A stretch of 64,000 bases of DNA from Streptomyces sp. B21-083 (GTDB lineage Bacteria; Actinomycetota; Actinomycetes; Streptomycetales; Streptomycetaceae), in assembly GCF_036898825.1 (NCBI RefSeq), contig NZ_JARUND010000002.1, forward strand, positions 4,650,001-4,714,000, in the 5' to 3' direction. Each line of letters starts with the position of its first letter. The stretch's first letter is position 1. The position numbers and the translations under genes are program-made. Positions 1 to 64,000 of the stretch are shown here, piece after piece. The notes under the pieces are model-generated. The model was not told where the DNA came from. It saw only the letters and a program-made list of their open reading frames with translations, and made no database searches.

Positions 1-1
1 G

Positions 2-943
2 GCCAACGTACCGGACTGGGCCGAGAGCGCCCTGGAGCGATTTCTGGCGGTGGTCTTCGGTCCGGAACGGGCCGCGGAGATGGGCGCCCTGCGCGGGGAC
101 GGCGACGCGTTCGCCGCGGCTGTCGACGCGGCGGACTCCCCCTTCCGGCACCGGAAGTCCGCCGCGGCCAGCCGCTTCTCGTGGGAACGCATGATCGAGC
201 CGCTGCCGCGTGAGGACTGTCGCACCCCTGAGCAGTACCGGGAGGCGCTTCTCGACTTCATCGACCTCGACCACCGCTGGGCCGCGCAGGACAACCTCTG
301 GAACCCGGCCAAGGCGGCGGCCGACGGGGTCTGGCGGGACCTGCGCCATGTTCTGTCGCACGCGCTCGACTTCGGCGGTCTGCGGGCCTCGTCGCACCGG
401 GATTTCCTCGATGTGTACATGCGCCACCACAACCGGCTGTGCAACGGGGCCGCGCTCGTGGTGATGGAGAAGATGCGCGCGCTGATCCGGCACGGTCTCG
501 TGGACGTGTCGGCCGGACCGGACGCGGTGGTGGAGACGGACGAGTCCTCAGGCAGGTTCCGGGTGCGGGGCCCCGTCACGGGCGCGGACATCGGGGTGGA
601 CGTCCTGGTGGACTCGCGGGTGCATCCTTTCGACGCCGCCAACGACGTGCGTCCGCTCTATCCGAACCTGCTGCGGCGTGGGCTGGTACGCAAGTGGACC
701 AACCCGGGCCAGGGGGAGGCCGGCTTCTCGCCGGGCGGGCTGGACCTGACGACCGCCTTCCATCCGGTACAGGCGGACGGCCGCACCGACACACGGCTGA
801 CCCTGCTCGGTCCGCCGAGCGAGGGAGTCATGTTCTTCCAGCTGGGGGCACTACGGCCGCACCAGAACCATCACGTGATGCAGGACATCCTGCTGTGGCT
901 GAAGGGGTTCTGGCCGGACGTCACCGCACCGGAGAGCCGATGA
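2..943 (+). CDS. C-terminal part of FAD/NAD(P)-binding protein (partial)
   Basis: The reading frame is open from the first bases of the window to the TGA at 941-943, so the gene starts upstream and only its last ~313 residues are seen. The visible part resembles the C-terminal half of the FAD/NAD(P)-binding proteins of the NAD_binding_9 type that are common in Streptomyces. It has a conserved-looking block around HPFDAANDVRPLYPNLLRRG, a Gly/Pro-rich FSPGGLDLT segment, and a tail ending NHHVMQDILLWLKGFW. The nucleotide-binding Rossmann motif would lie upstream and cannot be checked. The next gene converges on it with only 14 bases between. The family call rests on recalled similarity, not on a catalytic motif. 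Confidence 0.5.
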   Translation, partial: ANVPDWAESALERFLAVVFGPERAAEMGALRGDGDAFAAAVDAADSPFRHRKSAAASRFSWERMIEPLPREDCRTPEQYREALLDFIDLDHRWAAQDNLWNPAKAAADGVWRDLRHVLSHALDFGGLRASSHRDFLDVYMRHHNRLCNGAALVVMEKMRALIRHGLVDVSAGPDAVVETDESSGRFRVRGPVTGADIGVDVLVDSRVHPFDAANDVRPLYPNLLRRGLVRKWTNPGQGEAGFSPGGLDLTTAFHPVQADGRTDTRLTLLGPPSEGVMFFQLGALRPHQNHHVMQDILLWLKGFWPDVTAPESR

Positions 944-957
944 GCGAGGGCCACCGC

Positions 958-1551
958 TCACCGGAGGGTGCCTGGTCCGATCGGGCCGGGCACCTCCCAG
1001 CCCCCGGGCGGACGCCAGTCACGCCACCGTTCCCACCAGCAAGCTCCGCGACTGACCAGGTCTGTCACGTCCGCCGCGGCGCGGCGCACCTGGCCGGCCT
1101 GCTCCGCGGAGAGTGCGCCACTGCGCTCCAGCGCGTGGAACTCCTCAACGTCCTTCCACCGGGAGGGGGAGCCGTCGCCAGGGATCCACAGGTCGAGTTC
1201 GAGATCGAGGGTGTCGAAACCGTGTACGCCGCGCCGCAGGGGTTGCTGGAAGTTCACGTACCACCCCTCGAAGGCGTCGCCACTGCGGCGTTGCCAGACC
1301 GCGTAGGCGTCGGAGGCGCGCTGGATCTGGAGGACACCGTCGGACTGCCAGACCGGGTCGTGCAGGCTCCAGGGGTGCGGCCCCCAGCTGAACTCACCGG
1401 CGCCGAAGGTCAGCGGAGTGCGCTCGGAGAGGTAGACGGCCACCAGATCGCCCTCGTCGGCGACCACCCGCACCGGGTAGAGCAGCCATTCCCGGCCGTC
1501 CAGCATCTCGCGTCTCGCGATGACCTGCCCTGGAGTGAATCTCGCCTGCAT
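958..1551 (-). CDS. DUF402 domain protein
   Basis: This encodes 197 residues starting ATG with FTPGQVIARRE. The core carries the DUF402 signature: a W-Y-V-N-F-Q-Q-P strand, then GFDTLDLELDLWIPGDG and WKDVEEF, where acidic residues bind metal in characterised relatives (nucleoside tri-/diphosphatases of the Ntdp type). The length suits a single-domain member. Conservation of the acidic motif suggests a hydrolase acting on a phosphorylated nucleotide, but the substrate cannot be read from the sequence. It is transcribed away from the PdxH-like gene and converges with the preceding partial gene. Confidence 0.75.
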   Translation of the reverse strand: MQARFTPGQVIARREMLDGREWLLYPVRVVADEGDLVAVYLSERTPLTFGAGEFSWGPHPWSLHDPVWQSDGVLQIQRASDAYAVWQRRSGDAFEGWYVNFQQPLRRGVHGFDTLDLELDLWIPGDGSPSRWKDVEEFHALERSGALSAEQAGQVRRAAADVTDLVSRGACWWERWRDWRPPGGWEVPGPIGPGTLR

Positions 1552-1886
1552 GGGATGACATTACCCCTTTCCGATCATGGTTCTGCCGCATTCCGGCCAT
1601 CCCCCGATCTCACCAACTGCCTTACTGAAGACCGTAGTTGGTCTTCATCGTGCGGATGAAGTACGTTTCCAGGGGTCTGCGCCCCGCAGAGCTGCGCGAA
1701 CGCCGCTGCGGCCGGACCGCCAGGGGCACGCACCCGGCGCACGACCGGCGGCCGACCGGTCCTGCCGTGCCCGTCACCGCCGGGCGGGACCGTTCAGACG
1801 CGCGGCGTGCTCCGCCGGCCCCTCCCGGTACCGTTCACCCCGTCTTTTGATGATCCTGCGAACCCCCGAGCGAAGAAGCGAGACAC
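1552..1886. promoter_or_regulatory. Divergent intergenic region with 8-bp inverted repeat
   Basis: These 335 bases separate two divergent genes and contain no convincing coding region. An inverted repeat of 8 bp (TGAAGACC at 1626-1633 and GGTCTTCA at 1640-1647, loop 6) lies about 75 bases upstream of the minus-strand gene and could be an operator or a small hairpin. No clear -10/-35 pair was identified. Confidence 0.35.
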
Positions 1887-2558
1887 ATGGCCACTGAGCA
1901 GAAGTCACCCACCGTGCGTGAGGTACTCCGGAGTCTTGACGTGTTCGCGGGCGCACTGCCGGAGTTCGGTCCGCAGGAGACCCCGGACACACCGCAGGAG
2001 CTGTTCACCGAGTGGCTGACAGAGGCCATCGCGGCAGGCGTGCGCGAACCGCACGCCATGACGTTGTCGACGGCGGGGCAGGACGGAACGCCGTCGGCAC
2101 GGGTGCTGCTGCTGAAGGATGTCGGCCCGGCCGGCTGGAGCTTCGCCTCCCACGCGGCCAGCCCCAAGGGCCGGGACCTGGCGGCCACCCCCGCAGCCGC
2201 TCTCACGTTCTACTGGCCGCTGCAGGCCCGCCAGGTGCGGCTACGTGGCGCGGTGGCGCCAGAGAGCCCGGAACTCAGCGCCCAGGATTTCCTCGCCCGC
2301 TCACTGGGATCCCGCGCGGAGGCACTGGCCGGCATGCAGAGCAGGACGCTGGACGACCCGAAGAGCGTCTCGGCGGCGACCGAGGAGTCGCTCGCCCGGC
2401 TGGAACGCGAACCCGACCTGGTGGTGCCGGAGTGGACCCTCTACACCCTGGACCCGCACAGCGTCGAGTTCTGGCAGGGCGACAAGCAGCGCAAGCACAC
2501 CCGGCTCGCCTACCTCCGTTCCGCCGACGGCTGGGACAAGCAACTGCTCTGGCCGTGA
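1887..2558 (+). CDS. PdxH-like pyridoxamine 5'-phosphate oxidase family protein
   Basis: The product is 223 residues of the FMN-dependent split-barrel oxidase family that makes pyridoxal 5'-phosphate from pyridoxine or pyridoxamine phosphate. Visible family features are the early PHAMTLST strand, a VLLLKDVG phosphate-binding strand, SPKGRDL, the FYWPLQARQVRLRG segment and a C-terminal dimer region with VEFWQGDKQRKHTRL. In canonical PdxH the last motif contains R-x-H for substrate binding; here it reads K-H-T-R, so this may be a PdxH-like paralogue rather than the housekeeping enzyme. Length agrees with the family (210-230). The ATG follows a weak GAAGAAGCGAG upstream element. Confidence 0.75.
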   Translation: MATEQKSPTVREVLRSLDVFAGALPEFGPQETPDTPQELFTEWLTEAIAAGVREPHAMTLSTAGQDGTPSARVLLLKDVGPAGWSFASHAASPKGRDLAATPAAALTFYWPLQARQVRLRGAVAPESPELSAQDFLARSLGSRAEALAGMQSRTLDDPKSVSAATEESLARLEREPDLVVPEWTLYTLDPHSVEFWQGDKQRKHTRLAYLRSADGWDKQLLWP

Positions 2559-2630
2559 CTCCAGGCGCTTCACCGACGCCCTGCCGGACCCAGGACCCCG
2601 GCCGCCACACGGTTGGGGTTCCTGGGCCCG

Positions 2631-2840
2631 GTGGTGTCGCTCGTACCGCAGTCCTACGCGAACTGGCCTCTGTCGGCGAGGGAGAACACCACCCTCGGCC
2701 AGGCCCGAGGACGGGGACGCCACGGCGCACGCCGCAGGCGCCGACGAGGTCATCGACGGGCTGCGCAGCAGAGGATCGCGCCCACCCGCGCCTTCCACCG
2801 GCCGGCCGGACTGCTCCATGCGGTCTGGCCATCGGGAACG
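2631..2840 (+). pseudogene. ABC exporter ATPase remnant, split over two frames
   Basis: Three short pieces in order match the nucleotide-binding domain of ABC exporters. At 2631-2703 one frame reads VVSLVPQSYANWPLSARENT, which is the Q-loop region. From about 2706 a second frame reads GADEVIDGLRS, the helix before the signature. Back in the first frame at 2763-2820 comes QQRIAPTRAFHRPAGLL, corresponding to the end of the signature motif and the start of Walker B (normally QRIALARAF...LL-DEP). The LSGGQ motif and the Walker B acid are gone. It is clearly broken and lies just upstream of a RiPP precursor gene, so it is probably the relic of that cluster's exporter. Confidence 0.7.
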
Positions 2841-2912
2841 CCGACATGTCGGCGCGTGTCCTCGGCCTCGACACCGCCGGACCTGAGCGCACGGACGGAA
2901 ATTAAGAATTGA

Positions 2913-2935
2913 GCCCCCACCGAACAGGTGGGGGC
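2913..2935 (+). terminator. Rho-independent-like hairpin
   Basis: A 9-bp stem (GCCCCCACC at 2913-2921 and GGTGGGGGC at 2927-2935) closes a five-base GAACA loop. It follows the ABC remnant and precedes the RiPP precursor promoter region. There is no long T run, as is usual in Streptomyces, so terminator function is inferred from stem strength and position. Confidence 0.55.
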
Positions 2936-2984
2936 GTTCACTTTCCCATTCAACGGAACTCGGAATTCCGATTGGCCGCCGCTC

Positions 2985-3009
2985 GTGATACCAGTAATCA
3001 CGCACGTGC
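2985..3009. promoter_or_regulatory. Inverted repeat upstream of RiPP precursor
   Basis: GTGAT (2985-2989) and ATCAC (2997-3001) form a spaced palindrome, immediately followed by the palindrome GCACGTGC (3002-3009). They end about 70 bases upstream of the precursor ATG and are plausible regulator-binding sites. No matching regulator gene is adjacent. Confidence 0.3.
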
Positions 3010-3078
3010 CAAGTGTCAATCGAAGGCGCCACACACTGGTTTCCGGCCAGGAAATTCGAAACTGTTGAGGAGTTCTCA

Positions 3079-3255
3079 ATGAACACCGTCTCGGTCAATT
3101 CTGCTGACATCGAGCAGGTCTTCGCCTCGTTCGACGTGACCGAACTGGAGGTCCTGGAGGTCTCGCAGGGCGTGGCCTTGCCCGAGATGGGCGCCTCCGG
3201 CGGCAGCGGCGGCATGTCGTCGTCCTCGTCGACCTGCTCGTCGTCCACCTGCTGA
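3079..3255 (+). CDS. Thiopeptide-like (azole) RiPP precursor peptide
   Basis: A 58-residue peptide starting at ATG 3079, nine bases after a good GAGGAG ribosome site. The N-terminal ~38 residues are an acidic leader (VFASFDVTELEVLEVSQGV), ending in ALPEMGAS. Thiazolylpeptide precursors have a very similar leader/core boundary: ALPENGAS in the lactazole precursor and MPEVGAS in the GE2270 precursor. The predicted core, SGGSGGMSSSSSTCSSSTC, is almost only Ser, Thr, Cys and Gly, the residues converted to azoles and dehydroamino acids. No cyclodehydratase, dehydratase or pyridine synthase gene lies nearby, only fragments, so the peptide is probably orphaned unless modified in trans. The precursor call is firm; the exact product class is inference. 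Confidence 0.8.
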   Translation: MNTVSVNSADIEQVFASFDVTELEVLEVSQGVALPEMGASGGSGGMSSSSSTCSSSTC

Positions 3256-3288
3256 CGAAGGCCGCCCGTCCGGGACCGGGCCCGTGGA

Positions 3289-3792
3289 TCAGCCCCGGCG
3301 GGCGACGTGCAGCGCGGTGGCCCACAGGACGGCGGCGGCCCCGAATCCCAGCAGGACACGGACGTTCGCGGCGCCGATCCCGCCGGCCAGCGTCAGGATC
3401 GCGACCAGCGCCAGGGCCATGAGCAGCGCACCGGTCCACCAGTACTGCGGCTGCGCAAAGGACCGCGCGAGCGGGAGGAAGTGCAGCCCGACGATCAGGC
3501 ACACCGCGGCGGGAACGTAGAGCCACAGACCGAGCCGGCCGAGGAGCAGGATCGCCGCGACGACCGCCACGGTCTGGCCGATATTCACCTGGCCGAAAAC
3601 CCGGAAGCTGTTCGGCGCCACCCGGCGCATACACCTTTGGCCCGGCAACGCCCCGAACCGGATGGTGAGGGTCACCGCCGTGACCGCCACTGCCGCGGCC
3701 AGCGCGACTATGCAGAACAACGCCGGCGCGGACACCCGAGGTATCAGTCCTGACACCCCCAGGATTTCCCACATCGAAGCGAAAACAGACAT
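3289..3792 (-). CDS. Polytopic membrane protein, unknown function
   Basis: The most likely start is the ATG at 3792 (MSVFASMWEILGVSGLI), which gives 167 residues; a longer in-frame extension has no membrane character. About five hydrophobic segments are visible: APALFCIVALAAAVAVTAV, then around VAVVAAILLLGRLGLWL, VPAAVCLIVGLHFL, TGALLMALALVAILTLAGG and VLLGFGAAAVLWATALHV. No transporter, enzyme or immunity motif was recognised. It converges with the RiPP precursor, 33 bases apart, and is divergent from the maturation-protein fragment, so it could be a leftover of that cluster or an unrelated small membrane protein. Confidence 0.55.
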   Translation of the reverse strand: MSVFASMWEILGVSGLIPRVSAPALFCIVALAAAVAVTAVTLTIRFGALPGQRCMRRVAPNSFRVFGQVNIGQTVAVVAAILLLGRLGLWLYVPAAVCLIVGLHFLPLARSFAQPQYWWTGALLMALALVAILTLAGGIGAANVRVLLGFGAAAVLWATALHVARRG

Positions 3793-3981
3793 GATGACCG
3801 CGCCCTGTACGGGCCGGTTTTCGCTCAACTTTCGGCTGCCGGATTCATTGATCACCGGCCCAGCGTACCGCAGCCCTTCGTCCCGGAATGCAGTACAGCT
3901 GTCATGAAACACATGACGCTTGGCAGGAAGTAATCGGCAGCCCTTTTCTGATCGCATTCGATTCTTGAAAGATGAGTGCCC

Positions 3982-4313
3982 ATGAGTGCCGATGCGCCAG
4001 AAGACCACCCCGCAGGAGTCCGGCTCCTCACCAGAGCGCCGGTGACGCCGGGATGGCTCTCCAGGTCCGTGGTGCCCCTCGCCCGCGCCGTGCGCGACAG
4101 CGGGGGCGCCGTCGTACGCCTCGCCGGGGATGGTTGCACGGCCCGCACGTGGACATCATCGGCCGGGGTGCGCTGGGCCAGGGACTCCCCTGGGAGAGCC
4201 TGGCACGGCACCTGGACGCCGGTCCCCTGCCCGGGGACCGGGCGCTGGATGAAGAGACCTACCTCGCGCAGGCACGGAAGTTCGGCCGGTTGGAAGCCGC
4301 GAGCCACTCCTGA
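3982..4313 (+). pseudogene. Frameshifted fragment resembling thiopeptide maturation protein (SpaB_C / TIGR03891-like)
   Basis: The first part (MSADAPEDHPAGVRLLTRAP... to VVRLA at about 4120) and the second part (GWLHGPHVDIIGRGALGQGL to the TGA at 4313) lie in different frames. Loss of a single C in CTCGCCGGGGATGG near 4123 explains the switch and restores VVRLARGWLHGPHVDII. That W-x-x-GPH-x-x-x motif after a PLxRxxR helix, and the later YLAQARKFGRLEA helix, fit the start of the small lantibiotic/thiopeptide dehydratase-associated domain. Only ~110 residues remain of a domain usually over 250 long. Location 0.7 kb from a thiazole-type precursor supports the assignment, which is inferred from motif pattern only. 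Confidence 0.45.
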
Positions 4314-4533
4314 GCTTGGACTCGGCTTCCTTGGCCGCCTCGGCGAGATCACCGATCTTGTCCTTGCGCTCCATCTTCTCCGCGAGTGCGTCGAGTCGAC
4401 GCAACGCGTACACCTGGGTCGTCGCAATCGTCCCCGGCGTGGCCTGCACCTTCGACCACGTGATCTCGGAAACCCGGCCTACCTGCTCCCGGATGGTCAT
4501 GGCCTCCTCGATCAGGAGCTCCGCTCCGATCAT
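4314..4533 (-). pseudogene. Unrecognised protein fragment, helical
   Basis: A minus-strand stretch of about 73 codons reads like real protein: ELLIEEAMTIREQVGRVSEI, then TIATTQVYALRRLDALAEKM and IGDLAEAAKEAESKLRSG. It has codon bias unlike its antisense, and a helical, charged composition. After about 4314 the frame runs antisense through the maturation-protein fragment and loses protein character, so the gene is broken there. An in-frame ATG lies at 4533. No family was recognised. It abuts the 3' end of the hydrolase gene. Confidence 0.35.
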
Positions 4534-4559
4534 GTCTGCCACCGCAGCGTCCTTCTGGG

Positions 4560-5903
4560 TCAGGTGGCGGGGCCCGGCCAGATCGCCGAGGCGTCGTCGC
4601 GGTGGGGGACCGGCAGGCGCACCGGACGCACCGGCACTGATCGGGCACTCCCCGCCACGGTCTCCGTCCAGGTCACAGGCCGGCCCGAGTAGCAAAGCGT
4701 CGTCAGGATGAAGACGCCGTCCGCGTACACCTCGACGTACTCACCGACGGTCAGGATGCGCAATCGCCGGACGGGCTGGGTGAGCGCCGCCTCCTGGAGG
4801 GGGGATCCGCCGGTTCCGGTCACTCGTACGTGTGTGGCGTCGCAGTGGACCACGAGCGCCGGGCTGCCGTTGTCCGTACGCAGGACCACCTCGGCCGAGC
4901 CGGTGATGTCGATGTCCCCGACCGCGTGCAGGACCGGGCGGTCCGTGGGCTGCTCCAGCCAGTTGTCCAGGCCGTTCCACCACTCCAGTCGGGCCGTGGT
5001 GCCGGCGGCCCCACCAGGTGCGACCGTCAGCACCTTGGGCTGGGCCAGCATGCCCCGGCAAAAATCGCCGGAGTCCCGCAGACCGACCCGGCGGGGCGTG
5101 GTGTGCAGCACCACCCGGGCACCGTCGGGTGCCACCATCACCCGGGGTGCGTAGGCGCCCGGCGGGCCCGCCGGGCCCAGATGCTCCCACGGCCCCCGCA
5201 GCCGTGGTGCCGACCAGGCGTCGAAACGGTTGGCGGAGCCCAGACACCCGAGCAGCAACCAGCCGTCCCCCGTCCGCTCCAGGACCGGGCACTCCAACTG
5301 GTCGATGTCGCCGGGCGAGATCAGCGGCGGGTGCACCTGCCAGTGCGTCAGGTCGGGCGACGTGGCAAAACCGACACAGCCGCTGACCTCCACGGGCAGG
5401 GACGCGTCACTGGCGCAGACGGCCATGGCCCAGCCGGTTCCCTCGTCGTCGCGGACGACGAACGGGTCGCGCCAGCCCATGGACTCGCCGGTTCGGTACC
5501 AGCGGGGGTCGGCGCGTACCACCGGACCGGTGCCCCGGCGCCGCCAGGCGGTCCCGTCCCGGCGGTCGGAAACCGCCAACCCCACCGCCTGCAGCGGCCA
5601 GCCCCCGGCCGTCAGCGTCTGGACCCCCGTGTAGAACATTGCCAGCCCCTCCCCGTACGGGACCGGATGCATCGTCCACACGGCCTGCTGGTCGAACCGG
5701 CCGGGCAGTCCGACGCCGAACGCGGTGCCCTGGGGTTCCCAGGCCACCAGGTCGGTGGAGACGGCTCTGCCGTACGAGGTCTCCATGTGCAGGTGGTCGA
5801 AGCGGTCGGTCCAGGGGCCCTGCAGGTGGAGCAACGTATAGACCCCGTCGTTCGACAGCAGGGCGAAGTCGTTCACACAGAGGCCGGGCGGGGCGTAGCG
5901 CAT
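4560..5903 (-). CDS. Glycoside hydrolase family 32 (beta-fructosidase/levanase-like)
   Basis: A 447-residue protein without signal peptide, starting at ATG 5903 six bases after GAGGAG. Three diagnostic motifs of the five-bladed propeller fructosidases are present in order: VNDF near residue 10, matching the (N)DPNG-type nucleophile motif in degenerate form; WRDPFVV near 144 (the RDP stabiliser); and QLECPVLE near 203 (the EC acid/base). The last ~150 residues form the expected beta-sandwich. Family members hydrolyse sucrose, inulin, levan or related fructosides. It is divergent from a solute-binding protein and two permeases, which suggests that imported oligofructosides are cleaved in the cytoplasm. 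The exact substrate is not determined. Confidence 0.85.
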   Translation of the reverse strand: MRYAPPGLCVNDFALLSNDGVYTLLHLQGPWTDRFDHLHMETSYGRAVSTDLVAWEPQGTAFGVGLPGRFDQQAVWTMHPVPYGEGLAMFYTGVQTLTAGGWPLQAVGLAVSDRRDGTAWRRRGTGPVVRADPRWYRTGESMGWRDPFVVRDDEGTGWAMAVCASDASLPVEVSGCVGFATSPDLTHWQVHPPLISPGDIDQLECPVLERTGDGWLLLGCLGSANRFDAWSAPRLRGPWEHLGPAGPPGAYAPRVMVAPDGARVVLHTTPRRVGLRDSGDFCRGMLAQPKVLTVAPGGAAGTTARLEWWNGLDNWLEQPTDRPVLHAVGDIDITGSAEVVLRTDNGSPALVVHCDATHVRVTGTGGSPLQEAALTQPVRRLRILTVGEYVEVYADGVFILTTLCYSGRPVTWTETVAGSARSVPVRPVRLPVPHRDDASAIWPGPAT

Positions 5904-5920
5904 GAACGGCTCCTCTCGTC

Positions 5921-5944
5921 GTGATGTCGACCAGTGATGTCGAC
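5921..5944. promoter_or_regulatory. Tandem direct repeat in divergent promoter region
   Basis: The 11-bp sequence GTGATGTCGAC occurs at 5921-5931 and again at 5934-5944, a 13-bp period, inside the 118-base region shared by the hydrolase and the importer operon. Such tandem sites commonly bind a sugar-responsive repressor, but no regulator gene is next to it. A TGACA repeat is also present at 5989-6002. Confidence 0.4.
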
Positions 5945-6021
5945 GCGCGTGTCTCCAGCTGATGCCGGAGACTCACACACGAATAGCATGACATTTACTG
6001 ACAATTGGCGGGAGGCTTATC

Positions 6022-7359
6022 GTGATCGTGCGGAGTCGGCATCGAGTCACCTGGCTGTGTGTGGCGCTGGTTCTGCCGGTCGCGGCTCTCACCGCGTGCG
6101 GCGGGGACGGAGGCGACTCGTCACAGGGCGAAGGCGGCAGCGGCAAGGGCGACATCACCATCTGGGCGCATCAGGGCCAGGCGAGTGAGGACAAGGTCCT
6201 GCAGAACACCGTCGCGTCGTTCAACAAGGCGCAGAGCGACGTCAAGGCGACTCTGAAGCTCATCCCGGCCAACGACTACACCAAGACCATCACCGCCACC
6301 CAGGCGTCGGAACTGCCGGACGTCCTGGAGTTCGACGGTCCGACCATGGCGAACTTCGTCTACAACCGAAAGCTCACCCCCATCTCCTCGTACGTCTCGT
6401 CCAAGACCGTCGACAACGCCACAGACGCGATCAAGAACCAGGGCACGGCGAACGGGAAGCTCTACGGGCTCGGCATGTTCGACTCGGCCCTCGGGCTGTA
6501 CGGCAACAAGAACCTGCTGGACTCGGCCGGTGTGGACTACCCGAAGAGCCTGTCCGAGGCCTGGACCGCCGACGAGTTCGACGGCGCCCTGAAGAAACTC
6601 GCCGCCAAGGACTCCGACGGCAAGGTCCTGGACATCCAGGAAGCCGACGGCCTCGGCACCGAATGGGGGACGTACGGCTTCTCCCCCATCCTCTGGTCGG
6701 CCGGAGGCAAGCTCATCCAGGACAACAAGGCGACCGGCGTGATGGACACCCCCGACGCCGTCAAGGCGTTCAAGAGGTTCCAGTCCTGGAAGCCGTACGT
6801 CGATCCGAACACCGATGCCAACGCGATGACGAGCAGGCGGGTCGGGCTCAGTTGGGTCGGCCACTGGCTCTACCCCGCGTACAGCAAGGCGCTGGGCTCC
6901 GACCTCGTCATCATGCCGCTGCCGGACTTCGGTCTCGGGCCCAAGACCGGACAGGGGTCGTGGGCCTGGGGCATGGGGGCGGAGACCAAGAACGGAAAGG
7001 CGGCCGGCGCGTTCCTGGACTACCTGCTGGGCGACTCGCACGTGAAGGCCATGACCGACGCCAACGGCGCGCCGCCCGGAACCAGGTCCGTGCTAGCCAC
7101 GAGCCCGCTCTACAAGGCCGGTGGCCCGCTCCACCTGTTCGCCGAACAGCTCGACAAGTCCTGCGGCGACACGGACATCACCAAGTCCTGTGTGGCCGTC
7201 ACCCGGCCGGTCACCGCCGGGTACCCGGTGATCACCAGCGAGTTCAGCTCGGCGGTGAACGCCATCTACGGAGGCGCGGACCCGCAGTCGGCACTGTCCA
7301 AGGCGGCCCGCGCCATCGACCGGGACTACGCCGACAACGACGACTACAAGCTGAACTGA
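6022..7359 (+). CDS. Sugar ABC transporter substrate-binding lipoprotein
   Basis: 445 residues starting GTG at 6022 behind a GGGAGG ribosome site. The N-terminus is a lipoprotein signal peptide with the lipobox LTAC (Cys near residue 26) and a Gly/Ser linker. The mature part has the layout of cluster-B carbohydrate-binding proteins (extracellular solute-binding family 1), beginning ITIWAHQGQASEDKVLQNTV and containing ELPDVLEFDGPTMANF. It should bind the sugar outside the membrane and hand it to the two permeases that follow 17 bases downstream. Ligand is inferred from the divergent fructosidase gene. Confidence 0.88.
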   Translation: MIVRSRHRVTWLCVALVLPVAALTACGGDGGDSSQGEGGSGKGDITIWAHQGQASEDKVLQNTVASFNKAQSDVKATLKLIPANDYTKTITATQASELPDVLEFDGPTMANFVYNRKLTPISSYVSSKTVDNATDAIKNQGTANGKLYGLGMFDSALGLYGNKNLLDSAGVDYPKSLSEAWTADEFDGALKKLAAKDSDGKVLDIQEADGLGTEWGTYGFSPILWSAGGKLIQDNKATGVMDTPDAVKAFKRFQSWKPYVDPNTDANAMTSRRVGLSWVGHWLYPAYSKALGSDLVIMPLPDFGLGPKTGQGSWAWGMGAETKNGKAAGAFLDYLLGDSHVKAMTDANGAPPGTRSVLATSPLYKAGGPLHLFAEQLDKSCGDTDITKSCVAVTRPVTAGYPVITSEFSSAVNAIYGGADPQSALSKAARAIDRDYADNDDYKLN

Positions 7360-7376
7360 GCGGGTGGGGGCGGGCT

Positions 7377-8354
7377 GTGACTGCGCACCGAGGCACCACC
7401 CGGCCCGGCGGCCGGAACCGGGCGCGCGACGGCCGGAGCCGACTGCGCGGCGGCCCCGACCAGGTGCCCGGCCTCGCGATGTCGGCGCCCGCGCTGATCG
7501 GGCTGATCACCTTCGTCGGGGTGCCCTTCGGTTACGCGGTGGTGCTGTCCTTCTACAAGGTGCGGCTCGGCTCCCCACGACCCCCGGAGTTCTTCGGGCT
7601 GGAACACTACCGGCGGTTGTTCACCGACCCCGACCTGTCGGACCAGTTCCTGCGGTCGCTGCTGAACAACCTGGTGTTCGCCGGTGCCGCCGTCCCGTTG
7701 CAGACCGGCATCGCCCTCGCGCTGGCCGTGCTGCTCAATCGCCGGCTGAAGGGGATCGGCGTCTTCCGGTCCTTGTTCTTTCTGCCGGTCGTCTTCCCCA
7801 TGGCGTTGGTCGCAGTCATCTGGCGGCTGATCCTCTCCCGCGCCGACCAGGGCATGCTCAACACGGTGCTGTCGTACATCAGCTTCGGCCACTGGACCGC
7901 GTACGACTGGCTGGGCTCGGCGGCCACCGCGATGGCGTCCGTCGTGGTGCTGTCGGTGTGGCAGGGCGTGGGTTTCCAGATGGTCATCCTGCTGGCGGGG
8001 CTGCAGCAGATCCCGGAGGAGTTGTACGAGGCGGCGAGGATCGACCGGGCCGGCCGCTGGCAGCAGTTCCTCCATGTGACGCTGCCGGGGATCCGCGGCA
8101 CCCTGGTCTTCGTCGCGCTGCTGACATCAGTACTGGCGTTCCGTGTCTTCGACCAGATCTACATCCTGATCCGGGGCGGCGGAGGCCTCGACGAGAACGC
8201 CACCCGTACCGTCATGTACGAAGCCGTCACGGTCGCCTTCGACCAGGGCAACATCGGGATGGCCTCCGCGATCACGGTGGTCTTCTTCGTCATCGTCGTC
8301 GCCCTGACGCTCCTGCAACGCCGTTTCGTGCGCGCCGAGAGCGAGGCCCGGTGA
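7377..8354 (+). CDS. Sugar ABC transporter permease (MalF type)
   Basis: 325 residues starting at GTG 7377, which follows a G-rich ribosome site. After a basic N-terminus there are six predicted membrane segments, from ALIGLITFVGVPFGYAVVL to ITVVFFVIVVALTLLQRR. The EAA loop that contacts the ATPase is present as EELYEAARIDRAGRWQQFLH. It follows the binding protein and overlaps the next permease by four bases (GTGA), so the three form one operon. Confidence 0.88.
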   Translation: MTAHRGTTRPGGRNRARDGRSRLRGGPDQVPGLAMSAPALIGLITFVGVPFGYAVVLSFYKVRLGSPRPPEFFGLEHYRRLFTDPDLSDQFLRSLLNNLVFAGAAVPLQTGIALALAVLLNRRLKGIGVFRSLFFLPVVFPMALVAVIWRLILSRADQGMLNTVLSYISFGHWTAYDWLGSAATAMASVVVLSVWQGVGFQMVILLAGLQQIPEELYEAARIDRAGRWQQFLHVTLPGIRGTLVFVALLTSVLAFRVFDQIYILIRGGGGLDENATRTVMYEAVTVAFDQGNIGMASAITVVFFVIVVALTLLQRRFVRAESEAR

Positions 8355-9199
8355 GCCCCCGGCGCCGGTACGGCAGACCGCGCCGCACCGGCGAGTACCT
8401 CACGCTGGGCGTTCTCGCACTCCTCCACGTCCTGCCCGTGCTGTACCTGGTCATCGGCAGTTTCAAGCCCTCGGACGAGGTGCTGAACGGGCTGTCGGGC
8501 TTCGTACCCACCCACTTGACGCTGCGCAACTACGAGGGGGTGTTCGAGAGTCTTTCCTCCCCGAGCACCGGCTACTTCTGGCAGTTCATGGCCGTGTCGC
8601 TCACCGTGGCGGCCACGGTGGTCGTGGGCGGGCTGCTGGTCAACTCGATGGCCGGGTACGCGCTGTCCCGGCTGCGCTGGCGAGGACGCGACGGCGTGTT
8701 CCTCCTCGTGCTGCTGCTGATGCTGGTGCCGTTCGAGTCGGTGGCGGTGCCGCTGTTCTACCTGTTCAACGGCGAGCGGAACACCCTGCACATCCTTGCC
8801 CTGCCGTTCGTCGCCAACGCCTTCTCGATCTACCAGTTCCACACGTTCTTCAGCGGGATCCCCCGCAGCATCGAGGAAGCGGCCCGGATCGACGGCGCGG
8901 GGCCGTGGCGCACCTTCCTATCCATCGTCATCCCGATGTCCAAACCCGTCTTCGCCTCCGTCGCGATCCTGACCTTCCTTGTCCAGTGGGGTTCCTTCCT
9001 CTGGCCGGTGCTCATGATCTCCGCCCCTTCCCTCCGGCCGCTGCCGCTGGAAATGAGCGTCTTCCAGAGCCAGGAGCCACCGGACTGGGGCCGGATCCTG
9101 GCCTTCGGAGTCCTGCTCGTCGCCCCGGTGCTGGTGATGTTCGCGGTCTTCCAGCGCTGGTTCGTGCAAGGCGTGGCGAGTTCCGTCGTCCGATGGTGA
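8351..9199 (+). CDS. Sugar ABC transporter permease (MalG type)
   Basis: 282 residues starting at the GTG that overlaps the stop of the first permease. Six membrane segments and the EAA loop (SIEEAARIDGAGPWRTFLS) are visible, as is the PLFYLF segment typical of MalG-type subunits. No ATP-binding subunit follows; the next gene converges eight bases away. In Streptomyces such importers are usually energised by the shared ATPase MsiK, so a missing ATPase gene is expected rather than a defect. Confidence 0.88.
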   Translation: MSPRRRYGRPRRTGEYLTLGVLALLHVLPVLYLVIGSFKPSDEVLNGLSGFVPTHLTLRNYEGVFESLSSPSTGYFWQFMAVSLTVAATVVVGGLLVNSMAGYALSRLRWRGRDGVFLLVLLLMLVPFESVAVPLFYLFNGERNTLHILALPFVANAFSIYQFHTFFSGIPRSIEEAARIDGAGPWRTFLSIVIPMSKPVFASVAILTFLVQWGSFLWPVLMISAPSLRPLPLEMSVFQSQEPPDWGRILAFGVLLVAPVLVMFAVFQRWFVQGVASSVVRW

Positions 9200-9207
9200 G
9201 CAGGCGA

Positions 9208-11868
9208 TCAGGTCTCGGGGAGGGACTGCTCAGCCCAGATGATCTTGCCGGTCGGTGTCTGGCGGGTCCCCCAGCGATCGGTGAGCTGGGCGACGAGCAG
9301 CAGTCCGCGGCCCCCCTCGTCGAAGATTCGGGCCCGACGCGGATGCGGTGCGGTACTGCTGCCGTCGGCGACCTCGCAGATCAGTGACCGGTTCAGGATC
9401 AGCCGTAGTCGGATGGGGGCCTCGGCGTGCCGGATGGCATTGGTCACCAGCTCGCTGACAACCAGTTCCGTGACGAACGTGAGGTCCTCCAGTCCCCAGC
9501 CGGCCAGCTGGTCGGACGCCCGCTTGCGGGCGTCGGCGACGACGGAGGGGTCCAGGTCCAGCTCCCAGGTGGCGACCCGGTCGTCGCCGAGAGAGTGCGT
9601 ACGCGCGATGAGCAGGGCGACGTCGTCGGTGGGGACGGAGGGGAGCAGTCGTTCGAGAACTGTGTCGCAGGTGCGTTCCAACGGCTGCCTGTGGTTACCG
9701 GACAGGACACGGCACAGTTCGTCGAGGTTGCCGGCCCGGGCGTCGATCAGGCCGTCGGTGTAGAAGGCGAGCAGGCTGCCTTCGGGCACTTCCATCTCGG
9801 TGGCCTCGAAGGGCAGGCCACCGATGCCGAGCCTGGGGCCTGCCGGAAAGTCGAGCAGATCGACGGTGCCGTCGCTCCGGACGAGCGCGGGCACCGGGCC
9901 GCCGGCGCGGGCGAAGGTGCAGTGGCGGGATATCGGGTCGTACACCGCGTAGAGGCAAGTGGCGGCCATTTCGCCGACGGCTTCCGGAAGGTCGGCTGTC
10001 TCGGTGATCTCATGGAGAGCGTCCCCCTGGTAGGGGGCTGCTCGCTCGTCGAGGCCCGTCATCTCGTTACGGTCGGCCCCGTCGCCGGGGCCCCGCTCGT
10101 CGAGGCCGGCCCGCGCTTCACCGCCGGCCGTCCGGTCGGGGGTGGCCGTCTTCGCGCGGTCGTCGTCCTTCGTGCTGATGCCCTCGGCGGCCAGGCGGAT
10201 GACCAGGTCGTCCAGCTGGGTGAGGAGCTCGTCGGGGGCCTGATCGACATCGGCGAGGGTCCGCACCGCGATACGCAGCCGTCCCATGGCCGCCGACGCG
10301 TGGATACCGTGGCCGACGACATCGCCGACCACCAGGGCGACCCGGGCGCCGGACAGCGGAATCACGTCGAACCAGTCGCCGCCCATGCCGGCCTGGGAGC
10401 TGCCGGGAAGGTAGCGGGTGGCGACCTCCACGGCCTCCAGCTGCGGCAGCTGCCTCGGGAGGAGGCTGCGCTGCAGGGTGAGGACGGTGGAGCGCTCGCG
10501 GGTGTAGCGGCGGGCGTTGTCGACGCAGACAGCTGCCCTGGCCACCATTTCACCGGCCAGCACCAGGTCGTCCGACGTGAAGGGCTCGGGGCGCCGACGC
10601 GCGAAGACCGCTACGCCGAGAGTGGTGCCGCGGGCACGCACCGGTATCGCCATCACTTCGCGGATCCCGTAGTCGCGTACCCGGGCGGCCCTGGCCGGGT
10701 GCCCCCGGGCCCACCGGTCGAAGTCGTCGTCGCCTCGCCCACTCAGGACGGGTCGGCCCGAGACCAGGCAGCGGGCGGGCGGCGCGAAGTCCGGGTAGGT
10801 GTCCAACGCTCCCAGCACGACCGCGGCCTCGGGTGCGCCCTCGGTCATGGACCGGTGCGCGACCCGGCGCAGAGCCACTGTCCCGTCGACCGGGCCCGTA
10901 GGCGGCTCGCCGCCGTGCAGCACGGAATCGAGCAGATCGACACTGACGAAGTCTGCGACCCGGGGAACGGCCACCTCGGTCAGTTCGTCCGCCGTACGCG
11001 TCACGTCCAGCGTGGTACCGATCCGGGCGCTCGCCTCGTTGAGGACGGCGAGCCGCTGCCGCGCCACGAACTGCTCGGTGATGTCGCATCCCGCGGTGAA
11101 CACTCCGCGCACCGTGCCGGTCCGATCTGTCACGGGCGACATGGTGACGGCCCACCAGGTCGGTTCCCGGGAATGAGACGTCGGAGCGGAGACCTCGTAA
11201 CGGATCCCCTGGCCCGTCCGGGCCACTCCGCGCATCGTCTCAGTCACGTGTTCGGAGAAGGCGGAGGCGGAAAGGATGCCCTGCGCCCGGGCATCCCCGT
11301 ACAGGTCCTCGATGACCTGTCCGAGCACCGTGTCGTCCTCCGCGAGGCCGAGCAGGCCGCGTGCCGCGGCGTTCATCCGCAGGATCCGCCCGTCGACGTC
11401 GTAGATCGCCAAGGTGAGCGGGGACAGCGCGAAAGCCCAATCCAGCAGGCGCGGATCGCCGTACGTGCTCAGCTGGGGATCGTCGTACGTGGCCGGCTGA
11501 GGGCCGTCGGCTGCGCTCTTGGCCGAGCGGGTGTGGACCAGAAACCACTGGGGCTGTCCGTCGGCGTCCGGCACCGACCATGCCCGCAGGTCCGCTTCCA
11601 GTCGGCGGCCGTCCCCGTGCCGCAGTGCCACCCTGCCGCTCCAGCTCCGGGAAACGGCCGCCTGCCGCAGGGCAGCCACGGGCGGGTCCCCGGCCAGCAG
11701 ACGCGCGGCGGGGCGGCCGATCACATCGGAGGGCGCATAACCGAGCAGCTGCCGGGCACCGTCGCTCCACGCCGAGACCGTGCCGTGCGCATCGACGGCG
11801 GCCACGGCGTCCGTCATGTCGCCGAGGCCCTCGCCCCCGGCCTCGGGAGCGTCATAACTCGGATGCAT
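9208..11868 (-). CDS. PAS-PAS-GAF-SpoIIE phosphatase with C-terminal anti-sigma-type kinase domain
   Basis: 886 residues. In order: a PAS domain at about 15-80, a second PAS at 145-260, a GAF at 285-455, a PP2C/SpoIIE phosphatase from about 490 (GGDWFDVIPL, VALVVGDVVGHGIHASAAMG), and a HATPase_c_2 domain from about 745 (VVSELVTNAIRHA and FDEGGRGLLLVAQLTDRWG). Phosphatase and RsbW-like kinase in one chain suggest control of an anti-sigma-factor antagonist in partner switching, with ligand or redox sensing by the PAS/GAF part. The phosphatase is interrupted near residues 575-625 by a charged, low-complexity insert that contains the repeat GLDER twice. No transmembrane segments, so it is cytosolic. 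It converges with the importer operon. Confidence 0.9.
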   Translation of the reverse strand: MHPSYDAPEAGGEGLGDMTDAVAAVDAHGTVSAWSDGARQLLGYAPSDVIGRPAARLLAGDPPVAALRQAAVSRSWSGRVALRHGDGRRLEADLRAWSVPDADGQPQWFLVHTRSAKSAADGPQPATYDDPQLSTYGDPRLLDWAFALSPLTLAIYDVDGRILRMNAAARGLLGLAEDDTVLGQVIEDLYGDARAQGILSASAFSEHVTETMRGVARTGQGIRYEVSAPTSHSREPTWWAVTMSPVTDRTGTVRGVFTAGCDITEQFVARQRLAVLNEASARIGTTLDVTRTADELTEVAVPRVADFVSVDLLDSVLHGGEPPTGPVDGTVALRRVAHRSMTEGAPEAAVVLGALDTYPDFAPPARCLVSGRPVLSGRGDDDFDRWARGHPARAARVRDYGIREVMAIPVRARGTTLGVAVFARRRPEPFTSDDLVLAGEMVARAAVCVDNARRYTRERSTVLTLQRSLLPRQLPQLEAVEVATRYLPGSSQAGMGGDWFDVIPLSGARVALVVGDVVGHGIHASAAMGRLRIAVRTLADVDQAPDELLTQLDDLVIRLAAEGISTKDDDRAKTATPDRTAGGEARAGLDERGPGDGADRNEMTGLDERAAPYQGDALHEITETADLPEAVGEMAATCLYAVYDPISRHCTFARAGGPVPALVRSDGTVDLLDFPAGPRLGIGGLPFEATEMEVPEGSLLAFYTDGLIDARAGNLDELCRVLSGNHRQPLERTCDTVLERLLPSVPTDDVALLIARTHSLGDDRVATWELDLDPSVVADARKRASDQLAGWGLEDLTFVTELVVSELVTNAIRHAEAPIRLRLILNRSLICEVADGSSTAPHPRRARIFDEGGRGLLLVAQLTDRWGTRQTPTGKIIWAEQSLPET

Positions 11869-12038
11869 GGCAACTCACCTCGCCGCCGGGTATGGGAGAC
11901 GGTTTTCCGCACGCGGAACCGGTCATCTCGGGCACCGCCCTTTCCAGCGTAGGTCGCAGGAGGGAAGCACGACGGGTCCGGCCCGTGACGTCGTCCGCCG
12001 CCCCCGGCGGGCGGCTGGACGACGTCGCGGCCCAGGAC

Positions 12039-12962
12039 TCACCCTTCGCCCTCATTCCCCTCGACCACGGAGGGCGGGAGGGCGACGGTCAGAGCGGCGC
12101 CGAGCGCCGGCGCCCAGACGCCGAGCGACGCGGGCAGGAGGTCCGGCTCGAAGGTGCAGTTCGGACGTTCGGCGAGCTTGGCCCTGATCGCGTCCACCAT
12201 CCAGGGCAGCGCGGCGGACGCGATGTCGCCGCCCACCACCGCCGCCTGGGTGGGAAAGGCGGCGGCCAGGCTGTTCAGAACGATGCCCACAGCACGCCCG
12301 CTTTCGGTGAGCACGTCCACGGCGGTACGGTCGCCGTCCTCGGCGGCCTCGGTCACCGCGGCCACCCCGGACGGGCTCCAGGTGGAGCGAGCCCGGAACC
12401 GGCGGACGATGGCCTGGCCGCTGGCGAAGGTCTCCAGGCATCCCCGGCCACCGCAGCCCGGGCAGTGGGCACCGTCGGGCTCCACGGTGATGTGGCCGAA
12501 CTCGCCGACGCGGTCGTCCGCACTCGCCAGGATCCGTCCCTGGAACGCGTAGGCACCGCCCACGCCGCCCCTGTGCAGCATGATGAAAAGTACGTTCTCC
12601 AAACCCTTCGCCGCGCCCAGCACGAGCTCGCCGTGCCCGAACGCCCGCGCGTCGTTGAGAATCTCCGTCGGGCATCCGACCCGGTACGCCAGCTCGTCCC
12701 GCAGCGGGTATCCGGCCCAGGGACCGACAAGGTTCATACTGCCCGCTCCGACGAGTCCGCTCTCGCGGTTCAGATCCCCTGGGACCGCCACCCCGAGCCC
12801 GTCCGCACGGTGTTCCCGGGTCGTCCGAGCCACGGCGTCGATGGCGTGCAGCAGCCCCGCCCGAGGAGTTCCGGCGCTGCCCTTCGCTTCGACCGAGTCC
12901 CCCACGATCAGCGCCCACCTCAACTCGTCGACACCCATCTCGACGCCGAGCCAGCGCTTCAC
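12039..12962 (-). CDS. ROK family protein (sugar kinase/regulator-like)
   Basis: I place the start at GTG 12962, six bases after GAGGGGAG; this gives 307 residues. A longer frame up to 13070 begins with an Arg/Pro-rich stretch that looks non-coding. ROK signatures are clear: an ATP-binding start WLGVEMGVDELRWALIVGD, the catalytic-region ILNDARAFGHGE (Asn-Asp), and the zinc site EFGHITVEPDG followed by CPGCGGRGCLE. No N-terminal winged helix is present, so it is more like a kinase than an NagC-type repressor. The ATP-binding N-terminal motif lacks the usual DxGGT form, so activity is uncertain. Confidence 0.8.
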   Translation of the reverse strand: MKRWLGVEMGVDELRWALIVGDSVEAKGSAGTPRAGLLHAIDAVARTTREHRADGLGVAVPGDLNRESGLVGAGSMNLVGPWAGYPLRDELAYRVGCPTEILNDARAFGHGELVLGAAKGLENVLFIMLHRGGVGGAYAFQGRILASADDRVGEFGHITVEPDGAHCPGCGGRGCLETFASGQAIVRRFRARSTWSPSGVAAVTEAAEDGDRTAVDVLTESGRAVGIVLNSLAAAFPTQAAVVGGDIASAALPWMVDAIRAKLAERPNCTFEPDLLPASLGVWAPALGAALTVALPPSVVEGNEGEG

Positions 12963-13121
12963 TACGGGCTCCCCTCTTTGCCCACCGGCGCCTCGACGTC
13001 TGCGGACCGGCCGCGGACGGTAAGGCTGTGGCGGCCACCAGTCCCGAATCTTTTTATCATTACCCACCATATGGGTCGATAATCAGACACGCGCCCGAAA
13101 TTCCGGGGAGGGAGGTGACGA

Positions 13122-15239
13122 GTGACCTTCCCACCACATGCCTCCGGCGTACCGGAGGGCGACCCGGGCCACTCTCGCGGCGTGCCGGAACCCGCGGCCC
13201 TCGCGCCGAACACCGTGGTCGTCGTACTGGACGCCACCGGCCGCATCAGACTGTGGAGCCAGTCAGCCCAGGACATGCTGGGCTGGACGGGGAAACGTGT
13301 CCTGGGTCGTCGCTTCGACCACCTCATGGACCCCAAGAGCCTTGACCCGAAAGCACGCTCCGACATCCTCACAGCGCTCCTGAGCTCCGAGTGCTGGAGC
13401 GGCCTCCTGCCCCTGCGGCACCGGGACGACCGGCCCATCCGGGTCCATGTGCGCTCGTCCCGCCTCCTCGATGGAGACGGGAGAGCGTTCGTCCACGCGT
13501 CACTCGCCGAGACGAGCCGGCCGGACCTGGAGGCGGCCGACTCGGCCGCGCTGGAGTCGTTCCTCGAATCGACCCCCCTGGGCGTCGCGATCTTCGACAA
13601 CGACCTGAGGTGCGTCAGGGCCAACCAGGCCCTGGCCCGGCTCGACCACCATCCACTCGTGGACCACCTGGGCCACAGTGTGGACGAGGTGATCGACGAG
13701 CCTGTCGGCCTCTTGCTCCTCGAACTGCAACGCCAGGTGCTGAGAACCGGCCGCTCCATGATCGACATGACCTTGCCAGGACCGGGCGGGGAGGGGTTCT
13801 GTTCCGTATCCTGCAGTCGCCTGGCGGATACGGACCACAGGGTGATCGGCGTCGCCTGCACCATCACGGACGTCACGGAACGGCACCGGACCGCGAGAAA
13901 GAACGAACTCGTCCGCCAGCGTCTCTCGCTGCTCAACGATGTCGGCTCCCGCGTCGCCGACCTGCTCGACATCCCCAGGATCGCCGAGCGACTGGCCGGC
14001 ACATTGGCCCCCGGGTTCAGCGACTACGCGGGGGTCGTCCTGCTCGAATCAGTGGTCACCGACGGTGAACTTCCCCGACATGCGCCCACCCACCGCACCC
14101 CCCTCATCCAGCTGGGCGTCGCCTGGACACAGCACAACCCCACGGTCGATCGCATGCTGCGGGTCGGCCAGTCCGTCAACGTCTCGGAGAACTCGGCCGC
14201 CGACGAGGCGCTGAGCAGCGGCCTCCCACAACTCCTCGACTCCCCCGAGCGGTTGCGGTCCGCCACCTACCCGGGTGACCCCAAAGTCCGGGCCGCGTTG
14301 GAGTTGGGCGTCCACTCGATGATGATGCTGCCGCTGCGCGCGGGAGGCATAGTGCTCGGCCTGCTGGTGGTGCACCGGGCGAACGACAGCCCCCCGTTCG
14401 ACCATGCCGACCTGGGCTTCGCCATGAAGCTGGCCGACCGTGCCAGCACATCGCTGGACAACGCCCGCCTCTATACCCGCGAGCGCGCAGGCGCGCTCAT
14501 GTTGCAGCGCGCGCTCATGCCCCAGCACATCCCCGAACCACCCGGAGTACACATCGCCTTCCGGTACGTCCCCGGCAGCGCCGGCAACGAGGCCGGTGGC
14601 GACTGGTTCGACGTCACACGGCTCGCCGGAGGACGGGTGGCTCTGGTCATCGGTGACGTCACCGGCCACGGTCTGCGCGCTGCTGCCACGATGGGCCTGC
14701 TACGTACCGCGGTACGCACCCTCTCCGTACTCGATCTCCCGCCCGCTCAACTGCTGCAGCACGTCGACGACATCGCCGCCGACCTGACTCATGACCCGGA
14801 TGAGGCACTCATGGCGACGTGCGTCTACGCCGTGTACGACCCCTCGCTAAGGCGCTGCGTCATCGCGAGAGCCGGACATGTTCCGCCGGTGATGATCCAG
14901 CCGGAACCCACTGCTGACGGCAGCCGTAGCGTCCGGTTGCTGGACATGCCGTCCGGGGCCCCGCTCGGCGTCGGCGGTGTGAAGTTCGAGGAAGTGCAGT
15001 TCGACGTGCTCGACGGCTCGGTGCTCGCTCTCTACACCGACGGCCTCATCGAAGCCCGCGGCCAGGACATCAGCGACGGGCTCAAGCGCCTCTGCTCACA
15101 ACTGGCCGAACCTCACGCCTCGCTGGAGGCGGCTTGCGACAGCGTCCTCAGCATCCTCGAACCGGGCGCCGAACAGGACGACGTGGCCCTGCTCCTGGCA
15201 CAGCTTGTCGGGCTACCGGAAACCCCGAGATCTTCCTGA
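13122..15239 (+). CDS. PAS-PAS-GAF-SpoIIE phosphatase
   Basis: 705 residues starting GTG at 13122 after GGAGGGAGGTGACGA. Domain order: PAS near 25-95 (NTVVVVLDATGRIRLWSQSA), a second PAS near 145-250, a GAF near 275-440, and a PP2C/SpoIIE domain from about 470 (GGDWFDVTRLAGGRVALVIG, VTGHGLRAAATMG, LYTDGLIEARG). Unlike the longer homologue at 9208-11868 it ends after the phosphatase and has no ATPase domain or insert. It is probably a cytosolic phosphatase that dephosphorylates an anti-sigma-factor antagonist. It is transcribed away from the ROK gene. Confidence 0.9.
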   Translation: MTFPPHASGVPEGDPGHSRGVPEPAALAPNTVVVVLDATGRIRLWSQSAQDMLGWTGKRVLGRRFDHLMDPKSLDPKARSDILTALLSSECWSGLLPLRHRDDRPIRVHVRSSRLLDGDGRAFVHASLAETSRPDLEAADSAALESFLESTPLGVAIFDNDLRCVRANQALARLDHHPLVDHLGHSVDEVIDEPVGLLLLELQRQVLRTGRSMIDMTLPGPGGEGFCSVSCSRLADTDHRVIGVACTITDVTERHRTARKNELVRQRLSLLNDVGSRVADLLDIPRIAERLAGTLAPGFSDYAGVVLLESVVTDGELPRHAPTHRTPLIQLGVAWTQHNPTVDRMLRVGQSVNVSENSAADEALSSGLPQLLDSPERLRSATYPGDPKVRAALELGVHSMMMLPLRAGGIVLGLLVVHRANDSPPFDHADLGFAMKLADRASTSLDNARLYTRERAGALMLQRALMPQHIPEPPGVHIAFRYVPGSAGNEAGGDWFDVTRLAGGRVALVIGDVTGHGLRAAATMGLLRTAVRTLSVLDLPPAQLLQHVDDIAADLTHDPDEALMATCVYAVYDPSLRRCVIARAGHVPPVMIQPEPTADGSRSVRLLDMPSGAPLGVGGVKFEEVQFDVLDGSVLALYTDGLIEARGQDISDGLKRLCSQLAEPHASLEAACDSVLSILEPGAEQDDVALLLAQLVGLPETPRSS

Positions 15240-15351
15240 ACGCCGCCGGCGTGACGGGTACCCAAGATCAATCTCGCATTCGGCCGCTGCACCGCTCTGT
15301 CCCAAGGCCGGAGAGTCCCGTGGGTTCACGGAAACCGAAGTCTCTTCAGTG

Positions 15352-15402
15352 CGAACCCACGGATCCACCGGTGTGCTTCAGCTCAGAGGATCCGTGGGTT
15401 CG
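15352..15402. terminator. Perfect 15-bp inverted repeat
   Basis: CGAACCCACGGATCC (15352-15366) pairs perfectly with GGATCCGTGGGTTCG (15388-15402), loop 21. It lies downstream of the phosphatase and overlaps the last codons of the convergent minus-strand gene, so it may terminate transcription from both sides. A partial third copy, CGTGGGTTCACGG, lies at 15319-15331. Confidence 0.5.
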
Positions 15403-15887
15403 GGTGTAACACGAGGATGCTGATTGAGCCGAAGAGCTTCCGCCAGAACGTCGGCGTCGACCTGTGCCGATGTCCTGTCGCCGTATTCGAGGATGTCGTA
15501 CTCGTCGTCCAGGTTAGCGAGTTGTTCGACCAAGGGCAGTTCGTGCCCGAAGCGCTGGTGGATCCGAAAGACCAGCTCGCGTGGCGTCAGTTCGCCCGCC
15601 AGCATCCGGGCGGCAAGTGCCCGTGCGGCGGCTTCCTGTCCGGCAACGCTGCCCACTGGGTAGAAGGTGAGGCCCAGTTCGTCGAGTGCTGGGGAAAGGA
15701 GGTCGGGGACGTCGTAATCCGCCTCCGCGCGTGTGCATGCGGCCAGCATCCTCAGGGCGGGACTGTCGAGGCCGGCGAGGAGCGCATCGCAGGCGCCAGT
15801 GACGACATCGGTTGCACGGATCTCGCCCATGTTCCAGAGGGCGGCATGGTCCTGTAGGGCGAGTGCTGCTGCTTCGGTCGACGTCAC
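15378..15887 (-). CDS. Hypothetical protein
   Basis: 169 residues starting ATG, acidic and largely helical, with no signal peptide or membrane segment. The middle part (ARMLAGELTPRELVFRIHQR) and the following acidic segment LANLDDEYDILEYGD resemble small Streptomyces proteins of unknown function. No catalytic motif was recognised. It stands between the SpoIIE phosphatase and the recombinase relics, and its 3' end lies under the perfect inverted repeat. Confidence 0.6.
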   Translation of the reverse strand: MTSTEAAALALQDHAALWNMGEIRATDVVTGACDALLAGLDSPALRMLAACTRAEADYDVPDLLSPALDELGLTFYPVGSVAGQEAAARALAARMLAGELTPRELVFRIHQRFGHELPLVEQLANLDDEYDILEYGDRTSAQVDADVLAEALRLNQHPRVTPEPTDPLS

Positions 15888-15933
15888 TCGCCCATGATTC
15901 CCTTCATGGTGCGTCCCGGTCGAGCCGGTTTCA

Positions 15934-16396
15934 TCAAAGTGGCTGTTCGGCGCTCTGTTCCAGCAGAGCTCGTGCGGAGTCCGCGTAGCGCATGGCGGTC
16001 TTCTCGTCGAGCCCGAACACCTCGGCGAGGTGGAGGGGCTCGGGCCCGTGGGTGAGGGCCTCTTCGAGCTGCCGGTCGACGCGGAGCCGCTCCAGCGTCG
16101 CGTCCTGTCCGCGCAGGGGCGCGCTGATCCAGTGGTTGCTGGCGCGGTTGGTCTTCGTCGCGGTCTGGTTGTTGATCAGCAGGTGGAGGTTGGCCGTGTT
16201 CGGCCACCGGCGTCGCCGGTGTTCCAGCCGGTCCAGCAACAGTTTCAGGGTGAGGTCATCAAGAGGGCGTGCTCGTCCGGCGATCGTCAGCCGACGGTTG
16301 CCGATGTCCACCGGCATGCCGACCGTCAGCCGCACAGGCCAGGCAGCCTGGGCAGGAGCTGGCGGGCTTGACGTAACCCTTCGGGAAGCGTGCCAT
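15934..16396 (-). pseudogene. Recombinase gene with internal deletion
   Basis: On the minus strand an ATG at 16396 opens a frame reading MARFPKGYVKPASSCPGCLA, the N-terminus of a Cys-containing recombinase-like protein. After about 23 codons the frame changes and the sequence continues as a C-terminal part (LTIAGRARPLDDLTLKLLLD, WPNTANLHLLINNQTA, HLAEVFGLDEKTAMRYADSA). This C-terminal block is characteristic of tyrosine-recombinase-like proteins carried by actinobacterial mobile elements. The middle of the gene, including any catalytic core, is missing, and the two ends are out of frame. The start lies four bases after the XRE pseudogene, consistent with a former operon. Confidence 0.65.
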
Positions 16397-16400
16397 CAGT

Positions 16401-16731
16401 TCACTCCGGCGGCAGCGACCGGCCGTCCCGGCGCTTGGGAATCACCGCCGGTGTGGCAGTCCCCGCGCCGACCGCCGCTCGTTCCATCTCCGTCTGCCCC
16501 GGGCGGCTGACCTTCTCCGGCTCGGGGATCAGCAGGTCGCCGATCTCGCAGCCAAGGACGACGCAAATGACGTCCAGGTCCTCCAACTTGAGCGAAACGG
16601 GCTGTCCTGACCACAGGCCGGACATCTTCCCCGCCGAGATCACCAACCCGTGCTCGGCCAGGGTTCCGCTGAAGCTCGGAAGCCTTCCAGACCCCTTTGT
16701 TCGCGGCGGTCAGCCGCAGGTTCCACCGCAT
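16401..16731 (-). pseudogene. XRE-type regulator, frameshifted
   Basis: An ATG at 16731 begins MRWNLRLTAANKGVWKASEL; after LQR the frame shifts and the protein continues as AEHGLVISAGKMSGLWSGQP, then LKLEDLDVICVVLGCEIGDL and LIPEPEKV. This is a complete Cro/CI-type helix-turn-helix protein of the kind paired with actinobacterial integrases. One extra base near 16660 accounts for the break. The start overlaps the 3' end of the integrase gene by 22 bases, the usual arrangement of an integrase-regulator operon. A TTG at 16646 could only give a protein without the first helices. Confidence 0.7.
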
Positions 16732-17816
16732 CGGACCAGTCCTTCCAGCCGCTTCGCGGCCCGTTCCATCCCGGCGACCCAGGCGTCCTCGACCCGGGCC
16801 TGCTCTGCGTGGATGTATCGCATCGTGGTGGCGATCCACGAGTGTCCCAAAACCTCCTGGATCGCGAGCAAGTCCAGCCCACTTGGGTAGAGTTGGGACG
16901 ACGCACAGAAATGTCGCAGGACGTGCGGCGTCAGCTTCTCGCCCCATCCGGGCAGGTGCACATTGGCCGCGTCCTTGAGCCCATTGCGCAGGGCGTCGTC
17001 GCCCACCCGGCGCGAGGACCTGTCGGCGTTCTCGCGTTCAGAGGGAAACAGCGGGGCGCCGGGGCGCGTGTGGTCGTCGTCGAACTGACCCCAGACGTCC
17101 TCGATGAACCACCGAAGTGTCCGGTCGGCGCCGTTGATCAGCGGCACCTTCCGCTCGCGCGGACCCGAGCCGCGGGCGCCCTTGCCGTGGCGGACGTGAA
17201 GCTTGCCGAAGCGGCCCAAGTCCCACTTGATGTCGTCCAGGTCGAGCCCGCATGCCTCGCTCACTCGCAGGCCGACCTGGGACAGCAACTTCGAGGCGGT
17301 GTAGTTCCTGGCGGTAGGGGCGAACTTGTGGCAGGTGGCCAGCTCACCGCCCCAGCCGGTGAAGAGCGTTCCGACCTCCGGCTCGCCCGGCGGGATACGC
17401 AGCTGGGCGTCCTTCGCGCCGCGCGGCTTGTTCATCTCGTCGATCGGGCACTCGATGACCCGGCCGGTCATCCGGTGGAGCTCGACCTTGTGCCGCAGCT
17501 CCAGGAACAGGAAGTACGTGGTCAGCGCCTGGGACCGGGCCAGCCGGGTCCCGCTCGGCGAGCCACGCAGTACCTTCCCGAAGTACGCGTCGTCGTCGGC
17601 CGGCTCCATGCCCCACAGCGGTCGGCCGAACGAGGTTCTGATCTGGTCCAGGTGCCCGACGTCCCAGCGGATCGTGCCGTCCGCCAAGCCCGCAGAGGCT
17701 CGTGCGAGGACGAACCCGGAGAGCGCGTCGGTCTCGAACTGCTCCAGCTCCTCCGCCGATGCGGGCGCCCAGTGCTCGCGCGGTACCAGCGACGCACCGC
17801 CCGTCTGACCGGTCAA
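16710..17816 (-). CDS. Tyrosine-recombinase integrase
   Basis: 368 residues with all catalytic residues of the tyrosine recombinases in place: R184 (VGLRVSEACGL), K212 (HGKGARGSG), H298 and R301 (TPHVLRHF), H325 (LGHSWIA) and Y334 (TMRYIHAE). An N-terminal SAM-like core-binding domain covers about 22-120. The only available start is TTG 17816, and the first ~12 codons lie in ISL3-derived sequence on the opposite strand, so the native N-terminus and promoter were replaced by the IS fragment. It may be silent even though the domain is intact. The tRNA-Thr-like repeat at 18085 lies just beyond the IS fragment and may be its former attachment site. Confidence 0.8.
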   Translation of the reverse strand: MTGQTGGASLVPREHWAPASAEELEQFETDALSGFVLARASAGLADGTIRWDVGHLDQIRTSFGRPLWGMEPADDDAYFGKVLRGSPSGTRLARSQALTTYFLFLELRHKVELHRMTGRVIECPIDEMNKPRGAKDAQLRIPPGEPEVGTLFTGWGGELATCHKFAPTARNYTASKLLSQVGLRVSEACGLDLDDIKWDLGRFGKLHVRHGKGARGSGPRERKVPLINGADRTLRWFIEDVWGQFDDDHTRPGAPLFPSERENADRSSRRVGDDALRNGLKDAANVHLPGWGEKLTPHVLRHFCASSQLYPSGLDLLAIQEVLGHSWIATTMRYIHAEQARVEDAWVAGMERAAKRLEGLVRCGGTCG

Positions 17817-18030
17817 GTCGAGGCTGTGGTCAAGGAGTTAGCGGGCCGGACCGGAGCACGCTTGCTGGCGATACTCGCGGTGGGCCTGTCGCGTCACACG
17901 GCCCCGCGCACCCTGGTGCGGATCCCGTTGGCCGCCGGGCGGGTGCCCCGCGTGATCGGTGCCGACGACTTCGCTCTGCCCCAGCGCCACCGCTACGCGA
18001 CCGTAGTGATCGACGCCGAAACCCGAAAGG
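17779..18030 (+). mobile_element. Truncated ISL3-family transposase fragment
   Basis: About 250 bases match the segment of the complete ISL3-type transposase at roughly 18741-18995, with many silent differences. The encoded peptide (VVKELAGRTGARLLAILAVG, VLVRIP-like and RVPRVIGADDFAL) is in one frame but both ends of the gene are missing. It is a divergent relative, not a recent copy of the neighbouring IS. Its left edge forms the 5' end of the integrase gene. Confidence 0.75.
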
Positions 18031-18084
18031 AAAGACCCCAGCTCGGGAGCCTGACCCCGGATTCGCCCTGGAGCTACGTTCGGT

Positions 18085-18115
18085 GATTCGAACCCGAGAC
18101 CTACGCATTACGAGT
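18085..18115. repeat. tRNA-Thr 3'-half repeat (att-like site)
   Basis: These 31 bases, beginning GATTCGAACCCGAGACC and ending ACGAGT, are identical to 63302-63332 inside the tRNA-Thr gene, in the same orientation. They cover the T arm through the anticodon. Flanking bases do not extend into an acceptor stem, so it is not a tRNA gene. The position next to an integrase suggests an attachment-site relic. Confidence 0.75.
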
Positions 18116-18386
18116 CCATGAGGGATCGTGTTGCGTGATGCCGCGTCTTACTGCCGAGCGACGTTCAGCCTGATCAGAGCACATGCAGCCGGTTGTCCGG
18201 TGCTACCTCGTTCGACGTCGTCCAAAGGCGTCCGGCCACCGGGCGGCCACCGCGAGTACCACGGACACAAGCATTACCGCTTCCATGTGCCAGCCACGCA
18301 GGTTGTGTCAACCCTACAAGTCGCGGAGCGTTCGCGCTCCGGCGCTCGGCCTACGAAACGTGCTAGGAGGGGTCTGTCAAACGAGC
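18116..18386. other. Intergenic sequence between att-like repeat and IS
   Basis: I see no coding region, RNA gene or clear regulatory element in these 271 bases. The sequence directly left of the insertion sequence does not match the sequence directly right of it, so a target duplication was not found. Confidence 0.4.
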
Positions 18387-20015
18387 GGCCCTGTCTCGCT
18401 TTCGGTGGTGACGGAGCGTTGTGATGGGTCGTTGACATTCATGTGAAGGATGTCAACGAGCTTGTGCAGACGGTCTTTTCGGGCCTGTCCCCGCTGGTCA
18501 TCGAGGATGTAGTCGACGAAGGTGAGCGGATCGTGGTGCGGGCACGAACTCCGCAGGACACTGCAGTCTGCCCGGTGTGCGGGACCCCGTCGGAACGCGT
18601 GCACGGCTATCACTGGCGGACAGTCGCGGACGTGCCGGTCGATGAACGACGGGTGGTGGTCTGTGTGCGGGTGCGGCGTCTGGTGTGCCCCACCCGCGGC
18701 TGTCGCCACACCTTCCGCGAACAGGTACCCGGTGTCCTGGACCGCTACCAGCGGCGCACGACCCGCCTGACCAGGCAAGTCAAGGCCGTGGTCAAGGAGT
18801 TAGCGGGCCGGGCCGGGGCACGTCTGCTCGCGATATTGGCGGTGAGCCTGTCTCGTCACACGGCCCTGCGCGTCCTGCTGCGGATCCCGTTGCCTGCCGG
18901 GCGGGTGCCCCGTGTGATCGGCGTCGACGACTTCGCACTGCGCCGCCGGCACCGCTACGCCACCGTGATCATCGACGCCGAGACTCATGAGCGGATCGAC
19001 GTGCTGCCCGGCCGCACGGCCGACACTCTGGAAGCGTGGCTGCGCGAGCATCCGGGCATCGAGATCGTATGCCGTGACGGCTCGGCCACCTACGCCGAGG
19101 CCATCCGCCGCGCCCTGCCCCACGCGGTCCAGGTCGCGGACCGGTGGCATATTTGGCACAACCTGTGCGAAGCAGCCCTCAGCGAGGTCAAGGCGCACAG
19201 CACCTGTTGGGCCACCGTGCTGGACGCACCCATCTACGACGGACCCCGCGCCCGCACCACCCTGGAACGCTGGAACCAGGTCCACGGCCTGCTCGACCAG
19301 GGCGTCGGCCTGCTCGAATGCGCCCGCCGTCTCCAACTGGCCCTGAACACCGTCAAACGCTACGCCCGAGCCGACCGGCCTGAACGCATGCTCCGCGTCC
19401 CCAAATACCGCGCCGGCCTCGTCGACCCCTACCGCGAACACCTGCGCAAACGACGGGCCGAGGACCCCGGCGTCCCGGTCAAGCACCTCTTCGAAGAGAT
19501 CAAAGCCCTCGGCTTCACGGGCTGCCTGAACCTCCTGCACAAGTACATCAACCAGGGCCGCGCGGACGCCGACCGCAGCCATATCTCCCCGCGCAGGCTC
19601 GCCCGGATGCTGCTGACCAGGCCCGACAACCTCAAAGCCGATCAACACCAGCTCCTCGCCAAGCTCACCAACGCCTGCCCCGAGATGACACAACTGGCAA
19701 CCGGCATCAGGGACTTCGCCCCGCTCCTTACGCCCCACGCCGACAACGCCGACGCGCTCACGGGCTGGATCGACCAAGTCCGAACAGCGGATCTACCCCA
19801 TCTGCACTCCTTCACCCGCGGCCTGGAGCGAGACCTCGACGCCGTGACCGCCGGGTTCACACTTCCGTACAGCAACGGCCCCACCGAAGGCGTCAACACC
19901 AAGACCAAACGGATCGCACGACAGATGCACGGACGAGCAGGCTTCACCCTCCTCCGCCACCGCATCCTCCTCGGATAGCAGCACGCTCCGTCACCACCGA
20001 AAGAGAGACAGGGCC
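18387..20015 (+). mobile_element. ISL3-family insertion sequence, complete
   Basis: A 1629-bp element bounded by 33-bp terminal inverted repeats with one mismatch (18387-18419 and 19983-20015), starting GGCCCTGTCTC at each end. It holds one transposase gene. The eight bases on either side (AAACGAGC and GAACGTTT) do not match, so either no target duplication was made or a neighbouring deletion has removed it. Its right end cuts into the coding sequence of a polymorphic toxin, whose upstream part is missing. Confidence 0.9.
18443..19978 (+). CDS. ISL3-family transposase
   Basis: 511 residues, the usual length. The N-terminus has a zinc-ribbon-type site (CPVCGTPSERVHG with later CPTRGC), followed by the ISL3 DDE domain: RVPRVIGVDDFAL, the block around RIDVLPGRTADTLEAWL, CRDGSATYAEA, VADRWHIWHNLCEAALSEV and, near the end, SNGPTEGVNTKTKRI. 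The reading frame is uninterrupted and spans the element between the inverted repeats, so it could be active. Confidence 0.92.
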   Translation: MKDVNELVQTVFSGLSPLVIEDVVDEGERIVVRARTPQDTAVCPVCGTPSERVHGYHWRTVADVPVDERRVVVCVRVRRLVCPTRGCRHTFREQVPGVLDRYQRRTTRLTRQVKAVVKELAGRAGARLLAILAVSLSRHTALRVLLRIPLPAGRVPRVIGVDDFALRRRHRYATVIIDAETHERIDVLPGRTADTLEAWLREHPGIEIVCRDGSATYAEAIRRALPHAVQVADRWHIWHNLCEAALSEVKAHSTCWATVLDAPIYDGPRARTTLERWNQVHGLLDQGVGLLECARRLQLALNTVKRYARADRPERMLRVPKYRAGLVDPYREHLRKRRAEDPGVPVKHLFEEIKALGFTGCLNLLHKYINQGRADADRSHISPRRLARMLLTRPDNLKADQHQLLAKLTNACPEMTQLATGIRDFAPLLTPHADNADALTGWIDQVRTADLPHLHSFTRGLERDLDAVTAGFTLPYSNGPTEGVNTKTKRIARQMHGRAGFTLLRHRILLG

Positions 20016-20016
20016 G

Positions 20017-20488
20017 AACGTTTTACAGTCCCCAAACCGCTGGAATCTCACCGTCCGGCAACTGCATACGTACTATGTGTTGGCGGGCGCCACACCAATT
20101 CTCGTCCACAATACGGGTGGGGAAGAGTGTGTTATTACGCTCAAGTACAAGAACGGTTGGTCGGCGGACCAAATTAATGCTGCTGATGCGAAAGTGGCTG
20201 CACTGAACGCGGCTGATAGGTTGGTGGTGAGCGATGCCGCGACCGCACGAGGTAGCACCAGTGCCGCCGAGTTGTGGCGGAACGCAGGCAATGTGACCGA
20301 GGAAGGCAAGGACATTGACCACGTGATTGACCTTCAGCTGGGCCGGGATAGACGACGTCAGCAATTTGTCACCTCTCGACTTTTCGGTTAATCGCAGCCT
20401 TGGTCCACAAATTGATCGACAAATCAGGAGACTGGGACTCCAAATCGGAGACGAAGTTGATTCTGTTCGCATCATCCCCCGACAATGA
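20017..20488 (+). pseudogene. Orphan polymorphic-toxin tail (HINT end plus nuclease-like tip), frameshifted
   Basis: The frame enters from the IS edge as WNLTVRQLHTYYVLAGATPI then LVHN, the end of a HINT autoprocessing domain as found just before toxin tips. The following ~120 residues contain KDIDHVIDLQLG and, after a one-base shift at about 20342, GIDDVSNLSPLDFSVNRSLG up to the TGA at 20488. The DHVxDLQLGG...N..PLD..VN pattern suggests an HNH-like nuclease fold. One extra C in CTGGGCCGGGATAG explains the break. N-terminal delivery and RHS parts are absent, so this is a displaced or decayed cassette. A probable immunity gene follows 20 bases later. Confidence 0.65.
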
Positions 20489-20507
20489 CAGCTCGCAGCG
20501 ATTGTGA

Positions 20508-21068
20508 ATGGATGTTCCGATGAGCTCGACCCCTCAGCAAATCTCGAGGACGGTGCGCACTGACGCAGGCCTGTGCGCACTGTGGCAGACGGAGTACTTC
20601 ACGGAGAAAGGCGAGCCCGATGACTGGGACGACTGGGCCTCGGATGATGAACTCCTGGTCCAGGCCATCTCTGCCGGGGCCCTGCTTCCCATCGGAGTGG
20701 GTGCAGACGGAGTCTTCGAGGTATTGATTCGCTGGAACTTTTCAGGATCGGGACTCACAGAGCGAGAAAGGCGATACGTTCTCGTCTCTTCCGAATCATA
20801 CCTTTTGACCTCCCCGGGTGTGCTCTATATTGGCGGCCTTGAGGAAGCGGGCGACCTTCCGGGGCGGGACGTGAATCGGATCGAGGTGCCTGGTGGCCGA
20901 TATTCGGCGACGGTTCATTTGATCGATTGGAGGGCCGAGACCGAATCAGCGGGGAAGGATGGTCGTCCATTGGAAGGTGCCCTGCCAGATTTCGTTGTCG
21001 AGATTCACGTCGAGGACGAGGCGGGTAAGGTTTATAGAATTAAACCCGCCACTTTTGATCGACCCTAA
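20508..21068 (+). CDS. Probable immunity protein of the orphan toxin
   Basis: 186 residues, acidic, without signal peptide or membrane segment. Start ATG 20508; a second in-frame ATG at 20520 is equally possible and neither has a strong ribosome site. Visible features are WQTEYFTEKGEPDDWDDWAS, the strand RRYVLVSSESYLLTSPGVLY and VPGGRYSATVHLIDWRAETE followed by LPDFVVEIHVED. I did not recognise a named immunity family. The assignment rests on position directly after a toxin tip, size and acidity. Base composition is lower in GC than the neighbours, typical of exchanged toxin-immunity cassettes. Confidence 0.55.
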   Translation: MDVPMSSTPQQISRTVRTDAGLCALWQTEYFTEKGEPDDWDDWASDDELLVQAISAGALLPIGVGADGVFEVLIRWNFSGSGLTERERRYVLVSSESYLLTSPGVLYIGGLEEAGDLPGRDVNRIEVPGGRYSATVHLIDWRAETESAGKDGRPLEGALPDFVVEIHVEDEAGKVYRIKPATFDRP

Positions 21069-21278
21069 ACCCCGGCAGAGATTGGCTGGCAGCTACGAAT
21101 CGACGGGCTTCGGCACCGAAAGCGACCTGGCGGCCGCAGCGTACCCACGTTGAACTCATAGAGTCCGGTTGCACGGCGACCAGGGGTCCATGATCAGGGC
21201 AGTCCCGGTGAGGCAGCAGAACACCGTCAACTCGATGTCCACCGCGGACGCAGAGGGGCGCGCCCTCTTCTGCAGGTG

Positions 21279-21354
21279 AGCCTCCGCCAACTTGAAGTCA
21301 CTGGTCAAAGGGCTGGTGTGATCGGCTCTCGGGGTACTCGTGCTGGTCGTGGGC
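21279..21354 (+). repeat. Long inverted repeat, left copy
   Basis: About 76 bases (including AACTTGAAGTC, GGTCAAAGGGCTGGTGTGA, GGGGTACTC and GCTGGTCGTGGGCGG) recur in inverted orientation at 24208-24283 with roughly 85% identity by eye. The pair brackets 3 kb that holds a winged-helix protein, a decayed transposase and a lipoprotein hydrolase. The rest of 21069-21497 has no other feature I can support. Confidence 0.7.
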
Positions 21355-21497
21355 GGGAGTTTGAGTAGTAGATCGTCTGTCGTCGTGCGGTGATCGAGGC
21401 GGGGGAGCAGTTCCTGACCAACCGGTCGGTGGTGGAAGCATTGAACTGATCGTTCAGTTCCCCCGCTGTCGGCGGACGGTTGTCTACGCTCCGGTAC

Positions 21498-21950
21498 ATG
21501 CTGGATCCCGAGCTGCTGGAGCGGATCGCCACACGGCGCGCGGAACTGGACGACCTCGAAGAGCAGCTGGTCAAACAGCTGGCGGGGGTGCGGGTCGAGC
21601 GTGATGAACTCGTCGTCGCCGAACGAGTCCTCGAGCGGGTGAGTGATCAGCTCGCTGACGATCGCGCCTCGGCTACGCCGTCTGGGCAGGTGGGCGGACA
21701 GGCGGTGATGCTGATTCCGCACCGCGCGCAGGATGTGGAGGAGACCATGCTCCCCCAGGACTACCAGCGCATCCTCGCTGTCGTGCGGCAGGCCGCCGGA
21801 CCGGTCAAGGCCCGGCAGGTCGGCGAAGGCTTGGGGATCGATGTCAGCGTCCGGGCCAAGCTGGAACCGTTACGCGGGAAGCTGGTCCGACTCGTCGATC
21901 GCGGCTGGCTGCGGAAACTGCCCGACGGCCGGTTCACCACTCGCCTGTGA
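21498..21950 (+). CDS. Coiled-coil winged-helix protein, IS-associated
   Basis: 150 residues from ATG 21498 (MLDPELLERIATRRAELDDL). The first half is a coiled coil ending RVLERVSDQLADDRAS; the second half, from LPQDYQRILAVVRQAAGPVK, has the pattern of a winged helix (KARQVGEGLGIDVSVRAKLE, then KLVRLVDRGWLRKLPDGRF). Similar small proteins recur beside transposable elements in streptomycetes. No ribosome site is obvious. It could be a regulatory accessory of the element bounded by the long inverted repeats. Confidence 0.6.
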   Translation: MLDPELLERIATRRAELDDLEEQLVKQLAGVRVERDELVVAERVLERVSDQLADDRASATPSGQVGGQAVMLIPHRAQDVEETMLPQDYQRILAVVRQAAGPVKARQVGEGLGIDVSVRAKLEPLRGKLVRLVDRGWLRKLPDGRFTTRL

Positions 21951-22012
21951 CTCGGAACGCCGGCGCGCAAGGTGGTACTGCACGGGCCTAACCCGGTGGC
22001 CCCCGGCGGCCG

Positions 22013-22788
22013 TTGGAATGGTGGTCCACCCGCACCGTCAACCACCTCGCCGATCTGCTCAGGCGCCATCTGAAGGCGATTCGGTCCCGGTGGCGGATTC
22101 TGCCGCCGGGGAAGATCGCGGTGATCGTTCTGGCCGTGCTGCGTCACGACCAGCGCCTGGCCGACATGGCCGGCGGCAACGACGTGTCCGAGTCCACCGT
22201 CCGACGCTGGCGGGACGAGCTGATCGGCTTGCTCGCTGCCCAGGCTCCGCGCCTGGACCGCGCCCTGAAGAAGGTCGCCGGTCAGGGCGGGGAGGTGGTC
22301 CTGATTGACGGCACTCTCATCCGCACCCAGCGCCGCACCGGGAGAGCCGACCGGCGGAACTACTCCGGTAAGCATCGCAGCCACGGCCTGCACTTCCTCG
22401 CCCTGACCGACGAAAACGGCCGCCTGATCTGGATATCCGCCGCCCGCCCTGGCCGCACCCACGACAACACCGCCGCCCGCCACGATCACGTTCTGGCCAA
22501 CCTGCACGCCGTTGGCCTTGGGGCGCTGGCCGACCTCGGCTTCCGCGGCCTGGACAACGACGTACGCGACCCGGTGGTCGTCACCGGCTTCCACGCCAGC
22601 CGCACCCACAAGCTGACCCCAGGCCAGAAGACCGCCAATTGCGTCCTCACCGTCGGACGTGCACCGGTCGAGCACGGTTTCGCCCACCTCAAGAACTGAT
22701 TCTCACCAAGCTCCGTACCAACCCCGCCCGCGCGACCCGCCTCCTGCGTGCCCTACTCGTCCTGACAAATCTCGAAGTCAACCGCTGA
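22013..22788 (+). pseudogene. DDE transposase (DDE_Tnp_4 type), frameshifted near the end
   Basis: Begins at TTG 22013 (an in-frame TAA lies at 21989, so the true N-terminus may be lost). An HTH region (VLRHDQRLADMAGGNDVSES) is followed by the catalytic domain with VVLIDGTLIRTQRR, GKHRSHGLHFLALTDENGRL, DLGFRG and VEHGFAHLKN. Directly after HLKN a four-base deletion produces a stop at 22697; the lost frame continues as ILTKLRTNPARATRLLRALL and ends LTNLEVNR at 22788. The transposase is therefore probably inactive. Confidence 0.8.
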
Positions 22789-23037
22789 CAGGCAATCTTC
22801 TCCGCGGACCCCCGACCACAACCAGCACGAGCGTCCTGATCCCCGCGAACACCAGCTCTGTGATCAGCACCCACGTGATGAACACTGCTGAGTAGTTGGT
22901 CCCGGAGGTTAACCCCACCACGCTCGCTGGCATCAACCGCACCACCTATAGACGTGCCAGCCGGATTCTGTGGGCAGTCAGGTTCCCGAATGATCGGACA
23001 GGTACCACAGCGCCCTCAAGCCGTCGAAGGATCACTC

Positions 23038-23967
23038 GTGTCCCACACCCCCCGTATGAGCCGTTCCACGTACCGCGTTCTGTCCTCCCTCGCCTTGCTG
23101 GCCCTGGCCGCCGGCGGCGTCACAGCCTGCGGCGACAATGCCCCGAGCCCCACGGCCTCGTCGTCCGCCACCTCGGCCGCCTCCCCGGGATCCGCCAAGG
23201 CGGCCGAAGCCAAGCTGCACATGGTCGACAACGGTGGTCATCGTCTGGCCTTCTACGTCACACAGGGCAACGGCTCGACCATCGTCCTGGACTCGGGCGG
23301 CGGTGAGTACTCCTCGCAGTGGAAGGACATCGCTCCCAAGGTGCACGCGGTCACCGGTGCCACCGTCATCACGTACGACCGGGCCGGTCTCGGCAAGAGC
23401 GACGTGGTGCCCGGCGCGTGGAAGGTCGAGAGCGCCGTCAGTGACCTCAGGGCGGGGCTCAAGAATCTGGGCGTCACCAAGGACGTGACCCTGGTGTCCC
23501 ACTCCCAGGCCGGTGAGATCGCGAATTACCTCGCCCAGGACAACCCGGAGCTGCTGTCCGGTGCGGTGCTGGTCGACGCCAACCTCCCGCAGTTCTTCAC
23601 GGACGAGGAGATCCCCCGTCTCGTAGCCGGGACTCAGCCGGAGGTCGACGCGGCGAAGAAGGATCCCGAGAAGCCGGAGAACCGTCAGCTCATCTCCACC
23701 GCGGAGGGTTTCGCCGCAGCACACCAGGCATTCCATAAGGTGGTGTGGCCGGACTCGGTGCCGGCGACAGTGATGGTTTCGGAGAAGACTCCGTTCGCCG
23801 GGTCTCCCGAGGACGCCCAGCGCTGGCGTGACGCCGCCGCCTCGTTCGCCCAGGAGGCACCGAACCGGACGCTCGTCACCGCCAAGGGCACTTCCCATGA
23901 GGTGCCGACGGACCGTCCCGACCTCGTGCTCAAGGAAATCGAAGCCGCGTTCGCCGCACACCACTGA
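23038..23967 (+). CDS. Secreted alpha/beta-hydrolase lipoprotein
   Basis: I choose GTG 23038 (preceded by GAAGGA), giving 309 residues. A signal peptide ends in the lipobox GGVTAC with Cys31, followed by a Ser/Ala/Pro linker. The mature domain has the alpha/beta-hydrolase order: STIVLDSGGGEYSSQW oxyanion region, ITYDRAGLGKSD, the nucleophile elbow SHSQAG (Ser156), and a late GTSHEVP with the catalytic His near 287. Family members are esterases or peptidases of broad type; no substrate can be named. It lies inside the long inverted repeats, so it may be cargo of a former element. Confidence 0.8.
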   Translation: MSHTPRMSRSTYRVLSSLALLALAAGGVTACGDNAPSPTASSSATSAASPGSAKAAEAKLHMVDNGGHRLAFYVTQGNGSTIVLDSGGGEYSSQWKDIAPKVHAVTGATVITYDRAGLGKSDVVPGAWKVESAVSDLRAGLKNLGVTKDVTLVSHSQAGEIANYLAQDNPELLSGAVLVDANLPQFFTDEEIPRLVAGTQPEVDAAKKDPEKPENRQLISTAEGFAAAHQAFHKVVWPDSVPATVMVSEKTPFAGSPEDAQRWRDAAASFAQEAPNRTLVTAKGTSHEVPTDRPDLVLKEIEAAFAAHH

Positions 23968-24707
23968 CCGCCGGGATCCGGTCTTCCCGCAGGTCCACAG
24001 TGGGCTCCTCCACGAATAGTGAGCAGAGCGACTCGTGAAGCTGCTGGTCACGGCCTGGTGGTTGCGGAATTCGAGATGCTGACACTGTGATCGCACCCGC
24101 AGGGCTGTGGCCAGTCCGTCGGTCAGCGAGCGACGGCCACCTCCTGCCCGTCCCCGTCCTGACGGACCTCAAGCGAACGTCTGACAAATGATCTACACGA
24201 TAGGCAGCCGCCCACGACCAGCGTGAGTACCCCGAAAGACTGTCACACCAGCCCTTTGACCTGCGACTTCAAGTTGGAGGCTCAGTCCCTGCGGAGCCGG
24301 CCATTTGCTCGGACGCCACCTACGCCCGGCGATGTCAGCCTCGAACTGAGGCTGTTGAGCACAAACTGTCACAGGCGAAGGAGTCGCTCTACGAGCGGGT
24401 TGTCGATCGCACTTCAGGCGGAACGCATTAGACGGGAGGTTGTATAGATGGCACAACCCTGCGGCCCCAACCACACCTGTGACAGCCCGGCGGATCGCAA
24501 CTCATTTGCACGATCGCTGTACCCGTGGCCACCACATGGCCACCGCTCCGAACCTGACAGGCCGAAGCTGTCCGGCAGTGTGGACAAATAGCCAGGTCAC
24601 GGCCCTGCAAGCCGAAACGGCCACTTGGCACTCGATCCCAGACCTACGCATCGCGATGCGTCGACCACAGGTGCCGGTTTAGCCCGAGTTTCGGGTCAAG
24701 GAAAAGC
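23968..24707. other. Non-coding region with degenerate att-like site
   Basis: No gene is convincing here. It contains the right copy of the long inverted repeat (24208-24283) and, at 24640-24660, AGACCTACGCATCGCGATGCG, which matches 63125-63145 with one mismatch and resembles the anticodon arm of the tRNA-Thr gene. Confidence 0.5.
24208..24283 (-). repeat. Long inverted repeat, right copy
   Basis: Reverse-complement counterpart of 21279-21354, about 85% identical by eye with a three-base gap. Weaker similarity continues inward (GTAGATCATTTGTC against GTAGATCGTCTGTC), as expected for ends of a transposable element. I did not identify the family. Confidence 0.7.
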
Positions 24708-24793
24708 AAAAGCCCCAGGTCACGGCGAGTGAGAGTCTGGGGCTTCTACAGAGCCGCCTTCGGGATTCGAACCCGAGACCTACGCATTACGAG
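24708..24793. repeat. Duplicate of tRNA-Thr 3' half and its terminator (att-like)
   Basis: Bases 24752-24793 are identical to 63290-63331, the 3' half of tRNA-Thr(CGT), in the same orientation. The match extends past the tRNA end: 24714-24734 (CCCCAGGTCACGGCGAGTGAG) is identical to 63253-63273 in the tRNA terminator, and here AAGCCCCAG/CTGGGGCTT (24710-24718, 24737-24745) forms the hairpin. No 5' half of a tRNA follows. Interpreted as the far attachment site of an island that inserted at the tRNA gene. Confidence 0.8.
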
Positions 24794-25210
24794 CTCGCAA
24801 GATCGTTACCCCAGGCTTACCCAACTACCCCCGCTTTTCCCGTTCTTACAGGTCAAAAGGCCTGCGTCGTCCCGGCCCTTCACGATCATTCGCAGGGTTT
24901 CCCTCCCCTTCCGGCCCCAGGCTGGCCCCAGAAAGGGCCCGCCAGGGGGCGCTTGGGGTCCCAGCCGGAACGCGCGGCCAGGTCAGCGTCAGAGCTCGAA
25001 AGCGCCTCCAACGCACCGACCTTGCAACGCGAAGGGGCCCTACCCCGCTGGAGGGGTATGGCCTCCGGCCGTACCCCTTCCGTCCAAGCTGGACCACGTC
25101 CTTACTTCAGGTCCACGAGGTGGCACTGGGCTCCAGGACGGAGACGAAGGAGTGCAGCCAGCCCGGGACAAGCTGGGAGGCGGACTTCGCCGGCGAGACT
25201 GCGCGACGAG
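24794..25210. other. Non-coding flank inside the island edge
   Basis: About 420 bases with no gene I can support. A tract of GGCCCC-rich repeats at 24900-24962 resembles sequence often found between integrase ends and attachment sites, but no integrase is left. Confidence 0.3.
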
Positions 25211-25891
25211 TCAGGCTGGCCATCTCACCACAACGGTGCGCGCCGCGCGGTCATATTTGCTCTGGTGATAAGTTCCCCGGTCCTTGAGCATCTGAGCGAG
25301 CAGAATCGCGCCAACCAGCAGGTTCAGCCCCGGAAAGGACATGAATGCCGCCCGGTCGAACTCCCTGATAAAGGTGTCCCTCCATGACGGCGGAAGGGTC
25401 CCGTCCGACCACAGACGGACCACCCGCAAGCCGAAGAGGCGCTTCCCGACGGTCGTGCCCCACCAATGCACGAGGGGAAGGAAATACAACAGCCCTCCTG
25501 CCGCGAACCCCACCGGCACAAGGATCACCAGCGCGGCACCGTCGCTGGCCGCCGCGGCGGCCATGAACCCGAGACACGCAAATATCGACGCAATCATCGT
25601 GTCCACCAGACGAGCCGCGATCCTGCGCCCGTTGGAAGCCAACACCAGCACCGGCCCGCCCGTCGCAGCCACCGCAGCCGTGTCGCGGGCATACGCCACC
25701 GCCGCCCCATCGGGGCGGGTCCCCCTCACCGGGTCCATAGCGGCCAGGTGTTCTCGGTACCAGTCCCGCCCCATCGCCCTGGCAACCGGGGCGGGAACCC
25801 TCTCCACACCGTCACGATTTACCACCGCCCGACCGCTCACTGGCGTTTCCTCCTGCACTGACGTCATTGACGCTGTCGGTACTGCTGACAA
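25211..25891 (-). CDS. RDD family membrane protein
   Basis: 226 residues. The N-terminal ~80 residues are soluble; then ASNGRRIAARLVDTMIASIF carries the Arg and Asp of the RDD motif, and GTTVGKRLFGLRVVR is the second family hallmark. Three or four membrane segments are predicted (IFACLGFMAAAAAS, LVILVPVGFAAGGLLYFLPL, LNLLVGAILLAQML). RDD proteins are small integral membrane proteins, some linked to ion transport. It is the first gene inside the island edge and follows the small gene at 25990 in the same direction, about 100 bases downstream. Confidence 0.75.
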   Translation of the reverse strand: MSAVPTASMTSVQEETPVSGRAVVNRDGVERVPAPVARAMGRDWYREHLAAMDPVRGTRPDGAAVAYARDTAAVAATGGPVLVLASNGRRIAARLVDTMIASIFACLGFMAAAAASDGAALVILVPVGFAAGGLLYFLPLVHWWGTTVGKRLFGLRVVRLWSDGTLPPSWRDTFIREFDRAAFMSFPGLNLLVGAILLAQMLKDRGTYHQSKYDRAARTVVVRWPA

Positions 25892-25989
25892 AGTTCAGCC
25901 TCGCGGTTCTCGGTAGACCGTTACACCGCAAACCAGCCCCGCCGAGCGCAGCTCGACGGGGCCCGATATTTGCGAATCGCTACCGTCAC

Positions 25990-26340
25990 TCAGCGTGGCA
26001 GTTGAGACAACATCTGCGCGAGGCTGTCCGAGAACTCAGACATGTGCGATTCGGCGGCATATCTCACGGTGCAGGCGGCAGAGACCAGCTCCAGCGCCGA
26101 ATAATCACCACTCGAAAGCATCTTCGCGCACATCCCTAGGGGAACTACGAAATCTGCTTGCGCACCATCCGATAGCGAATCGAGCGTGTCGTCTTCCCCT
26201 GCGAGAACCAGCTCCACGATCGAACTCAAAACTCCCACCGCCCTTGGAGCATCTACTCCACGGGCGAGCTCAATCATGTCTTCGTATTCGGCAAACCCGA
26301 ATCGATTAACCTGGAGGTGCTCTCTGGCCACATCAACCAC
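25990..26340 (-). CDS. Probable immunity protein for the RHS/HINT toxin
   Basis: The frame extends to GTG 26421, but that start lies deep in the toxin gene; GTG 26340, overlapping the toxin stop by eight bases, seems more likely and gives 116 residues. The protein is acidic and helical (FGFAEYEDMIELARG, VLSSIVELVLAGEDDTLDSL, FSDSLAQMLSQLPR) with no recognised family. Immunity function is inferred from its position directly downstream of the toxin tip on the same strand and from its lower GC, as seen with toxin tips. Confidence 0.5.
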   Translation of the reverse strand: MVDVAREHLQVNRFGFAEYEDMIELARGVDAPRAVGVLSSIVELVLAGEDDTLDSLSDGAQADFVVPLGMCAKMLSSGDYSALELVSAACTVRYAAESHMSEFSDSLAQMLSQLPR

Positions 26341-29300
26341 CTTCGAAACTGATTCCCTGATGCTGCAGCCTGGGCTGACAGACCAACGCACATGGACTCG
26401 CAGGCGTGCCGTGCGCGCCACCGGGCGGCGAATTAAGTCCCCGCACCTTTACCACTTCGAACGATCCCCCTTGGATCCCGGCCGCACCCTCGGCCGCCTC
26501 CGCCTGGATGAGGCACATCGTTTCAGCACATCCCGCATGGTAGCGACCCCCCTCAGGCGTGAACTGCCGCACGAGAGAGTCCACTTCTCCACCGGGAGCT
26601 GGCGTCAGGTCGTGACCCGAGTGACCAAAATAGGTTCGCCCTGACGGTGATGTGTATTTCGCTGCAAAGAAGGGGCCATCAGTTTTATTGAAGCCAGCAC
26701 GCAGACTGTCGGCATAGTCACCTAGGTTGCAATTGTGAACCAGGACCGGTGTAGCCCCCGCCAGCACATAGTACGTATGCGTGACCGAGATCGTCAGGTC
26801 GTTGGTCAGGTGCTGGCCGTGCCAGATCCTGATCGCGGAAATGGTGACAGTGCGGCCCGAGGCGGTATGCAGTTGTATGCCTGGCTCGAGGTGGCCGGCG
26901 TCGATCCAGGCTCCCTCGGACTCGGCCCAGAACGGATGGGTCACCGTGGCCACGAGCTTCGACGACTTGTCTCCGTCACGGATCGTGATGGTGGCGAAGT
27001 CCTTGTCGTGCTTGGTGGTGATCAGCTTTTCGACGGTGCGTGACTGGCTCTTCCCCGTTTCCGGGTCGGTGGCCACGACCTTGTCGCCCTGCTTGATGTC
27101 CTTGATCTTCTTCTCGTGGCCGTCGGCCATGAGGACCTTGGTGGCAGGCAGGAAACTGTGGGTGCATTGGGCGGCGCCGCTGCGAGGTGCGGCCGTTTCG
27201 GCACGGTCTGCGCCGCTGGCCCCACCGGAGACTGCGGTCCCCTCCGCCGCGGTGTCCGCAGCCTTGGCCCCGGAACTCGTCGCTGCCTTGGCGGCGGAAG
27301 CTGTCTCGGTTCCCTCCGCCACAGCCGCCGCACCCGCCCCGGCGATGCCCGCTGCTCCCGCGACGACAGCCCCGCCCTCGCCGATGATGCCCACCGAGGC
27401 GCTCACCACAGCTCCGCCGAGGCTGCCCATCTCCGCACCCGCGGTGAAACCCTCCGCCCCCGCCAGCAGGACCGCTCCGCAGCCGCCCGCTGTCGCGACG
27501 ACACAGGCAACCACGCCCACGACAACGGCCGTGGCCACGACGGCCGCGATGACCGGATGCTGCTGGACGGCGTGGTAGGCCTTGTGGACGATCTTGGAGC
27601 CGTAGCAGGACAGCGACCAGCCGCAGCTGTGGTGGGAGTTTCCGCCACCGCCACCGCCACCGCCTCCGCTGTGGTGGGTGCCGCTACCGTCGTTCGAGTC
27701 ATTCGAGGGCGGATGAACCGGGTCGGAATTGCACCCACCGGTCTGGTATCTGCAGTCACCGCCTCCGTCGAGCATGAGGCCCGAGGGGTCGCTGCCGGTG
27801 ACCGGGTTGTCGGCCGCGTAGGTGTAGCCGTCGATCTGCTGGGCGTCGGTCAGTTCGAGGACGGGGTCGGCCGAGACGAACCGGCCGATCGTCGGGTCGT
27901 ATTCGCGCGCGCCCAGGTGTGTCAGGCCGCTCGTGGTGTCCTGGATTCCTGCGACGAATCCCTTGTCGCCGAGCCAGGTGGCCGAAGTCGGCTGGGGGCC
28001 TCGTGGGTTGCCGAAGGGGTCCAGGCGACGGCGCGTCATGGCCTGTGTCGTGGCGTCGACGGCTGTCTCGGCCGAGTCGTGGGCGTCCGTGACCTGCCAC
28101 TGGAGGCTGCCTGCGCTGGTGCGGACGGCTATGGTCTGGCCTGCCCACATGTAGTAGCGCGTCCCGGTGGTCGTGCTCGTGCTCTTGGCGAGGCGGACCT
28201 CGGTGTCGCCCAGGTAGAGCGTCGTGCCAGAGTCGTCGCGCGAGAGCAGCCGGTTGCCGTCGGCGTCGTACAGGTACGCCACGGACGTGCCGTCGGCGTT
28301 GGTGGCCTTGGCGAGGTGGCCTTCGGCGTCCCAGTCCAGGGTCTGGGTCTTGCCGTTCAGGGTGCGGGTGTGCGTGTTGCCGGACACGTCGTAGGTGTAG
28401 GAGTCGGTCGTCGTGGTGCTGCCCGTGGTGGTGGTCGACGAGGTGAGGGTGTGGGGCTGGCTGCTGCCGGCCGGCGGGTAGACGAACGAGGTGGCGGTGT
28501 CGTCTGCGCCGGCTGTCGTGGCATGGTCGGTCTGGGTCTTGCGGTTGCCGAGGTCGTCGTAGGAGAAGCTCTGCCAGTACGGTGCCGGACCGCCCAGGAC
28601 AGCCGTCGACGGGTCGGCGGCGCAGCCGTCGGTGGCGGTCCAGGCCTGAGTGAGGCGGTCGTGGCCGTCGTAGCGGTAGCACTGGACGTCGTCGGTGCCG
28701 TCGGCATGGGTGGCGGTCTTGGTGGGGTTGCCGTAGTCGTCGTAGGTGTAGGTGGTGTCCTGGACGGGGGCGGTCTGGGCGTCGTCCGTGACCAGTTCAC
28801 GCTTCAGACGGCGGGTGCCGTCCTCGTAGGTGTTGGTGACCTGCAGCCACTTGGCGGAGTCGGACGAGGAGACGCCGAGGGTGACCTGTCCGATGTCGCC
28901 GAGTTTGGTGTAGGCCGTCTTCTGTACGTAGCCGGTGGCGCCGTTCAGTGTCGTCGGCATGCTCAGGCTGTTGTAGCCGTACTCGAGGGACTCGGCGGGC
29001 AGGCCGCCGGCGGCCGGGTCGGAGGTCACCTGGACGGTGCCGTCGAGGTTGTAGCCGATCGACGAGGAGTACGCGCCCGCAAGGGCCTCCTCGCCAGTGA
29101 CCGAAGGAATGGTGACCCGGGTCAGGGTCGGCCGGTAGAGGGAGTCGTAGGCGCCGATCTGGCTGATGTACGCCTTGCCCGCGCTGCCGCCGACGTAACG
29201 GATCGACGACGTCGGCAGGCCCTTCAGGATCGAGTCGTAGGTCCACTTGGCGAGTTCGTGTGTGGCGTCCTTGGTGGCGCCGTCGTACATGTCGGTCCGG

Positions 29301-32300
29301 CGGCCGAGCGCGTCGTAGGTGTAGCTGAGCGTCTTCTCCTGCGTGGTGCCGACGGCGGTCGTGGTGGAGGCGGCCTGGTCGAGTTCGTTGTACGCGGTAC
29401 TGGACGTCCCGGTGTCGGGGTCCGTGGTGCTGGTCTTGCGGCCCAGCAGGTCGTAGCCGTACGACCAGGTGTTGCCGTCGTCGTCGACGACCGACTTCAG
29501 GCGGCTCTTGGCGTCGTAGGCGTACTTGATCGACGTGTACGGGCCGGACGGGCTGCCGCTGTCGTACTGCCGGGTCTCGGTGGTACGGCCGAGGGTGTCC
29601 GTCAGAGTCGTCGTCGCGATGCCGCCGTTGGGCGGGGTCGTTGTCGTGCGGTCGCCGCCGTACGACGTGGACGTCGTCCACCGCTTGGCGCCGTTGGCGT
29701 AGAAGTCGGCGGCCGTGGGGCGCCCGGCGCCGTCGTAGGTGGTGAGGGTCTGGGCGGGGACGGCCGAGGTGATGTTCACCAGCGCGCCGGACGCCGCGGA
29801 GGCGTCGGTGTAGTCGGCGTCCGCCTCGACGGCCAGGCCCCGGCTGTCGTACTTCGTCTCCGCGATCACCCGGCCGCCGTCCGGCGCCGGAGTCTGTGTC
29901 TGGCGGGGGCGCAGGAGTGCGTCGTACAGCGAGTACGTGGTGTCGTAGGTCGTGCCGTCGTTGTTGATCTTGCCGGTGGAGACCGCCGAGGCGGCGGTCT
30001 TGGAGATCGCGTACGTGTAGACAAGGTTCGCGGGCTGGCTGGACGACTTGCTGCGGTTGGGCAGCCACAGGGCTGTCACGCGTCCGAGGGCGTCATAGGT
30101 GTACTCGGTGCGTTTGCTGTTCGGGTCGACGACGGACGTGGCGATGCCCCGGGCGGGGTCGAAGTTTGTCGTCGTCGGATACGTTTTGGCGTCGGTGGTG
30201 AGCGTGCTGGTGAGCGGGCCGCCGGTGGTGGGGGTGTACTTGGTGGTGCTGACGATCGCGCCGTTGGTGTCCTTGACCGAGTCGACCCGGCCCTGGGTGT
30301 CGAAGTGGCTTGTGGAGACCGTCTGGTAGACCGGGCTGCCGCCGGAGTACGAGGACAGGCGCTGGGTGGAGGTCTCGTCTCCGAGGGTCGGTGCGGTGCC
30401 GTAGGTCTGGTTGTCGTAGAGGGTGCGGACGTCGGAGATCACGTCGTCGGGTCGCTGGGTCGTGGCGCCGCAGGCCACGTCGACCGTCTCGACACGTACG
30501 GGGAAGGCGATCAGCCAGTCGGTGCTGTTTCCGGCGAGGGTCGTGCGGGTGCACTGCTCGTCGCCGGTGACCGCGGTGTCGCCGGAGTCGTCGACCGTCA
30601 GTACGGCGCCGCTCGTGTCGTCGTAGGTCGTGGTGACCGTGGTGTCGCGCGTGCCGCCGGAGGACAGATCGGTGCGGTTGTGGACGGCGTGGGCGCGGGT
30701 GTAGCCCGAGGCGCGGGTGCCGTCGGTGCCGGTCTGGTGGATCCAGGGGTCGGTGATGGTGCCGGAGACCTCGGCGCTGCCGTTGTAGGTGATGGACTCA
30801 CGGACCGAGCCGGCCAGCGGGTCGGAGTCGGTGACCGAAGTCCCCGTGGAGTCCGCGACCTTGACGCTGCGGGTGGTGCCGTCGGACTGCTTGTCGCCGT
30901 CCATGCCTCGGAAGTACGTCGCGACCGTCTTCGTACGCGTCGACTGCCCGTCGCCGGTGGTCGTGGTGACGCTGCCGTAGCCGCGCCACAGTGACCAGGT
31001 CTTGCGCTTGGCCGGGGAGGTGACGTTGTCACTTTCGTAGTGCCAGGCCGGGGAGCCGTTGTAGGTGTAGTCGCTCTCCTTCAGCGGGGCACCGCCGGTG
31101 GGGTCCGACTCGGTGACCTGAGTGACGACGTATTTGTGGAACCAGTCGAGTTGGGGATCGGTGGTGTACGGGGGCTGCCAGTACGTCGGGAAGCAGCGCA
31201 GGGTGTCGGAGTCGGGGCTGCTGGGCATGGTCGTCCCGGCGACGCACTGCGGGTCGGAGTAGTTGACCGTGAGGACAGAGCCGGTCTCCGAAGTGACCGT
31301 GCGGACGCGCCACTTGACGAGTGCGGCGATGTCGTCGTGCGTCGTGTCGACGCGGTTGTAGAGCTGGATGCCTGCGAAGGTGACCGGCGGCATGGAGACG
31401 GAGCCGCCGTCTTTGCCGGTGCGGGTGATGGACTTCAGCCACAGGCCAGCAGAGGTGCCGTCACCCGGGTCGGGGAAAGACTGGTCCAGGGCCCAGGTAT
31501 CGGCTTGCCGATAGGCCGGGGTGGACAAGCCCGCGTCCCAGACACTGGTGGTGACGCCGGTGAGACGCCTACGCGAGAAGAACGTCGGCCCGGTCGCGTC
31601 GCACACCTTGCCGGAGGCGCAGATCTGGTCGAAGGGCACATCCGGCCAGTGCGAGGCCGTGGACGACGTGGGCGAGGCACAGGTCTCGGTGCTGGTGGCG
31701 AGGCAGCGTTCGGCGGTGGTGAAGTCGACCTTCTCGGGGGCGGTGCCGAACACCGTGGAGGCGGTGATGCCGTAGTCGATGCGGCTGAGGTAGCCGCCGC
31801 GGTCGTAGACGGTGCCGTTGGCGGTCGTGGTGCCGCTCTTGGCGTAGTAGTTGGTCTCCTTGGTGTACCAGTACGACATGGCGTTGCCGTGCGGGTCGAC
31901 GACGTAGTCGAGGTTCCAGCGCCAGGCCTGGGTGATCGCGCGGCCGGAGAGCGACGTGCCCTGGTCGTAGCCCGGTTCGCCCGAGTCGTCGCCGAACACC
32001 GGGGCCGTCCAGGTCGAGTTGGTGACCGCGGCGCCGGTGGTCCAGCCCGGCAGGTGGTTCTTGCCGAAGACGTACTGGGTGCCGTCCTGCGTGGTGACGG
32101 TCCAGAACTCGCCGTCGTTGTCTCCGTTCACGGCTCCGGTCGAATGGGCGACGCGCTCGCCGTCGTCGGTCTTGGGATGCCAGTCGCCGGAGGTCTTGTC
32201 CTTGATGAGCGGGCTGGACTTGCCGCCCAGGACGAGGGTGGCGTTGTCGTTCGCCCAGCACTCGTCGTTCTTGCCGGACTGCCCGTCGTCGTCACAGGAG

Positions 32301-33253
32301 TCGTAGGACCGCTCGATGTAGGACGTGGAGAGGTCGAAGCCCTCGCCGACCCAGGAAGGCTGGTTGTTGGTCGACGGCAGCCGGCCGTCGACGCTCTGTG
32401 AGTCGTAGGTGATGGCCAGGTTCGGGGCGGGGCCGCCGTTGGACGGGGGCACGGACAGCGGGTACGACCAGGTGAAGTCTCCGCTGGAGCCGCCTGCGTT
32501 CCAGGACGCTGAAGGGTTGAGGGAGGTCGCCTGGTAGGAGCCGGCGCCGGACTTGGCGGCGGAGGCGGTCGCGGCAAAAGTGGTCACGGCGGAGTTGACC
32601 GTCGCCGTGGAGGTCAGGGTGCGGTGGGCGACGTCGTTGGTGGTGGGGACCGGCGTCGTCGTCCGGCACGTCTTGAGCTTCGGGGTGGTCAGGGCGCAGG
32701 CGGGCAGACGGACCAGGGTGAGGCGGGAGGCGTAGTCACCGCCGAAGGCGTTCGCGAAGCCGGAGTAGTCCAGCGTGAGCCGGGCGTGACCGGTGCCCTT
32801 GTGGCCGTCGGCGCGAGTGACGGAGAGGACGGTGCCGTTGATACCGAGGGCGGTCGCGGTGCCGTGAGCGGCCACCTTGACAGCTATCTTCGCCGGGGCT
32901 GCGCCCTTGGCCGGGGCACTCACCTTCAGCGGGAGTCGCCCGACCGATGTGGTCCTGGCGGCGCCCGCGTTGGCCGCCACGGGCAGGGTGGCGGTGGAGG
33001 CCGTGGGCCAAGTGGCCGGTTTCTCGACCTGTGCGGCCGTGTGGGCGGCAGCGGCCTGGGCAGGGTCCTTCTTCGTGCTCGCCTTGGCTTCGAAGGGCAC
33101 GGCGGTGCCGTTTCTGGCGCCGGGCGCGTCTACCGTGTTGTGGCCGTGGCGCTCGGTGGCCCAGATGGCCGGGGCTGTGCCCAGGCCCGTGGCCACCAGG
33201 GCGCTCGTGGTGAGAGCGACGACCCACAGCCGTGTCCGGCGTAGCCCACCCAT
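26333..33253 (-). CDS. RHS-repeat polymorphic toxin with HINT and deaminase-like tip
   Basis: I start at ATG 33253 (MGGLRRTRLWVVALTTSALV), seven bases after GGGAG; 2306 residues. A signal peptide is followed by a long region with many RHS/YD repeats (YTYDALGRVTALW, YGYDLLGRKTSTTDPDTGTS), the RHS core end (IGRFVSADPVLEL, GYTYAADNPV), a Gly/His linker and a short hydrophobic Ala/Gly stretch. A HINT domain spans about 2030-2174, beginning with Cys (CTHSFLPATKVLMADG) and ending TYYVLAGATPVLVHN. The 132-residue tip has CAE at about 2242 and PCALVC at about 2287, the zinc motifs of YwqJ-type nucleic-acid deaminases. The HINT domain probably releases the tip by self-cleavage. The LamG gene lies 68 bases upstream. 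Confidence 0.88.
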   Translation of the reverse strand: MGGLRRTRLWVVALTTSALVATGLGTAPAIWATERHGHNTVDAPGARNGTAVPFEAKASTKKDPAQAAAAHTAAQVEKPATWPTASTATLPVAANAGAARTTSVGRLPLKVSAPAKGAAPAKIAVKVAAHGTATALGINGTVLSVTRADGHKGTGHARLTLDYSGFANAFGGDYASRLTLVRLPACALTTPKLKTCRTTTPVPTTNDVAHRTLTSTATVNSAVTTFAATASAAKSGAGSYQATSLNPSASWNAGGSSGDFTWSYPLSVPPSNGGPAPNLAITYDSQSVDGRLPSTNNQPSWVGEGFDLSTSYIERSYDSCDDDGQSGKNDECWANDNATLVLGGKSSPLIKDKTSGDWHPKTDDGERVAHSTGAVNGDNDGEFWTVTTQDGTQYVFGKNHLPGWTTGAAVTNSTWTAPVFGDDSGEPGYDQGTSLSGRAITQAWRWNLDYVVDPHGNAMSYWYTKETNYYAKSGTTTANGTVYDRGGYLSRIDYGITASTVFGTAPEKVDFTTAERCLATSTETCASPTSSTASHWPDVPFDQICASGKVCDATGPTFFSRRRLTGVTTSVWDAGLSTPAYRQADTWALDQSFPDPGDGTSAGLWLKSITRTGKDGGSVSMPPVTFAGIQLYNRVDTTHDDIAALVKWRVRTVTSETGSVLTVNYSDPQCVAGTTMPSSPDSDTLRCFPTYWQPPYTTDPQLDWFHKYVVTQVTESDPTGGAPLKESDYTYNGSPAWHYESDNVTSPAKRKTWSLWRGYGSVTTTTGDGQSTRTKTVATYFRGMDGDKQSDGTTRSVKVADSTGTSVTDSDPLAGSVRESITYNGSAEVSGTITDPWIHQTGTDGTRASGYTRAHAVHNRTDLSSGGTRDTTVTTTYDDTSGAVLTVDDSGDTAVTGDEQCTRTTLAGNSTDWLIAFPVRVETVDVACGATTQRPDDVISDVRTLYDNQTYGTAPTLGDETSTQRLSSYSGGSPVYQTVSTSHFDTQGRVDSVKDTNGAIVSTTKYTPTTGGPLTSTLTTDAKTYPTTTNFDPARGIATSVVDPNSKRTEYTYDALGRVTALWLPNRSKSSSQPANLVYTYAISKTAASAVSTGKINNDGTTYDTTYSLYDALLRPRQTQTPAPDGGRVIAETKYDSRGLAVEADADYTDASAASGALVNITSAVPAQTLTTYDGAGRPTAADFYANGAKRWTTSTSYGGDRTTTTPPNGGIATTTLTDTLGRTTETRQYDSGSPSGPYTSIKYAYDAKSRLKSVVDDDGNTWSYGYDLLGRKTSTTDPDTGTSSTAYNELDQAASTTTAVGTTQEKTLSYTYDALGRRTDMYDGATKDATHELAKWTYDSILKGLPTSSIRYVGGSAGKAYISQIGAYDSLYRPTLTRVTIPSVTGEEALAGAYSSSIGYNLDGTVQVTSDPAAGGLPAESLEYGYNSLSMPTTLNGATGYVQKTAYTKLGDIGQVTLGVSSSDSAKWLQVTNTYEDGTRRLKRELVTDDAQTAPVQDTTYTYDDYGNPTKTATHADGTDDVQCYRYDGHDRLTQAWTATDGCAADPSTAVLGGPAPYWQSFSYDDLGNRKTQTDHATTAGADDTATSFVYPPAGSSQPHTLTSSTTTTGSTTTTDSYTYDVSGNTHTRTLNGKTQTLDWDAEGHLAKATNADGTSVAYLYDADGNRLLSRDDSGTTLYLGDTEVRLAKSTSTTTGTRYYMWAGQTIAVRTSAGSLQWQVTDAHDSAETAVDATTQAMTRRRLDPFGNPRGPQPTSATWLGDKGFVAGIQDTTSGLTHLGAREYDPTIGRFVSADPVLELTDAQQIDGYTYAADNPVTGSDPSGLMLDGGGDCRYQTGGCNSDPVHPPSNDSNDGSGTHHSGGGGGGGGGNSHHSCGWSLSCYGSKIVHKAYHAVQQHPVIAAVVATAVVVGVVACVVATAGGCGAVLLAGAEGFTAGAEMGSLGGAVVSASVGIIGEGGAVVAGAAGIAGAGAAAVAEGTETASAAKAATSSGAKAADTAAEGTAVSGGASGADRAETAAPRSGAAQCTHSFLPATKVLMADGHEKKIKDIKQGDKVVATDPETGKSQSRTVEKLITTKHDKDFATITIRDGDKSSKLVATVTHPFWAESEGAWIDAGHLEPGIQLHTASGRTVTISAIRIWHGQHLTNDLTISVTHTYYVLAGATPVLVHNCNLGDYADSLRAGFNKTDGPFFAAKYTSPSGRTYFGHSGHDLTPAPGGEVDSLVRQFTPEGGRYHAGCAETMCLIQAEAAEGAAGIQGGSFEVVKVRGLNSPPGGAHGTPASPCALVCQPRLQHQGISFEGG

Positions 33254-33321
33254 GACTGCACTCCCGGTTCGTGTACGAGTCTGCTGAAGATCTGTTGGTT
33301 CGCCTGTGAAGGGGGTCGCCG

Positions 33322-36300
33322 TCACAGCGGGATGCGATTTTCGGTGAGGTACATCTGGTTGATCGCGGTGTCGGACATGACCCCGGTCCACACGCGTACG
33401 TCGTCCACGAGGCTGTGCGCGTAGTCGCTGTACGCGCCCGTGCTGATGCGTCCACGGCCGATGTTGAAGGTGCCGGTGGCCTGCCAGGGCTGGGTGAAGA
33501 CGATGCCGTCACCGGTGTCGTCATCGGTGTCGGTGTCGCCCTGGGCGCCCTGCCGGATTCCGTTGACATAGAGGAACAGTTGGTGGTGGGCGCCGTCGTA
33601 GACGCCGGTCAGCAGGGTCCAGTCGCCGGGGTCGACGAGTTGGGCCGAGGCGATGTTCGTGGGCACTGTCACGACAGTGCCGCTCGTGGTGTCGGCGGTG
33701 GTGCGGCCGAACACCCACATGCCCTGCGCGGAACCCGCCGCCTGGTCGTACCACAGGCCCCAGGAGTCACGTACGCCGCCGGACTGGGTGGTGATCCGCA
33801 TGTGGTGGGCTACTGAGGTGTCGGACAGCGCCGCTGCGTCGAGCTTGGCCCATGCGGCCACGGTGAAGTCGCCCTGGGAGTCCACAATCGGGCCTGCGGC
33901 GCTCGCGTTGGCGGTCGCCGTCCCGTCCAGGGCAAGGATGTTGCCTCTGCCGCCGTCGATGTCGGTGGTCCAGGTGCCACCCGCTGCGAGGGTGGCATTG
34001 TGGCCGTAGCCGGAGGAGTCGGCGGCACTGGTGCCTGAGGTCTCCTCCATGTTCCAGTCAGCGGCCAGCATGGGCCGGGCCTGGCCGGTGCCCGGGTCGC
34101 TCATGGCCTGGAGGTCGGCGATCTCTTCTTTGAAGAGGGTGCGGTTCCAGACGGTCACTTCGTCGACCTGGCCGGGGAAGTAGTCACTGAAGGCACCGCC
34201 GTACTGGCCCCGGGCGATCTGGAGGCCTCCGGTGGCCTGCCATGCGGTGGTGTAGGCGACGGGGTCGCCCTGCGGGATCCCGTTGACGAAGAGCTGGATT
34301 GTCTGTTCCTGCGCGTTGTACACACCGATCAGGTGTGTCCAGACGCCGATTTCCGGTGTGGTCGTGGAGATCGAACGGATGATGGTCGGCGCCACGACAT
34401 CCGTGGCGTACCGGTTGAAGACCCAGGCGTTGTAGGAGGTCGAGTAGTAGAGGGCGAACGCCGATCCGTTGGTTCCCGCCTGGGCCAGGGCCACAGCGTT
34501 GTGGGAGCTGCCGGTCAGCCGCACCCATGCGGAGGCGGTGAAACTCTTGGTGGTGTCCAGCACGGAAGAGGCTGTGGCCGCGTACGCGGATGTTCCGTTG
34601 GCTTGTACCGACTTGCCGAGCCGCGCATGGTCGGACCAGGTCGACGACCCGGCCAGAGTCGCGGACTTTCCGCCGAGCGCATCAGCCGCCGCCGTACCGG
34701 TCCCCTCGTCCATGGACCACTGGGAGAGCGGACCCGCCCCGGGCGCGACCTTGAAATGGTAGGTGTAGCTCTGCGAAGAGCTGTTCCCTGCCGAGTCCCA
34801 GGTCTGCACGGTGAGGGTGTTCAAGCCGCGCACATCAGGAACGAGCGAGACGCTGTAGCTGCTCGTCGCGGTGGCGAAAGTCTTCGTCCGCACCGGGTTG
34901 TCGTTCAGCTGGTAGGTGTACTTGACCACGTCCGACGCGCCGTTGGCCTTGAGAATGAAGGTCGCGGGAACGCTGACGCCTCCATAGGCCGTGCAGTCCT
35001 CCGGGGTGTCAGGGCTCGCGCATTCCTGGTACGTCGATGAGTCCACGTCCGGCTGAACGGGAGCCGTGGTGTCGATGCGGAACCAACAGGCGGGACTCCA
35101 GGCCGAGTACATATAGCCGGTCTTGCTGTTGAAGGAGTATTTGTACTCGCTGCGAGCACGGAACCAGTACGTCTGCCCGTTGGTCAAAGTCGGTGTCGTC
35201 CACGTTCCGGCGGTGCCGGACGTCGTGTACGCGGTGGGGCTTCCGGAGCCGGCCGACGGATCAGTGGCGTTCGCGTCGTAGCGGTACACCTCGAAGTTCG
35301 GGCGCAGCGTCGACTGTGAACCGTCAGCCGATTTCGGCGCTGCGGCGAGCGCGGGCGTCGTGTCATGGAGCACGGCGGCGGTGCCAAGACCCGTGGAGCA
35401 TGCCAGGCTCGGGCTTGACAGCTTCACACCGGTCGGGACGCTCGGCTTGGAAACGAACGTCACCGACAGGGACGGCTTGATGTCCGACGGAGAGGCAAAC
35501 TGCTTCCAGGCGATCTCGTCACTCTCGTCGGCCGCCCGCAACCCGAGCGTGGTGGTCGACGCGGACTCCCCGGCGGTGTAACTCACGGCCTTGGTAGCGT
35601 CGAATTCAACATTGCTGCCCGGGCAGGAGGACGAGTAGCCCTTGGCGGTGGGCACGGAGTCGACCTGTGCGGACCAAGGCGGCTGCGCATTCCATGTGGT
35701 GCCCGAGGAGATGGACCCCGTACGCCACAACTGCACGCTCTTCGCCGTGCAGTTGGCCGACCACACCTCAAGCGCGGTAAAGGTCGCGGAGAGGATCTTC
35801 TTGCCGCCGAGGGTGTGCGTGTCGAACTGGTAGAGCGAGCGGGCCTTCTTGTTGTCCACCCACGCGTCGTATCCGACGCCCAGCGCGTGCGAGGTCTTCC
35901 AGAACGACGTCGACGGCGAACTCGTCCACACCGTCGTCCACCCCGACAACGACGCACCGGTCGTCAGCGGGTCGAGGACCACCGGGTAGGTGGTGTCCGG
36001 GTCGTCGAGGAACGCCTTGTCCGGCTTCAGTGTCAGCGCGTCGTCCGAAAGCGTCAGGTCCATGGCAGTCGACCTGGCCCCTGGGGCAGGACCGTCCGAC
36101 ACGTTCCCGGCCTCGTCGGACGCCGCGGCTGCGACAGTGAAAGACGCCTTCGAGATCCTGGAGGCTGCGGCTGGAGCGGGGGTGCTCACCGTCGAGGAGT
36201 CATACATCAGGGCTGTGCCGGTGGTGAAAACCGGGCGTCCCTGATCGTCCACGAACGCGGCGCTGCCGGAGTTCGTGTCACGGACGGAAACGCCGTCGAC

Positions 36301-36966
36301 CGAGACGGGGAACCTGATGCTCGACAGTTCCTCGGTTTGGGCCGCTTCCCGCGACTTGACTACCACGTTCTCGCTGAAGCCGTCCGGCGTGGCCTGGACG
36401 ACCAGGTCCGTACCCGGCATGACATCCGCGTACGTCGCGGTGGAGCCTGACAACGTCGGCGCGGGCAGTGTCCACGGCGAGTCGACGCGGTACGCCTTCC
36501 CGTCCTTGGTAATGCTCGCCAGAGCGTTACCAGATCCACCTCCGGAGAAGGCGACGTCCGCTGCGGAGGCGATCGGTACAACCTGACCGGCCGAATTTGT
36601 TTCCAGGGCGGTGTCGACAGGAACCCATCCGGACGCCTTCTCCACCCGCACCGGAGCCGGATCGAACTCGACGGTGAACGTGCCGTCCGGCTGGGCCGTG
36701 ACGAGTTGCGTGGGAGTCGTCTCCGCACTTACCTCAACAGGCGAACCGGATTTCGCTGCTCTTCCCGAAGCAACCGCCTCCGGCGACAGGTCACCGGTGT
36801 CGGAAGTCGCCGACGATCCTTGCGAGGCTGTAGCGGGTACCGCCTGGGCATTCGCGACACTCAGCATGGGCACGAGGAGCACCGATGCTACGAGCCAACC
36901 TTGCCCCTTCACTCGCCTGCTGTTTCCACTCACGCCGACAACGCGACGCCCCCCACCCCACCACAT
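33322..36966 (-). CDS. Secreted LamG-domain protein, RHS partner
   Basis: 1214 residues with an N-terminal signal peptide (VASVLLVPMLSVANAQAVPA). The middle has the DNRLRE-type region common to these proteins (SLYQFDTHTLGGKKILSATF) and a fibronectin-like segment. Two LamG/concanavalin-like domains form the C-terminal third, recognisable by FTASAWVRLTGSSHNAVAL and FTVAAWAKLDAAALSD, each ending FNIGRG- or QIARGQYGG-type strands with an ENIADLQ or DDVRVWTG segment. Such proteins usually precede RHS toxins in streptomycetes and may act in surface display or carbohydrate binding. Start ATG 36966 follows AAGGCGGGGG; GTG 36933 is an alternative. Confidence 0.82.
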   Translation of the reverse strand: MWWGGGRRVVGVSGNSRRVKGQGWLVASVLLVPMLSVANAQAVPATASQGSSATSDTGDLSPEAVASGRAAKSGSPVEVSAETTPTQLVTAQPDGTFTVEFDPAPVRVEKASGWVPVDTALETNSAGQVVPIASAADVAFSGGGSGNALASITKDGKAYRVDSPWTLPAPTLSGSTATYADVMPGTDLVVQATPDGFSENVVVKSREAAQTEELSSIRFPVSVDGVSVRDTNSGSAAFVDDQGRPVFTTGTALMYDSSTVSTPAPAAASRISKASFTVAAAASDEAGNVSDGPAPGARSTAMDLTLSDDALTLKPDKAFLDDPDTTYPVVLDPLTTGASLSGWTTVWTSSPSTSFWKTSHALGVGYDAWVDNKKARSLYQFDTHTLGGKKILSATFTALEVWSANCTAKSVQLWRTGSISSGTTWNAQPPWSAQVDSVPTAKGYSSSCPGSNVEFDATKAVSYTAGESASTTTLGLRAADESDEIAWKQFASPSDIKPSLSVTFVSKPSVPTGVKLSSPSLACSTGLGTAAVLHDTTPALAAAPKSADGSQSTLRPNFEVYRYDANATDPSAGSGSPTAYTTSGTAGTWTTPTLTNGQTYWFRARSEYKYSFNSKTGYMYSAWSPACWFRIDTTAPVQPDVDSSTYQECASPDTPEDCTAYGGVSVPATFILKANGASDVVKYTYQLNDNPVRTKTFATATSSYSVSLVPDVRGLNTLTVQTWDSAGNSSSQSYTYHFKVAPGAGPLSQWSMDEGTGTAAADALGGKSATLAGSSTWSDHARLGKSVQANGTSAYAATASSVLDTTKSFTASAWVRLTGSSHNAVALAQAGTNGSAFALYYSTSYNAWVFNRYATDVVAPTIIRSISTTTPEIGVWTHLIGVYNAQEQTIQLFVNGIPQGDPVAYTTAWQATGGLQIARGQYGGAFSDYFPGQVDEVTVWNRTLFKEEIADLQAMSDPGTGQARPMLAADWNMEETSGTSAADSSGYGHNATLAAGGTWTTDIDGGRGNILALDGTATANASAAGPIVDSQGDFTVAAWAKLDAAALSDTSVAHHMRITTQSGGVRDSWGLWYDQAAGSAQGMWVFGRTTADTTSGTVVTVPTNIASAQLVDPGDWTLLTGVYDGAHHQLFLYVNGIRQGAQGDTDTDDDTGDGIVFTQPWQATGTFNIGRGRISTGAYSDYAHSLVDDVRVWTGVMSDTAINQMYLTENRIPL

Positions 36967-37855
36967 GGCCCCCGCCTTACATTTACAAGTTCCCTACAGC
37001 CGGGCGATCAAAGCCCGGAAAGTCGTCCGACGTCAATCACTTCCCAGCGGCGCAAATTTGACCAAATAGACTCAAACATCACATCGGCCAGGCAAAGGAG
37101 AGGAATAAAAAGTGCGACTAAATTGGCACTAAAAGCCAAAGAAATGGCAAAAAAGAACACCCATGAACGCCAGGATTCAAAAAGATCGACAAGAAAAAGA
37201 AAAACACTGCCCATTTATCGATCGCACGGAAAGGAGCAGAGAACTTCCGTTCACTGTCGCGGCCACGCCAATCTGGCGCACCACCGCTTCGTCATCGCCC
37301 CTGGCCCCGATCCCATGGGCCATCGCCTTGAGTGACGCCCCGTCAAGGGCCCCACCGTAGCGGCGGATCCGCTCGCCGGGGAGGGATCCACCCACCTCGC
37401 ACCCCGCGAGCCAGACAGGTGCTGCAGAAGGCCCCGGCCGCACGTCAAGTCCGCTTCCCGGTCCCGAATGCACCGGAAACACCGACACCATCCGATCCCC
37501 TACCAGCGTCGCCGGCAGAGGTCGTCGAGCGCCGGGCGGCGCATCGAGAGCGGCCGTTGACGCACCGAGACGCCGGGCTCAGACTGCAGCTGAGCAGCTC
37601 GTGCGGGAGTCGTGACAGTTCGGGGGCCGCAGCCGGACCGTGTTGTCGCCTCAACACCCTCCTTGATCAGGCCTGTTGCGCGCTGCCGGTGGACGGCGCT
37701 GGGGTGAGGGCCTGCATTTTGCACTCAGCGACGCTGCCCGGCGCCGGTCCTTGCGGTGTCCGTGACGTCGCCACGCCCGGGACGGGACTCCACGCACGGA
37801 ATCAGCTCGCTGGACTCCTGGGACACAGCGTCAACGGCTCCGACATCATGGGGGC
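36967..37855. other. AT-richer intergenic region with possible small membrane ORF
   Basis: This 889-base gap is unusually AT-rich around 37050-37215. On the minus strand an open frame of 68 codons (37214-37008) encodes two hydrophobic stretches (SWVFFFAISLAFSANLVALF and IPLLCLADVMF). It has no visible ribosome site and atypical codon use, so I do not list it as a gene. No other feature is supported. Confidence 0.35.
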
Positions 37856-39529
37856 ATGCAGCAGCTCGAGGCGCAGGAAGTGTCCCTGCACAAGGTTTTC
37901 AGCAGCGACTACGACTTCAGGATTCCGGACTACCAGCGTCCGTACGCCTGGGACGTCGAGCAGGCCGTGCAGCTGCTCACCGACTTGGAGGAGTCGCTGG
38001 ACAGGGGGACGGACGAGCCGTACTTCCTCGGCTCCATCGTCCTCGTCAAGGCGAAGGGGAACGCGCCCGCCGAGGTCATCGACGGCCAGCAGCGCCTCAC
38101 CACCCTGACCATCCTGCTCGCCCTCCTTCGCGACCTGACGGAGGACCCCGACCTGCGCAGCGATCTTGACAAGCTGGTCACGGAGCCAGGCAACAAGGTC
38201 CGCCGGCTCGACCCCAGGCCCAGGCTCACCCTGCGCATCCGCGACGCCGGCTTCTTCCAGCAGTACGTCCAGACGACGGGAACCACCGAGGCGCTGCGGG
38301 CCCTGAAGGAGGAGACGCTGCCGACGGATGCGCAGAAGGCCGTCCTGCGTAACGCGGAGGCGCTGCACGCGATACTCGCCGTCTGGTCGGAGGAGCGACG
38401 GCTGGACCTTGTACAGATGCTTGGTGCGCGCACGTTCCTGGTCGTCGTCAGCACCCCTGATCTGGACAGCGCGCACCGTATCTTCAGCGTGATGAACTCC
38501 CGGGGGGTGGACCTTTCGCCCACGGACATCTTCAAGTCGCACATCATCGGTGCTCTGGACGAGAAGACCTCAGAGGAGTGCGCCCGCAAGTGGGAAGACG
38601 CGGAGGAGGCCCTGGGGCGAGACGACTTCGCCGACCTCTTCCTTCACCTGCGCATGGTGTTCGCCATGAAGCGGGCTGAGCGGGAACTGCTCAAAGAGTT
38701 TCCCGGGCAGGTGCTCAGCCACTACCTGCCCGGCAAGGCCGAGTCGTTCGTCAACGACGTCGTCGTGCCGTACGCGGACGCCTACGTGCAGATCCGCGAC
38801 GCCAGATACTCGGCGGCCTCTGGGGCTGAGCGGGTCAATGCCTGGTTCAAACGCCTCCAGCAGATCGACAACAACGACTGGCGTCCCGCGGCCCTGTGGG
38901 CGCTGCGTAACCACGGCGACGACCCTGCCTGGCTCGACGGATTCTTCGGCGCACTGGAGCGGCTGGCGGCCAGCATGTTCATCCGCCGCGTCTACACCAC
39001 TCCCCGCGTCACGCGTTACGCGGACCTCCTGCGCGAACTCAACGCCGGCAAGGGCCTGGCTGCGACGTCCTTCGCCCTGACGGACACGGAGAAGGCCGAG
39101 ACACTCGCGCGTCTGGACGGCGACATATACCTCGTCACCAAGACCCGTAAGTACGTCCTGCTGCGCCTGGACGAGATGCTGGCCGGAAAGCCCGGAGTCT
39201 CGTACGACCACACCCTGATTACCGTCGAGCACGTGCTGCCGCAGAATCCGAAGCAGGCGTCCCAGTGGCTGCGGCACTTCACCGACGAACAGCGCACGGA
39301 GTGGACGCACCGGCTGGGCAACCTCGTCCTGCTCAACCGGACGAAGAACGCCTACGCACAGAACTACGACTTCACAGAGAAGAAGGCCAAGTACTTCACC
39401 GGCAGGCACGGCGTCTCCACGTTCGCCCTGACCAGCCAGGTGTTGCAGCACCAGGAGTGGGCGCCGGAACTGCTGCAGAAGCGGCAGCCTCGGCTCGTGG
39501 GGTTGCTGGCCGACGAGTGGGATCTGTAA
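37856..39529 (+). CDS. DUF262/DUF1524 protein (GmrSD-like restriction enzyme)
   Basis: 557 residues, single polypeptide. The N-terminal DUF262 has IPDYQRPYAWD (23-33) and the nucleotide-binding signature DGQQR at 76-80. The C-terminal DUF1524 HNH nuclease has EHVLPQNP near 458 and HRLGNLVLLNRTKNAYAQN near 486-505. Related proteins (GmrSD, and similar single-chain type IV enzymes) use NTP hydrolysis to cut DNA with modified bases, usually phage DNA. Start ATG 37856 follows GGGGGC. It stands alone with no partner gene, inside the island, consistent with an autonomous anti-phage gene. Which modification it recognises is unknown. Confidence 0.85.
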   Translation: MQQLEAQEVSLHKVFSSDYDFRIPDYQRPYAWDVEQAVQLLTDLEESLDRGTDEPYFLGSIVLVKAKGNAPAEVIDGQQRLTTLTILLALLRDLTEDPDLRSDLDKLVTEPGNKVRRLDPRPRLTLRIRDAGFFQQYVQTTGTTEALRALKEETLPTDAQKAVLRNAEALHAILAVWSEERRLDLVQMLGARTFLVVVSTPDLDSAHRIFSVMNSRGVDLSPTDIFKSHIIGALDEKTSEECARKWEDAEEALGRDDFADLFLHLRMVFAMKRAERELLKEFPGQVLSHYLPGKAESFVNDVVVPYADAYVQIRDARYSAASGAERVNAWFKRLQQIDNNDWRPAALWALRNHGDDPAWLDGFFGALERLAASMFIRRVYTTPRVTRYADLLRELNAGKGLAATSFALTDTEKAETLARLDGDIYLVTKTRKYVLLRLDEMLAGKPGVSYDHTLITVEHVLPQNPKQASQWLRHFTDEQRTEWTHRLGNLVLLNRTKNAYAQNYDFTEKKAKYFTGRHGVSTFALTSQVLQHQEWAPELLQKRQPRLVGLLADEWDL

Positions 39530-39685
39530 GGAACCGGGGGCAGCTGCCCGCAGGACTCATGCGCGCCTGCAGGCTGTCGCTCATCCGGGAAGCCCGGCCC
39601 AAGAGTTGTCATCACCGATTCGGCGCGGATCCGAACTCGTCGCGAGCAGCGCGGTTTCGGCCGCGCCGCTTCTGGAGGACCCGGG

Positions 39686-41272
39686 TCAGGAAGCCGAACC
39701 GTCGAGGCCGAGGCGGATCACGGCGAGTGCCTCGGCGATCTCGACGGTCATCTCGTCGTCGGGGCCGAACACCATGCACATGTCCTGGTGGAGCGGTTCG
39801 AGGACCTGCCGGGCTTCGACGGCCCGGCCCTGGGCGAGCAGCAGCATTCCGATGTTGTGTCGTAGCTCCACGGCTTCCTCGCTCACGTCGCTGTCGACGG
39901 CCCGTACGACGTGCAGCACGCCCTGGAGTGCTGCGAGCGCGTCGGTGACCTGACCGAGTTCGGCGCGGCACCGGGCCGCCTGGGCGCGGCAGGCGCGGGC
40001 CTGCTCGGTGGTGGGTCCGGTGATACGGGCGTACGCGTCGGCGAGGGCGTCGAACTCGGGCAGGGCGGCCCGGTAGTCACCGCCGAGGAGGCGGATCGCT
40101 GCCCGCTGGCGGCGCAGCGCCAGGACCGGTTTGCTCTCGGAGCCGAGGGCGAGGGCTGCGGGTTCGATGACCTCGCCGAGTACCTCGGCGGCCTGCGCGA
40201 ACCGTTCCTGCTCCAGCAGAGTGTCGGAGTGGGCGTACGCCTCCTTGATGTCCTCGCGCAGCTGGGCGGGGACGGGCACGGGCTGGGCTCCGGGGAGGAT
40301 GGCTGTCGGCGTCGAACCCCCGGGTGCGGGGGTCTGGGCGCGGGCGCGGGGCGCGAATGGGTGACGGAACACGCCTGTCGGGTCGGGTGCGCCGGCTGGC
40401 CCGGCATCGGCTGTGCCGGGCTCTCCGTCTGGCGGCGGGAGGAACGGCAGCAGTCGCGCGTACACCTCCTGCGTGTCGGCGGGCCGCGCCTCGGGCGCCT
40501 TGCGCAGCAGGTGCAGGACCAGCTCCTCCAACGCCTCGGGGACGTCGGGCCGCAGTTGTCGCAGCGGGATGGGGGCGGCGTTGACGTGCTGGTACATCAG
40601 CAGGTACTCGTTCTCCGCCTCGAACGCGAGGCGCCCGCTGAGGAGTTCGTGCAGCACGCAGCCCAGCGCGTACAGATCGGTCTGCGGGGTGACACGCCCA
40701 CCGCGGACCTGTTCGGGCGACATGTACTGGTGGGTGCCGATGGGGCTGCCGGTGGCGGTCAGTTTGGTGACGTCGGTGCGCAGGATCGCCGCGATGCCGA
40801 AGTCGAGGACCTTCACGGTGCCGTCGCGTGCGACGAGGATGTTGCCCGGCTTGAGGTCCCGGTGGATGACCGGCACGTCGTGCGCGTACGACAGCACGGT
40901 CGCGATCTGCGCGGCGACGGCTGCCGCCCAGCTGACCGGCAGCGGTCGGCCGGGGTCGAGGTATGCGGACAGCGGTACGCCGTCGACGAGCTCCATCACC
41001 AGGAACAGGCGCTCGTACGACGCGTCGAGCACCGCGTCGTACACCTGCGGCACGCCGGGGTGCTGGATGCGCGCGGTGATGCGGGCCTCGCGGCGGAAGC
41101 GTTTGGCGAACTCCTCGGCCAGCTGAGGGGAGGTGACCGACGCCTGCCGGATGAGCTTCACCGCGACGGGCCGGTCGAGCACGGCGTCGTAGCCGCGCCA
41201 TACGTCGCCCATGCCGCCGTGGTTGAGCTCCTCCAGGAGTTCGTAACGGTCGGAGATCGCCTCCTGCGGCAC
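39686..41272 (-). CDS. Serine/threonine protein kinase with C-terminal TPR-like region
   Basis: 528 residues starting GTG 41272. A complete Hanks kinase domain covers about 9-270: G-loop ELNHGGMGDVWRG, VAVKLIRQ, catalytic HRDLKPGNILV, DFGIAAI and SPEQVRGG. A Pro/Thr-rich linker (270-340) leads to a helical repeat region resembling TPRs (YAHSDTLLEQERFAQAAEVL, ACRAQAARCRAELGQV). No membrane segment, so it is soluble. It converges with the DUF262 gene and is separated from the TerY-P operon by an intron relic, so a shared role is only possible. Confidence 0.88.
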   Translation of the reverse strand: MPQEAISDRYELLEELNHGGMGDVWRGYDAVLDRPVAVKLIRQASVTSPQLAEEFAKRFRREARITARIQHPGVPQVYDAVLDASYERLFLVMELVDGVPLSAYLDPGRPLPVSWAAAVAAQIATVLSYAHDVPVIHRDLKPGNILVARDGTVKVLDFGIAAILRTDVTKLTATGSPIGTHQYMSPEQVRGGRVTPQTDLYALGCVLHELLSGRLAFEAENEYLLMYQHVNAAPIPLRQLRPDVPEALEELVLHLLRKAPEARPADTQEVYARLLPFLPPPDGEPGTADAGPAGAPDPTGVFRHPFAPRARAQTPAPGGSTPTAILPGAQPVPVPAQLREDIKEAYAHSDTLLEQERFAQAAEVLGEVIEPAALALGSESKPVLALRRQRAAIRLLGGDYRAALPEFDALADAYARITGPTTEQARACRAQAARCRAELGQVTDALAALQGVLHVVRAVDSDVSEEAVELRHNIGMLLLAQGRAVEARQVLEPLHQDMCMVFGPDDEMTVEIAEALAVIRLGLDGSAS

Positions 41273-41502
41273 CTTGCCCCCGGTGTGCGTGATGAACAGT
41301 CACGGTCAGGGGTCAAGTGTGACCGCTGTGTCGATCTGCCGTCCAGGGCTCGCGGTGCTACATGGGCACAAGCGCGGCGGTGGACGACGGGCAGGAGGGT
41401 GCGGCGGCCGGTCGGCCTCCCGCTGGCAGGACGTACGTGAGGTGGGCCGCCGGGCGAGGTACCAGCTCGTGGGGCTGGTCCCTTTCCCAACGCCCTCCTC
41501 CC

Positions 41503-41536
41503 GAACCCGTCGTGCGGCGTTAACCGCAACGGGCTC
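41503..41536 (-). ncRNA. Group II intron domain V relic
   Basis: On the minus strand the 34 bases begin GAGCCCGTTGCGG, have a TTAA-type loop, and end GCACGACGGGTTC. The outer stem pairs GAGCCCGT with ACGGGTTC, and 34 nt is the canonical length of domain V. It lies just downstream of the intron-protein relic, where domain V belongs. The 5' part of the intron was not found. Confidence 0.6.
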
Positions 41537-41870
41537 TCCAGTGACTCTCGTGAACTTCGGTTTTGCGGCCAACACGGATGTCTCCGTGGCCGGTTGAGCA
41601 GACCACGAGGGTCTTGCGTCGTTTCCTGGTCATGAGGACAGCCCAGTTGAGTTGTTCCTGTCCGAGCCGGTCGAGGTCGGCGAGTCTGGTGGACCTGGAT
41701 TTCTTCAGTCCGACCGCACAGCTCGCAGAACCCGGCCAGCAGCCTCGTCGTCAGCTTGCGTCGACGGGGCCTGCGCCGGACGGGATCATGGTCCGTGAGG
41801 ACCGCGATTTTCTGCCGTCTGAGTGGAATGCCACCGAACTGTTCAACCAGCGGTTTCCTGCTCGGGGCTC
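41537..41870 (-). pseudogene. 3' end of group II intron reverse transcriptase (HNH part)
   Basis: Reading the minus strand, a frame gives FGGIPLRRQKIAVLTDHDPV, then RRRKLTTRLLAGFCELCGRT and EEIQVHQ, matching the C-terminal thumb-to-HNH region of intron-encoded proteins (FGGIPLKRQ... CELCG...EVHH). Only the first Cys pair is kept; the second zinc half is garbled. The reverse-transcriptase core is missing. Together with the domain V relic it marks an old intron insertion, disrupted at both ends. Confidence 0.6.
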
Positions 41871-41917
41871 GGGTGATGCTGGCCTGGAGACACTTGCGGC
41901 GCCCGGCCGGGGTGTCG

Positions 41918-41977
41918 ATGGTGCCCCCCCAGGCGTGGGCCGGGCTCATCCGGCTGGCCGCCGACTGGTCGGCCTGA
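41918..41977 (+). pseudogene. DUF397 C-terminal fragment
   Basis: The last ~19 codons (VPPQAWAGLIRLAADWSA) match the C-terminal strand-helix of DUF397 proteins and the related fragment at 47998-48137. The ~70 bases that follow also match the flank of that other fragment. The N-terminal part is replaced by the intron relic. The remainder of 41273-42198 holds nothing else I can support. Confidence 0.55.
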
Positions 41978-42198
41978 GCCGAACGTACGCGACCCGGTGG
42001 CGGCCCAGTCGCGCAGGCGGCTGGGCCCCCACGTCTTGCACGGTTAGCTGAGACCCGTTGCCAGAAGCGATCGCCGAGCTCACGAGCCTGCTCGGGCCCG
42101 GCGGCAGCAACGGCTGGCCTGACCGTGTCCGGTTCGGGAAGTGCTGGCAGCACAGGGAACCAGAGGGGATCCGGGGCCATACAGCGCCGGATCCCCGT

Positions 42199-43152
42199 CT
42201 ACTGGCGGGGTGCTCGCAAGTCGATCGGTGTCCGATTGCGCACTCCGTCCAGGACCGTGTGGTCGACGGACGGGCGAGGTCGGGGTGCCGCCGCGGTGAG
42301 GGTGATCATGCCGCGGTCGCTCAGCGCCGTCTGCCACTCGCTCGGGCGGGGACGGGTTCCGCGCTCGCCCGCGGCCTGGGCGAAGAGGCTTCCCACCGCG
42401 GCAGCCTGACGCTCGTTGAGGCATCCGGCGACGGGCCGCAGCTGCTGGTCCGGTCTGGCGTACGGCTCCTGCGCGAGAATGCGCCCCGCGGTGAGGGCCG
42501 TCTTGTACGCGTCCGTGTCGACGCTCGCCTCGGTGGACGGGGCGAGCGGGTCGTTCCAATCGGGAGTGGCGGCCTGGGCCTGGACGGCGTTACGCCCCAC
42601 CCGGCGGAAGCCGTCACAGTCCAGGAAGTGGACGGCGGGTTCGGGTATGAGGGACCACAGGATGTTGGCCTGCGAGATGTCCCCGATCACCAGTCCGGCG
42701 TCGTGGAACCAGCCGATGGCCTCGACGCAGGCCAACGCGAGAGCCCTGCGTTGCTCAGGAGTCGGCTGCGACACCTCCTGCCAGGCCACTTTCGGAGGCC
42801 TGATCAGATACTGCAACTCGAGGAGCTTCGTCGCTCCGGTCGCGGTGCGCCACGTCATGGGAGACGGGGCACGCCGCATGAGGAAACCGAGTGTCCGGCC
42901 GCCCTCGACCACACGGCACAATGGCCAGGCGGCGAGGGCGTCCAAACGGGTCCGATCGGCCTGGCCGAGCCCCTGCCGGAACGCGACCAGGTCCGCGAGC
43001 GCATTGCCGTTGACCTTGGACGGGTCCTTGTACTCTTTGTAGAGCAGCGACCCGTCGCCGACGGCATGCACCTCACCCTGGCCGCCGATGCCGACCCGTT
43101 CCCCGAGCGTGAGCGGCGAGCGGGCGACGTCGGCGCCGTCCTCCGCGCTCAT
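42199..43152 (-). CDS. TerY-P triad protein kinase
   Basis: 317 residues from ATG 43152, which overlaps the phosphatase stop by four bases (ATGA). The kinase-like domain has a G-loop GIGGQGEVHAV (22-32), Lys39 in LLYKEYKD, a catalytic loop GDISQANIL with Asp158 in place of the usual HRD arrangement, and LDCDGFRR near 178-182 for the metal-binding DFG. This divergent form matches the kinases found with vWA and PP2C proteins in TerY-P triads. It is the last gene of a five-gene minus-strand operon and would act as the kinase half of a phosphorylation switch opposed by the PP2C. Confidence 0.85.
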   Translation of the reverse strand: MSAEDGADVARSPLTLGERVGIGGQGEVHAVGDGSLLYKEYKDPSKVNGNALADLVAFRQGLGQADRTRLDALAAWPLCRVVEGGRTLGFLMRRAPSPMTWRTATGATKLLELQYLIRPPKVAWQEVSQPTPEQRRALALACVEAIGWFHDAGLVIGDISQANILWSLIPEPAVHFLDCDGFRRVGRNAVQAQAATPDWNDPLAPSTEASVDTDAYKTALTAGRILAQEPYARPDQQLRPVAGCLNERQAAAVGSLFAQAAGERGTRPRPSEWQTALSDRGMITLTAAAPRPRPSVDHTVLDGVRNRTPIDLRAPRQ

Positions 43153-44294
43153 GCCTGCTCCTCCCACACGCAGATGACGGTCCGGTCGTCGTCGTAGGAC
43201 TTGGCCCGTGTCTGCGCCTGCCACAGGAAGTCGGACAGGGAGGGGACCTCGGGCCCGCCCCACGCTTCGGCGAGGCGGCGCGCGAACTCCGGGTCCTTCT
43301 GGGTGAGGGGGTTGGTGATGCCGTCGGTGCCCAGCAGCAGAACCTCGCTCGGCACGGTACGCAGCAGAGTGGCCTTGACGCTGCGGTAGGCGTGCGGGAG
43401 AGCCTCGGTGCGGGTGTCGAGCAGTCCTTCGCCGTCGTCCGGGTCCCCGTGTTCCCAGCGGCCCTCACGCAGCACGAACAGGCCGCCGTCGCCGACGCTG
43501 CACAGAACTCGGTCGCGGATGCGCGGGTCTGTGGGGATCAGGAGGACGTGCAGCGTGGTGGCGTAGTCCTGGTCGGCGTAGGGACGGGGCTTGTGCTGTG
43601 CGGTACGTGCCCACCCGGAGCGAAGTTCGGCAGCCGCGCCGGCGACCGCCTTGGTGGCCAAGACTCGAAGTTCGTTCTCGTCGCCAGCACACACCGCCGC
43701 GTAGATGTTCTCCGCCTCCCGGTCCAGGAAGACGGCTGCCAGGCGCGAGAACTGGTAGGAACCCACATGCGAGTACACCGCGGAGCCCACGCCGTCGGCG
43801 ACCGCCAACAGAAGCATCTCCGCATCCGGGGGACCGATACGCGTCATCGTCATGGCGTCCTGGCGGCAACTGCCCTCCCAGTTGTGGGAGTCGCCGCGCA
43901 CGGAGGCGGCACGCACGGTCAGTCGCCCGATGAGGGCCCCGTCCAGCAGGACCGCGGGGGAGAACGCGGCAGATTCATCCGCGTCCCGCACGGAGGGACG
44001 TCCCAGAGGGTGGGGCGGATAGCTGGGAGGGCGGTTGCCTACGTGCGAGGGTGCCCCCCGCAGGAGTCCGGTTCCGGTTTCCGTTGACGACGCGAGGTCC
44101 TCCGGCGTCAGAGGTGCCGACGGCGCCGTGGGGACAGCGGTTCCCGGCCCCGAGGTGACCGGGTCGACCGGCACGGCACCGTGCGCCAGGCTCCTGATCC
44201 GCGCGTCGTGGTCGTCGGTATCGCGAGCCCCGCCGAAGAGCCCGGCATCGTCCTGCGCGCCGCGGAATCCTCCGTCGTACACCGGGCCGCTCAC
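43149..44294 (-). CDS. TerY-P triad PP2C phosphatase
   Basis: 381 residues. The first ~115 are low-complexity Pro/Thr-rich; the PP2C_2 domain then begins (VRGDSHNWEGSCRQDAMTMT), with the metal-binding VADGVGSAVYSHVG, a CSVGDGGLFVLREG block, LLLGTDGITNPL and YDDDRTVICVWEEQ at the end. The Asp residues needed for the two metals are present. It overlaps the vWA gene (upstream) and the kinase gene (downstream) by four bases each, so the three products should be made together. Confidence 0.88.
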   Translation of the reverse strand: MSGPVYDGGFRGAQDDAGLFGGARDTDDHDARIRSLAHGAVPVDPVTSGPGTAVPTAPSAPLTPEDLASSTETGTGLLRGAPSHVGNRPPSYPPHPLGRPSVRDADESAAFSPAVLLDGALIGRLTVRAASVRGDSHNWEGSCRQDAMTMTRIGPPDAEMLLLAVADGVGSAVYSHVGSYQFSRLAAVFLDREAENIYAAVCAGDENELRVLATKAVAGAAAELRSGWARTAQHKPRPYADQDYATTLHVLLIPTDPRIRDRVLCSVGDGGLFVLREGRWEHGDPDDGEGLLDTRTEALPHAYRSVKATLLRTVPSEVLLLGTDGITNPLTQKDPEFARRLAEAWGGPEVPSLSDFLWQAQTRAKSYDDDRTVICVWEEQA

Positions 44295-44959
44295 AGCTTG
44301 TCCAGGGAGACGCGAGTGAAACCGGGCACGTGGTCCTGGACGTCGAGGTGGAATCCCTCGCCGCCCTGGGAGTCCATGCTGGTCGCCGAATTGACGATGG
44401 ACCGGGTGAGGGACGAGGCGAACTCGCGGAGCGCGACGGCAGGGGTGACGGACTGGTCCTGCTGCATGAACGCCTTGAAGTTGGCCACTTCCGAGATGAT
44501 CGCGGCGTCGGCGTCCCCGATCCCGAACGCGATGATCTTCGGCGCGTAACGGAACGCGTTCAACTCTTTGAGCACGGTACGCCAGTCGTCGTCCGTGGGG
44601 ATGCCGTCGGAGAGGAAGAACACCACCGGCCGGTACACGTCGTGGCCCTCCGACTTGAGGGCCGCGACGTCCATGTCGATGGTGTCCTTCAGCAGACGGA
44701 AGGCGGCACCGAAGGAGGTCACCCCGCCTGCCGACAGGGATGGCAACTGCGTCAGCTCGCTGAGGTCGGCGAGCGGCTGCAACAGTGAAGCCTGGGTCGA
44801 GAAACCGATCAGTGCGAAACGGGTCTTGTCCGCGACGCTCGGATTGGTGCTGATCTCGTGATGAAGGTCAGGCAACGCCGCGTTGATGGTGTCCACGCCG
44901 TCAGGTCCAGCCATGGAACCGGACTCGTCGCACACCATGTAGAAGGGCAGGATCTGCAT
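44291..44959 (-). CDS. TerY-like von Willebrand factor A domain protein
   Basis: 222 residues with good AGGAGA site. A complete MIDAS is visible: DESGS at 11-15, the Thr in GVTSFGAAF, and the acidic SDGIPTDD. This is the vWA domain of TerY-type proteins, which in TerY-P triads bring the kinase and phosphatase to a target, often with TerD proteins. It is the third gene of the operon, 39 bases after the small membrane protein. Confidence 0.88.
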   Translation of the reverse strand: MQILPFYMVCDESGSMAGPDGVDTINAALPDLHHEISTNPSVADKTRFALIGFSTQASLLQPLADLSELTQLPSLSAGGVTSFGAAFRLLKDTIDMDVAALKSEGHDVYRPVVFFLSDGIPTDDDWRTVLKELNAFRYAPKIIAFGIGDADAAIISEVANFKAFMQQDQSVTPAVALREFASSLTRSIVNSATSMDSQGGEGFHLDVQDHVPGFTRVSLDKL

Positions 44960-44998
44960 GAGCTCTCCTGAGCGTAGGCGTAGGTAACGGCGCAGCCG

Positions 44999-45502
44999 TC
45001 AACGGGTGTAGAAGTAGATCTCCAGATCGGCGGAGCCCGCGGAACCGCCGTTCCAGAAGTCCCGCGTCGTCGCGTCGGTGAACATGTCCGGTCGCGCCTT
45101 CCGTAGAGACTTGTTGATCTCGCGCGCGTACGCCTGGCCGTCACTGGGCTCGGGGGCCTGACCGAAGGTCAGCACGAAGGCGGCGGCGTGACCCTCGTAG
45201 CGGGCGGTCGCGGCACGGAGCTGGCTGACCATCCGTGCAGTGTCGCCGACCGTTGCCGTCACCTGAACCTTCACCGGTTTGCGCTCCACGGACCGGGGCC
45301 CCGACGGTGTCGGACTCGGTTCGGGTGACGGCCCGGCGTCGGCGGACGAAGTGGACGGGGAAGGGCGAGCGGCGGCCTGCGCGGCCAGTGGATCGCCCCG
45401 GTCTCCCATGGACACGATGGCGAGTACGAGCAGCATGTCGGCGAAGAGCCACCCTGCGAGATGCAGCGGAGTGAAGCGGAAGCCTCTTCTCACCGGGCTC
45501 AC
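44999..45502 (-). CDS. Single-pass membrane protein, MotB/ZorB-like
   Basis: 167 residues. One N-terminal membrane segment (LHLAGWLFADMLLVLAIVSM, about 13-33) contains an Asp at 22; a Pro/Ser-rich linker (45-70) leads to a soluble domain with VKVQVTATVGDTARMVSQLR, EGHAAAFVLTF and AYAREINKSLRKA. An Asp in the single membrane helix and a helix-strand domain outside are features of MotB, ExbD and ZorB. The OmpA-like fold is suggested only by pattern. It overlaps the next membrane gene by four bases (GTGA), so the two probably form a complex. Confidence 0.6.
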   Translation of the reverse strand: MSPVRRGFRFTPLHLAGWLFADMLLVLAIVSMGDRGDPLAAQAAARPSPSTSSADAGPSPEPSPTPSGPRSVERKPVKVQVTATVGDTARMVSQLRAATARYEGHAAAFVLTFGQAPEPSDGQAYAREINKSLRKARPDMFTDATTRDFWNGGSAGSADLEIYFYTR

Positions 45503-46947
45503 CGTCCGGATCCGATCCCGGCCCGCAGCTCCTTCGCCTGCCGCAGCTCGTCCTCGGCCCGCTTCTGGGCGGCTTCGGCTCCCGCCCGGGCCGCCTCTGC
45601 CTCGGAGCGGGCCGTCTCAGTCTCGGCGCGGGCCGTCTCGGTCTCGCGCAGGGCCCGCACCAGGGCGTCGGTGACGCTGGTGAAACGGTCGGCCGCCTCG
45701 TGGAGGGCGAGGCTGCGGGCCTCGATGCCGAGCAGGGCCTCGCGCGAGACCTCCGCGGCCTCACCGGTGCGTTCGGCCACCGCACCGAGGTCGTTGAGCA
45801 GCCGGCCGTTGACGTCCGCGACGACCTCGATGCCGGTGGTGAACCCGCGTTGCGAGGCGGCCAGTACCGTCAGGGAGTCCTCGACCTGCTGCGCCGCGTC
45901 CGACAGCGCCTTGTGGACGCTGGTGCCGTTGGCGCTGACCGCGGTCTCCAGCCGGTCCGCGGTACGGGCGAGGAGATCGCGCATCCTCTCCCCGGCCGCC
46001 CGCAACTCTTCCGCCGCCTTATCGAGGACACTGGTCTGTCCGCTGACCGCGTCGGCCAGCCGCCGGCCCGCCTGCGTCACCGGGCCGTCCAAGCCCTGCA
46101 CGGCGGTCTGGATGGCCGTCCCGCTGTCCCGCACGGTCTCCTCGATCCGCAGCACCACCTGCTCGATCGGCCGCACGTACGCCTCCACCTGGGCAAGACG
46201 CTGCTCCGCCTTGTCCATCGCCTTGCCCACCACCTGGGCGGCCCGGGTGAGTTCCTCCTGCGTGGCGATGGCCTTGGTCTGCATGCGCTGGATCCGCCCG
46301 GCCGCCGAGTTGAGCTCCGCCGCGAAGCGTTGCGGGGAGGCGAACCGATGCTCGTTGAGCGAGAGCTGTGCCCTGGTGAGGACCGGGACCAGGCGGGCAA
46401 GGGCCGTACGGGTGCGCCCGCGCGCCTCCTCCTCACGACGTTCGGCGGCAGTGCGCCGGTAGCCGTGCACTGCGGTAAGGACGAACAGCATCGCCAGGGT
46501 CAGACACCCGCCCACGGCGACGTGCCCGAAGCGGAAGATGCCGCCCAGGTGCCCGTCAAACCCGGACTGCCAGAGCTGAAGGAACGGCCGACCCGCGGCC
46601 TTGGGGTCGTCGCCCGTGAGCGCCCCGTACGCACTGGACGCCTGCCACAGGCCGAACCAGGTGAACAGCAGCGGCAGGAAGACCAAGGCTCCCAGAACCC
46701 AGTCCAGCGCCGAGTCGAACCGTGTGCCACGGCCGTCGGTCACAGGCTCGGCGATGCTCTCGGGTCGGGCGAAATTCACCATCAGGTCGAGATCGGCCCA
46801 CGCGTCGAGGGCTTCCGTGTCGGTGGAGCCGAGTGCCTGAGCCAGTGCGCGCAGTTCTTCGGCGCGCGGTGCGAGCGCAGGATCCTGCGCAAGGTCCTCG
46901 AGGTGACGTGCCGTCACCCCTTTGTCGAGTTGTATCCCCGCGAACAT
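45499..46947 (-). CDS. Membrane protein with long coiled coil, candidate MotA/ZorA-like partner
   Basis: I use ATG 46947 (MFAGIQLDKGV; the GTG six bases earlier is too close to the ribosome site). 482 residues: a soluble start, a membrane segment at about 82-103 (WVLGALVFLPLLFTWFGLWQ), another at 140-161 (VAVGGCLTLAMLFVLTAVHG), then coiled coil from about 165 to the end with heptad-like AEQRLAQVEAYVRPIEQVVL and a terminal Glu/Ala repeat. Two membrane helices plus a long cytoplasmic coil resemble ZorA tails, but the MotA signature is not obvious. It is the first gene of the minus operon and diverges from the TerD gene. Confidence 0.6.
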   Translation of the reverse strand: MFAGIQLDKGVTARHLEDLAQDPALAPRAEELRALAQALGSTDTEALDAWADLDLMVNFARPESIAEPVTDGRGTRFDSALDWVLGALVFLPLLFTWFGLWQASSAYGALTGDDPKAAGRPFLQLWQSGFDGHLGGIFRFGHVAVGGCLTLAMLFVLTAVHGYRRTAAERREEEARGRTRTALARLVPVLTRAQLSLNEHRFASPQRFAAELNSAAGRIQRMQTKAIATQEELTRAAQVVGKAMDKAEQRLAQVEAYVRPIEQVVLRIEETVRDSGTAIQTAVQGLDGPVTQAGRRLADAVSGQTSVLDKAAEELRAAGERMRDLLARTADRLETAVSANGTSVHKALSDAAQQVEDSLTVLAASQRGFTTGIEVVADVNGRLLNDLGAVAERTGEAAEVSREALLGIEARSLALHEAADRFTSVTDALVRALRETETARAETETARSEAEAARAGAEAAQKRAEDELRQAKELRAGIGSGR

Positions 46948-47161
46948 TCCCACCCCTGCCCGGTGTACGCCGGGACGTTCTTGCCTATCCGAGCGCAGCG
47001 ACGGTGGGGCCGGGACCAGCGGCGCGTGCCCCCTGCCGCGCGGAACTTAACTGGTGGAGACTTTCACATCTTTTTCACCAGTCGCGCCATAATAGACGAC
47101 CATCTCATCGGCGGACGGGTGGCATGAAGGTCATGCGAAATGCTGAACCAGGGGAGTTTCC
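46948..47161. promoter_or_regulatory. Divergent promoter region of TerD gene and TerY-P operon
   Basis: These 214 bases separate the two divergent transcription units. An AT-richer stretch with CACATCTTTTTCACC and GCGCCATAATAGACG lies at 47065-47100 and could hold a promoter. No repeat clear enough to call an operator was seen. The shared region suggests co-regulation of the TerD protein and the operon. Confidence 0.4.
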
Positions 47162-47836
47162 TTGAGCGGTGACGGCAGACGACGGGGTGTCATCCAGCTG
47201 ACCGGAGGCGGGGCTCCCATCGAGTCCGAGAGGCGGTCGGCCCGGGAGCCGGTGCCGCGTACGCGTACGGTGGAGCTCTCCCGGCAGACTCCACGTGCCG
47301 AGATCACGGGCCGGGGTGTCCTCCAGGTAAACCTCAGCTGGTCGGTCGCCTCCGAGGCCGATCTCGACCTGGGCTGCATGGTTCTCACCCGCGACGGCAT
47401 GGGTATCGCCGTGCAGCCACTCGGAGCGGCGTTCGGCGATCTCGACGCCTGGCCCTACGTCAGTCTCGACCAGGACGACCGGACCGGCGAGACCTCGGAC
47501 GGGGAGACGCTGCGGATCAGCTTGGAGCACCGTCGTCAGTTCACCAAGCTCCTCGTCTACGTGTACATCTACGAGGGGGCGGCCGACTTCCGAACGCTCG
47601 GAGGCATCGTCACCGTCAGCGCCCCGAGCGGCACCTGGCGCATCCACCTCGACGACTCCCCGGCAGGGGCCACCTCGTGCGCCATCGCCCTGCTGATCCC
47701 GGGGCGCGACACCCTCGACCTCCGGCGCGAGGTCCGCTGGTTCACCGCACGGCCCTGGTCCATGAACCAGCAACTCATCGACCGGGCATACGGCTTCGGC
47801 TTCGAGTGGGTGCCCGGGGTCAAGCCTCCTCTGTGA
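47162..47836 (+). CDS. TerD-domain protein
   Basis: 224 residues from TTG 47162, six bases after GGGGAG. The TerD domain is recognisable from LQVNLSWSVASEADLDLGCM on, with the calcium-binding-type VSLDQDDRTGETSDGETLRI, LLVYVYIYEGAADFRTLGG and a C-terminal YGFGFEWVPGVKPP. The spacing of Asp residues agrees with TerD proteins of tellurite and stress-resistance loci, which bind calcium. It is the only plus-strand member of the locus and is divergent from the coiled-coil membrane gene. Confidence 0.85.
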   Translation: MSGDGRRRGVIQLTGGGAPIESERRSAREPVPRTRTVELSRQTPRAEITGRGVLQVNLSWSVASEADLDLGCMVLTRDGMGIAVQPLGAAFGDLDAWPYVSLDQDDRTGETSDGETLRISLEHRRQFTKLLVYVYIYEGAADFRTLGGIVTVSAPSGTWRIHLDDSPAGATSCAIALLIPGRDTLDLRREVRWFTARPWSMNQQLIDRAYGFGFEWVPGVKPPL

Positions 47837-47985
47837 GACGGCGGTTCGCCTGCGGGCGAGGGTGGTCATCGAGTTCCGCCCAGACCGTCTTGAGGGGAGG
47901 GGCGGACAGGTCCATTCCCCAGGGGTCGGCGAGAGCGGTGACCAGGAGGAGCCCGCGACCCGACTCCGCGTCGGGGAGGGGCGGT
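47820..47985 (-). pseudogene. C-terminal fragment of ATP-binding (anti-sigma-type) protein
   Basis: On the minus strand the frame ends with DAESGRGLLLVTALADPWGM, LKTVWAELDDHP and a stop at 47820. This is the last third of a Streptomyces ATP-binding protein (HATPase_c_2: ESGRGLLLV...KTVWAEL). The N and G1 boxes are missing. It overlaps the TerD 3' end by 17 bases and touches a DUF397 fragment on the other strand. In streptomycetes these two genes normally flank an XRE regulator. Confidence 0.65.
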
Positions 47986-47997
47986 ACGTCTCCCGGC

Positions 47998-48137
47998 GTG
48001 AGGGGCGGGGGTGGCGAGTGTGTAGAGATCGCAGCCGCCGTGGTCGCCGTACACATCCGGGACTCGGAGGTCCGATCCGGACCGGTTCTGACGGTCACCC
48101 CCGACGCGTGGGCCGGGCTCGTCCGGCTGGCCGTTCT
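47998..48137 (+). pseudogene. DUF397 fragment
   Basis: The frame reads GGGGECVEIAAAVVAVHIRD, then SGPVLTVTPDAWAGLVRLA, the body of a DUF397 domain; its N-terminal Trp/Ser part is missing and the frame then runs on without a proper end. The downstream ~60 bases (GCCCAGTCGC, GGCTGGG, CCCACGTCTTGCACGG) match 41996-42043. With the adjacent ATP-binding fragment it marks a deletion that removed an XRE gene and both neighbours' starts. The rest of 47837-48254 has no other feature. Confidence 0.6.
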
Positions 48138-48254
48138 AGCAGACGATCTGAGCCGTACCCCCGTAACCCCCGTGAGTGCCCAGTCGCACAGGTGGCTGGG
48201 CACCCACGTCTTGCACGGTCCTGAGTCGGCGGTACCGGATCCGATGCAGCGTTG

Positions 48255-48923
48255 CTACTTCACATCCTTGGCCAGGACGGCGACGGCGACCCTGCCCACC
48301 ACCGTCGTCAGGACGTAGTTGGTCGAGCTACTGAAAGCGACACCTACGCCGGCTGGAATCGCCTTGGCCATCGCCTTCTGGGTGAAGGTGATGGACACCC
48401 GCTTGAACAACTGCTTGATTGTGACCAAGGCGGGACCTTTCAGGTACTGGTAGACCAGCTTCTCGGCGATCTTCTGGACCGCTGCCTTGCCGCCCTTTGT
48501 CGCCATCTGTTCTGCCGAACCCGCCAACGCGAGCATGAAGGCGAGGTGCTTCTTGTCCTCACCGCTCAGCTCGGTCTCGTACACCTCAACGAGGCACATG
48601 CACATATCGATCTGGAGCTTGAGTGCCGCGGCGATGTCAGTGAGACCGCCGCCCAAGACTGCGACCGCCGTACCGACACCCGGAATCACGCTCGGGGCTG
48701 CGGTGACCGCCCCAGCGGCTGCCGAAAGTTTGGAGTATCGGCCAATTATCTTGGCCGCGACCCGGCGCTTGTCTTCCAGGCTCTCGGGCTCCCGCTTGAA
48801 CTTGGCCTCGAAAGTCGCACGATAACCGGCCACGAGCGTAGCGGCCGCCTCCGGCGTGATGGCGATCCCCTCGACGACCTTCTGGAGCCGAGACGCCTCG
48901 GGATCGTCCGTCGCGTGGTCCAT
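48255..48923 (-). CDS. EcsC-like protein
   Basis: I choose ATG 48923 (MDHATDDPEASRLQKVVEGI), five bases after GGGAGGGG; 222 residues. An upstream ATG at 48953 has no ribosome site. The hydrophobic Ala/Gly/Pro block APSVIPGVGTAVAVLGGGLT followed by IAAALKLQIDMCMCLVEVYE is the hallmark of EcsC-type proteins, with further amphipathic segments (MATKGGKAAVQKIAEKLVYQ). It may associate with membranes. Function is unknown; it lies between the TerD locus and the restriction operon. Confidence 0.65.
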   Translation of the reverse strand: MDHATDDPEASRLQKVVEGIAITPEAAATLVAGYRATFEAKFKREPESLEDKRRVAAKIIGRYSKLSAAAGAVTAAPSVIPGVGTAVAVLGGGLTDIAAALKLQIDMCMCLVEVYETELSGEDKKHLAFMLALAGSAEQMATKGGKAAVQKIAEKLVYQYLKGPALVTIKQLFKRVSITFTQKAMAKAIPAGVGVAFSSSTNYVLTTVVGRVAVAVLAKDVK

Positions 48924-49034
48924 TGTTTCCCCTCCCGATTCGTTGCCGCTCATGAATGAGGACAACTTGCACTGCGCACAGACTTGATGCACTTCAAGGT
49001 GCCCCGGCCGGCACATCCGGCCGGAGCGTACGCA

Positions 49035-52000
49035 TCAGATGCCGTCGTCCAGGCCCTCCTCGCGGCGGATCATCCGCCAGGCGGCCTTGCGGGCGCTGCG
49101 GTCCAGGCTGGACTTGAAGCCCTTGTCGGGGCCGAAGTACTGGCGGCCCATGCCTGCGATGGTGTCGATGTGGTCGGCCATCTTGTCCGCGAAGACGTTG
49201 TCGAAGACGAGGCCGAAGTTGTCCTCGTCGTTGACGACGGCCGCCGCCCGCACCTTCGGGTCGGCCTTGGCCTCCTCGAACGGGCGGATGACGTCCTGCT
49301 CGGTGAACTCGGTGCCGAAGCGTTCGTTGAACTTGTCGATCAGCTGGGAGAGCAGCGATTTCTCCGCTTCCTTCGCGCCGCCCGAGCCGTCACCGAAGCC
49401 CTGCATCGTCGTCGGCCCCTCGGCGGTGAGGGAGACGTCGTACTCGCCGGTCTTCTCGACCCGCATATGGCTGAGGTCGATCTCGCCTATGTCCACGCCG
49501 CCGTCCGCTCGGCGCGGCAGCCGGTTGAGGAGGTAGCGGCCGTAGAGGTGCAGCCGCTCCAGCTCGGCGTCCCGGTAGGGAACGATCTGCGCGAGGAAGC
49601 CGTACTTCCTGACGTAGTCGTTGAGGTCGGCGCGAAAACCCTCCGCCGTCTCCTGGTCGTCCTCGTCCTCGCTCTCCAGCAGAGGCGTGAAGCGTGCGAC
49701 GGCGGGGGAGAGCAACCGGTACAGCTCGGCGTGCAGCTTCTCCCACTTGGACTGCGAGCCCGCCGCCTTCTCCTTGGCGGCGAAGTACGCGGCGGCGAAC
49801 TCGTCCATCTCCTGCCCGGACAGGATCGGCGCCTGCATGACCCGGCTCTGCGCGGTGTAGAGCAGGTTGGGGTCGGAGGGGAGGGTCATCGCCTCCTCGA
49901 AGTACGGGCGGAAGGACTCCTGTATGTCCTCGGCCTTGTTGACGAAGTCCAGCACCGCCAAGTCCGCCTGCGTCTTGCGTTCGGCGGTCCGGTTCAGCCG
50001 GGACAGGGTCTGTACGGCGGAGATGCCGGTCAGCGTCTTGTTGACGTACATCGTCGTGAGGAGCGGCTGGTCGAACCCGGTCTGGTACTTCTCCGCGACG
50101 ACCAGGATCCTGTACTCGCGCTGTCCCGCTCCGCCGGCACGGGCGGCCTTGTCGTCGGCGCGTGTGTACGCGAACGCCTTCGGCAGCGCGCTCTCCGACA
50201 GCCCGCCGTTCTCCTTCGGCTCGGTGGTCTCCTCGCCGTCGACGGTGAGCGAGCCGGAGAAGGCGACGAGGACACCCAGATCGGGGTACTTGGTGTCGTA
50301 GTCCCGGTCCTTGAGGTAGCTCTTGATGGCACGCGCCATCTGTACCGCGACCTGCCGGGAGGCGGTCACCACCATCGACTTGGCCCGCCCGCCGAGACGG
50401 CCCCGGCTGTGCGCCACGAAGTGCTCCACGATCACCTGGGCATGCTGGGCGACCGTCGAGTCATGGGTCAGCGCGTACCGGGCGAGCAGGCCGTTCGCCT
50501 TCGACGGGTCGACCTCCTTCTCGTCAGGGTTCTTGTTCACCAGCTTCCAGTACGTGTTGTACGTGACGTAGTTGCGCAGCGGATCGAGGATGAAGCCCTC
50601 CTCGATCGCCTGCCGCATCGAGTACGTGTGGAAGGGCCGGTAGGTCGCCTTGCCGTCGATGTCCTGGAGCGTGCCGAAGAGTTCGAGGGTCTTGGCCTTC
50701 GGCGTGGCGGTGAACGAGAAGTAGGAGAGGTTCGCGGCACGGGAACGCTGCTCGGCCCGCTTCTTGAGCTGCTCGTCGAGGGTGGCGGCGGCGGCCGGGG
50801 CCTTGACCGTGGTCGCGCCCGCCTCGTCCGAGTCGGAGTCCAGGCCGAGGTCGCGCAAGGCCGACCGTACGGCGGTGGCGGCGTCGCCGGACTGCGAGGA
50901 GTGCGCCTCGTCCACGACGATCGCGAAGCGGCTGCCCCGGATCTCGGTCGGGTTGCGCTGGAGGTAGTCGAGCAGCGCCGGGAACGAGTGCAGGGTGACC
51001 GTGACGATCTTCCCGGTGTCGCGGGAGAGGGCCTTCGCGAGCTGCTCGCCCTTCGCCCCGTACTTCTCGTCGATCTTCACGACGAGCCCCGCGGTCTGCT
51101 CGAAATTGCCGACGGTTTCACGGAGTTGGGCGTCAAGGTTGCGGCGGTCGGTGATGACGATGACCTTGTCGAAGACCGGCACGCCGGGCTTGAGGCCCTT
51201 GACCAAGGCCTCGGCGTCGAGTTCACGCGGGTCGGTGGGGGTGTGCAGGTCGCTTAGGCGGTGCGCGAGCCAGCCGATGGTGTTCGACTTGCCCGAGCCG
51301 GCCGAGGCCATGACCAGGTAGTCGTGGCCGGCGCCGTGCGTTGCGGCGTGCGCGGTGAGCTTCTTGACCGCGTCCCACTGCTGGAACCGGGGGAAGACCA
51401 TCGTCTTCGTGGTGCCGCCGCCGGGCGTCTTGCTTTTGTGCAGGTGCACGAACCGCTGGAGCAGGTCCAGCCAGTTGTCCGGCTGCCAGACCTGTTCCCA
51501 GAGGTAGGAGGTCGCGTACGTGCCGTAGGCGGTCGGGGCCGGGTTGCCGGAGCCGCCCGGCTGGCCGGGGCCGTTGGAGCCGGTGTTGAACGGGAGGAAG
51601 CGGGTGTTCTTGCCCTTGAGCTGGGTGGCGACGAAGACCAGGTCCGGGTCGACGGCGAAGTTCGCGACGACCCGGCGCGTGAAGATCAGTTCGGTGGGGT
51701 CGCGGTCGGTACGGTACTGCTCCTTGGCGTGCTCCACCCCCTGCTTGGTCAGCGGGTTCTTCAACTCGGCGGTGGCGACCGGGATTCCGTTGAGGAAGAG
51801 GGTGAGGTCGAGCTTGTTGCCCCAGTCGGCCTGCTTCGTCGCGTACACGAGTTCGCGGACGACGGTTAGGCGGTTGGCCCGGTAGCTGTCGAGCACGGAG
51901 TCATGAGCGACGAGGTTCGGCTTGAAGTAGGCGACGCGGAGGAGGACGCCCCGGTCCTTGACGCCGTTGCGGAGGACATCGAGGAGCCCGTTGGTGGCGA

Positions 52001-52238
52001 TGGCCTGGTCGAGTCGGCCGGCGAACCCGCGCTGCGCCTCGTTCGGGTCCCCGCCGTAGACGGTGAGCAGCTCACTCCACTCGTCGGGCTGGGTCGCCCC
52101 GATGAACGTGAACAACTCGTTGGTGTCCAGGCCGAGATCGGCCCGGTAGTCCTGCGGGCGAGCTTCGCGCCAGCCGCGCTCGACCATGGCGGCGACGATG
52201 GCATCACCGAAGGCGGACTCTGTATGGATAGGGCTCAT
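49035..52238 (-). CDS. hsdR: Type I restriction enzyme R subunit
   Basis: 1067 residues from ATG 52238, two bases after the hsdS stop. The nuclease motif is Asp144 in NKLDLTLFLNG with Glu158-x-Lys160 in ATAELKNP. The helicase motor follows with Walker A SAGSGKSNT, DEAH box VVDEAHSSQSG, SFTATPK and the later motif VVAEKYQTGFDQP. The C-terminal helical part (FRPYFEEAMTLPSDPNLLYT) binds the methylase core in relatives. It translocates and cuts DNA that lacks the methylation set by HsdM/HsdS. Last gene of the hsdM-hsdS-hsdR operon. Confidence 0.95.
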   Translation of the reverse strand: MSPIHTESAFGDAIVAAMVERGWREARPQDYRADLGLDTNELFTFIGATQPDEWSELLTVYGGDPNEAQRGFAGRLDQAIATNGLLDVLRNGVKDRGVLLRVAYFKPNLVAHDSVLDSYRANRLTVVRELVYATKQADWGNKLDLTLFLNGIPVATAELKNPLTKQGVEHAKEQYRTDRDPTELIFTRRVVANFAVDPDLVFVATQLKGKNTRFLPFNTGSNGPGQPGGSGNPAPTAYGTYATSYLWEQVWQPDNWLDLLQRFVHLHKSKTPGGGTTKTMVFPRFQQWDAVKKLTAHAATHGAGHDYLVMASAGSGKSNTIGWLAHRLSDLHTPTDPRELDAEALVKGLKPGVPVFDKVIVITDRRNLDAQLRETVGNFEQTAGLVVKIDEKYGAKGEQLAKALSRDTGKIVTVTLHSFPALLDYLQRNPTEIRGSRFAIVVDEAHSSQSGDAATAVRSALRDLGLDSDSDEAGATTVKAPAAAATLDEQLKKRAEQRSRAANLSYFSFTATPKAKTLELFGTLQDIDGKATYRPFHTYSMRQAIEEGFILDPLRNYVTYNTYWKLVNKNPDEKEVDPSKANGLLARYALTHDSTVAQHAQVIVEHFVAHSRGRLGGRAKSMVVTASRQVAVQMARAIKSYLKDRDYDTKYPDLGVLVAFSGSLTVDGEETTEPKENGGLSESALPKAFAYTRADDKAARAGGAGQREYRILVVAEKYQTGFDQPLLTTMYVNKTLTGISAVQTLSRLNRTAERKTQADLAVLDFVNKAEDIQESFRPYFEEAMTLPSDPNLLYTAQSRVMQAPILSGQEMDEFAAAYFAAKEKAAGSQSKWEKLHAELYRLLSPAVARFTPLLESEDEDDQETAEGFRADLNDYVRKYGFLAQIVPYRDAELERLHLYGRYLLNRLPRRADGGVDIGEIDLSHMRVEKTGEYDVSLTAEGPTTMQGFGDGSGGAKEAEKSLLSQLIDKFNERFGTEFTEQDVIRPFEEAKADPKVRAAAVVNDEDNFGLVFDNVFADKMADHIDTIAGMGRQYFGPDKGFKSSLDRSARKAAWRMIRREEGLDDGI

Positions 52239-52240
52239 GG

Positions 52241-53476
52241 CTACGCGGCGACTCCGTCCGTTACGTTGCGTCCGCTGGCGGTGGAGACGTCGAACTGGCC
52301 GGTTACGGCGGCGGTGATGAGGGCTTGGCGGCGTTCGGTTAGGAGCTGCTCCTGGTGATCCAGTTTGCGATGCAGCTGGTCGAGAGCACCGACCCTGATA
52401 TCGAGCAGGCGAACAATCTCGTCCTGCTCTGTGCGAGGGATCGAGGGAATGGGGATTTGCTTCATGGCACCCACGTTGAAGTGAGCTTGGATGCTGCCGA
52501 CGGAGTGCTCCGTAACCCGTGCACTGGCATAGTCCGAGTTCAAAACGTATTGCAAGTACCTCGGCGAGGTCTTCCTGCCGGGGCGCACCACGATGAGATC
52601 GATGCAATTCGCCCCGTCCAGCTCAGCTGGTACCACAGCTGCTGCACCTGCCTGTCCCGTGCGCACAACGACAACGTCACCGGTATTGAGCCGCGACTTG
52701 CGGTTCTCAGCATGTCCCTCAGCACTGATCTGCACGAGGTCACCGGTGCTGATGAAGCCAGGCTTGACGTTTAGGCCCCGCAGCGCGGGAGTCCCGCCCG
52801 CTTCTACATACCACTTGGCTGGAGTAATGACGATTCCAACGGTGACATCGGCCACCAGATACTTCAGAGGTACCAGACCATCAGTCGTCTGGGCTCGTTC
52901 AAGGCCCAGCGTCGACTCGATGACTCGTTCCCGCTTGAGCGTCAGCAAACTTCGCATCTGGCGGCGCTTCAACACCAGCTGGTCGATGCGGGCGGTCTCG
53001 GCGTCGAGGAAGTCGGCGATGCGGCGTTGCTCCTCCAGGGGCGGCAGCCAGAGTTTGACCTCGCCCAACTCCTCAGCATTCAAGTGAGGTTGGGCAGCCC
53101 GAGTACTAGCCAGACTGATTTGATCAAGGACTGCGGTACTCAGCAGAGCGTGGGCCGCGAAGCGCGAGTCGACCGTCTGCGGCGTGACACGCAAGTCGTA
53201 CCCCGGTGCGCTGGCGGTCCATTCACTCGTGATGCGAGCCGAATCGCCGGTGTATGCTCCGCTCCGTACGACAAGGATTTCTCCCTCGTGCAGCAGTGGG
53301 GCTCGGTCCAAGGGCAGATCCTCAAGACGAGCGCGAAGCAGGTTGTTGGCGCTGATCTTTCCCCGGGACACGTTGGTCGCCCGAATGATCGGGACGCCCT
53401 CCTCCGAGAGCGGGGGCGGCTGGCCGAGTCCGTAGCGGATTCGCGCCACCCTCTTGAGCGGAACGTACCCGGTCAT
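52241..53476 (-). CDS. hsdS: Type I restriction enzyme specificity subunit
   Basis: 411 residues with two target-recognition domains, each ended by a conserved helix: LPPLEEQRRIADFLDAETAR near 142-161 and IPRTEQDEIVRLLDIRVGAL near 354-375. It begins VPLKRVARIRYGLGQPPPLS. HsdS reads a bipartite DNA site and positions the methylase. The target cannot be predicted from the sequence here. The start overlaps the hsdM stop by four bases. Confidence 0.93.
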   Translation of the reverse strand: MTGYVPLKRVARIRYGLGQPPPLSEEGVPIIRATNVSRGKISANNLLRARLEDLPLDRAPLLHEGEILVVRSGAYTGDSARITSEWTASAPGYDLRVTPQTVDSRFAAHALLSTAVLDQISLASTRAAQPHLNAEELGEVKLWLPPLEEQRRIADFLDAETARIDQLVLKRRQMRSLLTLKRERVIESTLGLERAQTTDGLVPLKYLVADVTVGIVITPAKWYVEAGGTPALRGLNVKPGFISTGDLVQISAEGHAENRKSRLNTGDVVVVRTGQAGAAAVVPAELDGANCIDLIVVRPGRKTSPRYLQYVLNSDYASARVTEHSVGSIQAHFNVGAMKQIPIPSIPRTEQDEIVRLLDIRVGALDQLHRKLDHQEQLLTERRQALITAAVTGQFDVSTASGRNVTDGVAA

Positions 53477-55482
53477 TCCGTCACCTCACCCAACAGCGCC
53501 TGAATCTCCGCCTCCAGCGACTTCAACTCCGCGTCGATCTTCGCCAGCGGCCTCGGCGGCTTGTACACGTAGAAATGCCGCGTGAACGGGATCTCGTAGC
53601 CGATCTTCGTCTTCGTGTGGTCGATCCACGCGTCCGCCGCGTGCGGCAGCACTTCGCGTTTGAGGTAGTCCTCGACGTCCTCGCCGAGCGGGACGTTCTC
53701 GTAGTCGCGCAGGTCCCCGTCCGGCTCCGCCACGCCCTTGACCTTCTGGACCTCGCCCTCCGGGTCCCGAACCCCGACCGTCTCCCGTACCGCCTTCGCG
53801 AACGGCGCTCCCGACGGCCACGTCAGCCCGGCCGCGACCACCGCGTCCTTGAGCGCGATGAACGCCTCGGACTTCGTCGTCCAGGACGAGCCGAGCAGCG
53901 TACGCACCGCCGCGACGAACTCCTCGCTCCGCTCCAGCCTCGCGACCGGCTTGGCCTCCGCCAGCGCTGCCAACGTTTCCTCCGTGACCTCGAAGCGCAG
54001 CTTCAGCGGGCGTTCGACGGTGATGCGCTGGTAGCCGAAGTCCTCGTTGGCGAAGACCTTGACCTTGCCGTGCAGCGGGTGTTCGGGGTCCTTGGCGACC
54101 TGGACGGCCTCCGCGTACAGCCGGGTGATGTCGCCGATGTGGTCGGGGCGGCCGTTCGTGCCGTCGCCGAGCTCCTTGCGCTTGTCGCCGAGCGACTTGC
54201 GCATCTTCTGCCACTGATCGCGCGCGTCGAGAAGGACGACCTTGCCCTTGTGGTCGGCGTCCTTGCGGTTGGTGAGGATCCAGAAGTACGTGGAGATACC
54301 GGTGTTGTAGAAGAGCTGGTCCGGGAGGGCGACGATCGCCTCCAGCCAGTCGTTCTCCAGGATCCAGCGGCGGATGTTGGACTCGCCGGACTCGGCCGCG
54401 CCCGTGAAGAGCGGGGAGCCGTTGAAGACGATGGCGATGCGGGAGCCGCCTCCGCCGTTCACGTCCACCGGCTTCATCTTCGAGATCATGTGCTGGAGGA
54501 AAAGCAGCGAACCGTCGTTGATGCGCGGCAATCCCGCGCCGAAGCGGCCGGCGTCGCCGAGCGACTTGTGCTCGTACTCGACGTCCTCCTTGACCTTCTT
54601 CCACTCCACGCCGAACGGCGGGTTGGCGAGGATGTAGTCGAACCTGCGGCGGGCGTGGCCGTCGTCGGAGAAGGAGTTGCCGAAGCGGATGTTCTCCGGG
54701 TCCTGGCCCTTGATCATGAGGTCGGACCGGCAGATGGCCCACGATTCGGGGTTGAGCTCCTGCCCGTACACCTCGACCGTCGCGGCTGGGTTGAGGGCCT
54801 TGATGCGGTCGTCGGCGGCGCTGAGCATGCCGCCCGTGCCGCAGGCCGGGTCCATCACAGTGCGGACGACACCCGGCACGGTGAGGGCGTCCGCGTCGGG
54901 CGCCACCAGCAGATTGACCATCAGCTTGATGACTTCGCGCGGGGTGAAGTGCTCACCCGCGGTCTCGTTCGACTGCTCGGCGAAGCGGCGGATCAACTCC
55001 TCGAAGATGTAGCCCATGTTGTGGTTGGGCACGACATCGGGGTGCAGGTCGAGGTCGGTGAACTTGCCGATGACCTGGTAGAGGAGGTTCGCGGAGTCGA
55101 GCTTCCTTACCTGCTGGTTGAACTCGTACTTTTCAAGGACCTCGCGGGCGTTGTCGGAGAAGGCACCGACGTAGATCTGCAGGTTCTTCGCCGCGTTCTG
55201 CGGGTCAGCCGCGATCTTCTTCAGCGTTAGGTCACTCTTGTTGTAGAAGGAGTGGCCCGAGGCCTTGCGCAGGAAGTGGTCGGTGTCGATCTCCTGGCCC
55301 GCGAACTTCGCGACGGTTTCGGCGGCCTTGTCGCGCGTCGGCTCCAAAACGCACTCCAGGCGGCGCAGCACGGTGAACGGCAGGATGACCTTGCCGTAGT
55401 CGGACTGTCGGTAGTCACCGCGCAGGAGATCGGCGACGGACCAGGCGTGGTTCGCCAGCTCCGTGTGCTTGCTGATGTTCAA
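53473..55482 (-). CDS. hsdM: Type I restriction enzyme methylase subunit
   Basis: 669 residues starting TTG 55482 (NISKHTELANHAWSVADLLR). The helical N-terminal domain is followed by the N6-adenine methylase core with DPACGTGGM at 211-219 (AdoMet binding) and NPPFG at 287-291 (catalysis). The C-terminal ~150 residues (DYENVPLGEDVEDYLKREVL, IPFTRHFYVYKPPRPL) form the tail that docks HsdS. It makes the protective m6A mark. First gene of the operon, 89 bases downstream of another methylase gene on the same strand. Confidence 0.95.
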   Translation of the reverse strand: MNISKHTELANHAWSVADLLRGDYRQSDYGKVILPFTVLRRLECVLEPTRDKAAETVAKFAGQEIDTDHFLRKASGHSFYNKSDLTLKKIAADPQNAAKNLQIYVGAFSDNAREVLEKYEFNQQVRKLDSANLLYQVIGKFTDLDLHPDVVPNHNMGYIFEELIRRFAEQSNETAGEHFTPREVIKLMVNLLVAPDADALTVPGVVRTVMDPACGTGGMLSAADDRIKALNPAATVEVYGQELNPESWAICRSDLMIKGQDPENIRFGNSFSDDGHARRRFDYILANPPFGVEWKKVKEDVEYEHKSLGDAGRFGAGLPRINDGSLLFLQHMISKMKPVDVNGGGGSRIAIVFNGSPLFTGAAESGESNIRRWILENDWLEAIVALPDQLFYNTGISTYFWILTNRKDADHKGKVVLLDARDQWQKMRKSLGDKRKELGDGTNGRPDHIGDITRLYAEAVQVAKDPEHPLHGKVKVFANEDFGYQRITVERPLKLRFEVTEETLAALAEAKPVARLERSEEFVAAVRTLLGSSWTTKSEAFIALKDAVVAAGLTWPSGAPFAKAVRETVGVRDPEGEVQKVKGVAEPDGDLRDYENVPLGEDVEDYLKREVLPHAADAWIDHTKTKIGYEIPFTRHFYVYKPPRPLAKIDAELKSLEAEIQALLGEVTE

Positions 55483-55571
55483 GAGTCCCGGCTTCCTTCC
55501 GAAGAGCGCCGTCCGGGCGGGGGACGGCAGGAATCAAGTGTGGTCGTGTGGGGTCGGACGAGTTGGGCGTT

Positions 55572-57830
55572 TCAGACGGAACGGCCGTCCGGGGTTTCCG
55601 GAGTATTCGGGGCGTCCGGTGGCAGGAGTACGCCGGCGGTGAGACCGGTGGTGAGGGTGGCCGCGGTGTCGGCGGCGAGGTCGGCGGTTCGGCGGACGGC
55701 CGCACGCAGCTCGTACACACTGCGGAAGGCCTCCCCGTAGCGCCGCTGTTCCTCCAGAGGCAGCAGCGGTACGCGCAGGCGGCCCGGAGCGACGTGCACG
55801 AGGGTGGAGCCGGTGGACGCGGAGGCGATGTTGTCCTCGGCGCCGAGGAACCCGGCCAGGAACCACGGGTCGAGGCGGGCCGGGTCGGGGCGCAGGAGGT
55901 GGATGTGCTGACCGAGCAGGGCTCCGGTGTCCCGGTCGTCCGCGACCCGGGTCATCGCGGCCGCGTCGCCGCCGCCCGCGACGGCGCGTACCAGGACGTC
56001 ACCGGCGGCGACGGGTTGCACGGCGTCCGCGTGCAGGTCGACAGCCGTGCCGGACGGCGGGTTTCCGGCCGAGATGTCGTGGGCGGTGAGGACCGGCCGG
56101 TCCACGGTGGGGGCGGCGGAGCCCTTGGAGCCTCGGGTGCCGGGCGTCGCCGCCCGCAGCACGGTCAGGGCCCCGCCGCGTGCCAGGTCGGAGACGGTCG
56201 CCGTACGCCACTCGCGGGCCGAAACCCCGGACGGTTGCCACCCGCCGGACGCGGAGGTGGCAGCCAGGGCGGCGACCTGCTCGGCCAGTTGCCCGTGCAG
56301 GTCGTGGACGCGGCGGGCCAGGGCGGCCGGGTCGATGTCGGCCGCGGTCGCCCGGACGTGGCGGGCCGGGGTGACGTCGACGACGTCGTCGAGGAGGTCG
56401 ACGAGCGGCACCGCGCGAGCGATGCCGGGCTCGTCGGCGTAGGTGTCGGGGGCGGTGGTGAACGCGGCCCACTGGGTGAGGACCCTGCCGGTCAGCCCCG
56501 CCCAGTCGAAGGTGGAACCAGAGGAAGACGATGCGGTGGAAGAGGAAGAGCCGGACCGGCCGAGGCGCGAGCCGCCGCGTGTACCGAAGCCGGCCGTGGC
56601 CGCAACGGTCGCGCCAGGCGTTCCCGTGGTGGCGTCCCGCTGCTCGCCCTCGCCGTCGACGAACAGCACCGGCGTACGGTCCGCGCCGCCCGGCTCGGGA
56701 CGCTGGAGCACCCAGATCTGCAGACCGATGTGGAGCGGATACGCGGCGCGCGCCGGGAGCGAAATGACTGCTCGCAAGGCCCCGCTGCGGATGAGTTCGG
56801 CGCGGATGCGGCGGCCGGAGGAGCGGAAGGCGAGCGCGGGCGGCAGCAGCATGACCGCGTGGCCGCCGGCCTCCAAATGTGCGAGGGCGTGCTGTACCCA
56901 GGCCAGCTCTGATTCGAAGCGCGGCGGGACCCCGTACGCCCACCTCGGGTCGTATGCCAGCTCGTCGTGACCCCAGTCACGGTCGGCGAACGGCGGGTTG
57001 GACAGGACGGCGTCGACGGTGACCTCGGGGAAGGCGTCGTTGCGCAGGCTGTCGCCGACGCGGATCGCCACGTCGGCCCCGGGCGCGGCGATCAGGAGCC
57101 GTACTGCGCTGCGCTGGGCCTGGACTGGAAGGGTGTCCTGCCCGAACAGCTCCTGTGCGCCCTGCTGGGCGGCGGCGGCGAGGAGCGTGCCGCTGCCGCA
57201 GGCCGGATCGAGGACACGGGTCGCGCCGGCAGGCAGGAGGCTCGCCATGAGCAGAGCCAGGCCCTCCGGCGTCTGATAGACACCGCTGGCGGCGCCCTCC
57301 TCCAGTTCGCGCTCAGCGAGGACATCGAGGGCAGTCTGCGCTCCGGCCTCACGGAGGCAACCCAGCAGTGCGCGGACCGCGCCCGCATCGTCCGGGCCGT
57401 AGCGGACCGGCTCGGCCTCGGGCACAGCCGCGGGGAGCTGGGCTGCGGCCTTTTCCGCGCGGGCGGTCAGCTGGTCGTCGGAGGCGGTGGCGAGTTCGGC
57501 CAGCGCCTCGGGCGTGAGGCGGGACATGGCCGCCACCAGTGGGAACAGCCGCGCCGCCGCACCCGAGCCGGGCCCGAGCAGACGTAGCGCCGTACGCAAC
57601 TCCTCGGTCGGCGAGGCAGCGGAGGTGTGCCCGCGCCCCCGCAGCCATGCCTGGACAGCCGTCAGGTCGTAGAGCGGGCTGCTCTCCGTGCCCCCGCTGG
57701 GGGCGGGGAAGTCGTCGTGGCGGCGGCGCCAGTTGCTGACGGTGGCACGCGTGACCCCTGCGATGCGGGAGATCTCGGCGGCGGTCACGTGCGCCGAGGC
57801 GGGGAGTTGGGCTGATGGCTGCTGGGGCAT
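55572..57830 (-). CDS. HTH - N6-adenine methylase - specificity domain fusion
   Basis: 752 residues. The first ~65 are a helix-turn-helix (TAAEISRIAGVTRATVSNWR, followed by LYDLTAVQAWLRG). The methylase core has a YQTPEGLALLMA motif, DPACGSGTLL at 208-217 and SNPPFADRDW at 277-286. After a Ser-rich linker near residues 410-435, the C-terminal half resembles an HsdS half: VAAGDVLVRAVAGGG, DPWFLAGFLGAEDNI and LRVPLLPLEEQRRYGEAFRS. One chain could therefore recognise and methylate DNA, and its HTH could sense its own promoter. It is divergent from a Rad50-like ATPase gene, suggesting the modification half of a defence system. Confidence 0.85.
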   Translation of the reverse strand: MPQQPSAQLPASAHVTAAEISRIAGVTRATVSNWRRRHDDFPAPSGGTESSPLYDLTAVQAWLRGRGHTSAASPTEELRTALRLLGPGSGAAARLFPLVAAMSRLTPEALAELATASDDQLTARAEKAAAQLPAAVPEAEPVRYGPDDAGAVRALLGCLREAGAQTALDVLAERELEEGAASGVYQTPEGLALLMASLLPAGATRVLDPACGSGTLLAAAAQQGAQELFGQDTLPVQAQRSAVRLLIAAPGADVAIRVGDSLRNDAFPEVTVDAVLSNPPFADRDWGHDELAYDPRWAYGVPPRFESELAWVQHALAHLEAGGHAVMLLPPALAFRSSGRRIRAELIRSGALRAVISLPARAAYPLHIGLQIWVLQRPEPGGADRTPVLFVDGEGEQRDATTGTPGATVAATAGFGTRGGSRLGRSGSSSSTASSSSGSTFDWAGLTGRVLTQWAAFTTAPDTYADEPGIARAVPLVDLLDDVVDVTPARHVRATAADIDPAALARRVHDLHGQLAEQVAALAATSASGGWQPSGVSAREWRTATVSDLARGGALTVLRAATPGTRGSKGSAAPTVDRPVLTAHDISAGNPPSGTAVDLHADAVQPVAAGDVLVRAVAGGGDAAAMTRVADDRDTGALLGQHIHLLRPDPARLDPWFLAGFLGAEDNIASASTGSTLVHVAPGRLRVPLLPLEEQRRYGEAFRSVYELRAAVRRTADLAADTAATLTTGLTAGVLLPPDAPNTPETPDGRSV

Positions 57831-58301
57831 GGCGTGGGGTCCTGCTCCTCTCGGCTAGTCGGTAGTGAACAGTAAACAGATTACAGCAGTCGTCAAGTCC
57901 TCTGAACTGTTTGACGATGCTTTCAGTATTGTGCTTATCTGGCCCTGCTTACGAATGGAAGGGGCGGCGGCTGCGCGACCGCACTGGGAAGCGCCCTGTC
58001 GCCATACCGCGCCACGCATCCGATCTCTCCCGATCCCTCCACATCGCAACGCGATACGTCAGGGGCCGCGCCCACCCCGCATCCGTTCGGCAATCGCAGT
58101 CGCCGCCCACCGCACGCCGGATGAACCCGCATGACCACCCCGACCCAACAGCCCCCGTTCGGTCGGCCCGCCCCGGGCGGCTGGGGACACATGCCGCCCG
58201 CCGCCCACCCGACACGAACGCCGGGGGCACCATCCGCACCGATCGGGTGCCGGTGTCCGCCCCAACCTCCGAACCAGCAGCCGGCCCTCAGGAGACAGCA
58301 C
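57831..58301. promoter_or_regulatory. Divergent control region between methylase and ATPase genes
   Basis: A 471-base region, AT-richer near 57860-57955. CGTCAA (57891-57896) and TTGACG (57911-57916) form a spaced inverted repeat; GTGAACAGTAAACAGATTAC just before it looks operator-like. The methylase's own HTH is a candidate binder. From about 58080 to the ATPase start the sequence is Pro-rich open frame without a ribosome site, which I treat as untranslated. Confidence 0.4.
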
Positions 58302-60767
58302 ATGACCGTGACGGAACAGCCCCAGCAGAACGCGGACCACCCCACCGACCCAGCAGAGCCGACCCCCTCCGACCAGCCCGTGCCCGTGGCCGAGCTGGTG
58401 CGAACCCGCCTGGGCGAGGCGGCACTCACCGAGCCCGTGAAGGCGCTCCTGAACGAGGCGCTGGGCGACAGCGAGACCCGTGAGACCTCCACGGTCGGCC
58501 GGATCTACCTCGAGTCCGTCGCCGTCGCCCGGTTCCGCGGCATCGGGCCGCGCGCTTTGCTCAAGCTCAGCCCCCGGCCCGGCGTGAACCTGGTCGTGGG
58601 CCGCAACGGTTCCGGCAAGTCCAGCATCGCCGAGGGCATCGAGACGGCCTTCACCGGCGTGAACATGCGGTGGCAGGGGCAGCACGCGACGCGCAGCAGC
58701 AACTGGCGCAACCTCCACGACACCGACGGCAGACCGGAGATCGAGGTCAAGCTCGCCATCGAGGGCGACACCGGCCGCAGCACACTCACCCGCACCTGGG
58801 AGAGCGACGACTTCGACGACTCCCAGGCCGAGCTCAAGCGGCCCGGACACGGCCGCGCGCCCCTCGACCAGATGGACTGGAAGCAGTCCCTGCGGGACTT
58901 CCGACCCTTCCTGTCGTACGTCGATCTCGACCGCATGATCAGTGGCAAGCCCTCCGAGATGTACGACTCCATCGCCACCATCCTCGGCCTGGGGCAGCTC
59001 AGCGCCGCCGATGGCCGGCTCCGCCAGGAGGCCAAGGCGCTCGAAGACGCGGAGAAGGTGGCGAAGGGGGAGCTGCCGGGCCTCAAGGAGGCGCTGTACG
59101 AACTGGAGGACGACGACCGCGCGGTCCAGGCACTCGTCGCCGTCGACACGGCGGGAACGCCCGACTTCGACACCGTCGAAGCTCTGATCGCCGGTCTGCC
59201 CGCCGACACTGACGGCGGCCTGCTTGCCGGACTGCGCGCCGAGGCAGACGTGCAGGGACCCGAGATGGCGCAGGTCCGCACGACCGTGGACCGCCTGCGC
59301 AGGGCTCTCGCCGACGTCGAGGACCTGCGCGGCACCGGCACCGAGGACGCCCTGCAGCGTGCGGAACTCCTCGAACGGGCTGTGGCGCACAACGACCGTC
59401 ACCCCGACGCGGCCTCCTGCCCCGTGTGCGGGACCGACGGCATGCTGGACGCGGCATGGGCCACGGACGCCATCGCCCAGATCGCCGCACTGCGGCAGGA
59501 GGCGGAGGCAGCCGCGGACGCGCGCAGCGAACTCCGGTCGGCCGCGCGGGCCGTGCAGGACCTCGTTCACACGCCCCGGCAGATCCCCGCCGCCCTTACC
59601 GACCCGTGGCATGCCTGGACCGCCTGCCGGACGATCAGTGATCCCGGCGAGCTCGTCCGGCGCGCCCACGAGGCCGCCGCGACCCTGGCCGATGCCTGTG
59701 CTGCGGTCAAGGAGAACGCCGTCAGGGAGCTGGAGAAGCGGGACGAACGCTGGCGCGGACTCGTCACCCGCCTGGCGGGCTGGGCGGAGAGGGCCTGTGC
59801 CGTGGAGACGAACAAGCCTCGGCTGCGGGACATCAAGAAGGCGAGCGCCTGGATCAAGGCGCTGGCCGCCGAGTTGCGGGAACAGCGCATGGAAGGCTTC
59901 GCCGACCAGTCGCAGCGGATCTGGGAGCGGCTCCGCCAGGAGAGCAACATCGACCTCAAAACCGTGAGCCTGAAGGGCAGCGAGAAGGCCACTGTTCGCA
60001 AGCTCGTCATGGATGTCACCGTCGACGGCCAGGAGGCGTCGGCTCTCAGCGTCATGAGCCAGGGCGAGCAGCACTCCCTTGCGCTGTCCCTGTTCCTGCC
60101 CCGGGCCGCCACCGCCGACAGCCCGTTCGGCTTCATCGTCATCGACGACCCCGTGCAGTCCATGGACCCCGCCAAGGTCAACGGACTCGCCCAGGTCCTG
60201 CACGAACTCGGCGAGCACCGGCAGGTCATCGTGTTCACCCACGACACCCGGCTCCAGCGTGCGTTCACCAGCCAGGATCTGCCGGTGACGGTGTTCGAGG
60301 TCGAGCGGGCCAAGTCGTCCAGGGTGAAGGTCAAGCCGGTGACCGACCCGGTACGGCAGGCACTCGACGACGCGCGGGCGCTCGCCAGTACCAGTGACCT
60401 GCCGACGGCGGCACGGACCCACGTGCTGCCCAGCCTGTGCCGTATCGCCCTGGAGAACGCCTTCCTTGAGGCCGCCTGGATCCGGCACCACCGTTCCGGC
60501 GCGCCCGAACACGAGCTACAGGTCGCCGTCGGCGGCGCCGACAAGCTCATGAAGGTCGCCGCCCTGGCCCTGTTCGGCGACGCCGGGCGGACCGGCGACG
60601 TCTACCGGGAACTGCTCACCCTTTGCGGACCACGTGCGGTGAACCTCCTCAAGGAATGCCAGAACGGCGCCCACGCTGCGGGAGCGCAGATCACCGACCC
60701 CCACCGCTTCGTGGACGACATCGACACCATGGCGCAGAAGGTGCGCAAGCCGGAGGTGACCGCGTGA
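58302..60767 (+). CDS. Rad50/SMC-like AAA ATPase
   Basis: 821 residues from ATG 58302, six bases after AGGAGA. The N-terminal lobe has VARFRGIGPRALLKL and Walker A GRNGSGKSS (100-108); the C-terminal lobe has the signature MSQGEQHSLALSLFLP, Walker B FIVIDDPVQSMDP (about 611-623) and the switch His in VIVFTHDTRLQ. Between them is coiled coil with a CPVC pair at 373-376, in the place of a Rad50 zinc hook but with short arms. Such ATPases drive DNA- or RNA-targeting defence complexes. The last ~150 residues are helical without a recognised nuclease motif. The next gene overlaps its stop codon. Confidence 0.85.
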   Translation: MTVTEQPQQNADHPTDPAEPTPSDQPVPVAELVRTRLGEAALTEPVKALLNEALGDSETRETSTVGRIYLESVAVARFRGIGPRALLKLSPRPGVNLVVGRNGSGKSSIAEGIETAFTGVNMRWQGQHATRSSNWRNLHDTDGRPEIEVKLAIEGDTGRSTLTRTWESDDFDDSQAELKRPGHGRAPLDQMDWKQSLRDFRPFLSYVDLDRMISGKPSEMYDSIATILGLGQLSAADGRLRQEAKALEDAEKVAKGELPGLKEALYELEDDDRAVQALVAVDTAGTPDFDTVEALIAGLPADTDGGLLAGLRAEADVQGPEMAQVRTTVDRLRRALADVEDLRGTGTEDALQRAELLERAVAHNDRHPDAASCPVCGTDGMLDAAWATDAIAQIAALRQEAEAAADARSELRSAARAVQDLVHTPRQIPAALTDPWHAWTACRTISDPGELVRRAHEAAATLADACAAVKENAVRELEKRDERWRGLVTRLAGWAERACAVETNKPRLRDIKKASAWIKALAAELREQRMEGFADQSQRIWERLRQESNIDLKTVSLKGSEKATVRKLVMDVTVDGQEASALSVMSQGEQHSLALSLFLPRAATADSPFGFIVIDDPVQSMDPAKVNGLAQVLHELGEHRQVIVFTHDTRLQRAFTSQDLPVTVFEVERAKSSRVKVKPVTDPVRQALDDARALASTSDLPTAARTHVLPSLCRIALENAFLEAAWIRHHRSGAPEHELQVAVGGADKLMKVAALALFGDAGRTGDVYRELLTLCGPRAVNLLKECQNGAHAAGAQITDPHRFVDDIDTMAQKVRKPEVTA

Positions 60768-61135
60768 TGAGCACTCCCAGCACCTCGGTCGAGGAGCTCC
60801 TGCTGACGGCCGATCAGCTGCTTACCGCCCGCACGGGCGCCACAGCCGCCGGCCGACACCGCGGAGCCTCCCTCGCTCTGCGGACCGCCCTGGAGATCTC
60901 CATCGACCGCGTGCTCGACGCCGCAGTACCCGGGCTCGCAGGCACCACGATGCGCGCCAAGATGCTGTGCCTCCACTGCTACACCGGAGCGGAGACCGCG
61001 CGCCGCACCCACGCCGTCTGGGCGCACCTCTGCCTGGGGTGCCACTACCACCAGTACGAGATCGGACCCACACGCGACCAGGTCCACACCTGGCGGACGG
61101 AAGTCGGCGAGCTGGTAGGGACGTTGACCCACTGA
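60767..61135 (+). CDS. Small helical Cys/His protein, partner of the Rad50-like ATPase
   Basis: 122 residues from ATG 60767 (GTG 60764 is also possible, with GGAGG seven bases upstream); the start overlaps the ATPase stop. Mostly helical (EELLLTADQLLTARTGATAA, ALRTALEISIDRVLDAAVP) with CLHCYTGAETARRTHAVWAH and CLGCHYHQYEIGPT, which may bind zinc. The W-x-x-L-C-x-x-CHYHxYE-x-xPT pattern is reminiscent of HEPN-like helical domains but I cannot confirm it. Tight coupling with the ATPase suggests an effector or adaptor. No nuclease motif is certain. Confidence 0.6.
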   Translation: MSTPSTSVEELLLTADQLLTARTGATAAGRHRGASLALRTALEISIDRVLDAAVPGLAGTTMRAKMLCLHCYTGAETARRTHAVWAHLCLGCHYHQYEIGPTRDQVHTWRTEVGELVGTLTH

Positions 61136-61305
61136 TCCAATGAAGCTGGAGTATTCAACTCGTCACGTCGAGTGTCTCAACTCGTTGTTGTGGTACAGAT
61201 GTTGATGCCTCCGGGCTGCGGGGGTCGGCGTACTCGGGTTATGTGGTCAGCCGGGTACGGGCGAACGTGCTCAGCGCCGGGCGTGTGCGATGGCTGGAAG
61301 CACTG

Positions 61306-62375
61306 CTACAGGGTCCAGAGATGCAGAGCGGTCTCGGTGGCGGACACGGTGTACCAGGTGCCGTCGCCGAGGGCCTTTGGCAGGCCGGACACCTCGAAGG
61401 GGTAGATGAGCCGGTCGGTCAGTCGCATACGGGCCGCATCAATGAGCCAGTGCCGGCCCATGCCGGACTCTTCGTCGCTCTCAACTGTCCCGACAATGAC
61501 GCTGTCCTCGTCGAGGAAGCCGCCCTCATAGTCGAAGAACGCCTGCGCTTCGTCGTCCTCGACGGTTTCAGGCTGTTCGGTCTCCAGCGCAGGGTGTCGT
61601 GGCAGTGCGGCGGCACTCAGTTCTTCCACCGTGCCGTCGGTGACCCGGTGAAGGGCCAGGGTGTCCTGGTCGTGGGTGACCGTGAGAAGGTTCCGGTGGG
61701 GCTCACCGCCAGCAGGAAGCGGTCCTCGTAGCCGAAGCTGTCGATGGCGAGGGTGCGGCCGTTCCAGCGTCCCCAGCGCAGTGCAGAGCCGTCCTGTCCT
61801 TCACCGATGGTCAGCCCCATCTGACCGGGGTCCGGGTGCGGAATGTGGTCGGAACCTGCGGCTGCCGTATGTGTCGCGGCGCGGGCGAGCACGGTGCCGT
61901 CCTCAGCAGCGATGACCAGCCACTCGTCTGCTCCGCGACCTCGGTCGCAGGTCAGGGGGCCGCGGATATGGACCCATACCAGTGTCCCGTCCGCGGAAAA
62001 TGCGGCCGAGCCGCTGCCGACGTACCGATGGTCACGCTCGTTGGCGTATTCGGTGAAGGCCTCGTGCCCCGCGCACCCTGTCCAGCAGCGGTGCCGCACC
62101 TCCCACCGAATCTTCCCCCTCCGGTCCACGGCATGTAGCGCGTGGAGCCCGGCGAAAACGGCCAGATCACCGGAAGGGGACACCGCGCAATGGCCGTACC
62201 GGCGTGGCCAGGGGGCCGGAAAGCGGACGGCCTCGGCCGTGGCCGACGGCTCGAGATTCTGCACGATCAGCTCCGTGTCACCGCGCTGTATGAGCAGCCG
62301 TGTTCCGGCTCGCCACTCCAGGCGGGGCGCGTCGTCGGCTCTGGAAAAAGCCAGAGGGGCAGCGATTGTGGTCAT
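61306..62375 (-). pseudogene. Beta-propeller-like protein, frameshifted
   Basis: From ATG 62375 the frame reads MTTIAAPLAFSRADDAPRLE and has repeated strand patterns (YGHCAVSPSGDLAVFAGLHA, SAAFSADGTLVWVHIRG, EDRFLLAVSPTG) like a WD40/quinoprotein propeller. Near 61695 the frame breaks; the lost frame continues LLTVTHDQDTLALHRVTDGT and ends LHLWTL at 61306. One missing A in GGAACCTT would explain it. It is either a recent pseudogene or a sequencing error. No signal peptide. The target is unknown. Confidence 0.65.
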
Positions 62376-63246
62376 GAGTCGAGCAAGCTGCGGCACGAGG
62401 ACTCCGAGGGACGGGGAACTTCCTGGCGGGACCCTACGACAAGCCGCTGACACCACCGATCCGGTGGACGCTCCCCTCGGCAACGATCACGGCGCGCGGA
62501 CATCGGACACGACGGCATCGGGGCGAGCACGTATACCCGGACCCGGTTGTGCACATTCAGGTATGCGCCGACAGGAGGTGCGGATCCGGCAGGACGTTGC
62601 CGCGAACCGCACGAAGACAGGCAGCCAGGGCAACAGGCCCGTCACCCACGACACCGCCCCTACAGCGACCGCACCACCGTCGAGCGGACCACCGACAAGT
62701 GAAGGACTCGCGAGGCATCGCCACTTGCTGCGACGAAACGTCCGGGAACTACCTCGCCCTACTCCGCCTCCCGTGAACGACCCTCTGGGGGCAGCAACCT
62801 CCTGCAAGCCCGCTGATCACGACCACGGGCAGACCCCAGCAGAACTGTCTCCTCGGTCCAGCACAGCTGCCGCGCCCCACAAGGCGTTCACGCACACCCC
62901 GAGGTGTCCCTTCGGGCCGTTTCCTGTACGGGCCGTTTCTCCCACACCGAGGTCGGGCGGCAGCCCCATGACCCAAGGGCCACGCAGCACCCTGCTCGCC
63001 TGCCGCCATCGCAGGACACGCGTGCTCAATTTGCCTGAATTCCATGGTCACTTGAAGGAGAAGGCCTCAGCTCGCAGACCTGAGCCGGGATTTACCTTGG
63101 AGGGACTTGCGGGTTTCGAACTGAAGACCTACGCATCGCAATGCGCAAGACCACCTTTGCCAATTCGGGCCCCATTTGGGCCCCAGATGGCCCTCTGGCA
63201 CGCCCCGCAGGGCAGTGGTTTAGACCACGAAAAGGTAAAGTAAAAG
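62376..63246. other. Non-coding region with degenerate att-like site
   Basis: I found no convincing gene in these ~870 bases. At 63112-63145 GGGTTTCGAACTGAAGACCT and ACGCATCGCAATGCG resemble the tRNA-Thr T arm and anticodon arm and match 24640-24660. A GGGCCCC-rich tract at 63162-63178 is similar in kind to that beyond the other att-like site. Confidence 0.45.
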
Positions 63247-63287
63247 GAAAAACCCCAGGTCACGGCGAGTGAGTCCCAGGGTTTTCC
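63247..63287 (-). terminator. Terminator of tRNA-Thr
   Basis: On the minus strand AAAACCCTGGG pairs, with two wobble pairs, to CCTGGGGTTTT, followed by TTCCTTTTA. It starts three bases after the tRNA 3' end and has the U-rich tail of an intrinsic terminator. Confidence 0.7.
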
Positions 63288-63289
63288 GG

Positions 63290-63363
63290 AGCCGCCTTCG
63301 GGATTCGAACCCGAGACCTACGCATTACGAGTGCGTTGCTCTGGCCATCTGAGCTAAGGCGGC
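63290..63363 (-). tRNA. tRNA-Thr (anticodon CGT)
   Basis: The 74-base minus-strand sequence folds as a complete cloverleaf: acceptor GCCGCCT with AGGCGGC, D arm AGCTCAGATGG, anticodon stem ACGCA/TGCGT with loop CTCGTAA (anticodon CGT, reading ACG), and T arm GGGTTCGAATCCC. No CCA is encoded. Its 3' half is duplicated at 24752-24793 and in part at 18085-18115, so it is a probable integration target for mobile elements. Confidence 0.95.
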
Positions 63364-63481
63364 GCGCCGTTCGCACCATGGTGCGGTCAGCAACGTCGGT
63401 AAGTCTACACAGTTTCCGAGAGTGCTCAGCCCACCCCCCGGAGGCCCCCGGGGAGGCCTCCGCACCGGCGCTCGCGCCCCG

Positions 63482-64000
63482 CTACACGCACCGTTTCCCC
63501 TCCCTCGGAGGGGTCCCCCGGAGCAGATACGTGTTGATCGCGTCGTCGATACAGTCGCTGCCCCGCCCGTATGCCGTGTGGCCGTCCCCCTCGTAGGTCA
63601 GGAGGCGGGCCGAGGACAGCTGACGGGAGAGCGACCGGGCCCAGCGGTACGGGGTCGCCGGGTCGCGGGTCGTGCCGACGACGACGATCGGGGCCGCGCC
63701 CTTCGCCTCGATGCGATGCGGTTCACCGGTCGGCCGCACCGGCCAGTACGCGCAGCTCAGAGAGGCCCAGGCCATGACCTCACCGAAGACCGGGGACGCC
63801 CTCTCGAAAGACGGCAGTGCGGCGCGCACCTGGTCGGGGGTGGTGTACGCCGCCGGAAGGTCGAGGCAGTTCACTGCCGCGTTGGCGAACATCAGGTTCG
63901 AGTAGCGGCCGTCGGCGTCGCGCTCGTAGTAGCTGTCGGAAAGGAGCAGCAGGCCCGCGCCGTCCTTGTCCCGCATCGCCGCGGTCAGCGACTCGCGCAG
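63482..64000 (-). CDS. TAP-type alpha/beta hydrolase, C-terminal part (partial)
   Basis: The frame is open to the window edge, so only the last 172 residues are seen. It contains the TAP-like C-terminal domain of secreted tripeptidyl-aminopeptidase-like hydrolases: LMFANAAVNCLDLPAAYTTP, MAWASLSCAYWP, the strand APIVVVGTTRDPATPYRWAR holding the catalytic Asp, and YEGDGHTAYGRGSDCIDDAI with the catalytic His. The paired Cys residues are typical of extracellular members. The nucleophile Ser and signal peptide lie beyond the window. Confidence 0.85.
   Translation of the reverse strand: MRESLTAAMRDKDGAGLLLLSDSYYERDADGRYSNLMFANAAVNCLDLPAAYTTPDQVRAALPSFERASPVFGEVMAWASLSCAYWPVRPTGEPHRIEAKGAAPIVVVGTTRDPATPYRWARSLSRQLSSARLLTYEGDGHTAYGRGSDCIDDAINTYLLRGTPPREGKRCV

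Follow-up and report, generated by a model that had tools for sequence, protein, structure and literature searches.

TerY-P-like triads, which combine vWA, PP2C and kinase genes, have been reported as a stand-alone defence (Gao et al. 2020, as cited in the available portions of PMC7699616 and PMC11090510), and the available portion of PMC11090510 describes TerY-P kinases with a C-terminal zinc ribbon or OB fold. A GAP1-N2 GTPase-centric theme with kinase, PP2C and vWA components was outlined by Kaur et al. 2020 (available text of PMC7159879). On the membrane side, the nearest described counterparts are ZorAB of the Zorya system (available text of PMC11890865) and the MotAB/ExbBD/TolQR stators (available text of PMC12505986).

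We analysed a 64,000-nt stretch (the window) of the 10.5 Mb genome of Streptomyces sp. B21-083, for which an earlier note had proposed a TerY-P triad linked to a motor-like membrane pair and a divergent TerD gene. A check of open reading frames located all six frames of that note in the window and delineated a minus-strand unit of five genes (42199–46953), whose first two members we named COIL and MOTB. The features are:

45499–46953, minus strand: COIL, 484 aa, with two transmembrane (TM) helices and a long coiled-coil tail, predicted cytoplasmic; A-subunit-like layout
44999–45502, minus strand: MOTB, 167 aa, with one TM helix carrying Asp22 and a predicted extracytoplasmic domain
44291–44959, minus strand: TerY-like vWA protein with a complete MIDAS (Pfam VWA, E 5e-8)
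43149–44294, minus strand: PP2C-type phosphatase with metal-site Asp residues (Pfam PP2C_2, E 2e-20)
42199–43152, minus strand: divergent Ser/Thr-type kinase with kinase motif residues, ATG start at 43152
47162–47836, plus strand: divergent TerD-like gene, recognised by profile–profile comparison; optional component
47074–47099, minus strand: conserved element upstream of COIL, between the divergent genes, seen as invariant columns in an alignment of eight intergenic regions; possibly the COIL promoter

As in TerY-P triads, vWA, PP2C and kinase are encoded by adjacent genes with intact active sites; the difference is that here a membrane pair belongs to the unit. The kinase also departs from those in the available portion of PMC11090510, as its 317 residues, read by eye, contain no CxxC pair of a zinc ribbon and end in a tail too short for an OB fold. 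In the literature searched, including the available main texts of PMC7159879, PMC11090510, PMC12839542 and PMC10853773, this membrane pair did not appear; an earlier mention is possible, because supplements and the TerY-P survey of Anantharaman et al. 2012 lay outside the search.

Conservation of the five-gene unit

The gene overlaps described previously were recovered: on the minus strand, COIL and MOTB, the membrane pair upstream of the triad in the same direction, share bases 45499–45502, and within the triad four bases each are shared by vWA and PP2C (44291–44294) and, if ATG 43152 is taken as the kinase start, by PP2C and kinase (43149–43152). MOTB and vWA do not overlap, being separated by a 39-base gap.

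Screening one genome per species with the COIL profile (A1) yielded 62 loci, namely 37 of type A (L002–L038), defined by relatives of COIL, MOTB and vWA on one strand and in the order of the window, 22 of type B (L039–L057 and L059–L061), two of type C (L062, L063), and L058, where relatives of COIL and the kinase only were present. As genes in the relatives were called with our own codon-usage caller, their starts and small genes are approximate. Conservation of gene order, proposed in the earlier note as a check, was borne out: 35 of the 37 type A loci carry all five genes in window order, and in the remaining two (L020, L030) the contig ends after vWA. The COIL–MOTB–vWA–PP2C–kinase order is also retained in L196, which belongs to a different family within the class. 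Within type A, MOTB of L010 and vWA of L023 each match two frames. The stop codon lies within ATGA or GTGA for COIL in all 37 type A loci, for PP2C in 35 of 35 and for vWA in 22 of 35, and the PP2C/kinase overlap measures exactly 4 bases in 35 of the 36 called pairs (window plus 35 loci). Across 35 loci, the pairwise identities obtained for each of the five proteins show correlations of 0.58 to 0.90; such values are the expectation for linked genes and are not by themselves evidence of joint function.

COIL relatives were present in 12 of 199 same-genus genomes. Close relatives of the vWA protein (at least 67% identity) occurred in seven of the 199, invariably no more than 1 kb from COIL, with the next matches at 44% identity or below. 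Because all seven adjoin COIL, this type of vWA protein was never seen without the pair in these genomes. The other five COIL genomes comprise two of type B (G333, G431), one of type C (G286), one type C-like (G334) and one with a degenerate, L058-like locus (G405). The closest named relatives of the window's COIL protein are from Streptomyces. Among 246 genomes of the phylum, the COIL profile matched its own genome alone; the MOTB profile (A7) had matches in 13 of 296 genomes of the class, a wider spread than the COIL scan had indicated, and in a protein search retrieved 980 proteins at E ≤0.001 among 8000 scored candidates. Contexts were read for 10 of the 12 other class genomes matched, the two weakest (G510, G681) being left out. 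In a search for plasmid carriage, none of 72,556 records matched COIL.

The catalytic sites of the triad are intact, as the earlier note had stated for the vWA MIDAS: residues D11, S13, S15, T81 and D118 were found in 38 of 38 sequences. Its call of a PP2C and a divergent kinase was upheld as well, with D146, D167, D324, D369 and D370 of the phosphatase and K39, D158, N163, D178 and D180 of the kinase invariant across all 36 aligned sequences each; Pfam returned nothing for the kinase up to E 1. None of the three triad proteins matched TerY in PADLOC-DB, which may contain no TerY-P model.

The membrane pair and the TerD-like gene

In its layout the pair resembles ZorAB, including an A-type protein with a long cytoplasmic tail, a B-type protein with an acidic TM residue and a possibly OmpA-like outer domain, and a putative defence setting. 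The acidic residue, MOTB Asp22, is conserved in 75 of 76 aligned proteins (the remaining one is truncated) and is replaced by Glu in the distant L200 protein, while the TM threonine of COIL, T98, is present in 80 of 80. An acidic TM residue, a polar residue in a channel-side helix and an OmpA-like fold, the last only tentatively matched by MOTB, are likewise features of the MotAB/ExbBD/TolQR stators, which differ in having no detectable sequence kinship with COIL and MOTB. Indeed, profile comparisons with MotA, MotB and OmpA scored 15.3, 19.0 and 15.8, below the best unrelated families (21.1, 30.2 and 22.6, respectively), and kinship with these families at the sequence level was rejected; nor did any of the 76 MOTB family members match Pfam MotB or OmpA. 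The predicted MOTB outer domain gave a middling match to an OmpA-like fold, and the COIL structure model reached a pLDDT of 73.7 and a pTM of 0.41. Sequence searches of solved structures with both profiles returned coiled-coil or chance matches, and Foldseek and VIA searches with COIL nothing informative. The designation 'motor-like' in the earlier note thus draws on layout, conserved TM residues and a middling fold match, finds no backing in profile kinship above null, and is an analogy.

COIL further differs from ZorA in possessing two TM helices. Matches of the PADLOC and NCBIfam ZorA models to COIL were confined to the coiled coil (residues 180–473, all past the TM helices; best score 21.6 bits), on which grounds membership in Zorya was rejected; among 148 class genomes, the ZorA model matched nine, none above its cut-off.

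The divergent gene at 47162–47836 fared less well than its annotation as TerD in the earlier note. Its orientation stood, but neither the protein nor any of 16 family members matched Pfam TerD (PF02342), it is absent from the 20 PF02342 matches of its own genome, and a PDB sequence search was negative. By profile–profile comparison only, it appears to be a remote kin of TerD: its family profile, aligned with 13 TerD proteins from the same genome, scored 30.6 across 126 columns (best of 30 unrelated families, 19.0), with an hhalign probability of just 28.7% (P 0.0006). It accompanies 23 of the 37 type A loci, is missing from 14, and occurs in none of the 25 other loci. As a link to Ter systems, the locus thus has no PF02342 match but this remote profile kinship.

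Genomic settings of the pair

The window also carries a GmrSD gene, type I restriction genes, a further N6 methylase and an SMC-like ATPase. At window-like loci, flanks were sampled as 20 hand-picked proteins plus two of L002, a selection that does not imply enrichment. Matches included AAA (L002, L031), AAA_5 and DUF4357 (L003), McrBC and SMC-like (L005), nSTAND1-WD40 (L006), T5orf172 (L007), UvrD and N6 methylase (L008), DEAD helicase (L009), N6 methylase (L010), SNF2 (L012), N6 methylase and MZB (L016) and weak UvrD (L029). No defence-type match was obtained for the sampled proteins of L004 (one PepSY, one nothing), L011 (a TerD) and L034 (DUF2201), for two small proteins (L002, L005) or for a DUF6973 protein of L002. 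Many other type A loci adjoin genes for acyl-CoA dehydrogenase (family 12) and UDP-glucose dehydrogenase (family 11), each seen in 14 loci; 12 loci have LytR-CpsA-Psr genes (family 5) near the unit. Restriction or defence-type genes, the former suggested as a check in the earlier note, are thus frequent neighbours at window-like loci in this uncontrolled sample, but the cell-wall and housekeeping setting of another type A subclade speaks against a general link to defence islands.

In type B, where no triad adjoins the pair directly, the earlier note's functional link, tied to the pair not standing mostly without a triad, also found agreement: 18 of the 22 loci have a kinase/PP2C set (one cluster) nearby, on the opposite strand, the exceptions being L059 and the short contigs L045, L047 and L053. 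A vWA gene was called in 17 and a GAP1 gene in 16 of the 22. Pfam searches of L042 and L048 named kinase, PP2C and GAP1, with vWA matches under curated cut-offs, and GrpE and Hsp70 genes lie upstream in L042. After MOTB, 20 of the 22 encode a protein of 660–799 residues; by eye it looks FN3-like, but a Pfam search gave no match. Type B relatives of the pair thus adjoin kinase/PP2C/vWA sets like those of the GAP1-N2 systems in the available text of PMC7159879, whereas the GAP1 family is absent from type A loci and from the scanned window segment (32001–62000).

In type C, a dynamin-like GTPase gene follows MOTB, with CHAT, TIR and HTH genes opposite (Pfam, L062 only). The MOTB profile led to further contexts: L195 is of type A, L194 of type B, L196 holds the five genes, and L197 the pair plus a distant kinase-like protein whose catalytic Asp, judged by eye, is gone. 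A BrxD-family ATPase follows the kinase in L196 (E 2e-138) and L197 (E 2e-132). In L198–L203, the pair stands in other surroundings, as judged by eye. Visual inspection also suggested SNF2-type and Lhr-type helicases in L196, L197 and L199, GmrSD in L199, restriction genes in L198, and GAP1-like and GTPase-like proteins in L198 and L200–L203; the type B GAP1 profile matched nothing in L198 or L200–L203. No recognised triad accompanies the pair in type C and a few other loci. Because relatives of the pair adjoin several kinds of putative immune genes, it may serve bacterial defence as a common cell-envelope component.

Candidate roles of the unit

In the reading that best suits these data, a phospho-switch of the TerY-P type acts on a complex that is anchored in the envelope and possibly conducts ions. 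COIL and MOTB would form a single membrane complex, to which COIL would contribute a hairpin of two helices and the long coiled-coil tail on the cytoplasmic side. MOTB would supply a TM helix in which an acidic residue is buried, together with an OmpA-like outer domain that might touch the cell wall. If ZorAB and MotAB are a guide, disturbance of the envelope may lead this complex to conduct ions or to move its tail. Its state could be set or read by the three triad proteins through reversible phosphorylation, probably of the COIL tail, and the TerD-like protein would be an optional regulator. Observed here are the gene unit, its conservation, the intact catalytic sites and the repeated occurrence of the pair next to other conflict-type genes; complex formation, ion flow, wall contact, the phosphorylation target and defence are inferences, as are the sensing, gating and phosphorylation of the pair proposed in the earlier note. 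A defence (conflict) role fits, and we tentatively favour, short of calling it probable, a five-gene conflict system with such a phospho-switched complex, likely directed against phages or mobile elements.

The same defence system could instead use the pair as a passive envelope anchor or scaffold for the triad and its partners, with no ion conduction. We consider this somewhat unlikely: an acidic TM residue in 75 of 76 MOTB proteins (Glu in L200) and the TM threonine of COIL would be costly for a mere anchor, even if long coiled coils suit scaffolds, COIL has just two TM helices and no MotA, MotB or OmpA kinship rises above null. A bolder proposal, in our view rather unlikely, casts the pair as a so far undescribed machine, ion-driven and stator-like, that is separate from MotAB and ZorAB or at most their very distant kin. 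It would act as common envelope sensor and actuator in several actinomycete immune systems (TerY-P-type, GAP1/Hsp70, dynamin/CHAT/TIR and BrxD-linked), with reversible phosphorylation as its clutch.

A role outside defence, in actinomycete envelope or metal stress or in developmental signalling, where a cell-wall sensor would feed the phospho-switch, draws on the part of type A that occupies a fixed site with UDP-glucose dehydrogenase, acyl-CoA dehydrogenase and LytR-CpsA-Psr genes, on the remote TerD-like partner and on the absence of a conserved effector gene. It sits poorly with the patchy presence of COIL (12 of 199 same-genus genomes), the restriction and defence-type neighbours of window-like loci and the CHAT, TIR, GAP1 and BrxD-family genes adjoining the relatives, and we deem it unlikely. 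That pair and triad are neighbours by chance is highly improbable. Types B and C and a few other loci do carry the pair in the absence of this triad, yet the gene order holds at 35 of 37 loci and again at L196, which is from a different family, all seven close vWA relatives passed the reciprocal test, and overlaps are conserved within the pair and within the triad; on order and reciprocal test, a chance neighbourhood was rejected.

Returning to the phospho-switched complex, the question of the TerY-P target would become directly testable, since the residues can be named: MOTB Asp22, COIL Thr98, and kinase Lys39 and Asp158. If right, the TerY-P switch would gain a physical thing to act upon, and one membrane module would serve several actinomycete immune systems, as ZorAB does Zorya.

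Genomic surroundings of the operon

The five-gene operon is surrounded by a defence island comprising GmrSD, type I restriction, N6 methylase and SMC/AAA ATPase genes. The window also holds a gene typical of polymorphic toxins, a laminin-G-domain gene and, adjoining the operon, a further kinase gene.

Genes around the operon in the window (strand in brackets where noted)
26333-33391 (-): large RHS-repeat protein with PT-HINT domain, typical of polymorphic toxins
33322-36966 (-): laminin-G-domain protein
37856-39529 (+): GmrSD restriction gene
39686-41272 (-): typical Ser/Thr kinase that also carries TPR repeats, adjoining the operon
48255-49016 (-): EcsC-like protein (28.5 bits, under the Pfam cut-off of 30.4), flanked by the TerD-like gene and restriction genes
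49035-60767: genes for type I restriction (R, S and M), an additional N6 methylase and an SMC/AAA ATPase

Elsewhere in the same genome, 20 matches to the TerD family (PF02342) were found outside the window, together with three more TerY-related vWA matches, two of them in tandem (C1:2918368-2919716).

Related loci in other genomes

Genes from the same cluster as the TPR-containing Ser/Thr kinase (39686-41272) adjoin the operon at two further loci, L005 and L012. Within type A, whose loci carry COIL, MOTB and vWA relatives in the window's order on one strand, a subclade (L014, L015, L017-L022, L024, L026, L027 and L037) occupies a recurring chromosomal place beside genes for UDP-glucose dehydrogenase, acyl-CoA dehydrogenase or LytR-CpsA-Psr, a place for which Pfam was run on L015 only.

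Substitution and probable gene loss

At locus L200, the relative of the single-pass protein MOTB (L200 9460-9939) carries a Glu in place of the Asp found in the transmembrane helix of the others, and the acidic charge is thus retained. Three loci, L058 (9959-12177), L071 and L078, encode relatives of the coiled-coil protein COIL and the operon's kinase without MOTB, vWA and PP2C in between, an arrangement that probably reflects internal deletion.
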